NCBI RefSeq assembly: GCF_018143015.1 | Contig: NC_054751.1 | Span: forward strand, 27,386,783-27,450,782 | Source: Lytechinus variegatus | Taxonomy: Eukaryota; Echinodermata; Echinoidea; Temnopleuroida; Toxopneustidae | DNA length: 64,000 nt | Direction: 5' to 3' | Shown here: piece after piece, positions 1 through 64,000 of the stretch | Position numbering within the stretch: the stretch's first letter is position 1 | Layout of the letters: each line of letters begins with the position of its first letter | Translations under genes and position numbers: made by a program | Notes under the pieces: model-generated | Database searches by the model: none | The model's input: only the letters and a program-made list of their open reading frames with translations | Told to the model about the DNA's origin: nothing

Positions 1-148
1 CATTTTTGAAACATATCAATTTCATAATTGTACAGTCTTCTGTTAACCATCCAGGGCTTATTGGCAATGATCATAATACCTTCCATTACAGTATTATGTT
101 TCCATGATAGTTTTTATTCTTTTACTACTGTTTAGTTCTGTACTGTAT

Positions 149-154
<6 letters not shown>

Positions 155-198
<44 letters not shown>

Positions 199-259
199 TT
201 CATGCTCTGCCTCATCACAGACATCGAGCACTCTTCTTTACAAGGATAGCATTCACCAA

Positions 260-333
<74 letters not shown>

Positions 334-346
334 ATATAGAGAGAGC
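155..346. repeat. (TA)n microsatellites
   Basis: Two pure TA runs (about 155-194 and 262-327) are separated by about 65 bases of unique sequence. Open frames across them encode only Tyr-Ile repeats and are not genes. The rest of 1-940 shows no recognisable coding exon or repeat. Confidence 0.95.
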
Positions 347-940
347 CTATATTCTATACTGCATCTGTACTCTTTTGTGTTCTTTTCATTTCACGTTTAT
401 TGTCACCATCATCATCATCAGAATCATCCTTATCATGATTTTGTTATGTTCCTAGTATATTTGAGATATTTCTACTAGAATATAGCACGCTTAAATAATA
501 CACTTGTGCACTCGATGATTGCGCTTACAAGACTGATTTACTCGGGGCCATGTCAGCGTCTTACATACAGTATCTACACAGTATACTATACAGGTGAATA
601 CAAAGAGTTCTTTGTCAGGGGAGATGGAAAGTAGAGAAGCAGTAGAAGTGAAAGATTAGAGAAAGACAGAAAGTATAGTCTCAGAAAACAGACCTCAGTA
701 AGGTGAAAATCTCACAGATTTCATTAGAAGCCTTCAGAACAGTTTCATCAACATTTATCATCTGAAATATAAAATCTGACATTCCTTGATGTTGATTGGG
801 TGAGAAGCGCGGTTCCTTGTGGTAATTAACCGTCCAATAAAACAAGTCTTTGTCAGATGAAAACCCAACAAGTCTTGTCATGAAACCCTTCGTTGTTCTC
901 CTCCTGTCTTGTTACAATCATCTGTTTGTTTTCGTAATTC

Positions 941-1140
941 AAGGCTAGGTCACACCGCCCGAGCAATGTTGGAGCAGTAGGGAGAGAGGGTCGAATTTCG
1001 CTCACAAAATTGGGAAAAAAATCAACAACAAAAAACAAACAATCGAAATCGAAAATGGTGAACGGTAGCAAGCGGTGATGATTTTTTTCTCTCCGCTCTA
1101 CGACCGCTCCAACAACGTTCGGGCGGTGTGACCAGGCCTT
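941..1140. mobile_element. MITE with about 20-bp inverted termini
   Basis: The left end (AAGGCTAGGTCACACCGCCC) and right end (GGGCGGTGTGACCAGGCCTT) are imperfect inverted repeats; homology continues inward through the GTTGGAGC blocks. The element is 200 bp, has no coding capacity, and ends 32 bases before the splice acceptor of the next exon. Confidence 0.75.
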
Positions 1141-1172
1141 AAATTGAATGAATTTATTCTTTCAATTTCAAG

Positions 1173-1951
1173 AGGGTCCACTTTGCCAATGGGAGACGAC
1201 TGACGATACAGAACACCCCGATTCCTACGCTTCATTTGAAGAATTCAAGAGCACCTTGACTGTAGATTGCAAGCCCGGCGATCCTGGTGAACTGGTATGG
1301 ACAGTACCGATGGATGCCCCGGATATCCTCTATTACCATGTAAGTATTTCAAGCCATGATGGCATCACCAATATAGAGCACTTGCCATGAAGGGCATACA
1401 ACTCAATGTCCACTCCGCATCATGAAGATGATACTGGAAGGATCTACCTCCTAAATCTCAGTTGGTTTATGAAACTTTGAGACATTTCAAAATTGAAATT
1501 CCTGGATAGTGTGCTTCCCACTTATGGGTTGTATTTAATGAAAAAAATAATAAATGATGGAGAAATGAATGCCCCTTAAATGTTGCTTACATATCTCCTA
1601 CTTGCAAGGTCAAACATCACTCGGCTACTAGTTCATTGGCGACTCTATGAAATACGTGTACATTGTTACATCTTATACTACATTTTATTAAGTGTATTCT
1701 ATTCTTTGACTTTGCAGTGCTACACGCACCGCTTCCTTGGATGGAAGATCCATCTAGTAGACGAGGAGGAGGAAACAACGTCGCAGCGAATGAGCACGTC
1801 AGCTGGCAGCGCGACAGCTACAGATCGTGTCGCAGCCCATCTTTCGCAAATTATTGCAACAGGAGTTGCTGTATTTGCTGCTCTTGTTGTGTTCTTAACA
1901 GTAATTGGCATGCGGTTGCGAAGGTCTCAAGCCAAGGCATATGTTTTATAA
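1173..1951 (+). CDS. C-terminal exons of a Skeletor/DOMON-like type I membrane protein (5' partial)
   Basis: Two coding exons are visible: 1173-1339 and 1718-1951, with the stop at 1949-1951. The first follows an acceptor (TTTCAAG) and enters with two bases of a split codon; it ends TATTACCAT before GTAAGT. The second follows TTTGCAG and continues in phase 0 with CYTHRFLGWKIHLVD. The peptide has an extracellular module (TEHPDSYASFEEFKSTL, then CKPGDPGELVWTVPMDAPD, then YYH-CYTHR), one hydrophobic segment (IIATGVAVFAALVVFLTVIG) and a short basic tail ending AYVL. The WTVP.DAPD..YY.CYTHR..GWKI pattern is what I recall at the C-terminus of Skeletor-like proteins carrying DM13/DOMON domains; this is family recall, not a search result. 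Those domains and the signal peptide would lie upstream, outside the window. No enzymatic residues are visible here. The exon structure is more certain than the family. Confidence 0.7.
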
Positions 1952-2370
1952 GCAATGGTTAAAAGTAGCGATAGGAATATGAAAGAGAGAGAGAGAGAGA
2001 AGGGTGGGGGAGCAGACGTGGGAGTGAGAGTATATACTCTGAAATTGTGTCTTTCATTTTTTTCTGAAATTCTGTAATTATGATATATTAAGATCTTTGA
2101 ATATTCACTGCCTTTTATATTTCTTAGACAGTGATTGCATAATGTTATATATCTGAACATGCAAATGTATATACAACAGAAATTTAGGAAGTTATAAGAA
2201 AAAAATTGCAATGATGTTTCATTAAATTGGCCATGATAATTGTGTGTCTTATGCAAACCCATTCATTTTGATGTTTCAAAAGAAACAAACTCTCCTTGGG
2301 ACGTTACATTACCATCAGGTACCTGTAGTTGACAGTATATAAAGTTGAATTTTTGACATTTTTATTGCAG
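1952..2370 (+). other. 3' flank of the Skeletor-like gene
   Basis: Probable 3' UTR and downstream sequence. A short (GA)n run lies at 1984-2002. No conserved ORF was seen, and no polyadenylation site could be fixed. Confidence 0.4.
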
Positions 2371-3012
2371 GTGAAGGCGAGACTAAGGGATTAATGTATC
2401 TTCTTTCTTGTATCCGTCCACAAACATTATGACAGATGACCTTGCAAGCATGCATCACTTTTTAACCAAACTTCGGCTGTACATGAACCAATGGAACCTG
2501 CATGTAATGGTGAAGTTATAGGTCACATGGAAAGGTCAAAGGTTATTTCAGGTCAAATGTGAAAGTTTACATGCAAGACTCTCATATGACAGATATGTTT
2601 GAAACCGTATTTCACTTTTCAAGCAAACCTGGGTTGTAAATGTAGTTAAGGGACCTACATGTTATGATGCAGTCAGAGGTCACATGGTCAAAGGTCATTT
2701 CTTCAAAAACTTTGCTCTCTTTATTATTTTCTTCAAATAGGTTTATTTGACACCGCATCTTCCAGAGCACCCGGCTATACTGCATCCACAAACACTTTTC
2801 ACCTTCACACATGTAAAATATCAGTGCAATAGCAAAAGGGTGGAGTAGGTACAGGGGAATTAGATAGTATGTCATGAAATAGCCCTTCTCAAACATTATT
2901 TGGTATTACATTCTATGCAAGATTTTCCACAATGAGGTTTGGATACAATGCTGTTACGTGGTGAAGGGGTTGGCAATATTTCTAGCTATTTTCTCAAGTG
3001 GGCGAGACACAA
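2371..3012 (+). repeat. GTCTCGCC-family repeat, divergent copy
   Basis: It starts near AGGCGAGACT and ends at GTGGGCGAGACAC. Internal phrases (CAACCAAAC..., GGTCACATGG.AAGGTC.AAGGT, TTTCAGGTCAA) recur at 58119-58454. It contains several AGGTCA-type half-sites. It is non-coding and the boundaries are approximate. Confidence 0.6.
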
Positions 3013-3060
3013 CATTGCTAATGCCTTGATTCAAGTACAGCTTAATATTATCACGTTTCA

Positions 3061-3250
3061 AACTTTAAGGCCATCCAGTATGATCTAAAGAGGGGCGACA
3101 CTGTAAACACGTCAACAAACCTTATCCACCGACCTTATATAAGAACCACTTCCTTTAATTCTTTCATAACATCTTGTATTAAAGAGTGGAACCGGTTACC
3201 TGCTGATATTAGGAAATGTACAATTTGTTATCGGTTTAAAGTTTAAAGGA
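3061..3250 (+). pseudogene. LINE ORF2 C-terminal relic (CR1/L2/Rex-like)
   Basis: Frame 1 from 3121 to 3246 reads 41 codons and a stop, including RTTSFNSFI and IKEWNRLPADIRKCT. This matches the C-terminal signature of non-LTR reverse-transcriptase ORFs (arginine-rich stretch, then .EWN.LP..I). Nothing of the reverse transcriptase or endonuclease domains remains. It is a 5'-truncated, dead copy. Confidence 0.7.
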
Positions 3251-3358
3251 TATCTTTTTGATAATCCGGGTTAGATCTAGTATAGAAAGTATCGTTCTAT
3301 ATAAATATGAGTTATCACGTAGCTGGCCAGCCTATAGTCGCTTGTGTGTGTGTGTTGA

Positions 3359-3530
3359 GGTGCCATGGCCGAGTGGTCTAAGGCGCCTGGCTATGCATGG
3401 AAAGTCCAGGGTTCGATCCCCCGGCCTCGGCACCTATGCCCGTGAGCAAAGCATTTAATCTACAATGCTCTTTTATCTTGCTCTCAAATAAATGGAAATG
3501 CTATATGCATTATTTGTAACTAGGTGTTCA
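3359..3530 (+). repeat. tRNA-derived SINE
   Basis: The head (3359-3433) has an acceptor-like GGTGCC...GGCACC pair, a Leu/Ser-type A box (TGGCCGAGTGGTCTAAGG) and a B box (GGTTCGATCCC). The anticodon stem and loop are degenerate, so it is not a working tRNA gene. The body ends AAATAAATGGAAATGCTATA, and the same tail recurs at about 41309. Confidence 0.75.
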
Positions 3531-4177
3531 CTTGTTTTTAAAAAAAAGTGAGGATGTGTTTGTGTTGCATATTTGTTTTTGCTTATCTCTGTTTTTTTTC
3601 TGTATATATCTTTATGTTATTCTTATTATGTACAGTATGTTCCTTCATTGTTTACATCTCATTTATTGTAGGGCCCCACTCACAAGCTCTGCTTTTTAGG
3701 GTTCCTCAACAACCTCTCATATATATTATTTATCTTTTTGTATTATTTGTTCATTGATTTGTACTTATTTGTCTGTTTTTTTAACAAATTTAATTTGAAC
3801 TTAACTAAGGGACAGGGGTTGCTGCCCCTTTGAATTCTTGATTCATTAAACAAGTGAAAGAGGGAATAAAGATACCAACTTCACAGAATGAAGTCTGGGG
3901 CATGTATAGGTCTATACTTCAAATTTTATTCAATTAAGAAAAAAAAATTAAGTCACTTAGAGGTTGCCCCCCCCCCATCAAAATATGACAATGCCCCTTG
4001 ATCTGAAGTGAGCTTTGTTTAAAACAATACTAGTGAATTGGTGATATTTGCAGGTCTTTTTCTGAAATATTAGCTTATTTAGATTTTTAGTTCCAAATTA
4101 AACATTTGTTTGTTAAAAAAAAACATAATAATGTAAATACATGTACTTAATAGAGTATTCTTAAGAAAAATAATATA
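3531..4177. other. Gene-free stretch, possible LINE 3' tail
   Basis: The piece around 3660-3730 (GGGCCCCACTCACAAGC, then GGGTTCCTCAACAAC) looks like a non-LTR 3' UTR, but only by recall. No coding signal is seen. Confidence 0.3.
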
Positions 4178-4383
4178 CAGAGCTGCCAAGTAGTACTGAT
4201 TTTCCGTATTTAGTACTGAAAAATGAGAAGAATACTGATGGTTTGATGCAAAATACTGATTTCTAAAGTTTCAGTTTATGTGTTGTCCTGTGCTATTTCC
4301 TTGGAAATACTGATTTCCTCACCAAAATACTGATTTTCAGCTTTAGAAATACTGAAATGTACTTGTTCAGGTTGGCAGCTCTG
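4178..4383. mobile_element. hAT-like MITE, CAGAGCTGCCAA family, copy 1
   Basis: The termini are CAGAGCTGCCAAG and GGTTGGCAGCTCTG. The hexamer AATATA precedes the left end and follows the right end, suggesting a 6-bp target duplication. The interior repeats the phrase AATACTGATTT. It is 206 bp and non-coding. Relatives are at 30245, 34308 and 46228. Confidence 0.8.
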
Positions 4384-7300
4384 AATATATGTACAATTTC
4401 TATCTCATTTTTAGAAACTGCGAATTTGAATATTGATAGCATGCAATATAATAAACTTTATTTGTGGCCATATACAGTAAGTGTAGCTGCATTACGACAT
4501 GAAATAGATTGGATAGTACTATAAGTAGAGAATTATTAAATATGTATGATGTGCACGCAATGGTAAAAATGACTTTACAGGGACCTTAAATGTAATGTAG
4601 TTAAATGTCTTTAAATTTTACTTATACACATGACCAAGGCTTATTGAACATAAGTAAGAGAGGTAGTGAAGCAAGTGAGTTTTCCAGATGGCAGTTTTTA
4701 TTTTTCCTGTTTTTTGTTTTTCATTTAAATGTTAATTGAAGAAAGATCACGTACATCCCCCTATTTAACCAACAGTTTAATGCTCGTATTCTAGCCAACT
4801 TTTTGAGTTGGTTGAACAAAATGTGAGTGTAGAATCTTGATGCAATTATAACAGTACTATCTTTTATACTTCACAATGTTAAGCACATATCCACTTGTTA
4901 GTTATGTTATTTTCAGGTATGCAATATTACCTATATTTTGATATATGTTTTATCTTTTTATTTTGAATGATTTTTATCTTAAGTGCAGGGTGCCTTTTAA
5001 TAGTATGCAAGCAAATCAAAATAGGCCTATAATAAAGTGTGAAGTAAATTGTATCATGTGAGAAAGATATATGCATGTAAATTTGTAACGTGTTGTCAGA
5101 ATATTATGAGAAAAAAATAAAACAAATGAATATCACATGCTGGTATTAAACGTATTCTGATTTGATTCACCAAGTTCACTGCATGTACATGAATGTTCTT
5201 GAATATGACCATTATGAAGGGAAAATAATGAAAACTGCTCCTATTTTAGTAAAATATAAAACCTTTATCAATTTCTTCATCCATTGGGTTTGTATTGTGT
5301 TTGATAGCCAGTAGTTTTAGAGGTACAGCAAGGGTGTATACAGGATTTTCCCGAGAAAAATTTGACAAGCAAAATTGGGAGAAAAAGGGTTTTCACAAAA
5401 AATTGTCATTTCGTCCGCGAGAAATATGACAAGCAAAAATACAGAAAGAAAAGAAGGTCCTCATTTCTGTATGAATGGCATATTTCCATTACAACTGTAA
5501 ATATGCTGTATCTTTTAAGGGGGCACACTTGTGTAATAACAGTATATTTACATTAAAATTTTTGAGTATGGCTCTCAAAGGGGGGGGGGGGGCACAGCCC
5601 CTGGATTTGCCACTGAGGTACTTTGTATTGCATTTTTTCATTATTATGAATGCTAGAAATTACATATGAAATATGCGAACAGCTTCCCCATATATCGTGT
5701 AATATATTCCATAAAATCTTTTCTTGTTCAACTTATAAAAATATAATACAATACCTTATTTCTCAAGAAGGGGGTCTAGATGTGTCTGATTATACACCTC
5801 CAGAACAAATAAAATAAATTTTAATTTTGTTCCATGAAAATTGTATTTTATGGAATCTATGCCATTATGACATATCGGGGAGCCGTTCATCTGACATCGC
5901 AAAACTTTTAAAAAAAATCACAACTCCATCATTGCTCTTTGACAGATCTTCATGAAACCACCAATATTTGTCTCCATTTTATCTGCTCATATTTTAATGG
6001 TGACGATGGACTCCCCCCTTTAGCCCATCGTTAAATGGTGCTGTTCCAATACCTCACTGTTTTTTTCCTTTAGATACCAGGCTAGATACATACATACAGG
6101 TAATACAAGACAACAAAACATTTCATTTTCTGTTTGTTCTTCACATAGACCATACTGTCTTTCATTTTATTAGAATTGTCTCATTATAGTAATATAATTC
6201 ACTGTTACAGAGAATACAACTCTGAAAACATGCTGTGGCCCATCATGGATCACCTCAAACGTGGCATACGTGGCTATACATATCATTTTTAATTAAAAAG
6301 TCACTGATATTCCATGTTCATGATGATTAATACAAAATAGTGCACGAGTAACAGTATTTCTATATTCACAAGGGAAGAGCTGCAATGTATTGTCGAGTTC
6401 AGAATTTCTCTCACATTTTCTCAATTTCGACTTTATAGCTTTATGTTTACTGCCAGACAACTTATGCCTGGGCATGCAACACGATTTTCAGATCATTTTT
6501 TTTGCCACGTACAAATCAAGATGCATCACATTGTTTGACTGTTTATAATTATTCCACTTGTTTAAATTTGAATTAAATCACTAGATGGCATGTTATTAAA
6601 GCAGATATATCTTTACGTCTCATTATACAGCAGTCCACCATCTTATAGCAATGGAACAAAAACATCATTTGTTGTGTAAAATAAAAGAGGCAACAGTTGC
6701 ATCCCTCATACACAATTCGTACCCAAAATTGATCAAAATTTCTTGTCAACGATATCCCTCATTCATTTTTTCCATTTTCCCCCAAATCCTAATAGGTTCC
6801 ATGGTTCTTTCAAAATAGACGTGACTAACTACCAAAGATTCAATATTCTGAATGTTCCTTAATCTGAATGTTTCTTATTCTGAAAAATGAATGAAGTGCG
6901 TTATTACAGAGGTTAATTCATTTGAAAATAAAGGTTTGTATTGTTAATTACTTTTATGCTCATAAACCTCATTTTATTTTTGAACAACCAACCCTTCAGA
7001 ATAACGAATCTTAATTGTATTTTAGATGATCGAAACTTTCTGAAAAATGAACCTTTTTTGTCAGGATTTATCAACCTTGGAAACTTGAATTTCTGAATAC
7101 AGACCCATTTTAATAAGAAGTGTATACCAATAACGTATGCAGCAATTAGACATTACTAGCATGTGTAATGAACTTCATTCCCATTACTAGCATTAGCATG
7201 TGTAATGAACTTCATTCCCATACATATTAAATTCACTCATTTTAATAATCTCTATTAAATATGATAAACACACACACGAACATATGATATTTGTGCGTCT

Positions 7301-8315
7301 CAAGTCTTAATTCATGAAAGATCTCCATGGCATATTTTGTCAAAATCAAGTTATTTGTAGGACATTTCATGAAGCTGATCGTAAGTTATGATTGACTTAA
7401 TACGAGACTGTTAAACCCTTTCTTGTGTTGATTATATACCTCTATGAAGATAATTTAGCACATAGGAACATGTTCCAGCCGTGCAAAACTTTAGAACGAG
7501 CAGCTTCATGAAACATCTTCATTTACACTTCACTATTAACTGGGCATCAATCCACAGACCAGCGATCCTTAAAGATTGATTATAGTAATACATGTATATG
7601 CAATTAGAAAGCATATACAACAGAAATATTATGCAATGCATCGACTCTACTCATGATATATTTTACAATGGGAGACGGCTACTAAGAAAACATAAGTCTT
7701 TACTGGGAAACATCCCAAGAAAAACGACTAATCAAATGTTCAAATGTAACAAATAAAAAAGAAAATATTTGGCTTCACTCCAGTAACCACAACTGGGATT
7801 ATTTTTAGGTTCAGAAATACTATGGTCTAAATGGCATTCAAGAAAAAATAATGGGACATTTACACTATTCCAATAAAAGTCAAGTCACACATTAAGTCAC
7901 GTTAGCATTGGATAACCATAAAGTAAATGAACATATATCTTCATAATTCTTATATTGCTCTCTGTTATGTACATATTCAAATTTGTTCAGTGCTATGCAC
8001 CGCTTCGTATAACCCTACTTAAAAGAAAAATATACACTCTCCAATACACAGAGAAATAGTACATTTTTTGTGCGTCTTAGTAACATTAAAAAGTACATAT
8101 AGCAGTTTGCATCCTTAATAGTGTGAAATACATACATCTGTAGGCTAACTATTCTAAATACCTCAAAAGTTGATTTTATAATCCTAATTTCTTGTCCACA
8201 TCGAAAGAAAGGCAGAAAACTGCCAAGAGCTTGTGGAACGAAGAAAATTTTTTAAAATAAAATTTTCATATGAGCAGTGATTAATGTTTAAGATAATAAG
8301 AGTCATTTAAACAGA
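4384..8315. other. Gene-free intergenic stretch
   Basis: No ORF here has a recognisable domain. At 5340-5630 a G-run followed by GGCACAGCCCCTGG and GCCACTG resembles the repeat at 40850-41260. At 7152-7220 a roughly 40-bp block containing GCATGTGTAATGAACTTCA is tandemly duplicated. The remainder shows nothing I can name. Confidence 0.4.
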
Positions 8316-8665
8316 GGTGAGGAGAGAGATAAAGAAAGAGAGATAGAAAGGGGGATAAGGAGATAAAGAAAGAGAGAGAGAGAGAGGAAGAGGGGGGTTA
8401 AGTGAAATAAAGAAAAAGGGGCATTTCATGAGTGTGGAGATAGACGGGGAGAGAGAAAGAGGGTGAGAGAGGAAGAGAGAAAAAAAGGCATGAGAGAGGG
8501 GGGAAAACAAGGTTAAGAGCAGGAGAGACAGAGGGACAGGAGACAGAGAGAGGGTGATGGAGAGAAAGAGACATCGACAGGGGAAGAGAGAAAGAGGAAG
8601 CATGAGAGAGAATACGGAGATTGGGAAAAAAGACTAGGATGGAAGCGAGAGAGAGAGAGAACTTG
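8316..8665. repeat. Polypurine (GA-rich) tract
   Basis: About 350 bases of almost pure purine on the + strand, built from AGAGAG, GGGG and AAAG runs. The complementary-strand ORFs are Ser/Leu/Pro low-complexity artefacts. Mirror-symmetric purine tracts of this kind can adopt triplex structures; that is general knowledge, not shown here. Confidence 0.85.
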
Positions 8666-9255
8666 CAATTGGTGTGCATCATCTCTGCCTCTTACAACAA
8701 AATGCCTCTAAATGAAAACACATACAAAAAATAAAAATACAAAATAAATCAACTATATACCTATACATGTACATGCAGCAGTTTCCTGTATGCCTAACAC
8801 TCTACACCCATGAACTAATATAAAAGATTTAACAGTGATTTTGCATGGCCTGTGTCTTTTCATGCTTTAATTAGATCAAAGACACGTTATGATTTCAGCA
8901 CACAATTTCCTCTTGAAATGATTAATCAAGTAAATATCAATAACAAACATCAGAGCAATTAAAAGTCAATATTGCTTTCTAATGCCAGTGTGTAGCACAT
9001 GATAGATGCAAAATATTCAAACAGGAAATTAAATTTATAAGTAACAGAAGAATTACAATGAACCTTTGTTGTGGCGCTCATTGGGTGGAGAAGATGAAAC
9101 AAATATGATCAGAAATTTTTCTGACTGGAGTTATTATCATTTTTTTTGTAAGAGACTGAAATATCAATACTCTCCCCTTTATTGACTAACTGGACACTAC
9201 AGGTTTAAATTGGATTGAGATGGACATTGCAATGAAAAATGATGATTCCAAACAT

Positions 9256-10030
9256 ACAGAAAAGGTCTTCTTCAAAGTGCATGTATTGTCACACTACTTG
9301 AGACATGGCCCATTAGTAGGAGAGCACTCACAGATCATTTGTTAGGGTTATTATGTATCATGAAGTTTGTGAACAGCAATCCTTTCAAACAGAAGCAGTT
9401 GGACGATTTCAAATTCGGTGTTGGTATTGGCAACACCATTCAGTGTGCCTTCCCTTCACAAAGAGATTCAAATCACATTACTGATAGCCTAACACCTAGT
9501 GAGATTAATCACAGGACACCATGATTTTACATTTGCTGCTGCATAGAACCTCTGTAAAAAAATCAGCCAACACCAAAGTCAACACCAAACTTGATATCAT
9601 CCAGTGAGCTTTCATGAATTAATCGGGAACATATCCCTCAGAAAAACACAGAAAAGGTCTTCTTCAAAGTGCATGTATTGTCACACTACTTGAGACATGG
9701 CCCATTAGTAGGAGAGCACTCACAGATCATTTGTTAGGGTTATTATGTATCACAAAGTTTGTGAACAGCAATCCTTTCAAACAGAAGCAGTCGGACGATT
9801 TCAAGTTTGGTGTCGGTGTTGGCAACACCATTCAGTGTGCCTTCCCTTCACAAAAAGATTCAAATCACATCAATGATAGCCCAACACCTAGTGAGATTAA
9901 TCACAGGACACCATGATTTTACATTTGGTGCTGCATTGAACCTCTGTAAAAAAAAACCAGCCAACACCAAACTTGATATCATCCAGTGAGCTTTCATGAC
10001 TTAACCGGGAATATATCCCTCAGAAAAACA
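9256..10030 (+). repeat. Tandem duplication of a 392-bp block
   Basis: Two head-to-tail units, about 9256-9647 and 9648-10030, differ at only scattered positions. Each starts near ACAGAAAAGGTCTTCTTC and ends near TATCCCTCAGAAAAACAC. Both keep a 61-codon frame (9339-9524 and 9731-9916) ending SEINHRTP, with about seven substitutions between them. The peptide matches nothing I recognise. Confidence 0.85.
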
Positions 10031-10340
10031 CTATTATCAAACTAAATGACATATAAAGAGGTTGACTGCTAATACTTTTACGAGATCATAAACCAAAATC
10101 ATGTGAAAATGCCCATTATTGCATATAAAGAGAAGCAGTATAGTTTTTGTGCATTCTGTTGTGAAAACAGGACCGTTCTCAAAATACTTATAACAAATGG
10201 CTTCATGATGTACACAATAGTCAATGGAAGTTAAACTGTAAACAAGAATTATGGAAGATAGTCTGAACCAAAAACGTGCAACCAACTCTTCGGGGACAAC
10301 TTTGTTTTCATGGGGAATTTGACACCAATCAGATGCTTAA

Positions 10341-10731
10341 AGGTAAATGCTAGTTTTGGTAACGATATCAAAATGAGTTCGTACAGAATCCAATGAAATG
10401 ACCACTAAAGTGTCTGTATAAATAAAATGCATGTGCCAAAAGATTCTGGAAGAAATCGTGTAATTGCTGAGAAATCAGCAAATAAGCACGGGATTCGGGT
10501 AGGGCGTCGGGCCCGACGCCCTAAGCAATAATCATACATTGTCCCACGTGCACTTATCTGTGTTGGGGATTTTCGGTGTGAACATTTTTCAGCGTCGATT
10601 TCAAGAATTCACAAAGTCCAGTTAATATAACTGTACCAGATCCAGATCCTCGATGATATACTGGCAATTAAGCCTTGTTCTACAGACTTTCTCATGAAAT
10701 CAGTGTTAACTGCAACTACTGGAATTTCTCT
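10341..10731. mobile_element. TTAA-flanked MITE, family A, full copy 1
   Basis: It is flanked by TTAA at 10337-10340 and 10732-10735. The ends are AGGTAAATGCTAGTT and AACTACTGGAATTTCTCT, a degenerate inverted pair. Related copies lie at 10736, 29655, 37406 and 47005. A TTAA target duplication fits piggyBac- or Kolobok-type mobilisation. No coding capacity. Confidence 0.75.
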
Positions 10732-10735
10732 TTAA

Positions 10736-10930
10736 AGAGAAATGCCAGTTGTAACGATGAAAAAATGGTTCTTACATAATCCAAGGAAAATTACCAATCA
10801 AGCGTATTTGCGTGAAAATAAAAAAAATATGTGCCAAAGGATTTGAGGAGAATTTGTGTGATTGCTGAGAAATTAGCAAAATAAGTTCCTGCAAAATGTC
10901 GGATATTTTTCCAAGCAATGATAATACAGT
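10736..10930. mobile_element. TTAA-flanked MITE, family A, truncated copy 2
   Basis: It begins AGAGAAATGCCAGTTG immediately after the TTAA that ends copy 1, so two elements share one target site. It follows the family to about 10905 and then degenerates. Confidence 0.65.
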
Positions 10931-11106
10931 AACTGGTGAGGAATTCATTCTACCATGAATGAACTGGTATCATGGTTCTCACTAAATCTTGGGATTTTCC
11001 AGAGTTTAAAATACATTTATCCTTCCAAGGTCTTTCCCCCAGCGTTTCATACAGAAAGGCAGTATACAGTTTTGCCTCCTCCTCCATTGAAGCATTATCA
11101 CACTTT

Positions 11107-11417
11107 GGCCCATATTCTGAAGTCAGGTTTAACTTAGACCATGGTTTAACTCTGTGTTAAAATTATGGGAAGCCAAAGGTGTCACAATTTTTATTAAATT
11201 GTTTGTTTCTTATGTTTACTGTGCTCTTTCCCGATTTATTGATGGTGAAGACAATCATCTATTTATACTTCCTACACCATTATGAATGATTTAAGAGCCA
11301 AATGGGGTGAAATATTATATCTCTACTGTTAGGGATTTATGTAACAATTGGCTGTCCATACTTAAACCACAACTTTAAACTTGAGTTTAAGTTAAACCCG
11401 ACTTCAGAATATGGGCC
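11107..11417. mobile_element. MITE with GGCCCATATTCTGAAGTC termini, copy 1
   Basis: The left GGCCCATATTCTGAAGTC is answered by GACTTCAGAATATGGGCC on the right; inside these, GGTTTAA and TTAAACC blocks continue the inverted pairing. TTT flanks both ends. It is 311 bp. A diverged copy lies at 56068-56393. Confidence 0.85.
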
Positions 11418-13994
11418 TTTGAGTCTATACTCTATATAATCCAGTTGTAACCACATGAAGATGGTGCATACATGTACATGTAATTTTTCATTCAATATTG
11501 TTCAGTCATTTAAGAAGCCAAAAGACTAAATGAACTTTTATATATCATATAGAAATAGGTGTTCTGAAACTGTTCCGAAAAAAAAAACATAATATCAATT
11601 GGCTTTTATACAGAGCATAATACACTCAATGTCTCGCTATACAGACATATTTTCAAATTCATTGCTTATAATTCAAATCCTTTTTTATTTAGGGCATATC
11701 AACAAGATAATTAAGGCATGAAAGCTGTTCTTTTCTGTTCAGATCATTCACTTCTTTTAAAAGTTCTTAATGAGATTTGTAAGGAGCTGTGTCAGAAACC
11801 CCAATAAGTTGGAGTGTTATACGAAGAAATTATCTGTATCTGTCATATCAGTGATATCAGAGATGGTAATGCTCTTCTGACGAAGCTGGAATTAATATCT
11901 ACTTTACAAGCGTACCAAGATGGTCATAAAATGAATAACCATACACATCAGAGAGAGTGCACCCCCACCAAATTTTTCTTCAAAATTTCCTTTTTCTTAA
12001 ATTGCCAGTTCTTACAAAATAAAAACACAAACAGATGAAATGTGTGCCGAATCCTACCCAATCACTTTTACATTGTATACTAGTAAGTTGTATGTGGTTA
12101 CTAAGACTTTGGAAAATATTCAATGTGCCCGCCAATCCCCCCCCCTCCCCCGGAAAAATGCTCTGCCTAAGACCAAGATTACATGTCTCTGTATCATTGA
12201 GTCTACCAATGACTTGTGCCATTCACGGTGACAGGAATCTCATTCGAAGATCTATAAATAACTTTCGAACATTAATCTAAGAATTCAATTCATTTTTGGT
12301 ATAAGGCACTTAATTTTTTAAAGCAAGTTCAATGAAATTCATAAATAAGAAAAAAAATATTCCATAAAATCTGTACTATCAAATTGAGGACGCCAGCTGC
12401 TTAGCGGAGTACGCTCTTTAAATGAAGCTTTACTAGTTTGGATTAAGGTAATAAACTAGTAGTTACGATGTTCCCGTATTTCATAGGTTGTGATTGAATA
12501 GTTTTCCTAAGAAAAAAATAATTTTGTAGGTCTACACATGATGAAGGCTCCCTGAAATAGACTTTGTAAATGTGCAAGACTGCACGATAAAGATGACACT
12601 TTAAATTGATACCAAACTAATGATTTCAAATATACGCTGCTTCCCATTTTTCTTTACAATGAAAAAAAATTGAGCAAACATTCTACCATACAGAAGTTTC
12701 AAATGCATTCCCATTGGACAAGTTGACTGCAACATACATCGAGATAAAATTTAGCTTCTCAATGTCAATTTATTGGGACATTCTGCAGAATACCCAAATA
12801 GTCTTCTCTTAATATTCAGTACTGCCTTCCTGTGCAAAAAAATAAGCTGAACACATCCCCAGCATTGAATTATCCGACATCAAATTTGAACAACTTTTCT
12901 TCTTCAGATTGGCAGAAGTTTTTCTTTCGTTGCTATTTTTTCTAACGTTGAGAGCGGCAAAATTCAATGTGCAAATTATCAAGTTGCCAATTTATAGATA
13001 CATTTGATGATTTTGCTTTAAATATTTGTTTGTCATTGAGTAAAGAAGCGTTGATGCAATATGCAATAAAACTGGATGCAGTATGTAAGAATTTTTCGTT
13101 TTTTTTTTTCAGAATTTTTAGGGCTCAAAAATTAGAAATAAGGAGGTCATTGGAGACTTTGATGAGATCAGTGTCTCTACTAATTAAAAAAAAAAGACAT
13201 TAGTCCCTCCCCCCTCCCTTTAACAGCTCATATTTTACCCCCATAAAAAAGAAATCAACTTGGATTTAAAATTTTCATTATTGAAAAATTTAGCACATCT
13301 GTTCCGATACATAAAGAGGAATCAACAAATGTTGATTTTTTTTTTTAAACTTGGTACTTTCAAAATAAACAATGCTGCTCAATATTTGTAGTTAACATAC
13401 ATGTTCATTGCGAGCGGATACACTTTTATGTGCGCATTATACAGCAAATACATGAGGCAATTTAAAATGAAGTTGGACAGAATATCATGCACATTTTTTT
13501 CTTAAAGAGAGAGAACATTGAACAGCAATGTTGTGATCATACAGGCATGAGCACTCTTACATAGTTCACTATTGATATTCGTTTACAGATTTAAAAAGGG
13601 AAAACGACCTCAAGATTTGTGTGTTAATTCACAAGCAACAAATGACAAAGGTTATTGCAGCTAAAAGGCCCACTTATAACATCACATGGTGAAAAATCTA
13701 AATTGATCGACAATTTTTACTGCATGACAAAAGAGGAGATGGGATGGGATATGACTAGGGTTGAGAACACATTTATCCAAAACAGGTTCGCATTGAATTC
13801 CTATCTGTGTAGGTCTAAGTTGCATTTTAATGGTCTACGAGGGAAAGTGTCATAAATACTCAATATACAAATGTGTGGGGTAATAAAAGGTAACAAAAAA
13901 GTTATTTTTTATCAACCTCTTTTAGCCGTTTATCAAGGGAATTTATATGGACCTAAAAAAGCTCTTGCACGTAGAAGACGTTAAGATCTTTCCC
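11418..13994. other. Presumed mitoferrin 3' UTR and downstream DNA
   Basis: This stretch lies 3' of the mitoferrin stop codon on the - strand. TTTATT (AATAAA on the - strand) occurs near 12769 and 11686, but the true polyadenylation site cannot be chosen from sequence alone. No conserved ORF is seen. Confidence 0.35.
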
Positions 13995-14494
13995 CTATGT
14001 ATTCGGCCATTGGTTCGTTAAGAAGTACTTGAAGAACTCGTAGACTGACCATGATAGCGCCGTGGCCGGCATCTGGAACACCACTCTGGCGCCTATACCC
14101 TTGAAGTAACCGCGGAGCCCGCCGATGTCGTATATAGTCCTAAAGGCATGGAGCATGCCATTTATTGACGACCTCCCATTAGTCACGCCCCGCTCCTGCG
14201 TGTTCAGCAGAGTCTTGCAAACGTCCAACGGGGTCGTGACTGCGGCGGCGAAGGCTCCCGCGAACGCGCCCGACATGACGTGTGTCTTTGGGTTGTACTT
14301 TCGTTCAGAGTTCAGGTACTCTTGGCCCAGTTCGTAGGTGACGAAATGGACGGTTTGGAAGGGTATATTCATAGTGAGCTGGGTGGTGTAGCTCCGGTAA
14401 AAGGCATTGTAGCCTTCAGTTCTCCACACCCGCTTAAAACAGTCTGTTACGTTCTTGTAGGGGCTGTTGTACATCTGCATGCGTTGCTTGATCA
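13995..14494 (-). CDS. SLC25A28: Mitoferrin exon 4 (terminal coding exon)
   Basis: This exon encodes residues 198 (split codon) to 363: the end of the second solcar repeat and all of the third. The acceptor on the - strand reads GAATCGAACAG before TGATCAAG; the leading TG completes a Val codon begun in exon 3. The stop TAG lies at 13997-13995. It contains [17 protein letters not shown] and YEFFKYFL, all mitoferrin-like. The exon is GC-richer than the surrounding DNA. Confidence 0.95.
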
Positions 14495-17400
14495 CTGTTC
14501 GATTCAAATTGGCACCAATATTTCATGTTGATATCACGATGATCAGTTCAACGACAGCAAGCAGAAAGCCATGATTTTCGGTGGTGAAGGTCAAGCCGGT
14601 GTGATGTAATGGAGATCCAGGTCAATCCAGTAATACACCAGATGAGAGCACAGAAAAGGAAAGGAAAAGAAGGAATAAACAAAAGGAAATCTGTTATTTG
14701 TGACATAATATTGTAGAGCAATTATGCTTACATCATATGAAGCCCAATGAGAAGAAATAAATAAATCTGCATGCTGACCTTGGTTAGAACCATAGGATCA
14801 ATTCTTATGCCAAACCAATACCACTTATGAGTTTGATTTGAATCAATCCTTAAAAAAAGATTGATAAAAAGATAATGAAAGTCCAGTTATATTCTAGTGT
14901 TAAATAAGAAAAAAATGTCAAACATCAAATTGTATTAGTAATTCTTTACATATAAATAAAAACAAAAAACAATGATTTAAATTGCTGGTTACACTAAATG
15001 GGATTAAAATATAGAAATAGAAAAAAAGTAGGAAAGTGAGATAAGAAGAAACAGAAATAATGAATTAAAAAAGAGATAAATCTAGAAAGAAATAAACAAA
15101 AGAAAAAAGGGGAAAATAAAACAAGATAAGAAACAGGAAAAAAGGACTGAAAAAGAAATGGTGAAAGAAAAAATAAAGAATAAAAGAAGGAATAAATGAA
15201 AGCAAGAAAGAAACAAAGAAAGAAAGCGGTAGGAATTCATATTGTAACATCCTGGTTATATTATGAAAAAATGTCATTGCACTGACAATACCCAAATGCA
15301 ATGTAGGAGTTCAACCAACCCTATCACGTTTGAATACATCCTGGTGCATGACATTTATTTTGTAACAGTAGGAGTCATTTCATAATATCAATGGCAAAAA
15401 TCTTCACCAGGTACAACCCGATACTACAATGACAAAAATAAAAAGAAAAAGAGGCTTAATAACATAGCACCCTTTTCTAATAAACCAGGATGTTTTTTTT
15501 TAAGAGAGAGAGAAAGAAAAAGGGAGCTGTCATCATTTCCTGTGGTTTTGGTTTATGTGGAATGTACAGTATGTCTCAAGGAAGGATACACATGAAGGGC
15601 AACATAGTATGCATGTGCATGTAAATTGTAGAATATCCAAATTCAGGTGATAAAATAATAAATGTCCATTGGATAGAATGATAATTAATTACCAAGGAAA
15701 AATTCTGAAACCAATTAAAATTTGTATGAATACATTGTTAAAAACGTTAAAAGCAGCGATGTTGTAAACATTTACTCATCATAAGAATGCTGTTGGAAAG
15801 ATCGCCCGTTGGTATAATTAGCATCACTTTCGTACATTGGCTCAAAAATTTGTTATTTAAGATTATAGGACACCTACATGTAGATAGATCATTGGCATTT
15901 GATTGGTTGTTTGATATCGATCATTCTGCTCGTTTTACTATGACATCATCGAACATGCAATTTAGGATCCATTCATCATGCAATTTTGGATCCACACGAT
16001 TTTGTCCCTTGCACGCGTGCATTATGTACGCGACATACGTGACAATCAACAGACTGAGCTCACACTGCATGATCATATTTTGCATTGTCATTGATAAATT
16101 TCTTATGAAACTTAATCTAGTTTTAAGTGTCATATAAACCAAATAATGAATGCTCCTACATTCGTGCAATGGACAAAATACTTCATTCGGTGAAAGATGA
16201 AATGAACGATCCATTCAACTCGACTACACCTCTTGGAATGGATCTTTTCATCTTTCACCTCATGAAGTATTCTGTCCATTGCACTCATAAACAATCATTA
16301 TTTGTATACTATTTCTTTGCAATTATTTCGAGACATTCAGATTGGATTATAATTCACACGACTTTTAAGCCACTTTGGCATGCCCCGGAGTTCAAGAAAT
16401 CCAAAAAGTTTTTTTCTTGATGACTAATTTCCTTCCTAAGGTGAGTGATAACAGATTTAAAAAATTCCCAACTCCATATCGCCATTTTTGGCCTTATTCC
16501 CGTCACAGTACACGTAGGTAGCATCTTTCTTTTTTTTCAAGGAATTTCATCATTTTGGAAATTCCACAGGACTTACTACATTACTTGGTTTCAATGAAAT
16601 TGATGAGAAAATGGAAAATCCTGACTATAGTCTAGCCAACTTTGACATTCACTTTCAGTACATGTTACACATGGTTTCCTCTGCATTTCCTTCACATGTA
16701 TATCAAGATGGTTTGCCAGAAATCTCTAATTCCCCATGATACCACAATGTCCTAATCTCTATTCTTGACAACTTACTGTTGAAGGAAACCACAGGCAAAA
16801 CAAATTGACCCCATTTCCAAGCAAAATCATTTCTCCACAAAAGAAACCCCCAAGGTCAACGAATCCGTGCATGGCAGTGCACGTAAAGATAGTAAATTTT
16901 TTAATAGACGGACCTAAATATTGTATTATTTGTGAGCAACCAGCAAGGATGTGTTGAGGAAAGGTCATGTATCACTGATGCTTAATAGGCCGACAGCTGC
17001 ATAGCTACACACATGTAAAAAAGGTCTTTAACAGTTCATTCATTTTTGGCAGGAATACTGTATAATCAATTCTCAGAGCAGCATGTGAATGAAATCGATA
17101 CCAGCGGTGATACCAATGAAGGCACACATGCAATGCTGCTGTTAAGCCAGTATTAGTAAAAGTACATGTACCGTATTATATCTTTTAAGTGCAGTGTGTC
17201 ACATTTGAAGAATGTATCTGTATCTTTTAATCTGGAATGATTATGAATTGTAAATAATACATAAGATGGTGATACCCCTAGCTAAATGGATTATTGAAAT
17301 ACCATAAATGGTCATTTTCAAACAAAAGTGGACATGGGGGTGAAAATTAAAACTTGCTAGAAATCATTAGGCTTCAATGTTTTTTGAAACTAGACATCTT

Positions 17401-20400
17401 AAAGTATATTTTTCCATTTCATTTACATAAAATTATTAATTATGTCTTGAGATACAGTGAATTTTATGCTAGGGAAATTAAATGTTACAAAATGTTGATT
17501 TTTGCATTAAAATTCACATATTGCCTATCACAATATAAAATTTGTATTAGAAGCGCATTTGTTGGCAAGATACAAGCTGTTTATTGTATCTAACTCCTAA
17601 ATAACAAAAAAAATTCTGTGAAGTGTTTTTCTGAAAAAAATTGGGTTTTGAAGTTTTCAAAACTGGTTGTCGTGTCACTCACGTTTTAAATGCAAAAAGT
17701 TTTCTAGAGCTGTGTATTCTGAAAATTAATTTATCCCAGTACTGGAGCAAATACAGTTTATCTGTACCTTATTGCGTATAAAGTAACTTGGTCCAATGTG
17801 TTAAGGTAAAGCTAAAATTAACTGTTAAAGTTGTGTCGTGTCACTCACAATGTCGTGTCACTCACGAAATGTCGTGTCACTCACGGTATTAAATTGTGTT
17901 TAAAAAAGGACATCCAGTAATTTTTGAAGCGTTTTACCAGGGATACAGTTAGAATGTTGTTCCTGACATCATTTAGGCCCATTTTAGGCTAATAATTTTC
18001 TCCATCTTCCTAATTTTACTCCTTTTTATGGAAATATTGAATTCGACATTGAGTTCATCTATTTTCTCTCCTCTCCGTGGTTGCCTTGGTTTAAAAAATC
18101 CTGACAATTTTCCATTGGTGTGAAGACTTGGATCCTAATTCATATTTTGGTGAATGTACTGTGATTATGAATATCACAACATAATCAACACAAAATTATG
18201 AATGTATCAAGAGAAAAAACACTATACTTTAGCAATGGACATACAATGCATAAAGGGTTGGTGATGGTTCAAGTCATACCTAGGTATTACTCGAACATTC
18301 TCTGTCTCCATTTACAGAAATGAGCAGAAAGTTCACCTTTCTTTTGAGCAATGTTATTTCTTTGTTATACTCATAGCTAGAAAAGTCAGGGATCCTTTTG
18401 AAATTTGCTGAAATTTTAGTGGTAAAGTAGTGTACATGAGATATAAGAGATCACCATGAACACCAAACATTTTTTCAAATTTGGAAAAGAAAATATTTTT
18501 CTTTTCCTTCTGACTGATTAAATCAACCTTTTCATTTGCCATAAAGCTTGTATTCCAGGACATGAAATAAACAAATTTGCAAGATAACAAACATTTCAGG
18601 TGAGAATGTACTGAGATTTGATAGAACATTTTGGATATTGCTTGAAGCAGCTACATGCCAAGTTCAAAATCATTATTTGTTCGGCCACCATTCATACCGC
18701 TAGTGATTAACTACATACAGGTTCTGAACAGCAAACTACCGTAAGCGGGCCGATGTGTGTTCAGAGCAGATTTGCATTTACACATATTCATTACAACAAA
18801 ATGATGCATGTTCATGTAGGTCCCAACAAGTCCCAACTGAGACCGCATTTTGATTTGAGCAACTTTGATGGGTTGCCATGTACCAGTAGATCAATTTTTT
18901 TTTTTTTTTTTTGGGGGGTACCCTGATAAGATCAGAGCTGGACCTTGAGGGGAAAAGCTATTGAGGTATAAAGGGAGCCTGGTTGGGATGCTGAATTTGA
19001 TTTTAGTGTGACATCCAAGGGCTTAGAAAAGGAAAGGCTAATGACTTGTAGTTGTTATGTAATAGTAGCAGACTGCAAGAATCATGTACTGACTGCGTCT
19101 TTCACCTTGTGGCTTTCCCTGGATTCCGTGGTATGGTATATGATCAAATAGTCAGCAATGAAAAGGCACTTACAAGATTCCAGCTAAAAGCATAGCTCTG
19201 AATTTTGGTACAGTGCCTACATGTACTGCCTTGGGAGGGTCCACATACAAGCAGTGTTCAGGAGAAAACCTATGCTTGTTGAGTTGAATTCCCAAGTTTC
19301 TCAAGGATTTGCTGATAGTCCATCTGAAGTGTGCAGCAACGTGATTGTGGTTTGGTACCAAAAGATATTAAAACTGCCATGTCCTATTTGGACAATGCCT
19401 AAAATATTAAAGGAGGATAATATTGTAATCCAATATTTCAAGAAAGAGGAGTCATACATGACATCATTGGCTACCAGACCATGCCAGATGATGTGAGTGA
19501 CTATTGAGAATACCTTTCTTACAAGGAAAAATTATTCCATCCATTGTGGATGCTGAATTGTATAAACCCGTAAACTTTCATATACAGATAGGGAGAAAGA
19601 GTTAAAGTTTTGAATGATATCAGGCCACAAAAAGAATGTTTGAGTTGATGTCAGTGCCAAGACCTCATAACACCTCCTTCAAGTGCCCCCTCCTCCTCTA
19701 AAGAGGAGAGTGGTAGAAGCCCTAGTGTGACAATGTGGTATGGTATAGGGAATGTGAGTTGATGGGCAAATATGACCATAAACCAAGAATAAAACATCAG
19801 GATGACATATTATGAACTTTAAAGAAAGCAGTTATTATGTAATCAAGCTTGTTTTTGGTTAATGGTATTTTACTCTTCTACATCATGCAAAAAAGTTTTC
19901 ATTGTTGAAATAAATGTTGTATTTTTTGCACTTGTCGTGTCACTCACGTTTTGGATGTCGTGTCACTCACGGTATATAGGAGGGTACCATTTTCCATAGA
20001 GAAGGTTTGATTGATTTTGACTATATGTGTTAGATAGGTACACTATTTATGTCCATTTACTGGTACTCACAGTACTCCATGACAACTACTTGGGCACGAA
20101 TCCAACCATATGTGTTAGTGGTCAGAAACCCATGTCCAAAATTTGTCGTGTCACTCACGCACCGTTTTTTAATCATATCTACTAAACAAATTGTTGAATT
20201 CAAATCAAACTCGTAGTGGCCCATGCCAGTCCTACATTGTATATAATATAGTAGTCATGATTGATTCATAACCTTTAAGTTTGAAGATATGAGCCCTTAA
20301 ACCTCTCCGATTGTCGTGTCACTCACGTTTGAAAATGACCAAATACAATTCCTTGCCAGTTGTAACAAATAAAGACCACACATTTGTGTTTAATACAACG

Positions 20401-23400
20401 GGGTAAATGTAACACTTATGATACAGACCTACGTGTACATTAAACTTGCTATTATCTGAAATGACTGGGCTGAAAAATCAGGGTTCCAGATGCATTATTG
20501 TCATTATTGGTGAATATGAAAATAATAATAAAAATAAAGAAAAGCCATATTTTATTGTTCGAAATGAAATTAAAAAAAATCTATATACATGTATTCTAAA
20601 TAACCAATCAAATCTTCACACACAAAAAAAATTACATTTTTTTTTAATGAACCAATGTGAGATTTTAATGCAACTACCTTTGTGAATTTGGGCAATATAG
20701 TTGAAATAACCTCTAAAGGGGGGGGGGGGTCTAATTCTACAGTGCTGCTTTTTGAGCATGACAGTGAAAAGTTCCTACATTGTATTTACAGATCTCTCAC
20801 TGGACACTATGGGAATTACATGAATACAAATTCTTCAGTGTACCTTAACTTCTTATCTAATCGTAGTCAAGCTCTTGCAGTGTCCTCCAATAATAAATTA
20901 GTCAAATAAGATTCAAAACTGTTTAGATAATTTTTTATGTACATTGTCAAGTCAAATAACTGCATTATTATTTTTTTCCTTTTCTTTAATTATTAATATT
21001 GCAATGAATCAATTGAAATGATTGCTGATTGATCCATGGTACACTTGTTTCCCTCAAATTAACTGTTGCCACTCTCAGTTCTATACTTTTAATTCATGTT
21101 TCTTTTTTTATATTCTTATACTGACCTGGATGGAGGTAAAGGGGTGTGGGAAGGAAGACCTGTGGGTCATGGTAATTTAGTTAACCTTTTCCAAACCCAG
21201 GCAGCCCCTTCATCTCTATTCCAGGTCCTTTGTACTAAGTCACTTATGTCCTATTGTTTATGTAAATTGTATTGTACTATAATATATGTATTTTGAATTG
21301 CCGAATAAATAATAATAAAGAGCTCTCTTTTTAGTATGTTGGGGTTCTTGAGGAGCTATTTCACCCTGAGCTCCCAATTTTTCCCACCCCTAATCTTTTC
21401 TGATCCAATGAATGGATGTTTTGATACCATACCTTCTACAGGATTCATGGCAGCATCATGGATGACTGTTGCTAGGCCACCTGCGACCGCTGTAAAGACA
21501 ATCGGGAGATGTTAGAACGGCAGTAAAAAATATTGTTGAATATGTCACGAACTTCAATCACCTGCTCAGCTATGACGCAGCTAAGATTTATTTCAGTCTG
21601 ATCCAGAAATAGCGATCGCTTTGGGTGAAATTCACAAAGGTGGTTAATTTTAGACCATGGACTACTTTGTGCTATAGGTGCGCTTTAATGGTCAATGCAC
21701 ATTATGGAATGATTTAATGATCCTAAGTATGGTATGCTGAATTTGCGTCTGTTACATGTTAAAACTAAAAGAAGCGCAGCCTAAAAAAAAATTGAATAGT
21801 CCAAACTCCACGGTCTAAATTTGAAGCAGCCTTATGAAATTCCATCCTACAACTCTAGTTCTCCCAAAAAAAAAACAATTATGTACTGTATGGTAGATAA
21901 TAAAATAATCTCTGACTTTGACATTAATGTACCTTCCATGTCAAGCTGTGCAAGTTACGCAAGTGAACAGAATCTGCAAACTCTTATAAAATTCTTTTTT
22001 TTCAATCTTGATGTCAAAACGTTTGTTTATTATTTGAAGAGTTTAGTTTTAAAAGGGGTTAGGTCCACTTTGGACCATTCCGAGAAAAAACAGGTTTTTC
22101 ATACTCACTAATTGCAATATTCTTATGAGAAACTAAATTGTCATGATGTGCCAACTACCCTATCATGTAAACATAAAATTGGGTATAAAAGAAATCTACC
22201 TGTCTTCACTTTTTTTCTATATATTAAAAAAATATATCATTGTGGACCTCACCACTTTTGCAAGCAAACTGAAATGAATCCAAACTATTTTGATTAAAAA
22301 GGTGATATTCCTTTGCCACTTTCATTCACGTTTTCATTTCAATTTCAAATTTTCTTTGGTATCATCAGAGTGACTAAAAATTTAGAGGTTTAGAGAGAGA
22401 AAACAATAAAATCTATGAAAAATACCTTACATAAATATCAAACTATAATATTAAAAGTAATTGCATTTCTTTGCAATTTCGGGATGTCATTATTGAGTCT
22501 GGTGAAGGTTAAGTTACATGTATTATGTAATTTTATTACCGGTACATTGTTCTACAATGTCATAGAAGAAATACTCTCTTTCACAAAACCACATGGGAAT
22601 GTAGCACAAGTAAAGAGCCGATTCTAAATATTGTGTTCATTTCTGACTCAATAATAGGAAATTGGTGAGATTGCCATATCTTTGCCAGTTTCTATTGATA
22701 TACATTTTATTGCATGCGTTTTATTTCAGTTTATAGGAAGTGATATCTATATTTACCAATTTCTATTGACTAACTACAATCAGCAACACTTGCTATTTCT
22801 TTCAATGGAACTTCTTATCTCGAAAATTAGTTGACCAGATTGCTCGATTTCAATATCATTTCCAGGCTCAAAGTATAAAAAATATTACAGTATAATCCCC
22901 AACAAATATCAAATACTGTGCTAGGCCCGAGTCAAAACGGTTAGCCACCCAGACCCAAACAGACGTGATCAAATTCTGTTTTGTATTTTCAGGTTTCACA
23001 AGATTTTTAAGTAATTAATACAAGTTCTTATGTTCTCATCTGTTTCATGCTCTGAAATCTCGAATAAAAATTATCAAATCAATATGAAGCTGCAGCCATT
23101 CCCTTAACTTTAAGCTTACTGTACAAGCTGACAAATAAAGAGCTTTAAGATTAACTGAAATCCGAAAGCAAAGACTCACTTGGCTCCTAGGTGTTTAAGA
23201 GGTACTTATGATCTACAAAGACACCCGGACTCTCTGCCGCGCTCACGCAGTGCAAACTACTTCATTGGCGGCCACCCAACACAGCCTGGCGCCCTCATAT
23301 CCACAAAATAATGGCATGAGTTGCTTTTTCTTTTGAGTTGATTCCAGAGTCGACCAGGAAGAATGAAACAAAGAAAGCATAAGAGCTTAGACAGGCCTCT

Positions 23401-26400
23401 TTTTTTTCACAGAGAATTTTTTTAATTCTCCTACAAAAATTACTCTTGTGAATTTAAAGCAGGGTTGATTTTTTATGAAGTATTTGAGAAAATAAAGATT
23501 ATATTCATGAGTATTTAATTCAATAAACAACGTAATATCCATGAAAATACAATCTTTACAGTTTCCTCATCTCTTACATCTCCCATCTAAACTAGTGGTG
23601 GAGTAGCCTAGCACCTTTTCCAACCTGCGAGTGAATTTAAGCACCACTCAACATTTTTTAGGTATTAATGACTCAGGCCTACATTTACTATAAACCCATA
23701 TAAAGTGTGATGACCTGCTTGCTAGTTTTATAAGTGATCTCCATGCTCAAACTATGAAAATAAGATTACATGTATAATCCCAATAAAAAATTTAATGTTC
23801 ACTGTACGCTGTCATTGCTGTGCATATTTGCCCACGCTTCAAATAAATAAACAGCAGTGCTACAGTACATTTAGTTGCAAATCGCAGGATGTACAAAGTT
23901 ACAGAATCTACGCCCTTTCCTCTGAGGAATGATCTATCATGCCGTCTCATTAAGAAATGACAGAGTTATAGGGTATTATATAGTATGCACTTCAGCTCTT
24001 TCCAGTACCTACCATTCACAAATAGAAGAACTACACACGTTTCTGGACTTTGACTTTCCTCATATGCTACTAGTGTCATCAATTTGGAGTATAAGTCAAC
24101 AAATCTTTCTTTCTGTACAATGTCCAATGAGCGAGATACATACTATGTACAGTGCTTCAATGATGTAGAAAGGTCTACTCTGCCACCTCTCAATTTTAAA
24201 TGCCCTCAAGTTGAGATGGAAAAAAAATGTAACGAGCTATAATGGGGGAAATGGGGCTGTATTTACACAGTGTTCATATTATATGGGCTATTATCACACA
24301 AAGATAATTGTTTTACATTTCTAATTGAGCATGTACTGTATGCAGTATCAAGTACCATTTTTCATTTTAACTGTCATAAATTCAGATAAATCAATATTCA
24401 GCATTATACATACACAAAATTCAATTTCTCACTCATTTTTTTTCTAGACAAGACCAATACTGTATGTACATGAAATATGCAATCATGTGTAACTATGCGT
24501 AGCTACATGTATGTGAATCTACATGTACTGGTACAATCATTTCTTCACTGTTCGACCTCTAGTCAACTACTGTATATTCCCACCAGCAGATGTTTCATAG
24601 TACATGTAAGATCTATTTTGTCCCAGATGGTTCATACTAACAATACAGCCTCTATTATCATCGAAAGCTGCTTGCTGTAAGACTGCACTTATTTCTATGA
24701 GTGCACAGGTAGGCTGTTAAATTATAAAGCTATACACTTTATGTGTTCGTATGTATGTAGTACTAGGATCACCTAGTACACCCATTAATTACTGTCTTTG
24801 GAACTGCCATAGTATTTTCACACCTTTCAATAGTTGTAGAGCACTTAGTCACTCACTACAAATGCTTCAGGAATGAGCTAAATGAAATCTTGATTGATAT
24901 TTTAAACATTTATACATGCAGGCACCCTTATATCAAAAGAGTACAGATCTACACATATGTAGTTATGATCATTTGATACTTGATCAAATCATCCAAAGGG
25001 TTTATTATCCAAATGAGGCCAGTATCAATCATAGATTTGTGAGAATTTCTTCTCTTTTTTTTGGAGGGGGGGGGCAAGAATTAGATTGCTAGAGGAGGAA
25101 ATTGTTTCATATTTCAAATAATAAAATACAAAGTATGTAATAGTATCTGGCACCATCAACTCATGTAGACCACATATATGAGTGAATCATTAGCAAAAAA
25201 AATTTAAAAATAAATTTCCTACATGCATTTTAAATCCATTTTCTCTGATTTGGTAGACTTGAACTTACACACATACACTGCATTATTTCTTTGAAGTGCA
25301 ACAAGTACTCACCTTTTTCCTTTGTTTACAGTGTACACTACGTATTAGGTATACGCAGAGCTGTGTATATAAACTATAGGTGTTAAATATACGTCCTACA
25401 TCCCTATCAAATCAATAATTTTCCATATATATATCTTTAAAAATCATCAGAAAATTTTATAATTTGGTGTCAGTATCAAGTTAGGTCATTGTTTAACATT
25501 TTAACATCTTCATTAGATGACAAAATACTATTAAACATGTCATCATTTTCTTCCAAATAAATTAGATTGTCAAATGAAAAGGGCAATACATAACTTCCTA
25601 TTCCTAAATTTTGTGAAACTTAAAATGTATGGAATCACATTTTTGAAAGACAAAAAAAAGAAAATCTCCAAAATCCAACAGTTGACATACAGCATGCAAA
25701 ATAGTACCTGAATTCAGTATTTTTGTCACAAAATCAATTCTTTCAAAATCAAAATCATAATACGTACATGTAGAATGAATTTCCCATCCCCCACATTATA
25801 AAAATAACATAAAATTTGGACCTCCAGAAAACAGAGCCTTGGCAAATGGCTCTGAAAGTGAAACTACAGAGCTGAAGTGTCCTGAATCGGACGTGAAACT
25901 GTTCTCCGTTTCAATAACAGTGAACAGGTTTATGTTCTCTTCCTTATTTGAAAATTTTCAAAATTGCTTGAGTATTATATTTTGTTAATCAAATTATGAT
26001 GACAAAGTGGATAAATCTTCATGGATGATTTTTTTTGAGAATCTCCCAACCGATCTCCCAAATCAACCTATACATATTTCAGTTGCAACCTACCATTCGC
26101 GAGAGGATTTTTGCCCGGATGAGAGCTGAGCACTTTCTTAATCTTCTCGTAGCATGCGAAGTAGAGTGCATGGGCGGGACCTGCTCCCAGTGCCACTGCG
26201 TTGATGCCTCTCACAGTTCCGTTGGCTCCCTCGTTCCTTATGATGGTGGTCAAGCCGTTGAAGACGTTTTTGTATATTGCATTGGGTGAAGGCTTGATAG
26301 ATTGCATTCGTGTCTGTATGTAAGGAAAGTTGAGGAAGATAGAGTATTTAAAGAGAAAGGGGGTTGCAGGGAGGGGGAAGGATAAAGGTTTGGAAATGGA

Positions 26401-29400
26401 TGGGGGGAGGGGAGGGAGATAGAGGGGATGATGGGAAGGGAAATTGGAAGAGATATAGACAGAAACAGAGTTGGTAATAAATGTTAACTTGTTGGGTTTT
26501 AGTTCATATTATAATATGCATCTTGCAATTATTTCATCCAAAGTATAACAAAAACATAGAATCAATAAATGATGACGCCAGTGTATTACTTTTGAATGAT
26601 GGTTTATTGATGGCAAAGTGAAATAACTATTATCCTTTTTACACAGGCTAAAATTTCCTTAACCCCGTACTATAGGTGAATTAGCCCCACCTATAGTACG
26701 GGGTTAAGCTTAGCCCACTTTCTTTTTACACAGCATTTTTGCAAAGTGGGCTAACCCCACCTATAGTACGGGATTATTTGGCCCTGCAAAAAAGCAGGGT
26801 TATCCCAGCAATTGCGGTGCTAAGAGCGATAGTACGAGGTTAAGATCACTAGTGTAAAAGGAAAGTGGGCTAAGCTTAACCCCGTACTATAGGTGGGTTA
26901 AATAGCAATTTAGCCCCACCTATAGTACGGGGTTAAGGAAATTTTAGCGTGTGTAAAAAGTGTACGAGTGAAGTACTTGTACTACGAATGATCGACAAAA
27001 ACCACTAGTCCGGGGTTAGCGAGTTTCGTGTGTAAAAAGCAAGCATTCCTTATCCGGGGTTAGCAATAACAATTTGGCATGTGTGAGAAGGAAAAAATAT
27101 AGTACGGGGTTAAGGATAGTACGGGGTTAGCGATAGTCCGGGGTTAAGAAAATCTTGTGTAAAAAGGGTAAAAGTCAGTCTATAAAGATGACCAAGTGTA
27201 AAACACACACAAATTACTTCCATCTCTATATAATGCTAAAATAATCAGAATAGCAAGGTCATTCAACTTCAAGTGGGTTTACATGTAATTATGAACCATT
27301 AAATCATTCATTGATTTAGGAATACAAGGAATACATATAATAAGCCTATGCAGTGTGCACTCTGAAGAACTGTGAATGATGGATCAGATTTAAATGTCCT
27401 TCCTTTACAGGGTATGTCATGAAAGGGGAGGTCTGCAGATTAGCTGATGGCCACCGATGGCCATGGCAGTTGGTGCCCCGGGAGGCCCACTGCCATTGAC
27501 GAGTGGATACCATGCGCGACCATGGGGTATCGAAAAGCACCCTTAATACGTATTCTCCATATTCTGAAAATGCACTCCTTAACAAGTAGTGGCGTCTGAA
27601 ACCCTACCCTTAACAAGTATTGGAAACGATATTCTTGGCAGGTATTCTCTGAAATGAATCCCTAAACAAGTACAGCAATATCTTATTGTTATGTCACCGG
27701 TCCGTTGGTCGTCTGTTTTACCTTTACACAGTACGGCCCCACCTTCCACACCTCGCACAAATCGGATTCTAAGCAAGTACCGTTGGGGCAAGAAGGACAT
27801 CCATTATACATTTTAATTTTGTTTTATCATCCACGCAAATTCGACCCTAAACACGTAGCTTTCCTAGCGAAATAGATACCCTTTTTTCATTATTTTTGTG
27901 TTTTTTACACCCTTATCACGTTACGTACGTAACATGCTCTTTCTTGAAAAAGACATCCTTTTTACGTGTTTTTTTTGTCGTGCATGGTATCCACTCGTCA
28001 ATGTAAGTGCCCCCCCCCCTGGGGTTGGTGCCCGGGCCTCTTCATGGCCATGATGCCCTTCGAATTTCAGCTTGTAATACATGTACATTGAAAATGCCTT
28101 TTTTTCATGTGGCCACGGTATGTATTCTCTCCAAAGAATGCCCTTTTTGTTTGGCCATGGTGCCTAATATTTGTTAGCCTTCGTGCCCTGTTGAAAAAAA
28201 TCATACAAGGCCATGTGCCATTTCTATACAGGGGTCCGGATTCAAAGTGGCCTTCCCTTCACCCCCTATTAGAGACCATTCGTTTTTGGTGACGAGCCAT
28301 GTGGATGTACGAGATTAATGAATTTTGGGAGAGCTGAGGATGCATGAAGTAATCTGTGACGAGCCTTCTCATTCACTGCCCAAATCTGTGACTCGTATTT
28401 GAGGGTTTTGATATTCGGTGTCAGAGTGCTCGAACGAGCGCTAGTTCGTACATAATGACGCCATCCAAGCTTAGCAAAAATGAATGAAGCCACATCAACA
28501 TTCGAGTTTTGTTGATTCAGCAGGGCTGGTTAACTGCAAATTACTGCTTGTTACCAGATTTTCCATTACATTTAGTGAGTCCTGTTTTTAGACACTTCAT
28601 ATAAGTAATTGATGTTCTATTTCCAAACAACTGTGTTTTTCGGCTTTTTCGCGCAAGAGTGCAAATGTTGCACACAGTCGCCCCACTGGTTCGTAGCGTG
28701 ATGCTACGCCTGATTCTCCGGCCCGCTCGCTATCACGCTGGTATATGCTGTGCCCTGGTACAGGTACTTCGACTTAAATCGAAACTGTTTTCATCAACGT
28801 ACGAACGTGATACTGAACGAGTGGTGTCACCACTTCCGGTGAACTAGGACTACATTGCAGTCGCAGACAAACGAAAGCTTACTACTATGGTATCCTAATT
28901 TGAGACCTGAATAGGATGGATTCAAAGTAATAAATCCCCATTGTATAAAATTGAAGCGTGCCTATTCCGTTATCACCAGGCATCCGTATCCCAAATTCCC
29001 AGGTTGCAAAAAAAAAAATCTTCATCCTGTTTGTATTCCCTGTTTTCAGTGTTAACGTTTTGCAGAGGAAATTGCAAGTGACAAGCACTGTGGTCAAACA
29101 TGAAAAGAATTAAAGTTGTACACATGTACAGTAGATACAGTACATGTACATGTACCGGTATGTAACTTTACAAACAACTTTATGAAACACCATCCTGGCA
29201 GAGTCACTCTCCATCAAGCAGGAAATGACAGGTTCAAATCAAACCCCACTGGTTCCACGACTTATTCTGGCTTAATCTTTTTCAGATTGAACATGAAATC
29301 TAATCCACTTTACTATATCTTTATACCACTCTACTTTCCCAGTCTTTTCCCCCGGCCTTTTCAATTCCAAATAACACTTTGACTTTAGAAAACGAAGCTG

Positions 29401-32400
29401 TTAATATTGCCAACTTTCAAGGAGTGTCGGCCATCTTGGAATCTTTGACTTCATCAAGTAGAACTATTCAGGGAGTTTTGTTTGCACTGGAGTCAGATAA
29501 ATAAGGAATCTGAATACTCTTGGCTTTTCATTCAAGCACATCACCAACAGAATAAATAATCCAAGGCAAACATACATGTACATGCATGTGACAAAAGGTC
29601 TGTAATGAAATCAGCAGTTACATGTACATCGTACAGTGCCTACTTATTCATTAAAGATAAATTCCAGTTCTGGTAACGATCTCAAAATGACTTTTTACAT
29701 AATCTAATATAATGACCACCCAAGTGTCTGTTTGTATGAATAAAAATATGTGCCAAAGGATTCTGGAAGAAATTGCGTAATTGCTGAGAAATAAGCAAAA
29801 TAAGCGCGGATTCAGTCACTTCCGTCGGGTCTTTATTCCAGCAATAATAATACACTGTCCCATGTGCGCTTATCTGTGTTGGCGATCTTCAGTGTGATCC
29901 CATTTCAGCGTAGATTTCAAGATTTCACAAAGTTCAGTTTACGTAACTGTATCAGATCTAGATCCTCGATGATATACTGACAATTAAGCCTGGTTTTACA
30001 GACTTTCTCATGAAATCAGTGTTTACTGCAACTACTGGTATTTCTCTTTAAGTCCTTCTTCATGTGAAATACACGTAGATCTAGCATTATGAGATCTGAT
30101 TGAACTACATGTACATTTCATGAACAAAGGTTTCATAAATATTCAATGTAATGTAATAACTCTACATCAAATCATAAAACTATTGAATAACACTGCAAGA
30201 AGGGTTGACAAAGTTGTGCTAATGTACTTCATTCATCAAATAATCAGAGCTGCCAAGTGCCAACCTTTATTGGCGAAAGTCATATTCTTAATTTCTCTTT
30301 ATCCTATTTTCGAGCCTAAAATCCTACTTTTGTTTCAAATTTCAAAAAACATAATTGTTGAAAAAAAATTAAAGCATCATTTGTAAAAAAAAAATCTTTT
30401 TGAATGAGAAAACCCTAGTCAGTGTAATTTTCCTTAAAAATCCAACTAAATAGCATAAAATCCTACTTGTTGGCAGTTCTACATGTAGGTTCTGAGAGCT
30501 GAGTTTTTACACAATCTACCTGTAACATTAGCATCAGACCTGCCAGGGTCCACCGCAAAAAGAGATGCATTTATGAGATAAAAACCCTTGAAACAACTTT
30601 GTATGAACACAGAGAAATCAATGAAACAAATTGATCACTAAATATTTGGGAAAAATTGAATAAACAATAAGAAAAATAATTGAAATCTAAAGAATGACTA
30701 CTGTTTAAAGCACCCTTTTCTAATATATATACCCCAAAACATTTATTTATTTTTTATGTCAAAACATTCATTTTTGCTCATTCTTGTTCAAGTTAAAATC
30801 TTTGTCCATTATTCTTACAAATTGCACTCTTCTGTGATTTCATGAATGACACTACAAAAATGTGTAACAAGATCAACCTTGACAAATACAATCTGCTTGT
30901 TTACTTAAGTTCAAATTACACATTGCACATGTAATCAACAAATTTAGAGCAGATCCAAAATGATAAAAAAGCAAAGTGGTTGATCTCCAGTTAGATTTTA
31001 GAAGATTCACAAATAAACCATTGAATTATCTTCTGATTGCAAAAGTAAGCCTGATGCTACACATCTACATGTATTTTCCTCTATTTTTGTCAATGAAATA
31101 CAATATTTGGTGACATTCCTTAGTTTTGAATTTGTCACACTAGTTTTAATTTAGAACAAGTTCTTAAAAGGGAATACTTCATCTCTGTATCTGTATAAGG
31201 TTTAAGAAATATACTGTAATTAATGGACCAGCAAATTTTGGCTGGTCTGCTAAAAAATAGTCCAAGAAGTTTTTTTTTTGGTCAATTTTTCTTCAGTATT
31301 CCTTTTTTATACTTAACCACAAACAACAAGGCTGCAAATATGATGGTTTTTTTTTTACAAAGTTTGTTCAGTTCAGGAAGTCACCACCACACATCTTTAA
31401 TACCCTTTTTACACAGGATTTTCTTAGCCCCGGACTATCACTAACCCCGTACTATCCTTAACCCTGTACTATGTTTTTTCCTTTTCACACATGCCAAATT
31501 GTTATTGCTAACCCCGGATACGGAATGCTTGCTTTTTAAACACGAAAATCGCTAACCCCGGACTAGTGGTTTTTGTCGATCATTCGTAGTACAAGTACTT
31601 CACTCGTACACTTTTTACACAAGCTAAAATTTCCTTAACCCCGTACTATAGGTGGGGCTAAATTGCTATTTAGCCCCAACTATAGTACGGGGTTAAGCTT
31701 AGCCCACTTTCGTTTTACACTAATGATCTTAACCCCGTACTATCGCTCTTAGCACCGCAATTGCTGGGATAACCCTGCTTTTTTGCAGGGCCAAATAATC
31801 CCGTACTAAAGGTGGGGTTAGCCCACTTTGCAAAAATGCTATGTAAAAAGAAAGTGGGCTAAGCTTAACCCCGTACTATAGGTGGGGCTAAATGGCAATA
31901 TAGCCCCACCTATAGTACGAGGTTAAGGAAATTTTAGCCTGTGTAAAAAGGGTATAAGAAATCTTGTTTCTCATACATCGCAATCCCTTCCCTTTCTACC
32001 TGCACAGTAAAGCTGTGCATTCATGTAGAGCCCTCGTTTTGAAGTTTGGATCCCTGCACAATGACATATTTACAGATTTTCTCTTTCCTGTTAACTATCA
32101 CAAATCTAAGAAACACACTAAAAAACAACAGGAGGTCAATTGCACGTACATATCCTGTGTGTATTATTATTACAGTTACAGCAAAGGGACCTTGTCCCAA
32201 CGCTGCATCTATCTCTACCTGTATACACTGATACACATGACTGAATTCTTTCACACATTATACACATGGCAGAGGTATTTCGAGATCATGAAAGTTATAC
32301 AGGTACCCTCATTAACTAATGTAAATACTGTGCTACTAAATCTGCTCCTACATTAGCAGCAGACAATGTGTTATCATAGTCAGCCATGCATGTACATAGT

Positions 32401-35400
32401 AACATAGATATCTCTGAACGCTGCTAGATGTACATGTACATACTTAAATTTCATAATACTAGAACTGTGTAAAAGTTGCAAGTCATTGTTTGCAGTCTGA
32501 TACTAGATGTAGGGAGTTCCCACTGCATGGTACTGTTAGGGTATTAAGATTCTGAACAATATGCCTGTATACTGTATGGCATGCGGCTTAGGCATGCTTA
32601 GAATGTATGTGCCCCTAGAAATAAAAGACCAAATCTATAATCTGTCATTATTATTATTATTATTTTATTCGGCATACAGAATCAAATAAAATATTACAAA
32701 CAGGTGAATACAAAATGCAATAGAGTCATACAGATCATAATATAAAATTCAAGACAAAATTACGTTGTATCAGGTGCGTCTGGTCAAGCTGCCAGGGTAT
32801 GGAAAAAGTTAACTTAATAACTATGGTCCGCAGACCTTCCTCCCCATACCTGACCAGACGCACCTGATATTGATTGAAATAATACATATATATATATACA
32901 TACATGTATATCAAAGTAAAATATGTACATTTGGTAATGGTCATGATGTATAAACGAATGGAGAAAAATTATGAAAAATTATTAAATCATTGCATATAAT
33001 CACTAATTCAAAAACATAAACATAACATAATCATTGTTTAACGGCCTTGTTTTATAATGTCTACAGATAAACCTTCTGATAATATGAAAACACTATTCAA
33101 TAATTCAAAGCCAGATAAGTTCAAGGTTGTAGATACCCTATTGACTGGCCTCAATACCCATCTTACATTTGGTCCTGGGAAATATTATGCTCTTTTGATT
33201 TTAAGTCAAGGAATGGGTGGTGCTGTCCAATATTATTCATGTTATTGTTCTTAATTATTTTCAAAACCAAGGGGGATTTCCAACAAATTTGGTATCTTTT
33301 CAAAGTTAAATTAATTAGCTAAAATAATTTAGAAAATTTCATGGCTACATGTACATTAATATAAGGTTTATGGAAATTTAGTTGCATGTCCTCTAAGGCT
33401 CTAACAAGGGGCACCAAGGTTGCTGCCGGAAGCGGTGCTGCCAGTGACCCCTACATGTATTCAAAGCCAATAGGGATTCTCAATATTTTTAGCTATTTAG
33501 CGTCAAATATCAATATTTTTGTAAAGATTAATATTTTTGTAAAAACTTGACTTCCAACTACTAAGCTTACAAGTACAATACACTTTACTTTCATAGAAAT
33601 TTTTAATTTCTAGTCTTTTTTCTTCTTCATTGACTTTTGAACTAAGAAAAGGCAATGAATCTTAGGAAAAAATCACCATGTAACCCTAAAGTAGGGGACT
33701 TCGGCTTCATGACCCATAACCATGTTTTCTTTTTTTTTCTGCTTTCAACCATCCAAACTCGGGTTGAGTAATACTTGTGATGACTCAGACCCAAGCTACT
33801 ATGATTTCAGGTGACGAGGCAAGCTATCACTTCCTCAGCTAGCTGGATGTTACACGAGACTGAAGCGAAGCCGAGAAAAGATTGCAAGTGTTCCACATCG
33901 TGTCGAATTCTTGCTTTCTTTTATCAGCTTCGCTTCAGTCTCAGAAGACGTCCAGCTTGATTCGAAAGTGATTGTTTGCCGGGCAAACAATCACTTTCGA
34001 ATCAAGCTGGACGTCTTCTGAGACTGAAGCGAAGCTGATAAAAGAGACTTTGCCCATACCATCCAAGTGATTATTCATTGGGTTAATATTTTTGTGCAAC
34101 TTCGACAGTGTCTGGAAGAAGGCAATATATGGAGAAAACATGGGAAAGTTGCTTATGTATGACATCACAATTCACAACACAAGTAAAAAAATAAAATCAT
34201 AATAGATTCTTTCTTTAGCCTAATCTGATGGATTTTTCTTTAAAGAACCTTTACCAATATCTTTTCTCAATTAAACCTGCTTCCCCGTAGAATCCAATAT
34301 GAATGTCACAGAGATGCCAAGTTCAAGACCAGCTATGCATGAGATTTTCTGTGAATCAGAGTGAGATCACAGACATTGTGTACAATGTATATGGGGATAG
34401 GCTGTGATAGTTGCGTGAGACAGAGATTTGAGGGGATGAACAAGAGTCCAAAATGCTTGAGTCTCACGCATAATGTGTGCGACTAGGTAGCTCTGATGTC
34501 ATGTCATTGTCATATATGTCTCGTATGTGTGATGCCTCGTAATCGATTATGACATTGGATTTTAAAAACCTGAAGTTTCAAGATTAAACTTTTTCAGTGT
34601 GACCAGCGTTCTCGCCAGTGTATAATACGCATGGTTCAAACACCATGCGTGTGGAAATGGAAATTTCAGCCACATGCGTGGAAAAATTAAATAGAAATAT
34701 TCAGAAAAAAATAATACACTCCATGAACTCATCTTAGTGATATCAATTTCATTTATCGGGTTGCGCCGAAGTCCCACCAACTTAAGACCACTTAATAATG
34801 TTGTAAGTTAGAGCAATTACGGGATCGGAGTTCGGTTCGGAAGTTTTGCTCCTAAAATCGGAATCGGTTCGGATATCGGATCGGAAGATATTCAAAAACA
34901 AAAAAATACATTAAAATTTGTATGTGGCCGGCGCGTGGACAAATGCGGCACGCTACACTGATGGCAGAATTTGTTTTGATCTCCGACAAAAGCGGAGGAA
35001 GAAGATGATGAGTTGTTTTGATCTCCGACATAATCGGAGGAAGGAAAATAAGATAATGACGTTCCAGCGCGCGACACTACCGCCGATCAACGATAGGCCT
35101 CTTCTCTACAACATCGTGGTGATGGCGGAGGTAATCGTAAACTCTTAAAGGTCGCATGACCTCCCAAAAAAGACGCATTATTATCCAGAGTTGTTTACCA
35201 TGATATTCACCTTCTCTACAACACCGTAGTGATGGTGGAGGTAATCGTAATCTCATAAAGGTCGCAGGACCTCCCGAAAAAGACGCATTATTATCAAGAG
35301 TTGTTTACCGTGATATTCACCTTCTCTACAACATCGTAGTGATGGCGGAGGTAATCGTAAACTCTTAAAGGTCGCATGACCTCCCGAAAAAGACGCATTA

Positions 35401-38400
35401 TTATCCAGAGTTGTTTACCATGGTATTCACCTTCTCTTCAACATAATCACTTCGATGTTGTAGAGAAGGTGAATATCACGGTAAACAACTCTTTGATAAT
35501 AATGCGTCTTTTCGGGAGGTCATGCGACCTTTTTGAGATTACGATTACCTCCGCCATCACTACGACGTTGTAGAGAAGGTGAATATCATGGTAAACAACT
35601 CTGGATAATAATGCGTCTTTTTCGGGAGGTCATGCGACCTTTAAGAGTTTACGATTACCTCCGCCATCACTACGATGTTGTAGAGAAGGTGAATATCACG
35701 GTAAACAACTCTTGATAATAATGCGTCTTTTTCGGGAGGTCATGCGACCTTTATGAGTTTACGATTACCTCCGCCATCACTACGATGTTGTAGAGAAGGT
35801 GAATATCACGGTAAACAACTCTTCATAATAATGCGTCTTTTTTGGGAGGTCATGCGACCTTTATGAGATTACGATTACCTCCGCCATCACTACGATGTTG
35901 TAGAGAAGGTGAATATCATGGTAAACAACTCTAGATAATAATGCGTCTTTTTGGGGAGGTCATGCGACCTTTAAGAGTTTACGATTACCTCCGCCATCAC
36001 TACGATGTTGTAGAGAAGGTGAATATCACGGTAAACAACTCTTGATAATAATGCGTCTTTTTCGGGAGGTCATGCAGTTTACGATTACCTCCGCCATCAC
36101 TACGATGTTGTAGAGAAGGTGAATATCACGGTAAACAACTTTTGATAATAATGCGTCTTTTTTGGGAGGTCATGCGACCTTTATGAGATTACGATTACCT
36201 CCGCCATCACTACGATGTTGTAGAGAAGGTGAATATCATGGTAAACAACTCTAGATAATAATGCGTCTTTTTTGGGAGGTCATGCGACCTTTAAGAGTTT
36301 ACGATTACCTCCGCCATCACTACGATGTTGTAGAGAAGGTGAATATCACGGTAAACGCATTATTATCCAGAGTTGTTTACCATGATATTCACCTTCTCTA
36401 CAACATCGTAGTGATGGCGGAGGTAATCGTAATCTCTTAAAGGTCGCATGACCTCCCAAAAAAGACGCATTATTATCTAGAGTTGTTTACCGTGATATTC
36501 ACCTTCTCTACAACATCGTAGTGATGGCGGAGGTAATCATAATCTCATAAAGGTCGCATGACCTCCCAAAAAAGACGCATTATTATCTAGAGTTGTTTAC
36601 CGTGATATTCACCTTCTCTACAACATCGTAGTGATGGCGGAGGTAATCGTAATCTCATAAAGGTCGCATGACCTCCCAAAAAAGACGCATTATTATCTAG
36701 AGTTGTTTACCGTGATATTCACCTTCTCTACAACATCGTAGTGATGGCGGAGGTAATCGTAATCTCATAAAGGTCGCATGACCTCCCGAAAAAGACGCAT
36801 TATTATTATTTACCTTCTCTACAACATCGTAGTGATAGCGGAGGTAATCGTAAACTCTTAGAGGACGTATAGTCAGATAGTCGTAAATATTACCGCGCAT
36901 GTCAGCGTGTTCAACTAAATCTTATTTGCCTCCGCTTAAGATCAAAACATATCGTCTTTTCGTTGTTTTTCTTCCTCCATTTTTGTCGGAGATCAAAACA
37001 AATTATCACCAATTATCATTATCGTTTTGTTCTTCCCCGATTATGTCGGAGATCAAAACAAATCATAATCTTCTTCTCCACCTGCCTTTCCGCTAATATC
37101 ACAGATAAAAACAAATCATAATTTTCTTCCCCTTTATCTTCTTTTCCTTCCACCGCTTTTGTCTGAGATCTAAACAAATCACCAGCGCATTTTGACAGCA
37201 AACATGTCGCCACGTGTTTGTTTTTTTTTTGTCTTGTTATGTTTTGGTTTTTCCGATCCGATTTTTTCCCCACTGGTCAAAAATCGGAGTTCGGAAAAAT
37301 GTAGAAAAAAGGGGAAAATCGGATCGGGAATTGGATTAAAAATCGGTTACAGCATTACTTACAGGCCTACTACGGCTAGGAAAGTGGCAAGGCGCCCAGC
37401 TAGCTCGCGGCTGAGAAATCAGCAAATAAGCACAGGATTTGGATAGAGGGTCAGGCCCGACGCTCTAAGCAATAATTATACATTGTCCCATGTGCGCTTA
37501 TCTGTGTTGGGGATCTTCGGTGTGAACATTTTTCAGCGTAGATTTCAAGGTTTCACAAAGTTCAGTTAATGTAACTGTACCAGATCTAGATCCTCGATGA
37601 TATACTGACAATTAAGCCTTGTTTTATAGACTTTCTCATGAAATCAGTGTTTACTGCAACTACTGGAATTTCTCTTTAACTACCGTAAGTAACTGGGATC
37701 AATCACTAACATTGCGAGAGTCTACTACTAGTAGTACTACATGTAGCTTCTTCTCAAATGGTGGTGTGACTTTATTTTGCATAAGGTCAAAATCTCAATT
37801 TAATCAAAATCTTGAAAAACTGATATCATCAACAGAAAAGGCAACCCAAAATTAGGTCTACCCTAGCATAGACATTTTTTTAAGGTAGGACCTGTTTGTG
37901 AAAATAGTGGCATAACATCAGCAATTTTTTTTACCTTTTGCGTCCGCTCCGAGAAAATCAGAACTTCTCCACAAGCATAGTTTAGAGAAATCGCCAGTTT
38001 GCAAGCAGAGCCAGGTCTCCAAAGTAAAATGTGATACCAACAAAATTGATCACATTTTAACCTCATCTGATATAATTATCTTCTTACCTTTGTCTGCTTG
38101 ATTTCTTTTCTAAATCTTTGCAAAACAATCGTGCGCAAATTAAGGTTACACTTTTATATGAATACTTTTTCAGCCAAGTGCGCACTAGTCGATCGTCATG
38201 GAATTTTGAGATGACGATACCAGCATAACCTACTCTTTAAATCCGTCAAGCGAATTTGACTGTGGGATCTTGCCTTCCATTATGATTTTGATTAATTTTG
38301 GGTGAACTGTGCTGTGCAGTGAGAAATTCTTGATTGAAAGTCAACTTCATAATTTTTAAAATGTGTGCAAATTATGGTCATCCCATCATACATGCCCAAA

Positions 38401-38778
38401 TTCCACTTTGAATCTCATGAACGTTTCAATCATGATTTGGTTTTACACTTGTTCCCAACTTACTTTCACGCTATCAAATGGGTACATTACACAGTGCTCG
38501 GCCATGCCCGCAAAAGCACCGGCTATCAAATGCGTGGTCAGCGTGGAGCTCTGGGGTAAAGCCTCGTAATCATCGTAGTCAATCACATGCCCAGCAATTG
38601 CAGCAGTAGAGTCAGTTCCACAACTCGTCTTTTCAGCGGCATCATTATTGTCCATTTCTGAGATGCGCTGACGAAAAGACAGCTTATCATAGTTCGAAAT
38701 CCGTGGTAACTTTTTTAGAGATTCTAACTTGGGTGATGAAAAGTCGGCAACTCTAGAAATAGAAGATGTTTTCTCCAT
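13995..38778 (-). CDS. SLC25A28: Mitoferrin, mitochondrial iron importer (four coding exons)
   Basis: The gene encodes a mitochondrial inner-membrane carrier that brings ferrous iron into the matrix for heme and Fe-S cluster synthesis. Exons on the - strand are 38464-38778, 26094-26313, 21433-21489 and 13995-14494. They total 1092 nt, or 363 residues plus TAG, close to vertebrate mitoferrin-2. All introns are GT-AG with phases 0, 1 and 1. Three solcar signatures are visible: YPFDSVKTRM (about 99-108), NPVEVIKQRM (about 194-203) and [10 protein letters not shown] (about 285-294). Mitoferrin-type blocks include [33 protein letters not shown] and [10 protein letters not shown]. The first about 72 residues are a polar, poorly conserved N-terminal extension. 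Vertebrates have two paralogues (SLC25A37 and SLC25A28); an invertebrate copy is probably co-orthologous to both, so the symbol is nominal. No frameshift or missing signature is seen. Confidence 0.95.
16164..16284. repeat. Imperfect 50-bp-arm hairpin
   Basis: GTGCAATGGACAAAATACTT on the left pairs with AAGTATTCTGTCCATTGCAC on the right. The pairing continues through GGTGAAAGATGAAA and GATCCATTC, leaving a loop of about 20 bases. No target duplication is evident. It could be a small MITE or a hairpin transcript source. Confidence 0.75.
17668..20327 (+). repeat. Eight dispersed copies of TGTCGTGTCACTCACG
   Basis: Copies start at 17668, 17834, 17851, 17870, 19933, 19956, 20144 and 20312, all on the + strand. 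Seven are identical and the second differs only in its last base. Spacers differ in sequence and length (17 bases to about 2 kb). Three copies are followed by GTTT and two by GGTAT. The core is a short imperfect dyad, CGTG-TCACT-CACG. I cannot assign it to a known repeat or binding site. Confidence 0.9.
21096..21320 (+). repeat. Retroelement 3' tail (SINE/LINE), copy 1
   Basis: The segment contains GGAAGGAAGACCTGTGGG.CATGGTAATTTAGTTAAC and ends GCCGAATAAATAATAATAA. The reverse complement of 32640-32870 has the same order of blocks and the same GCCGAATAAA(ATA)n terminus. A 3' microsatellite-like tail is typical of retroposed elements. Confidence 0.65.
21433..21489 (-). CDS. SLC25A28: Mitoferrin exon 3 (57-nt micro-exon)
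   Basis: On the - strand the acceptor TGTCTTTACAG is followed by CGGTCGCAGG and the exon ends GTAGAAG before GTATGG. With the split Ala from exon 2 it encodes [19 protein letters not shown], which fits exactly between exons 2 and 4 in the carrier alignment and supplies the proline of the second solcar signature. It enters and leaves in phase 1, so skipping it would keep frame but destroy the carrier. Confidence 0.93.
21490..26093 (-). other. Mitoferrin intron 2
   Basis: A 4.6-kb phase-1 intron, AT-rich with ACATGTA-type words. Apart from the MITE at 21,628-21,842 I see no gene, RNA or clear repeat. Confidence 0.85.
21628..21842. mobile_element. Degenerate MITE with about 35-bp inverted ends
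   Basis: The left side reads GAAATTCACAAAGGTGG then TTTTAGACCATGGA; the reverse complement of the right side reads GGAATTTCATAAGGCTGC then ATTTAGACCGTGGA. It is non-coding and no target duplication is identifiable. Confidence 0.6.
26094..26313 (-). CDS. SLC25A28: Mitoferrin exon 2
   Basis: This exon encodes residues 106-178 and the first base of codon 179. The acceptor ACATACAG is followed by ACACGAATGCAATC (TRMQS), completing the first solcar signature; the donor is GCGAATG before GTAGGT. It contains [22 protein letters not shown], whose GPAH.LYF block is characteristic of mitoferrins. Confidence 0.95.
26631..27170 (+). mobile_element. Harbinger-type MITE, ACCCCGTACTATAGG family, copy 1
   Basis: The ends are TATCCTTTTTACACAGG and TTGTGTAAAAAGGGTA. 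The interior repeats the motif CCCCGTACTATAGGTGGG and its complement many times, and internal end-like sequences occur at about 26,945-26,962. It is the reverse-complement partner of 31401-31954. No intact target duplication is seen here. Non-coding. Confidence 0.85.
27470..28035. mobile_element. TIR element with CATTGACGAGTGGATACC ends
   Basis: The left CATTGACGAGTGGATACCAT is answered near 27,980-28,003 by ATGGTATCCACTCGTCAATG, a perfect 20-bp inverted pair, then GCGCGAC and GTCGTGC. GC-rich shoulders (GCCCCGGGAGGCCCAC and the C-run at 28,010) lie outside. It is about 0.56 kb and has no transposase. Confidence 0.75.
29655..30050. mobile_element. TTAA-flanked MITE, family A, copy 3
   Basis: It begins TTAAAGATAAATTCCAGTTC and ends AACTACTGGTATTTCTCTTT-AA. 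It is collinear with 10341-10731, sharing GTGCCAAAGGATTCTGGAAG and the GATCCTCGATGATATACTG block. Confidence 0.75.
30245..30482. mobile_element. hAT-like MITE, CAGAGCTGCCAA family, copy 2
   Basis: It starts CAGAGCTGCCAAGTGCC and ends TTGTTGGCAGTTCT. The interior repeats AAAATCCTACTT. No target duplication is visible; the right end is slightly eroded. Confidence 0.65.
31401..31954 (-). mobile_element. Harbinger-type MITE, ACCCCGTACTATAGG family, copy 2
   Basis: The ends are perfect (TACCCTTTTTACACAG and CTGTGTAAAAAGGGTA) with TAA on both outer sides. A 3-bp TWA duplication is characteristic of PIF/Harbinger elements. It is in opposite orientation to the copy at 26631, 4.2 kb away in the same intron. 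A second end-like sequence at about 31,609 shows that a roughly 350-bp unit plus a 208-bp extension make up the element. Confidence 0.9.
32640..32870 (-). repeat. Retroelement 3' tail (SINE/LINE), copy 2
   Basis: On the - strand it ends GCCGAATAAAATAATAATAA. It contains GGAGGAAGGTCTGCGGACCATAG and AGTTAACTTTTTCCA, matching 21,096-21,320. A 19-bp inverted pair, TATCAGGTGCGTCTGGTCA at 32768-32786 and its complement at 32851-32869, lies within it. Confidence 0.7.
33838..34044. repeat. Perfect 63-bp-arm palindrome with a third degenerate arm
   Basis: The bases 33918-33980 and 33982-34044 are exact reverse complements around a single central G (TTTGCC-G-GGCAAA). A degenerate third copy of the arm (about 33,838-33,885; GAGACTGAAGCGAAGC) faces the left arm across a loop of about 30 bases. 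It is non-coding. Confidence 0.9.
34308..34495. mobile_element. hAT-like MITE, CAGAG.TGCCAA family, copy 3
   Basis: The ends are CAGAGATGCCAAG and GGTAGCTCTG, flanked by the direct hexamer ATGTCA on both sides. The interior is the reverse complement of the element at 46228-46415 (TGAGTCTCACGCATAATGTG). Confidence 0.85.
34796..37357. mobile_element. Foldback DNA element with inverting 110-bp minisatellite core
   Basis: The ends are TAATGTTGTAA and TTACAGCATTA, with degenerate TCGGATCGGAA blocks inside. Subterminal modules TTTGATCTCCGACA occur twice on the left (34,971 and 35,014), and their complements recur at about 50-60-bp spacing on the right (36,985-37,181). The core has about seventeen 110-bp monomers (key words TTCTCTACAACATCG and GGTCGCATGACCTCCC): about three forward (35,101-35,440), nine reversed (35,451-36,355) and five forward (36,356-36,860). 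No transposase frame is present. The outer boundaries are tentative. Confidence 0.8.
37406..37678. mobile_element. TTAA-flanked MITE, family A, 5'-truncated copy 4
   Basis: It starts inside the family at GCTGAGAAATCAGCAAATAAG and runs to GGAATTTCTCTTTAA. It abuts the foldback element within about 50 bp. Confidence 0.7.
38464..38778 (-). CDS. SLC25A28: Mitoferrin exon 1 (first coding exon)
   Basis: This exon encodes residues 1-105, from ATG at 38778-38776 to the phase-0 donor GTGAAA before GTAAGT. Residues 1-72 are Ser/Asp/Lys-rich, without an obvious cleavable presequence. Residues 73-105 form the first transmembrane helix and the first half of the PFDSVK signature. The next in-frame ATG (Met42) would also keep the carrier core, so the start is likely but not proven. 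Confidence 0.92.
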
Positions 38779-39130
38779 CAGGAATTCCAGTCAACTTGTC
38801 GACCACGTTTCACACGTTACGAAATCGCATCAGCCATATTGCAAATAGGTCCTATACCGAGATGCGCAATCTGCATATACTACATGTAGTAGTACCCGGC
38901 GCGGCGGTATACTGTACGTGTATAGCGAAGTATATTACGTACATGCCTAGCCTGCCATGAACTCCTCAGTACCCGGAAGTAATTGTATTGAGCGCGCGAG
39001 ATCAACCGAGCAAACAAACTTTCAATTAGGAGGGGTGGGGCATGGGATTGGCCTGGGGAAATCCCTCGCTCAATCGCGCGAAAGAACACACTCTGCAAAG
39101 TACTAGTAGCTTTGCCACGCCCACACGTTT
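38779..39130 (-). promoter_or_regulatory. Probable mitoferrin 5' UTR/promoter region
   Basis: This stretch is richer in CpG than its surroundings (GGCGCGGCGG at about 38,898; GAGCGCGCGAG at about 38,990; ATCGCGCGAAAG at about 39,072) and lies directly upstream of the first coding exon. No TATA box is obvious. The transcription start cannot be placed by eye, and no iron-responsive hairpin was confirmed. Confidence 0.4.
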
Positions 39131-39334
39131 CATAATAAATTTTGCCATCACTTTACTTTGGAAAATTGGTCAATATTCTCTCTGAACTTCCATATTTTTT
39201 TTCACTTCCCGATACCCTTCTTCTCTGCTTATTCAACTATTATATACCTCTTTCATCCACTGAAAAAGTACAGTATATTTTTGCCACAAAACAACATTCT
39301 CCATTAATTCCTACTTCTCTGCTGCTCTTGCAAA

Positions 39335-39592
39335 CATAGGTGGCGGAAGGGGGATGGGGGGGGGACGTGTCCACCCCCCTAATTTTTTTTATATCCTTTT
39401 TTTTTGCTTGTTAATTTTTTTCTGCGTTCCCCCCTAAATTCACGTGGACCCCCCCTGAAACGTGTGTTGTCCCCCCCTAAGATTTATGTTGATAACCTTT
39501 GGGGGGGCGGCCTTGTCCATTTTTTTTTACCTGTGTCCATCCCAAAATTTTAGGTGGACACCCCCTTAATTTTTTGGCTTCCGCCGCCAATG
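39335..39592. mobile_element. hAT-like MITE with 8-bp target duplication
   Basis: The ends CATAGGTGGCGGAAG and CTTCCGCCGCCAATG form a 15-bp imperfect inverted pair. CTTGCAAA flanks both sides exactly (39327-39334 and 39593-39600). The interior is G/C homopolymer-rich with ACGTGTCCACCCCCC-type phrases. Confidence 0.9.
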
Positions 39593-40850
39593 CTTGCAAA
39601 TTCCAGTTTCTTTCAACCATTACCATTCATTATCAAGATTAAAAGTCTCCATTTTGCTATTTTTCTCCTTTCCATCTCTAATTCACACTCTCATGCTAAC
39701 CCTTTGATTACTCCACTTTCAAAAGTTCATATTGGCTTTTAATCATTTCACCTTTCATTCATACCCCATTCCTATCTCTCCCTTACTCTCACGCATATCT
39801 TTTTAAACTCTTTAAAAAAACTCCTTATTCCTCCACTTCTTTTTGTTTTCTTCAACTCCTCTAAAATTTACCTTTTTTCCTCTTCTCTCAATCATTTTTT
39901 CATTCCTCTGCCTCCTAGATCCTCTTTCCATTCTTACCCTAATTTCTTGAGATTTTCCTTTGCTCAAACCACTTGTGTAAGACAATCATTCTGTTTTCTC
40001 TTCTTCCATTTCTCTTGCATTCAAGAAAGAGGACATGTTATTCTAACATTACCATCAAAATATCCAGTGAAAGGATATTTTGATGGGGAGGGAAGGGGGA
40101 GCAAAATGACCTCGAGGTCATATATGTTCATTTCACGATTGAGAAGCACAGCTCAGGCATTCCCTTTTACACTCTTCCTCCTCTTTTCTTACCATCTCTC
40201 CATCTTTTATTTCTGTTCTCTTAGATTACGGAAATGATAAACCTCCTGCCTATATATGCCCCATTGCTTTTCAAACTGAGGGCGCAAAACGAGACGGAGA
40301 TGAGTATGTGCAGAGAAATGATAGAAATTTAATAGAAATATTGTACCTTTTTTCTTTGATACGACACGAATTTGATACCTTTCTCTTTTTTGCCACCTAA
40401 TTATGGCTCTTATAGCAAGAGAAGTTGCTTATATGGGGGTGACGACAGAAATTGGTATAAATATTTTACCCGCCAAGGGCCGACCCGTGACCAGAAGTGT
40501 GAAAATGATGCGTGATCAATTTGAGAAAAAAAAATATATACATACTTTAACTTCGGCCTATAACCTTACTCTAATTCAATGCCCTTTAGTGTATAATTTG
40601 AACTTTAACTGGCAAGAAGCAGGGTTAGAGAAAGGATTCGGGGAAACAAATAGTACTAAAATATTGTCATTTAACAGCGCGAAGCCAGGAAGCAAAATTT
40701 ATAAATATAAATTCAGAAAGAGAGTGTACAGTTTCCTTAAGGTACTCTTTTGAGAAAATACAAAAAAATAAAAAGAAAAATCCACAAAACAAAGCTACCG
40801 TTATTCCCTTCGCTTTCCCATTCTTCTTTCTTTTCTTTTCTCTTTTTTTT
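39593..40850. other. Gene-free pyrimidine-rich stretch
   Basis: It is CT-rich to about 40,240. A 116-codon frame at 40403-40753 has no recognisable motif, no splice context and no homologue I can recall, so I do not call a gene. Confidence 0.4.
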
Positions 40851-41345
40851 TCTTTTCGGGGACTTTTTTTTTTGGGGGGGGCGACTGCCCCGATCGCCCC
40901 CCCCCGGCTACGTGCCAGGACAAACTGGTAATTTGGTGGACAAACTGGTAATATACCAAATACGAGTTGGCGATTTGACGAACTGGCATAACCGTATTAC
41001 AGACTGCCCCCCCCCCCCCCCCGACGAGTCACAACCCATGCAAGGGAAATATCCCTGCCCCCCCCCCCCCTTGACGAGTCACAACTGACTCCCTGGCCCG
41101 CTCCTTTGAACTTGAAGACCCTTTTTTTTTGCTTGTCAATTTTTTCTGTATAAGTTCCTTTATTTGTTGTTGAAGACCTTTTATTTTTTGCTTGTCAATT
41201 TTTTTGGCGGACGAATTTGCCCCCCCCCCCCGGTGGAAAATCCTAGGTACGCCACTGCCCTTGAGCAATGTTTTAAGACAACAGAGCTCTTCTATCCTAT
41301 ATTCAAGTAAATGGAAATGCTATAAGCACTCTTGGTAATAAGTAA
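40851..41345. repeat. Homopolymer-C repeat and a SINE tail
   Basis: C/G runs at 40,876, 41,007, 41,060 and 41,221 alternate with CTTGTCAATTTTTT and GACGAGTCACAAC phrases, and the segment ends GGTACGCCACTG. From about 41,260, TTGAGCAATG...AAATGGAAATGCTATAAGCA matches the tail of the SINE at 3359. Confidence 0.55.
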
Positions 41346-41538
41346 ATAAAAACAATAGTTTGAATGGAGACGACAAAGATCAACTTAGGACTGATGTAAG
41401 GATTGATTCATCCAGGGCCTCTCTATGTAGGGCTGACAAGCAAAGTGTTGCTGCCCTCTACGTTCGTTGGTATTACTCTAGACTAGACACTGGGCGTTGT
41501 GCACTGAGCTCTCCCCTAACGGGATAAGGGAGAGATCA

Positions 41539-41745
41539 GTGGCGTTGTGGCGTGCGCCTGTAATCCAAGCTGTGGGGAAGTTGCAAATTGATGCAGAGGT
41601 TCGAGGTTCGAGCCCTGGTCACGTCTTTCGGATGGTAACGTTAAAGGTCGGTCCCAGACGTAAATAATCATATCTGATTGATACACGTCTGACAAAACTC
41701 AAACACACACACACACACACTAGATGGGCACACACCACTAACTAT
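41539..41745 (+). repeat. SINE with a 7SL/Alu-like head and a Pol III B box
   Basis: GTGGCGTGCGCCTGTAATCC (41547-41566) is followed by AAGC. This resembles the Alu-domain segment of metazoan 7SL RNA (GTGGCGCGTGCCTGTAGTCC in human, from memory). A B-box match, GGTTCGAGCCC, lies at 41605-41615. The segment ends in (CA)n at 41,701-41,720. It is probably a SINE; the 7SL origin is a hypothesis. Confidence 0.55.
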
Positions 41746-42483
41746 TTCCCTGTAGACTCATGTGTTAAAAATGACATTTGAAAAAATCGCCCTAAATAAG
41801 TCTTAATAACGACATCATCCACACCTTCATCATTTGGTAGTTCATCCAATATATCCTTCAAACGCTAAAGATATGAAAAGGTGTTTTTCAACATTCGCGC
41901 TACAGGGGCTCGAACCAAGACTACATGCAAACATGGTTGCAGTCAACAGTGCTCACAGCACAGGGTTTCTTGGGCAACTAATTAAGGTCCCATAAAATCC
42001 AGCATTGAAAAATTACTGCTCTCCCATGGGACTGGACAGATCCAGTAGTAATCCCTCTCTATGCTCCCCGCTATGCCCATATGAAAAAAATTGCTGAGAG
42101 ATATGCACCGCACCGTTGATTTTAATTTTATATGAATATTTTTCCAACCATTACGTCATTGGGTCTAAAGGGGATTCCCGAAATTGCCGGATCCTATTAT
42201 AATTTATATTCAGACGAATTGAAAATATTCCGTTGCGAAGTCCAAGCTCAGTGTCACGACTCACTGGCGCTGCTTTGCTTGTTGCTGAAGTTGTTAACTT
42301 CATTCACTCAACCAAATAATCTAGGTGAGTAGATGACTATGTGCAATGATTTACTCCATGTCGTTTTCCTGATGTTTGTGCCTGACAAGGGCAGGTGGAC
42401 GGACGTCGACGTGTGCCGCCCGGTCCGTACCGGTAGCCTGGAGGCGGACTGGGGAGTAAAAGTCATCTAGGCCTACTCTACGT

Positions 42484-42919
42484 CAGTGTTTCCACAGCTC
42501 AAAAATAAATTTCCCGAAACTGAATCCCAAATTTCCTGAAATTCATAGATATTTCCTGGAATTTTCAAATTTGATTTTAAACGAAAATCGGGCAATAATA
42601 CAGCGAGCCTAAATTCAGCCTAGGTGGCCAAAATCAAGGATTTTAGCATTTTATTTTGTTCACAACCTCTTTAAAAAAAGGAACAAAATTACAGATGCGA
42701 GCGCGGAGCGCAAGCGGAAAATTTTGAGCTACGTATGGCTGTAAAACATTGTTAAAACGTAACCTGAATATCATGAATATTGATAGTTTCTACGTTTAAT
42801 TGTAATTTTTGGATTTCCCGAAATTTCCTGGAATATTTTCATTTCCCGAACCTTTCCTGGCCTGGAAAAAGTCAAAATTTCCTGAAATTTCCCGAATTTC
42901 GGGAAGAGTGGAAACACTG
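42484..42919. mobile_element. hAT MITE with perfect 8-bp target duplication
   Basis: The termini are CAGTGTTTCCAC and GTGGAAACACTG. CTCTACGT lies immediately outside both ends. The interior is rich in TTTCCCGAAA and TTTCCTGGAA phrases. It is 436 bp and non-coding. Ends plus an 8-bp duplication fit the hAT superfamily. Confidence 0.92.
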
Positions 42920-43049
42920 CTCTACGTACCGGTAGGCTTACTCCCCATTGACGCCTGGGACACCAAGGTAAATTCACGCACGTACGGCCACAAAACCTGA
43001 AGGGTTGGTTGGTGTCACTTGTTCACTGCTACCATCCACTTGTTCACTG

Positions 43050-43270
43050 CTACCATCTGGCCTGTCTACAGGTAGGACTATGCCTGGTATGCCAATGCTG
43101 TATAGAGCACACACTTTAAAAAATCATTAAAATATCACTTTTGTGATATTAGTAATTTTGGTCACAAAAGTGATATTTTAATGATTTTTTAAAGTGTGTA
43201 CTGTGTGCTCTGTACAACATTGGCATACCATAGTCCTACCTGCAGATTCCCCACAGGCAGGGTGGTAGCA
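43050..43270. mobile_element. Hairpin MITE, TAGGACTATG family
   Basis: The left arm runs from CTACAGGTAGGACTATG through TTAAAAAATCATTAAAATATCA; the right arm is its near-complement, ending CATAGTCCTACCTGCAG. The loop is about 15 bases (TTAGTAATTTTGG). A third arm, in the orientation of the right arm, lies at 43645-43735 beside the LINE relic. Confidence 0.8.
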
Positions 43271-43644
43271 CTCATTCAATGAACAAGGTTATAATATAAC
43301 CTTGTTCTCAGTTATATCTCCATGTGTGACAAAATAAGGGTGGCAATGTTTGGCTTATTTTTCTCTTTTTCTTTGGGGCAAATGCTTGATTTTTTTACAC
43401 TGACAGTTTCCATTAGACCTGTTAATTCATACCGCTTGGCTCTTATTTATAATTTGATTCTTTATATCATTTTTTCTTAATTAAAAATAGAGATCAAAAA
43501 ATGAAAATTTTCTTGCCATATTACTTTCCACCAATAGAGGGCGTACACAAAAATATGCCCAACATTCAAGTTTTTGAGCGCTCTGGTGAATAAAAAAATT
43601 ATTCCCACATTACTATTGATAATTAAATTAAAATTGTATTGAAA

Positions 43645-43735
43645 TTAGTAATTTTGGTCACAAAAGTGATATTTTAATGATTTTTTAAAGTGTGTGCTCT
43701 ATACAGCATTGGCATACCATAGTCCTACCTGTAGT
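43645..43735. repeat. Solo arm of the TAGGACTATG hairpin MITE
   Basis: The solo arm runs from GTAATTTTGGTCACAAAAGTG to CATAGTCCTACCTGTAG, almost identical to 43,149-43,256. The sequence between (43,271-43,644) holds no other recognised feature. Confidence 0.8.
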
Positions 43736-43744
43736 CTTAGATTC

Positions 43745-44405
43745 TCCACAGGCCAGATGGTAGCAGTGAACAAGTGCCTTTAGATGAGGATACCCATTGA
43801 GCCTGCCATATTTCTTTATAAATCAAAGACATGTGGTTTTTCCACTCCTCTTTGATATATGGAATGTGTAATTCAACTTCTTCTTTTGATGCTCCTTTTT
43901 TGCTAAAAGGTCTGCTACTTCGTTCCCATGAATATCGCAATGGGATGGTATCCATTCAAAATTGACATAAATATCTGATGATTGTAAAACTTTGATTTTA
44001 TACAAGATATCAACAATAAGATTGTTTTGAATTCGATTGCTTTCGAGTGCTTGAAGAGCTGACAATGAATCTGTAAAAATTACCATGGACATACCTCTGT
44101 TATCTCCTAGCCAATCAAGTGCCATTACCATTGCTGTTAATTTGGCTCTCATTATACTTACAGAATTTAATCTACATGTATAGTATCTTTTAATATCAAG
44201 TTCTGGTATATAAAAAGCAGAGCCGGTTTTCTTGTCCTCTTGTTTTCTTTTGATCCATCAGTGTAGATCTTTAAGTAACCTTTCCATCTTGTATGTGTTC
44301 TTTCTAAGACACAGTTTTTCATATCTTGTACTAAGTTACGTTGTTTGTTGATAACATTATGGATATAGTAAGATATATTTGGCATTTCATATGACCAAAA
44401 AGGTT
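43745..44405 (-). pseudogene. Non-LTR retrotransposon RNase H relic
   Basis: Two - strand frames (44385-44167 and 44152-43823) are parts of one RNase H domain split by a frameshift near 44,215. The first holds IYTDGSKE. The second holds MRAKLTAM, IFTDSLSALQALES, FEWIPSHC and HGNEVADLLAKK. The usual acidic residue of the A-E-L motif is Lys (RAKL), so a catalytic position is lost. The architecture fits I/Jockey-group LINEs with a C-terminal RNase H. The reverse transcriptase is absent. Confidence 0.85.
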
Positions 44406-44510
44406 CACGAATGACAAAAGTTCAATTCAGAAGCCGCCCAGCCCCGCTCGCAAGACCCACTACCCGTTACTCAGTTCCCCAGCCCTGCCAAAATTGTCAA
44501 GCGCGAGCAA

Positions 44511-44559
44511 CGTAGCATATCGGTGACACTAGTACGTGAAGTGTCACCGATATGCTACG
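44511..44559. repeat. 19-bp perfect hairpin
   Basis: CGTAGCATATCGGTGACAC (44511-44529) and its exact complement (44541-44559) face each other across 11 bases. The right arm runs into the start of the LINE relic that follows. Confidence 0.85.
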
Positions 44560-44851
44560 ACAGCTACATTGGCCCACCCTTGAAGAGAGAAGAGCCCAGT
44601 TCAAGGTGGTGATGGTTTATCGCTTGGTAAACACAATTGTTGATGTACCAAAGGTACAGTACTTCAACCAGGCTGCTACTTCCACTTCGCTTCGTGGTCA
44701 TCAGATACACGTCCCACATGCTCGCACTGTCACTTATCACAAAACTTTTATTCCTGATGCCATTACTAGACTGTGGAATATTCTCCCTGTCATTACAATA
44801 GATCTTCCACAGCACCGTACATACTCCTGCACAATTCTACAAGTACGATGA
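44546..44851 (+). pseudogene. CR1/L2-like LINE ORF2 C-terminus
   Basis: About 99 codons and a stop: LRQLHWPTLEERRAQFKVVM, then YRLVNTIVDVP, RGHQIHVPHARTVTY, KTFIPDAITRLWNILP. The block L.WP.L..RR.......YR.VN and the later F.P..I..WN.LP are standard at the end of CR1/L2-clade ORF2 proteins. It is 5' truncated and unrelated to the opposite-strand RNase H relic next to it. Confidence 0.85.
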
Positions 44852-45639
44852 TGCATAGACAGGAATAACCGTCGTTTCTGGGGATTTATTCAACAATTTC
44901 TGACATTTTACTGTAATCCCCATTCACCGACGGTAAAGTGTCCGTGTGGGCTCGCATTTGTTATAACACCCGCACTTTTGTCAATCCAGAGTCCAAACTT
45001 TGGTGTAATATTTCACATCAAAGTTACACTCTAAGGATATATAAACTACAAACTAAAAATATCTAATTATTCAATTTTAAAATACTTTGTAGGCTAATTT
45101 GTTTTGCTGCTGAGTGCTAACCATGCTAGGGAATTCCCTGACCTTGGGAAATTCCAGGCATTGGGGAAGTCCACCGAGTAAGTGAATTGCTTTCTGAAAA
45201 AAAAGAACAGTAAGAGTCTGAATGTGTGTGTTTGTGTGGGGGCATTTCACAGTGTGTACTTATACTGCAAATATTTTCTTTTATTTTTAAAGCATGGACT
45301 TCATATATCCTCTATTTCATGTTAATCAATTGCTAATTTTGCATTTCATTGTATTGACATCTATCACAAATTGCTTACATACATGTACATCATCATATAG
45401 GCCTAGATCTACATGTGGAGTTATAATAAAGGGGGAGCAAACCTGACCTACATGTACATGAAGGCTACTTTCTACATGGTCTCTCATGTTGTTTGCTGTA
45501 CAGTTGTATACAAGTAGCTAGTCTCAAAATATATCTTTAGTTTTAAGAAAATTTAAGACAATATGATATAGCGAGAACATATCATTTTGCTATTTTATTT
45601 GGGTAGAAAAATGTTTTTAAAAAGAAAAATAACTGTTAA

Positions 45640-46189
45640 AGGGATGGTCAGGGCTGGAAATATTTATATCTCAATAAATAGAGTAAAATTCAGAGCAAAA
45701 TGCTGAAAATTTGATCAAAATAGGATATTATTCTGGGATAATAAAATAGTTCTAGGCATGTCTTCATGAATATTCATTAGGTGGGCTAATGATGTCATCC
45801 CCACTTGTTCTTTTGTATTTTATTATATGAAATTAGGTTTATTCAAAAATTTTCTACCAAGAACTAAAACAATTGGATTGACAACTGATTAAGTGCATTA
45901 TTGCCACAACTTATTTCATCATAATGGAGACACATCATTTACACATGTATGAACAAATGAAACAATTATGATTTCATTTAAAAACAGAAAGTGGGGATAT
46001 GAAATCATCAGCCCACCTAATGAATATTCATGATGATGTGCATATAATTTTTTTTCATAAAATATTGATAAATTTTAAAATTCTATAACTTTGTTATTTG
46101 TAATCTGATTTTTATGAAATTTTCAGCATTTTGCTCTGAAATTAACTCTGTTTAGTAAGATCTGAATATTTTCAGCCTGGACCATCCCT
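45640..46189. mobile_element. TTAA-flanked MITE, AGGGATGGTC family B, copy 1
   Basis: TTAA at 45636-45639 and 46190-46193 flanks AGGGATGGTCAGGGCTGGAA and CCTGGACCATCCCT. Long subterminal inverted homology includes CAAAATGCTGAAAATTT. The paired phrase AATATTCATTAGGTGGGCT and its complement lie inside. It is about 550 bp and non-coding. Relatives are at 57,944, about 61,890 and 63,184. Confidence 0.85.
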
Positions 46190-46227
46190 TTAATTGTTAC
46201 TGGTGATATTGTGATATGGATGTATTG

Positions 46228-46415
46228 CAGAGCTACCAAGTCTCACACATTATGCGTGAGACTCAAGCATTTTGGACTCTTGTTCATCCCCTCAAATCTC
46301 TGTCTCACGCAACTATCACAGCCTATCCCCATATTCATTGTACACAATGTCTGTGATCTCACTCAGATTCACAGAAAATCTCACGCATAGCTGGTCTTTG
46401 AACTGGGTATCTCTG
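46228..46415. mobile_element. hAT-like MITE, CAGAGCTACCAA family, copy 4
   Basis: The ends are CAGAGCTACCAAGTCTC and GGGTATCTCTG, flanked by GTATTG on both sides. It is the reverse complement of the copy at 34308-34495 over its whole length. Confidence 0.85.
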
Positions 46416-47004
46416 GTATTGAACAGTTCTTGATATTGTGATAGGAATGTATTGAGTACATGTATGTTATTACTCAAGTGTGATTACAAGACTACACTGC
46501 TTAGAATATTGCATTATGGGTAATGAACCTAGCCAGATATGAAAAGTTAAGGACTTGTGGTGGGGCTAATAAGGCTTCTGGTCCCTTTGCCTTTGAATTG
46601 GTTGCCTTACAGTTATGTTTTCAGCTGTTCATTATTTTTATGATTCATTTAAATCGAGTACTGGAAAAAATTATGTCAGTCACTCTCGCTTCTAGTAGAA
46701 TCTGATGAATTGAAAGACAGGAATTTTACATGCACTATAAAAACACCTGTACAAATTACATGTCCTCTGATGGATAAGACCCAATCTACAAGAATCTCCA
46801 GGGTTGAAGGGGGCAGCACAAGGTTATAAGGTGCCCAATCATGCCATAAAATCTGTGCATGTGTGTTCTGCATGATTCAAAATTTCAAACAAGACATGCA
46901 TATAGAACTACGGTAACTATTTGTCACTAACACAAACTGGGGGGAGCACTTCCATTGATGAGTGAGAATTTCATTTCCAAGATCTGAATCAACTCAGTCA
47001 AGAT

Positions 47005-47150
47005 AATGTCAGTTGTGTATCAATTTCAAAATGAGTTCCTACAGTATCCAATAAAAAGACTACCCATATGTCTGTATGTACAAACAGAAGATACATTATG
47101 CCAAAGAATTCTGAAAGAAATTGTGTAATTGAAATCAGTATTTTATTTTC
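47005..47150. mobile_element. TTAA-family A MITE, internal fragment
   Basis: From CAGTTGTGTATCAATTTC to GAAATTGTGTAATTG it follows 10,360-10,480 block by block. Both ends are missing. Confidence 0.6.
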
Positions 47151-47436
47151 CAAGGCTACTTTTTACAATTTAGAACATTGGATTTGGATTTCCAGGGCCC
47201 TTTTTTTATTTTCCATGGCTATTTTGAGCATTGCGGGGTGAAAATCCCAAGCCCCCATTTGATTTTTTACCTGATCAGAAAACAAATTCCACACACTTTA
47301 TTACTACATAATCCAAACTATTGCCTCTCTGCACTCTTGAAATGTAGTATGGACTATTCATTTATTCCCAAGTCTGCATCATTTTGATCCAGACTCAGTA
47401 CGGACTTTTGAGGGTGAACTCATGAAGATTGTCTAA

Positions 47437-47826
47437 TACCCTTTTCATAAACCTATCCTCCAATTAGCCACCTAAGAGTAATGCGGATAATTCAATAAAA
47501 ATTGCGTTCATAAACTCCGAAAATAAGCCGCATTATTTTTACGAGCGCCCGTCCTGAAAAAGGCGGATAATCGCCATGACAACTGGACACGCCCCCTCCG
47601 ATGCGGTTGTGTTGGAAAAGGGTGACCTTGTGACCGCACCATGGCAATTATCCGCATTATTTGGAAATGCGTTCATAAACTCAAAATCTTATCCCAATGC
47701 CGCTATTTTGCGAATAATAGCAGCATCAGAGTAATGCGGATAACTCTTGTCCTCCTCCAATTTTACGACCAAATTATGCTGCTATTAGCCGCCTAATTCA
47801 TAGTAATTGGGTTTATGAAAGGGGTA
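47437..47826 (+). mobile_element. Harbinger-type MITE, TACCCTTTTCATAAACC family, copy 1
   Basis: The termini TACCCTTTTCATAAACC and GGTTTATGAAAGGGGTA are flanked by TAA on both sides. The interior repeats ATGCGGATAA and its complement. It is 390 bp, non-coding, and lies 1.2 kb upstream of the TRIM coding exon. Confidence 0.92.
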
Positions 47827-48089
47827 TAATAGCCAAGGCTATGGGAATTCTTGATTTGTGTTTTTTTTTTTCATTTTTCCTGAAGAAAACTAGAAAAATT
47901 GGGATATCAGAATGACTCTGTTTTTTTTTTGTGCACGTTTTTTTTTTTTTTGGGGGGGGGTAAGGGCAAGAGCAGATTAACATACATTGAGACCTACATT
48001 TAATTTATAGTATCATGGTGGTCATCATGAAAATAATGTACAACCCCCCCCCAAAAAAAAAGAATACATGTAAAAATAAATACTGATGA

Positions 48090-48480
48090 TAATAATAAGA
48101 GTGTCGCTTGGGCGAGTACATAATACGCCCGCCTGTAACGCGGAAAATAGAGTTATTGGTCAAGCAAGAAAAGTGGAAGGTGGCAACTTGATCTCTGACC
48201 TTTTGACCTCAAAATCAATAGGCTTCCTGGGATTTATGTTAGTATCATACACATCAAATTATATGAGCCTAGGTTAAGTTAATTTAAAGTTATCACGTTT
48301 ACAGGGACTTCAGAAGGGTTAGATGAAAACTTGTCACTGTGACCTTGACCTTTGACCTTTTTACCTCAAAATCAAAAGGCTTCCCAGGATCCATGCTAGT
48401 ATCATACACAACAAATTATATGAGCCTAGGTTTATAAGTTAAACTAAAGTTATTGCGTTTACAAGGACTGATTTAAAATA
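48090..48480 (-). repeat. Tandem repeat with TGACCTTTGACCT motifs
   Basis: Two units of about 150-170 bp share TTTGACCTCAAAATCAA (or TTTTTACCTCAAAATCAA), GGCTTCC and TATGAGCCTAGGTT. A perfect complement of AGGTCAAAGGTCA lies at 48346-48358. It is a relative of the GTCTC-type repeats elsewhere in the window. Confidence 0.6.
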
Positions 48481-49064
48481 CATGTATGTATCTTCTGTGT
48501 GATTCTACATGTACACCATATGTTCGTTAATTTGGTGAAGATTTTATCATGAATATCTGAAAGCTTTCACTTCCACACCCACAACAGATTCAAGAAAATA
48601 AAAAATGTATTGTCAAAGCCTTTCATGACAAAAGCACAACCAAGAGGTCTGTCAAGAAAAAAACTGCAGTTTCATCCTGGACGCATGACAAACAACAATT
48701 TTTCGTCAGCCCCTGCAAGACTTAATTAATGTTCCAGTTCACTCTATTTTGACAAAGACCTCACTGCTGTTAATTGTCATTTGACAGGCATTTTTCAATA
48801 CATTTACTGTGTTTTTTAATCTGTCCCTGTTGTTACCTATTGTCTTTTTACAGGGATTGGCTTTATTTTCTGTGATGCATGTATATATCGGATAGTGATG
48901 ACTGTTTCTTAGAAGTGCAGATCACACATAATGGTATAAACCATAATGAATGTTAGAGCATCCCTTCAAGCATGTTATGTGTTGTGTTTACATTGCCGCT
49001 ATCCACATCTGATCAGCAAACTGTGTTCTGTGTTGTTCTTTGTCACAGAAAACCAGATCACATT

Positions 49065-51119
49065 ATGGCCAGTCCGCTTTCCCCAGTACATGGACCAAAG
49101 ATTACAGAGGGTCTCCACACACATCTTATGTGTCCAATCCATCTGGACATCCTGAAGAATCCAAAGACACTGGCTTGTCAACATGTGGTATGTGAGGATT
49201 GTATTGAAAAATGGATAGATGCCAATAATGGGGAGCTCTGCTGTCCAGAATGTCGTGTTGCACAGCCGCTTCCTGCAGGAGGCGCAAAGGGGCTTCCCAG
49301 TAACTTCAGAATCGCAAGTCTCTGTGAGTTTGTTGAGAGCATGATGAGTATGCAGGATAGTGAAGTTGCTGCTTGCGAGGAGCATTTGAAGAAACCTGTC
49401 GCCCAAATTTGTCTTCATTGCAAGTCCCCGGTCTGTGAAGAATGTGTCCAGGTTAGTCATAGGTCTCACAAGACAGTCCTCATAGAAGAGTTCTTAAAAG
49501 TAATGGGTGATCCACTGCCCAAGTTGATCGGTCAAGCTAAGAACAAACTCAAAGAAATCTTCACAGCTGTAGATGTTCTTGAGAAGACAAGAACAGATCT
49601 GAGAGAAAATTATAAATTGGCTAAACATGAAACAGATGATCATGTGCATAAGTTGATGAAGATGATGACCCAAGCCCATGTGAAAATGAATGGAGAAATT
49701 GAAAAGAAATACTCTGAGAAAGAAGGGGCTTTGATTGCTCAGCTTGAAATGCTAACCTGTGCCAGAAAAGAGATTTCTGAACTGATTGATTCACATCATG
49801 CTGGAGGGGACTTGAGCATGACCAAATCTGTCATGACAGCTTCTGGGCAGCAACTGTGGAATGAACTCACGAATGTGTTGCAGCAAGATGTGCCTCTTGC
49901 TCCAGGCCATAACAGTCAGATATCAGTTCAGTGGGATAAGGATCTTGAAATTGCTATCCAGAGGGAGAATCTAGGCAAAGTTCTGACAAAGCCAGTGCCA
50001 AATAGCCATCAGACTACCCTTTCTTTGTCAGCATCCCGAGCCGATGTCCAGTCAGAAGTCGAGATTAAGGTTGCTCTTAGAGATGCTGTCGGCTCTCCTG
50101 TAAAGTCCTGTGATATATCTTCTCTAGTTGGCACTGTCTCAGCCCCCGGAAGTTTTACAGGTGTAGTCGAATTCACACAAGGAGAAGCTAGTTTCGCCAT
50201 TGCATGTTTCACACCCAAGTACATTGGAAAGTACAGGATTGAAGTAGAGCTGTTTGGAAATCCTGTGAAGAATAGTCCTCTAAACCTGATAGCTAAGCCA
50301 AGAGGAGCAATGAAGATCAATGAAAGGCGTAACTTCAATCAGCCTCATGATATCATTCAGCAGGATGACAACTTCTACATAGCAGACAAAGGAAACAACC
50401 AAGTAGTCATCATGGACAAGCAGTTCAATCAAGTTGGGAAGTTCCTGCCACCATCTGACCCTTCACTTCCAAAGCTTGATCCATATTCCATAGTTTACAC
50501 TGGGAAGACCTTTGCTGTCACTGACCTGAAACAAAAATGCGTCCTTGAATTCACTAACTCTACCTTCTTGCAGCGATTTGGCCAGGGTATCCTCTCTCAG
50601 CCGACAGGAATAGCATGTGACAAGGAAGGCAACGTGTATGTTGCAGATTCCCAAAAGAATTGTATCTTTGTCTTTAACCAACTCAGAGAACATATTGCTG
50701 TTCTAGGTGGACCTGGTGCTACAAGAGGGCAGTTTGACAAACCTTGGTTCATTGCTATGAATTCCAAAGGTGAAGTGGTCGTCGCAGACAATGGAAACCA
50801 CCGCATTCAAGTCATCGACCCTACCAAGGATGAAGTCACCAGATTGATTAATATCCATCATAACCAGAAGACATGGGATGTACGGGGCTTGGCTGTGGAC
50901 AGGAATGACAATATCTATGTCACTGTCCGCCAGAGTGGCAGCATGAGGGGCTGGAGTACAGAGACGGCCATAGCCTATAGTCCTGAGGGAGTGTTCCTCG
51001 GTAACTTCGGAGAAGGTTTTAACTACGTGAGAGGCATGACTGTTATTGAAGACGAAGAGAATATGATTGTAATGATTGTTGATGGAGGCAATTATCGCAT
51101 CAAGGGATATCAAATGTAG
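49065..51119 (+). CDS. TRIM-NHL protein (RING, B-box, coiled coil, filamin, NHL)
   Basis: A predicted RING E3 ubiquitin ligase of TRIM2/TRIM3/TRIM71 architecture, 684 residues from ATG 49065. RING: C23, H26, C38, H40, C43, C46, C60, C63; H26 replaces the usual second Cys. B-box 2 is complete (C104, H107, C116, C119, C124, C127, H132, H135). A charged coiled coil spans about 142-270, a filamin/ABP280 domain about 312-408, and six NHL blades about 422-684 (for example QPTGIACDKEGNVYVADSQ and VVVADNGNHRIQVID). The frame stays open upstream to 48972, but TTTGTCACAG at 49039-49048 looks like a splice acceptor and ATG 49065 has A at -3 and G at +4, so a 5' non-coding exon is likely. The whole coding region is one exon. 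Family members regulate RNA, actin motors or innate signalling; the specific role here is unknown. It may be one of many paralogues. Confidence 0.93.
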   Translation: MASPLSPVHGPKITEGLHTHLMCPIHLDILKNPKTLACQHVVCEDCIEKWIDANNGELCCPECRVAQPLPAGGAKGLPSNFRIASLCEFVESMMSMQDSEVAACEEHLKKPVAQICLHCKSPVCEECVQVSHRSHKTVLIEEFLKVMGDPLPKLIGQAKNKLKEIFTAVDVLEKTRTDLRENYKLAKHETDDHVHKLMKMMTQAHVKMNGEIEKKYSEKEGALIAQLEMLTCARKEISELIDSHHAGGDLSMTKSVMTASGQQLWNELTNVLQQDVPLAPGHNSQISVQWDKDLEIAIQRENLGKVLTKPVPNSHQTTLSLSASRADVQSEVEIKVALRDAVGSPVKSCDISSLVGTVSAPGSFTGVVEFTQGEASFAIACFTPKYIGKYRIEVELFGNPVKNSPLNLIAKPRGAMKINERRNFNQPHDIIQQDDNFYIADKGNNQVVIMDKQFNQVGKFLPPSDPSLPKLDPYSIVYTGKTFAVTDLKQKCVLEFTNSTFLQRFGQGILSQPTGIACDKEGNVYVADSQKNCIFVFNQLREHIAVLGGPGATRGQFDKPWFIAMNSKGEVVVADNGNHRIQVIDPTKDEVTRLINIHHNQKTWDVRGLAVDRNDNIYVTVRQSGSMRGWSTETAIAYSPEGVFLGNFGEGFNYVRGMTVIEDEENMIVMIVDGGNYRIKGYQM

Positions 51120-53540
51120 CCTCTTTGATTTGATCAACCTTTGCCACAGTATGAAGTGATACTGATAAACATTAAGTCAGCTTTCTTATTGAAGGTTTGT
51201 TGGTGTTCATACTGTGACAGCTCTCTTTTCAATTCTTGTTATTGCCATTGGTATCTTCCAGAGCTCAAATAGATTTACATTTGGTATTAGTGGATACCCC
51301 TCAGCCTACAAACCTCTTAAGAAGAATAAAACTTCTTATTTCAGGACAATCACGCACATTTTCATACCTCTGTGCTCACTTGATTGTCATTTGGTTGTTT
51401 GTCCCATTTTTTTTTTCTTGCCTTAACCTGCATATTATATTATGTATCAACTGAATTAATTTCAAACCTCTGACGAGTTCAGAGATATCAAAGACAAAGG
51501 GCACACAGGTCATTATACATATATGGCTCATTCTTCACAATGATTTACATCGTAAATTTAAAAAAAGGACATTGGATGGATTTTAAATTTGGTGCGTGTA
51601 TGGAAATAGGATTCTTTTTTTTTTTCATTTTGGGGCATCGCTAGGTCAAAGGTTGCGGAGGTCAATATTAACCTGAAAATGGATAATTGAGAAACAAAAC
51701 CGTTTGAAGGTTCAAGTTTAAAATTGGTTCTTGTTTGCAAGAGATAATATCTGTTGTCCCAGAATTTAATTGTATACAAGCGAATATTTTTTTTCTGGTG
51801 GTCACTATACATGTAAATCCACTTTAACTTGAATCCCTATCCAAGTTACAATGATCCGGCTATACTTATGGGGGTCAAAGGTTAAAGGTCGTGGAGATAA
51901 TGCTTATGTGTAAATAGTTTACTCCCATTTGTGCATATACATGTACATAAATTGTTTAGAATATTGATAATGATATATCTAATCAGATTTTTAAGGTTGT
52001 ACCAAAGGTCAATCTTTGGAATGCTTATCCTTCATGTAGCAATATTTGAAAAGATATTATTCATGACATTATTTTATATTTAAGAATTTATGTATAGATT
52101 TGTAATTTTAGATAATTTGGAAATGGCCGTTTTTCACTATATGCAATAAAAAAAATCATTGGCTGTTATGCTGACCACATTGTAACTTCTAGGCACCAAA
52201 TATATCAGTATTCTGAAAACCATGTACTTGTGTTAAATTTTGCATTTAATTTCCATCTACATGTAGCATTCTTAGTCTTTTAATGTATGCTCTATGCAAG
52301 TATCCTGGTTGCATAGAATAAATGACATACATTAGGACTGTTTAAATGCACAATTCATTAATGGCTTTTAGAGAACTGTTCAATGAGAATTAATTTAATT
52401 TTTCAAATTAGATTCATAGACATATCTACATCTATAGGAGGGAAAAATATCTTATTTTCAGGGTGTTTAGAGCCTAGAGGTCAAAGATAATTATAATGTT
52501 TGAAAATGGCTCTTTGACATTTTCTAATAATCACAAATAGATCAACTCTGCAATCTGCTTATTGATCATATGAAATTAATGATCTTATTGGGGGCACAAG
52601 AGGAAAACACATTAATTTAAATATCAACTATGAAAGAAATAACCAAAGAACTGATAAACAATCAAATTCAAACTGGCTTATGGATGCAAGTGGGATTGAC
52701 AATAATTTTATTAGGATATTAAGGCTTATGAAAGCTTTGGGAGTTAAATTTCATATCTGAAATACATTTAGCTAAGGCTTGGATTTTTACTCTGTATGTG
52801 ACAACTCATTTCAGAAGATAGGAAGTATTATGTGTATATGGGCCAATTACATCTCTTCTAGTGTTTAATTAAAGTTTGTAGAAATGTAAAACATTATCTT
52901 TAGAGTGTATTGCATTTACTCAGAATACTACCAAGGAGAAATAGAAAATGACAGGAATTAATGCACGCCAAACTCAAGACAAAAAATCTTAGTCATCTGT
53001 CCTATCTCAAGTCAAGCAGTGAACCCTTTTTTTTGCACTTGGCCTCTGCTACTCTATGCACTTCTGATTCCATAAATGTGTCAAATGTATATTTGTGTAC
53101 CTTCTTGCTTAATATCTATTCTATTTTTACATTTCTTATTAAAGTGGGCATACAATAAAGCCGTCTGTAAATATGCTAGAGGAGACGAGTACATATTATA
53201 AATGTATAAATGAGGCGTAGTTTACTTGTCATGTGCACATATATGGGTGTTTGGATGTTTGTTGAGTAATTGATGTGGTTCAAATATGATTGACACCACA
53301 TAAAGCTTATCTCAAGGTCCAGTTTACATATATAGCCTTAACATTTCACTATTGCTCATTTTTTCATGTCATCATGAACATTCCTTTGAAAATATTGCAT
53401 CATTGTCTCATTCCTAATGAGCAGATTGAAATTGATAGCCGGCGGCTTGCTTTAAGTCATAGATTGTATTCAGTGCGGTATATATAGATATACCTGCTAT
53501 AACGTATTGTCTTGATATAATTGTACTCAGTATCGTCTTA
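51120..53540 (+). other. TRIM 3' UTR and downstream DNA
   Basis: AATAAA-type signals occur at about 51,327, 52,145, 52,317 and 53,154. Which one is used cannot be decided by eye. An AGGTCAAAGGTTAAAGGTC-like phrase occurs near 51,875. Otherwise AT-rich with nothing recognised. Confidence 0.4.
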
Positions 53541-53930
53541 TACCCCTTTCATAATCCCCATTAAAATGAATTAGCCGGCTAATAGCAGCATAATTTGGTC
53601 GTAAAATTGGAGGAGGACAAGAGTTATCCGCATTACTCTGATGCTGCTATTATCCGCATAATAGCAGCATCGGGACAAGATTTTGAGTTTATGAACGCAT
53701 TTCCAAATTATGCGGATAACTGCCATGGTGCGGTCACAAGGTCACCCTTTTCCAACACAACCGCATCGGAGGGGGCGTGTCCAGTTGTCATGGCGATTAT
53801 CCCCCTTTTTCAGGACGGGCGCTCGTAAAAATAATGCGGCTTGTTTTCGGAGTTTATGAACGCAATTTTTATTGAATTATCCGCATTACTCTTAGGCGGC
53901 TAATTGGAGGATAGGTTTATGAAAAGGGTA
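53541..53930 (-). mobile_element. Harbinger-type MITE, TACCCTTTTCATAAACC family, copy 2
   Basis: The ends are TACCCCTTTCATAATCC and GGTTTATGAAAAGGGTA, with TTA on both outer sides. It is 390 bp, the same length as the copy at 47437 and in opposite orientation. Together the two bracket the TRIM gene. Confidence 0.92.
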
Positions 53931-54380
53931 TTATTCTATTGCTTGTTAAATATAAAGATTTACCTTACTGTTGTACATGTTTCAACCCCCATGCCCCCAT
54001 GGAGTTCATAGTACAGAGTTCAGAGATTTTTATTGAGCAGAGAGCTCCTAGCCCAATGCATGCATTCAATACTGTACCAATATCATGAAATATTCTGTTT
54101 AGAGGCTCTCAAGAAAAATAGAAAGAATGAGAGTTTGTATGATGGTCTTGGTGCCAAGAACTGATATAATACTTCAGTTTTATAGACTTAAATGTCTCTA
54201 ATATTTCTTAAAATTCATGTAAATTATTCCAAAGAGAAAGTGATGTATCAGAGAAAGCTATGGCATATTCTTACAGTACTGTCTACTGTACTCAATATTA
54301 TATATCATTATACATATATTATGTCAAATACATTTCACATTGAAAATGAAGATTAACATTATCTTAGTGCATCTGAACCT

Positions 54381-55472
54381 ATTTTTGTCTCACCTGCATA
54401 GCAGAGTGAGACTATAGGTGCCGCTTTTCCGACGGCGGCGGCGTCAACATCAAATCTTAACCTGAGGTTAAGTTTTTGAAATGACATCATAACTTAGAAA
54501 GTATATGGTCCTAGTTCATGAAACTTGGCCATAAGGTTAATCAAGTATTACTGAACATCCAGTAGAGTTTCATGTCACATGACCAAGGTCAAAGGTCATT
54601 TAGGGTCAATGAACTGAGACCATGTTGGGGGAATCAACATCAAAATCTTAACCTGAGGTTAAGTTTTTGACATGTCATCATAACTTAGAAAATATATAGA
54701 CCTAGTTCATTAAACTTAGACATAAGGTTAATCAAGAATCACCAAACATCCTGCATCAGTTTCATGTCACATGACCAAGGTCAAAGGTCATTTAGGGTCA
54801 ATGAACTTTGGCCGATTTGGGGGTATCTGTTGAATTACAATAAAAAATTTAAAAGTTTTTGGATTTGATTCATGAAACTTGGACATAATAGTAATCAAGT
54901 ATCACTGAACATCCTGTGCAAGTTTCAGGTCACATGATCAAGGTCAAAGGTCATTTAGGGTCAATGAACTTTGGCTGAATTGTGGGTATTTGTCGAATTA
55001 CCATAACTTTGAAAGTATGTTGGTCTAGTTCATAAGACTTGGACATAAGAGTAATCAAGTATCACTGAACATCCTGTGCGCATTTTAGGTCACATGACAA
55101 AGGTCAGTGAACTTTGGCCATATTGGGGTATCTGTTGAATTACCATCATAAATTTGCAAGTTTATTGATCTAACTTTTGAAACTTGGACATAAGAGTAAT
55201 CAAGTATCACTGAATATCCTGTGCAAGTTTCAGGTCACATGAACAAGGTCAAAGGTCATGTGAGGTCAATGAATTTTGGCCACATTGGGGGTATTTGTTG
55301 AATTACCATCCTATCTCTGTAAGTGTATTGGTCTAGTTCATAAAACGTGGAAATAAGAGTAACCAAGTATCACTGAACATTTTGTGAGAGTTAAAGTAGT
55401 TTTCAAAGTCAGCACTGCTGCTATGTTGAATCGCGTGATGCAGGTGAGACAGCCAGAGGCATTCCACTTGTT
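54381..55472 (+). repeat. GTCTCACCTGCAT-family repeat, copy 1
   Basis: Starts GTCTCACCTGCATAGC and closes GATGCAGGTGAGAC, followed by GGCATTCCACTTGTT. The interior is a tandem of about five diverged units of 160-190 bp, each with AACTTGGACATAA, CACTGAACATCCTG and GGTCACATGA blocks. Exact AGGTCAAAGGTCA occurs at 54586, 54778, 54941 and 55246. Confidence 0.85.
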
Positions 55473-56067
55473 GTATTTAGAGTATAGTCAGATATGTTAT
55501 ATTGACATTTTAGCAATAGAATCGATGGAATTCAAACACCACATACATTCTTTTCATGTAAAAGTTAATAGGATTTCATTTGTTTATGAATAGTTTAAGG
55601 TGAGCATATATTGTGAGGTTGTGTTTTGAGTTAATGAAAAGAAAAATGAACCATCACTATACTGCTGTAGAATACTCAGTGATATTTTATTAACATGCCT
55701 TGATTGTTGAAGTTTTGAAATGCACATGTATGTATGCAGCTGTGATGTAAAAGAAATTGAATTATTTAATTTACTATATTACAAAGTTGTAGTCAAAGTT
55801 TGTAGTGGTTGCTATTTTAGGTATTGATATATTGGCTCATTTTCAATGCAGATTTATCTTTTATTCAAATTTATTGGGGGAAAAATCGACGCTCCAACTA
55901 ATCCTGGATCAATCTAACTATAACTATTTCATGATATAACTATTTCATTGATCATAAATGCAACTCGGATATATGTTTATTTTTCACCTCACTTTAATAG
56001 ACTCAACTCACAGTCTGAGAGTAGGGACAGCACAATTACCCAAAGACAGTGAAAGTCAAATGTCATT
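55473..56067. other. Gene-free stretch
   Basis: AT-rich DNA with no recognised coding or repeat structure. Confidence 0.4.
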
Positions 56068-56393
56068 GGCCCGTATTCTGAAGTCTGGTTTAACTTAGAC
56101 CATGGTCTAACTCTGCTAAAATTATGGGAAGCCAAAAGTCTCAAAATTTTTATTAAGTTGTATGTTTCTTCTGTTTACTGTGCTGTTTCCTGATTCATCG
56201 ATGGTGAAGACGATCGCTCTATTTATACTTCCTAGACAATTGTGATTGATTTGAGAGCCAAATGAGCTGAATTATGATATCTCTCCTGTTAGTGATTTAT
56301 GTAACGATTGGCTGTCCATACTTAAACCACCTCTTTAAACCTGAGTTTAAGTTAAACCCGAGTTTAAGTTAACCTGACTTCAGAATTGTGTCC
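56068..56393. mobile_element. MITE with GGCCCGTATTCTGAAGTC termini, copy 2
   Basis: A diverged copy of 11107-11417. It begins GGCCCGTATTCTGAAGTCTG and ends CTGACTTCAGAATTGTGTCC. It shares TTAGACCATGG, GATTGGCTGTCCATACTTAA and the TTAAGTTAAACCCGA block; that last block is duplicated here. Confidence 0.8.
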
Positions 56394-57329
56394 ATCTCAT
56401 TTGTGCTCCCCTTGATGTTTTAGGGGGATCTATTTCCAGCCATTTTATTGACCCATTTTGTCTCTATCAGGGTAGTGTGTCCATGCCAGGTCCTGTTACT
56501 GTTTAACATGCAGGGCCTCATCCAAAGATATACGACTTTCAATGATTATTTCCAGCGTTTATGCGTATATAGTGCCAATAAATATATGTTTTATTTTTTA
56601 ATAAATAACATTAATCATGTGCAATTGAAAAGTTAATTTGAATGTGAAATATATTTATTTTGAATGCTTGTATTATTGGACACACATTTCTCATTATGTT
56701 GAAAAAGGTTAATTTATTTGTAAAGATATATTAACGTTTATTATTGTAACTCCATACATATATACAAGATTAATTTACTTTGTTGTTAAATCTTCATTTT
56801 TATGTGTATTAAAGAATGATTTAATCAAGGAAATTTCACCAAAATCGAATATGAAATAAGATATTACAGTATGACACACTTTTGAAGTTTTGTTTGCTTG
56901 CGCTAACAATGATATGCAAATTAGGAAACCATTCTTTCCCACACACTTTCTTTAGTATTTGAATATATGATAGCTGTTCACCAATTATATTCATGATTAT
57001 TATGGTTTTATTTTTTGGTTCCATGAGAATTCACACCATAATTTGATTTAGTTGATGTAAAAATCATTATGTTTGATGCTACAAATAATAAGTCCCAACA
57101 TTAATATGCAAATTCCATGCATTTTCGCCTCTTAACGGCTCAATATTTGATTTAAAAAACACTCAAATATGTAAACATCGAAAATTAATCTTATAGCGCT
57201 TCTCCCGGGACCTACATACATGTACAGTATATATGCCGTCATCTTGTGTGAAATGATTTTCAACAACATGCATTTTGTAGATTTTTTTCTCCTTCACACA
57301 GTGAAAAAAAATAGCACTTTGTTTATAAG

Positions 57330-57478
57330 CCTGTCACTCTAACAACAAGTTGTTTAATCTTATGTAATTGTTCAAACTTTTTAAACAACTTGTTTAAAAA
57401 GTTTGAACAGTTTAACATATGTTAAACTGTTCAAACAGATGTTTGAAAAGTATAAACAGTAGTTATAAGAGTGACAGG
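57330..57478. mobile_element. MITE made of chained palindromes
   Basis: CCTGTCACTCT and AGAGTGACAGG are the ends. Inside, 57370-57408 is a perfect 19-bp-arm hairpin with one central base, and 57401-57436 is a perfect 36-bp palindrome centred on CATATG. The two overlap by GTTTGAAC, and a third pair (TTCAAAC...GTTTGAA, 57430-57447) follows. Non-coding. Confidence 0.88.
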
Positions 57479-57943
57479 TTTAAACAACGTGCTTACCATT
57501 TTAAACAGTGTTTTTACAGTGTTATCTACATGTAGTTTCCAGATCATAAATTTGTTACTATTTTTATGCACAGATTTTTTTTTTGTAAATTGAGCTTTAA
57601 TGGCCACGTCTTTACTTTCCTCTTATGTAGCTATCAGAGTGCCATGTCGGGGGAGGGGGGGGGGGTGTTTACATGCCATTTTTATACATTCAACAGTGTA
57701 CTGGGTAAAGAAAACTTGCATCAATTTCTGGGCAAGTATAGACATTGACAAAATTGACGAAATTTGAGAAAAAATACTGTCAAATTTTACAATGCAAAAT
57801 GTGTTTGAAATTTGGAATCTGTTAATAGAAAACATGAAAATGGGTGAATTTAGCTACCTGTAAACAATTCTTTCAAAATTGAATGTTTTTATTAAGCAAC
57901 TATGATCAGCTGATAAAGAGTGAAAATCGCTGTCAAAATATAA

Positions 57944-58112
57944 GGGATACTCCCTGCTTGAATTAGAGTTAAATTAATCGAGTAAAATGCTGAAAATTTC
58001 ATCAAATATAACGAATTTATTGAATTTTAAAGTTTAGACATATTTTGTGAAAATAGCTATGTACACGTCTTCTTGAATATTCATTAGGTGGGCCGATGAT
58101 GTCTTTACTTTC
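57944..58112. mobile_element. Family B TTAA MITE, truncated copy 2
   Basis: It follows 45,640-45,800 (AAATGCTGAAAATTTCATC, then TGAATATTCATTAGGTGGGC) and stops abruptly where the GTCTCGCC repeat begins at 58119. The other half is not found beyond that repeat. Confidence 0.65.
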
Positions 58113-58118
58113 CTTTTT

Positions 58119-58454
58119 GTCTCGCCCACCAGAGGTAGAGACGAGACTTAGGGGTCGAAATGTCGTCCGTCCGTCACAAACCTTATGACACTTAACTCCA
58201 CAGCCTTAAGTCACTTTTCAACCAAACGTAGATGGTAGGTGGACTTGAGGAACCTGTGTGTTATGCTGCAGTCGGAGGTCACATGGTAAGGTCGAAGGTC
58301 ATTTTCAGGTCAACATTAAAGTTTTACGTTCAAGGCTCTTATGACAAGTGTTATTCAATCCCAGTCATTTCACAATGAAGTTTCGATACAATTCTTTTGC
58401 GTGCCCTCGCAAATCACGATATTTCTGGTTATTTTTCATAAGTGGGCGAGACAC
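58119..58454 (+). repeat. GTCTCGCC-family repeat
   Basis: The ends are GTCTCGCCCACCAG and AGTGGGCGAGAC. The interior (GTCGTCCGTCCGTCACAAAC, TTTTCAACCAAACGTAG, GGTCACATGGTAAGGTC) matches 2371-3012. The region after it (58,485-58,575) recurs at about 62,605-62,690, so a further dispersed repeat adjoins. Confidence 0.7.
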
Positions 58455-58906
58455 AAAATCCGTTTTGCCGTGTTCTATATTAGTACTCTGTCGGTGATAT
58501 GTTATAAAAATGAAGTCCAGTAAATTTCTCGCCAAAATATATTATTTTAGTGCTTCAAAAATGTTACTTGAAAGTAACTTAAAAATCATTTGTTTCAAAC
58601 CATAAAACAACATGTGCGTTATATTAATCTGTACGAATTTGATTTTTCCCTGAGTGTTTTTTTTATCCATATGAACAGTATTAAATGCAACATTAACATG
58701 ATGAATAAAGTTCAGTATTTATAATCACACCTTTGTAATTCTAGCATTTGCTTTTAATCACTCGTTGGAAAATGTTGATTTATTCATATGTAGCTGGCTT
58801 TGCATTTCACGTTGTTTCAGATACAATACAACATATATCCTAAATCTGCCTGTTATTTGTGCTTGGTACTTTGTGTGTGTTTTTTTTTCTTCAAAATTCC
58901 TTTTTA

Positions 58907-59728
58907 TACAGTGCGTCCCAGAATAAACGAAACCGAGATTTAGCGATCATTTATCATAATTTAATCATAAATAAAATAGACAAATGACCTACCAATTTAA
59001 AGCTTAGAATCTCCTCTTTCATCTGATATTACTTAGGTTATTTCTTATTCACGCATGAGTGAGCAAAAACAATTTGAAGAAAGGATACCAAAAGTCATTT
59101 GGCGGGGGGTATCTGGGTTTCAAAAAGAAACCCACATTTCTGAAAAGTTCAATATCTGCTCTTTAATTTGGTACCTAAATTACAAGAAATGGTCAAGAAA
59201 TAAAAAAGTTCTGGTCATTTGAAATAAGGCTTGTAATTTTATAATTTCATGAGATAAACGTGTTTTCACCGGTTTCCCACAGAAGCTTTCGCATGGTGAA
59301 CAAAAGATTTAATGCATGGCTGATCGTCAACAAAACAGAGTGTCGAGAGGTTTGAAAGCCAGCCTGGAGAACCTCTTAATTTTATGAAATTATTGAAATT
59401 CAAGCCTTATTTCAAATGACCAGAACTTTGTTATTTCTTGACCATTTTCTGTAATTTAGGTATCAAATTAAAGAGGAGATATTGAACTTTGCAAAAATGT
59501 GGTTTTCTTTTTGAAACCCAGATACCCCCCGCCAAATGAGTTTTTGATATCCTTTCTTCAAATTGTATTTGCTCACTCAGGCGTGAATGAGATATAATCT
59601 AAGTAATATCAGATGAAAGAAGAGATTCTAAGCTTTAATTTGGTAGGTCATTTGTCTATTTTATTTATGATTAAGTAATGATAAATGATCGCTAAATCTC
59701 GGTTTCGTTTTTTCTGGGACGCACTGTA
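58907..59728. mobile_element. Tc1/mariner-like foldback element, about 350-bp inverted arms
   Basis: The ends TACAGTGCGTCCCAGAA and TTCTGGGACGCACTGTA are flanked by TA on each side (58905-58906 and 59729-59730). The arms are strongly similar over about 340 bases each. A unique centre of about 130 bases (59,250-59,380) has no transposase frame. A TA duplication fits Tc1/mariner mobilisation. Confidence 0.9.
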
Positions 59729-59939
59729 TAGGCCTACAATCATGGGTGGGATTTTACTTCCGTGTAAACGGTTCTTTATTATGTTTAAAATACTGTTTTA
59801 CCATGGAGCTAACAGAGATGGTTTTACATTTAGATTTGAATGATGAGCACACCAATTATTTTGGTATTTAGACGGGGAACATAAAAAATGTCAACATTAC
59901 CATTGTGTAAACCGTTCAGCTTTTAACTGCATTGTCCAG

Positions 59940-60843
59940 TTTTTTTCTCACCTGCATAGCAGAGTGAGACTATAGGCGCCGCTTTTCCGACGGCGGCGTC
60001 AACATCAAAACTTAACCTGAGGTTAGGTTTTTGAAATGACATCATAACTTCCAAAGTATGGGCCTAGTTCATGAAACTTGGCCATAAAGTTAATCAAGTA
60101 TTACTGAACATCCTATTAGAGTTTCATGTCACATGACCAAGGTCATTTATGGTCAATGATCTCTGGCCGAATTGGGAGTATCTTTTGAATTCCCATCATA
60201 ACTTTGAAAGTTTATGGATCTGATTCATGAAACTTGGACATAATAGTAATCAAGCATCACTGAACATTTTGTGCAAGTTTCAGGTCTCATGATTAAGGTC
60301 AAAGGTCATTTAGGGTCAATGAACTTTGGCCGAATTGGGGGTATCTGTTGAATTTCCATCATAACTTTGAAAGTTTATGGATCTGATTCATGAAACTTGG
60401 ACATAATAGTAATCAAGCATCACTGAACATCCTGTGCGCATTTCAGGTCACATGACCAAGGTCAAAGGTCAATGAACTTTGGCTGAATTGGGTGGATCTG
60501 TTGAATTACCATCATAACTTTGAACGTTTAGGGATCTGATTCATGAAACTTGGACATAAGAGTAATCAAGTATCACTGAACATCCTGCGCGAGTTTCAGG
60601 TCACATGATCAAGGTCAAAGGTCATGTAAGGTCAATGAACTTTGGCCATGTTTGGTTTTTTGTTGAATAACCATCATATCCCATATCTCTGTAAGTTTAT
60701 TGGTCTAGTTCATAAAAAGTGGACATAGAGTAACCATGTATCACTGAACATCTTGTGCGAGTTAGAGTAGTTTTCAAAGTCAGCACTTCTGCTATATTGA
60801 ACCGCGTGATGCAGGTGAGACGGCCAGAGGCATTCCACTTGTT
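59940..60843 (+). repeat. GTCTCACCTGCAT-family repeat, copy 2
   Basis: The same element and orientation as 54381-55472, about 190 bp shorter (fewer internal units). It opens TCTCACCTGCATAGCAGAG and ends GGCATTCCACTTGTT. Exact AGGTCAAAGGTCA occurs at 60296, 60459 and 60612. Confidence 0.85.
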
Positions 60844-61452
60844 ACAGTTATAATTTCCCCAAACCCGAACGTTCAGATTTTGGGAGTATGGATTTGGGTG
60901 CCTATGATAGTGTGTCAGTTCTTAATTTTCTTTTTTTTTTAATATATCCAATCATCCATTTTTGTATTCTGGTTGAGCAAATCGTAACCTAGTAGGTACA
61001 ATATTCAAATGATGCACAGATGTGGGTGCATCAGTAGGTTTTATGAGCATAAGGTAATAAGAAGTATGGAACTGTTAAACCCACGAGGCGCAGCCCAGTG
61101 GGTTAGTTTTGGCATGTCACTGGTCCTACCGATGCACAAACAAACCTGTGTATCATTTGTTTTATAGAATGGTAGAATTTTGTTGGCGAAATATATTTTT
61201 TTTACAACCATGTATAAGTAATTACTGGATGCATGGCTGGCCATGCGTCTGTAATTACATATGCATGGTTGCCATTCTACAATAATTCTCGTGGCTATAT
61301 AAAAATTTCCCCTCAAGAGATGCACCAGATTGCATATTATTGTAAGTCCAAAAAAAAAAAAAAAAATCAAAAGCTCCCTACCGTGGGGACATCCCCCTGT
61401 AGGTCGCTCCGATCCCTTGGGCTGTGTCGCTTCGCTCCCTCAAATTAATTGG
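60844..61452. other. Gene-free stretch
   Basis: A 109-codon - strand frame at 61370-61041 starts in a poly-A/T run and has no domain I recognise. No other feature is seen. Confidence 0.35.
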
Positions 61453-62372
61453 TTCAGTCACAGAGAGGGTAATCGCCCCTCACATCACTTGGTTTCAGAA
61501 TCCAAAGTCACAAAATGTCAACAACAAAAAAGACCAATGAAAATGAGATAAACAACCTAGTTTATTACGCATATCCTTCATGCATGTTTAATTGATTGCC
61601 TTAATCCCAAAGAAGCTACAGGAAGTAAAATAAAAAAAATAAATGACTGGAACAATTACAAAGTCACTCAATCCCAAGGGATGTCCCGGTTATACAAAAT
61701 TTCATTTTTTTATAGATTTGACAATAAGGAACATCGTGACTGAATCATATTGTATTAAACAATGCTCATTCCACGTGTTCAGGTAGGAATTAATTGTTGT
61801 ATCACTTGACAATGAGGAGAAAAATAGAATATTCCCTATTCTATATAATTAAGTACAAAAGAAATGGTGAGTAGATAACGCCATCAGTCTCCTCATTTGC
61901 ATACCCACCTGGATGTGAATATAACTGTTTTGTGAAATTAAGCAAAATTTTAAAATGTCATAACTTTCTTGTTTTACATCCGATTTTGATGAAATTTTCA
62001 GTGTTATGCTTGTTAGAAATTCTCTTTTTATTCAAATCAACTTTATGTTGGGGCGGACATGTCCTTTGAGTGAGGTAAACACAGACATACACCGTGTTCA
62101 GTTATCCCCCGCTTATACCGGGACATCCCCAGTGGGTTTGTGTGTGGCTGTGTTATTCCAGTCATTTAAACATTTTATACATAATTATGTGATTGATCCA
62201 ATCACTATATATAACATGTCCAAGAAGGACATGCATAATATACTGGGAAGATTCTTTAATCCTATCTCATTTTCATTGTTGTTTTTTTGTTGTTGCCAAT
62301 TTGTGACTTTGGATTCTGCCAAACCAATTGGTGAGAGGGGATATAAGTAGGTGATGTAGCTTCTCTGTGACT
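61453..62372. mobile_element. Element with about 100-bp inverted ends
   Basis: TTCAGTCACAGAGAG at the left is answered by CTCTGTGACTGAAAC at the right. The arms continue through GAATCCAAAGTCACAAA and CAATGAAAATGAGAT with a few indels. A family B MITE fragment (about 61,890-62,080; GATTTTGATGAAATTTTCAG) sits inside. Confidence 0.7.
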
Positions 62373-63179
62373 GAAACAATCTCTTAATTGTTCACGTGTG
62401 CTTCATAAAGATTATTGAAGCTAGCCTATGCAAAAAAAAAATCATTTTGACTGAGTGCATGGAATTCATGAAGTGCCCTTCAAAAGTTTGATCAGTTTCT
62501 TTTGGAAACCAGCTTATGTTGCGTGACATTTAGAGGCAATTGAAGTGATTGGTTAACATTGGTTTGACTTTTCAAAAATCTGAGCTAGAATGTCACTCTT
62601 GTCACCTGTGTCTGTGATATGTTCCAAAAATGAAGCCCAGAAAAAATTGCGTTCGAAATTGATTATTTAGTGCTTCAAAAATTGAAATATAAAGTGACCG
62701 GAGTGACACCATCTTAATTTCGTCCCATACACTAATGTGTACTATTTAGGTGTATATAAGACGCCTATTTACAAAATCGGGGTTTGCCTTGTAGTTTTAG
62801 CTTTTCATTCTCAATAATGGTTGTTTTCAGGGTTTATTAGTTCTAATACATGCACTTGTACACATGTTTCATCTTGGTTTGAGAATTGTTTAAATCGGCT
62901 GCTCACAGATTTAAACAATACCTTTAAAGGATCCGCTTTAAACCGCATTTCTTATGTCAAAAATCTGCATTTAACCAATGTCAGAAGTATTTCATTCTGA
63001 CCATGTGGACAGCCATTAAAATAAAATTACCATGCTTATCCACACAATTTCACGTACAATTTAAAATTTAACTTTTTTTCAAATTTAGCTCACTTGAAAT
63101 TACAAACAAAAATTCGTTGTCATCATAAAGAGGCCGACACATCAGGGTTTTCAGACAGTAGGCCGACTAAAGCAGTGAC
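62373..63179. other. Gene-free stretch
   Basis: Apart from the block at 62,605-62,690 shared with 58,485-58,575, no recognisable feature. Confidence 0.35.
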
Positions 63180-63183
63180 TTAA

Positions 63184-63754
63184 AGGAATGGTCTGCGCTG
63201 AAAGTATTCAAAGCTTAATAAACAGATAGAATTCATTGAGCAAAATGCCGAAATTTCGTCAAAACCGGATAACAAATAAAGTTATTGAATTTTAAAGTTT
63301 AGCTATATTTTGTGAAAAACAGTCGTCATGAATATTCATTAGGTGGGCTGATGATGTCACATCCCCACTTGTTCTTTTGTATTTTATTTGTTAAGGTTTA
63401 TTCACATTTTTTCCTCCAAGAACTAGAAAAATTTGATTGACAACAGATTTAGTGCATTAGACATTTATTGCTGCAACTTATTTCATTATAAGGGAGACAT
63501 ATTACTCACACAAGTATGAAATAATGAAAAAATTATGATTTTATGTAATAACATAAGAAAACGGAAAGTGGAGATGTGACATCATCAGCCCACCTAATGT
63601 ATATTCATGACGACTATTTTCACAAAATATTGCTAAACTTTAAACTTTAATAACTTTATCATTTGTTATCCAATTTTGATGAAATTTTCGGCATTTTGCT
63701 CAGTGAATTCTACTCTATGTATAAAGATAAATATTTTCAGTCCGGACCATCCCT
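63184..63754. mobile_element. TTAA-flanked MITE, AGGGATGGTC family B, copy 4
   Basis: TTAA flanks AGGAATGGTCTGCGCTGAAA and TTTTCAGTCCGGACCATCCCT. The AATATTCATTAGGTGGGCTG phrase and its complement lie inside, as in 45640-46189. The remaining 63,759-64,000 shows nothing recognised. Confidence 0.85.
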
Positions 63755-64000
63755 TTAATGGCGTCTGAATGCCAACTCTGTATGTGATCGATATGATCAT
63801 GAGCTTTACTATTTGATCACCGCACGCCTAAATTATATTTCTCACTTGCAAAGGCTTCAGCGGGTAGTGCCATCGGGCCGGGGTATATTTGTAGTTCATC
63901 CAGTATTGACCTACCATGTGTGTTGAAGTTCAAAGTCTAGACTCTTCATCACATGTTCTTGACGTCACTTGTCCCCATCTAGCAATAATTGTATTTCATG

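Follow-up and report, generated by a model that had tools for sequence, protein, structure and literature searches.

The region analysed (hereafter the window) is a stretch of 64,000 nucleotides of the Lytechinus variegatus genome. Part of a mitochondrial carrier gene was found on its minus strand at positions 13995–21490, with a Pfam Mito_carr match of 7.3e-39, the last coding exon lying within 13995–14507 and a further exon near 21433–21490 being recognised by translation. We take this gene to be mitoferrin-like. One of its introns holds a 3,031 bp element on the plus strand (17310–20340), in agreement with the intronic location given by the first-pass annotation of this DNA. The element is one copy of a DNA transposon family, called here family A, with inverted ends, 4-bp duplications and many dispersed copies, the alignments of which span its positions 1 to 3031. 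Comparison of the ends of the copies placed a 14 bp left terminal inverted repeat, GGTCATTTTCAAAC, at 17310–17323 (plus strand), and the 14 bp right terminal inverted repeat at 20327–20340 (minus strand, GTTTGAAAATGACC on the plus strand). Outside these repeats are the AAAT target-site duplications, at 17306–17309 on the left and 20341–20344 on the right.

A motif search of the window located the 16-mer TGTCGTGTCACTCACG eight times inside the element, seven times exactly and once with a single mismatch, always on the plus strand and at the positions reported earlier. They form two groups of four, at 17668–17885 and 19933–20327, separated by an interior of about 2 kb devoid of motif copies (17886–19932), in which the longest open frame does not exceed 102 aa. 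The left group starts 359 bp from the left end with the copy at 17668–17683, followed by the copies at 17834–17849, 17851–17866 and 17870–17885. The right group consists of the copies at 19933–19948, 19956–19971, 20144–20159 (181 bp from the right end) and 20312–20327. This last copy ends 13 bp from the right end, and its final base is the first base of the right inverted repeat. The copies at 17870 and 19956 are directly followed by GGTAT, as had been noticed. The single-mismatch copy, at 17834, has A for the final G. This A corresponds to the family state (about 26 other copies read at this column show no mismatch), so that the odd copy does not result from local decay. The motif has sharp 16-base edges, and its ends, as read from the sequence, form a dyad, CGTG-N5-CACG. 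Allowing up to three mismatches, nine matches were present in the window, compared to 0.16 on average in a set of 100 dinucleotide shuffles (maximum 3), which bears out the proposed enrichment; the ninth match (30841, minus strand, three mismatches) was taken as chance. Outside the motifs the element is poor in CpG (20 CpG in 2,903 bp, observed/expected 0.23, compared to 0.57 for the whole window), and 15 of the 16 CpG of the eight motifs are retained.

Neither the 16-mer nor its 15-mers gave a match in the open-licence papers searched; a 12-mer of the motif present in two Fusarium papers was taken as chance. Among viral contigs there were eight single motif hits. Neither the paired nor the end-joined pattern matched there, and the paired pattern was without any match in prokaryote contigs.

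An exact 15-nt inverted repeat (17309–17323 and 20327–20341) encloses both motif groups; neither this repeat nor the two-group layout appeared in the first-pass annotation. Its 14 nt lying outside the motif were equalled in 15 of 2,000 shuffles of the left and right flanking zones, and an inverted match of at least 15 nt anywhere in the whole region was reached in 40 of 300 shuffles. As the inverted repeat by itself is weak in the whole-region shuffles, it is the other copies that settle the bounds of the element. Remnants of a transposase were sought in family A. A Pfam scan covered eight of its 31 stop-to-stop pieces, with nothing below 0.07, and its plus-strand frames, all three written with X at the stops, with no match. 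The THAP-like look of one stretch was an impression and was dropped.

The genome (870 Mb in 33 contigs) contains 1,236 exact copies of the 16-mer and none of the reversed word. The left-end 17-mer, sought with T or A before it, matched exactly at 183 places, 161 of them preceded by T and 22 by A, the reversed controls giving 0 and 1. Eighteen loci of contig 1 were fetched by means of the 16-mer and aligned to the element of the window. In nine of them the whole element aligned in one piece (L028, one of the nine, having a broken right end), six extended to both ends but were interrupted by gaps or inserts inside, two were devoid of the left 142–173 bp and one consisted of the right 366 bp only. 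Most of the alignments started at the first base and stopped at the last base of the window element, and at all loci examined the motif lay inside the element. The 4-bp duplication was perfect in nine of the 15 copies readable at both ends, the window copy included, with one mismatch in four and two mismatches in two. The duplicated targets were variable (AAAT, ATTG, ATGT, TACT, AGCG and others). The motif offsets were nearly constant in every one of the 13 further family A copies listed. Dispersed copies with inverted repeats and a duplication of fixed length are what characterises cut-and-paste transposons with terminal inverted repeats.

The genome count and the alignment of flanks thus led to a larger mobile unit, of which the motif is a fixed part. 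This is the very outcome that had been named as refuting the picture drawn previously, in which the 16-mer alone was kept and the intervening sequence shared nothing; the first of these two statements is wrong. Within the window copy the second statement holds: among 12 pairwise comparisons of the inter-motif segments, the best score was reached by 12 of 200 shuffles. Between copies of the element it does not, as the intervening sequence aligns too.

The first statement was examined on a sample chosen independently of the motif. A motif-free interior query yielded 241 candidates, of which 40 were scored and 30 cut out, one being the window itself, leaving the 29 copies closest to the window element. 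Divergence, counted from the commonest base, amounted in the pooled copies to 3.4% in the motif (117/3,485, 0.0336) and 3.1% elsewhere (2,517/82,427, 0.0305; p 0.32), so that the 16-mer is not the only part kept. When the classes were separated, the values were 59/2,663 (0.0222) in the motif versus 2,375/81,068 (0.0293) elsewhere for non-CpG positions (p 0.03), and 58/822 (0.0706) versus 142/1,359 (0.1045) for CpG positions (p 0.007), the cells not being independent in either comparison. Between copies the motif is therefore not clearly better kept than the remainder, evolving slightly more slowly once CpG sites are matched. Sharper contrasts were seen in copies of contig 1, biased by their selection through exact motifs: 6/102 in the motif versus 424/2,838 elsewhere in L018 (p 0.009), 0/111 versus 198/2,819 in L017, and 0–1 of 128 versus 2.6–3.4% in seven others. 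A constraint acting on the motif after insertion, as expected for sites serving the host, was considered and rejected, since no difference appears between the pooled rates and the class-matched rates are only slightly lower in the motif.

Inserts were present in the longer copies L018, L031 and L033/L034. Those of L031 and L033 turned out to be other families, named B and C, and L035 is truncated; these longer copies were discarded as autonomous members of family A. Family B was found at two places (2197–5199 of L031, and 5121–8115 of L033+L034), with ends GAGCATGATCGGTT, the motif TGTCCGTCCGTGAT and the duplications AGTT and ACTT, both perfect. Family C has ends GGGCCTGTTTCAAAATTG and the motif CATGTCGGACGGAAT; three of its four duplications are perfect (TTGT, AGGA, TATG) and the fourth, ATTG/ACTG, has one mismatch. 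Both families possess a private word of about 15 bases. The words and terminal inverted repeats of B and C differ from those of A, TCCGTCCG is common to the B and C words in one orientation, and all three families make 4-bp duplications. In the left array of family B (L031 2394–3160), paired direct repeats of at least 35 nt, 76–92% alike, lie 372–400 bp apart, and the array looks as if it had grown by doubling of two site-to-site units.

The positions of the sites relative to the ends were nearly the same in the three families. From the left end, motifs start at 181, 363 and 534–556 in family C, at 182, 365, 532–555, 729–752 and 930–953 in family B, and at 359–360 and 525–562 in family A, which is devoid of the site near 182. 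The distances from motif end to right end are 13, 181 and 369/392 in A, 15, 191–193 and 379–407 in B, and 25, 190, 382/401 and 559/578 in C. In all three the two rightmost sites stand alone and are followed inwards by a pair or a triple, and neighbouring site clusters are 165–202 bp apart. These right-end sites are co-oriented once TCCGTCCG is used to align the B and C words, the relative orientation of A being less sure; the eight A sites all point in one direction and those of B and C do not. Random uniform placement, within ranges set after the data had been seen, produced as good an agreement in 2 of 200,000 trials for A on C and in none of 200,000 for A on B or for C on B. When the motifs were masked, four of the six end comparisons were at shuffle level, the others being the left ends of A and C (9/200 shuffles) and the right ends of B and C (13/200). 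On account of this weak similarity it is possible that the common layout was inherited by descent.

Other repeats of the window were noted. A second element at 26631–31954 has inverted ends of about 540 bp whose arms are 96–97% complementary. Repeats of the ATAGTACGGGGTTA type crowd these ends in either orientation, with 11 exact 14-mers; the sites are denser than those of families A–C and their spacing is unlike. At 47434–53933, inverted arms of 396 nt (96% complementary) surround 5.7 kb containing an intact 715-aa RING / B-box / NHL frame (48972–51119), which may be a gene of the TRIM type transported by an element. Tandem repeats of 110 bp occupy three blocks in 35101–36806, with a switch of orientation near 35445 and 36355, and are CpG-rich (observed/expected 1.12). 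Tandem repeats of about 163 bp with the direct repeat AAGGTCAAAGGTCA, which to our mind resembles nuclear-receptor sites, are located at 54444–55380 and 60040–60763; repeats spaced by 163 bp also exist in L033 (2913–4045).

A candidate transposase was encountered in family C. At C9:17398700–17405700 (L086), an intact 877-aa frame (2294–4927) lies between the left sites and the inner right sites, in a copy deprived of the two outermost right sites present in other family C copies. The other family C copies listed have shorter frames or fragments, and a 137-aa piece of family C gave 30 matches. The acidic core of the protein, read by eye as HVDFSENY ... HFFSDGA ... GPVDGVGG, suggests a DDD enzyme, and in view of the 4-bp duplications we presume it to be probably a transposase of the Sola type. 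The protein matched no named family in Pfam, NCBIfam or PHROGs and gave a single non-significant hit against PDB; its core in viral and prokaryote contigs gave pattern matches, none of them a relative. Distant matches with 23–53% identity occurred at more than ten places, on C13, C10, C7, C2, C11 and others. The transposase of family A was not found: by eye, no left end of A accompanied a transposase match among the matches listed, with the exceptions of a family C copy nested in A (L033) and of one fragment of C located on C5, 4 kb away from an A end.

If each family has a private word, a distant relative is expected to have its own, and this prediction was put to the test. The 2,001 bp upstream of a relative with 33% identity, at C4:26467924, contain TAACNTCCGTAAC five times, at positions 1073, 1262, 1419, 1436 and 1774, with spacings of 189, 157, 17 and 338 bp (expectation 0.08, for a pattern taken from the same sequence). 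The basic N-terminus that follows the array resembles that of family C. For this fourth family only the repetition and the spacing are supported, and not the offsets, because the left end of the element was not found. Near position 679 of L087 a GGGTCATTCTCAAA stretch resembles the family A end; it was tried as the end of the fourth family and rejected, since the sites would then start about 394, 583 and 740 bp from it, at least 24–30 bp off the nearest offsets of A, B and C.

Several known groups can be compared with family A. In 2009, Bao and colleagues reportedly described the Sola superfamily of eukaryotic DNA transposons, with a DDD transposase and 4-bp duplications. The 4-bp duplications of A, B and C and the DDD-like core of the C protein, as read by eye, are in keeping with Sola, for which we know of no shared site layouts. 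Members of the hAT group duplicate about 8 bp, and piggyBac and Kolobok target TTAA. The duplication of 4 bp excludes the former, and the variable targets exclude the latter. The subterminal repeats of En/Spm are densely packed, whereas the sites here are about 180 bp apart. Sola is listed among the RNase H-like transposases in PMC3985635. According to PMC2613891, TNPA binds the subterminal repeats of En/Spm, which differ between families; the short family-private motifs repeated near both ends of A, B and C recall this arrangement of the CACTA elements. The element treated there has CACTA ends and a 3-bp duplication, as opposed to GGTCATTTTCAAAC ends and 4 bp here. Family A would work like a CACTA or En/Spm array and is not a member of that group, its ends being GGTCATTTTCAAAC and not CACTA. 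In Hermes, a hAT element, BED domains bind subterminal repeats, and multiple short sites in both ends, asymmetrically distributed, are needed beyond the inverted repeat (PMC10368747). The Hermes sites measure 4–5 bp and cluster at the tips, unlike the 15–16 bp sites spread here over about 400–550 bp of each end. Since arrays elsewhere operate through protein binding, by TNPA and by the BED domains of Hermes, they offer a parallel for the binding supposed here.

On these comparisons and on the sequence, the element of the window is most probably a non-autonomous cut-and-paste transposon whose 16-mers would be binding sites for a transposase, or for a partner protein, supplied in trans. Among the readings offered by the first-pass annotation, that of a transposon carrying scattered binding sites for a protein agrees best with the data, except that the copy is nearly complete and not a residue. 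The multi-site array also describes the element well, its binding being presumed.

An unlikely explanation, although the best placed of the others, is that the arrays are by-products of the duplication of a unit of about 180–380 bp near the ends. The spacing would then be a fossil of this unit and the motif its last recognisable part, with no present role. The paired direct repeats in the left array of family B and the recurrent spacings near 165–200 bp would be accounted for in this way. Yet the inter-motif segments of A are without detectable similarity beside seven identical motifs, and neutral decay during the divergence of the masters is not expected to spare the motif alone. We give still less weight to a homotypic cluster for a host DNA-binding protein, acting as an enhancer, silencer or insulator and carried or tolerated by the transposon. 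The intronic position and the long near-identical motif with its dyad ends would suit such a cluster, but a host factor would not explain why the offsets, counted in each family from its own ends, agree although the words differ, nor why the last motif copy adjoins the right inverted repeat. That the 16-mer moves, or is captured, as a small unit in its own right, as its sharp boundaries might suggest and as had been envisaged, is very improbable given how little its positions vary among the 13 further A copies listed, its location inside the element at all contig 1 loci examined, and the lack of a match to the paired pattern in the viral or prokaryote collections. Chance repetition in a low-complexity intron can practically be dismissed, with nine matches for 0.16 expected and 1,236 genome copies against none of the reversed word.

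We propose that the binding sites of the transposon would function as follows. An autonomous relative would provide the transposase in trans for family A, and this enzyme or its partner would bind the 16-mer word. Several proteins bound near both ends, one of them adjoining the right inverted repeat, would pair the ends for excision. The sites would be identical in sequence and position because selection acted on the masters that spread, the intervening DNA being free to change. Relatives would retain the layout, with about 180 bp between sites, and swap the word together with the transposase.

It is conceivable, and we put it forward tentatively, that this layout is a conserved ruler, in which sites about one nucleosome repeat apart (165–200 bp) stand at set distances from the ends, different at the two ends, the word being replaced everywhere as the transposase changes. 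Selection would then keep the spacing and not the word, perhaps because the sites lie in successive linkers, or because the synaptic complex is built by loops joining regularly spaced sites. No report of a shared site layout of about 180 bp was found in the open-licence papers searched. As a repeat annotation the element is ordinary. The unusual part is the near-equality of the site offsets in families that differ in word and inverted repeat and whose ends show little similarity. If the layout holds in more families, they would constitute a natural series for the joint change of transposase and sites, and would make it possible to test if the construction of transposon ends follows nucleosome spacing.
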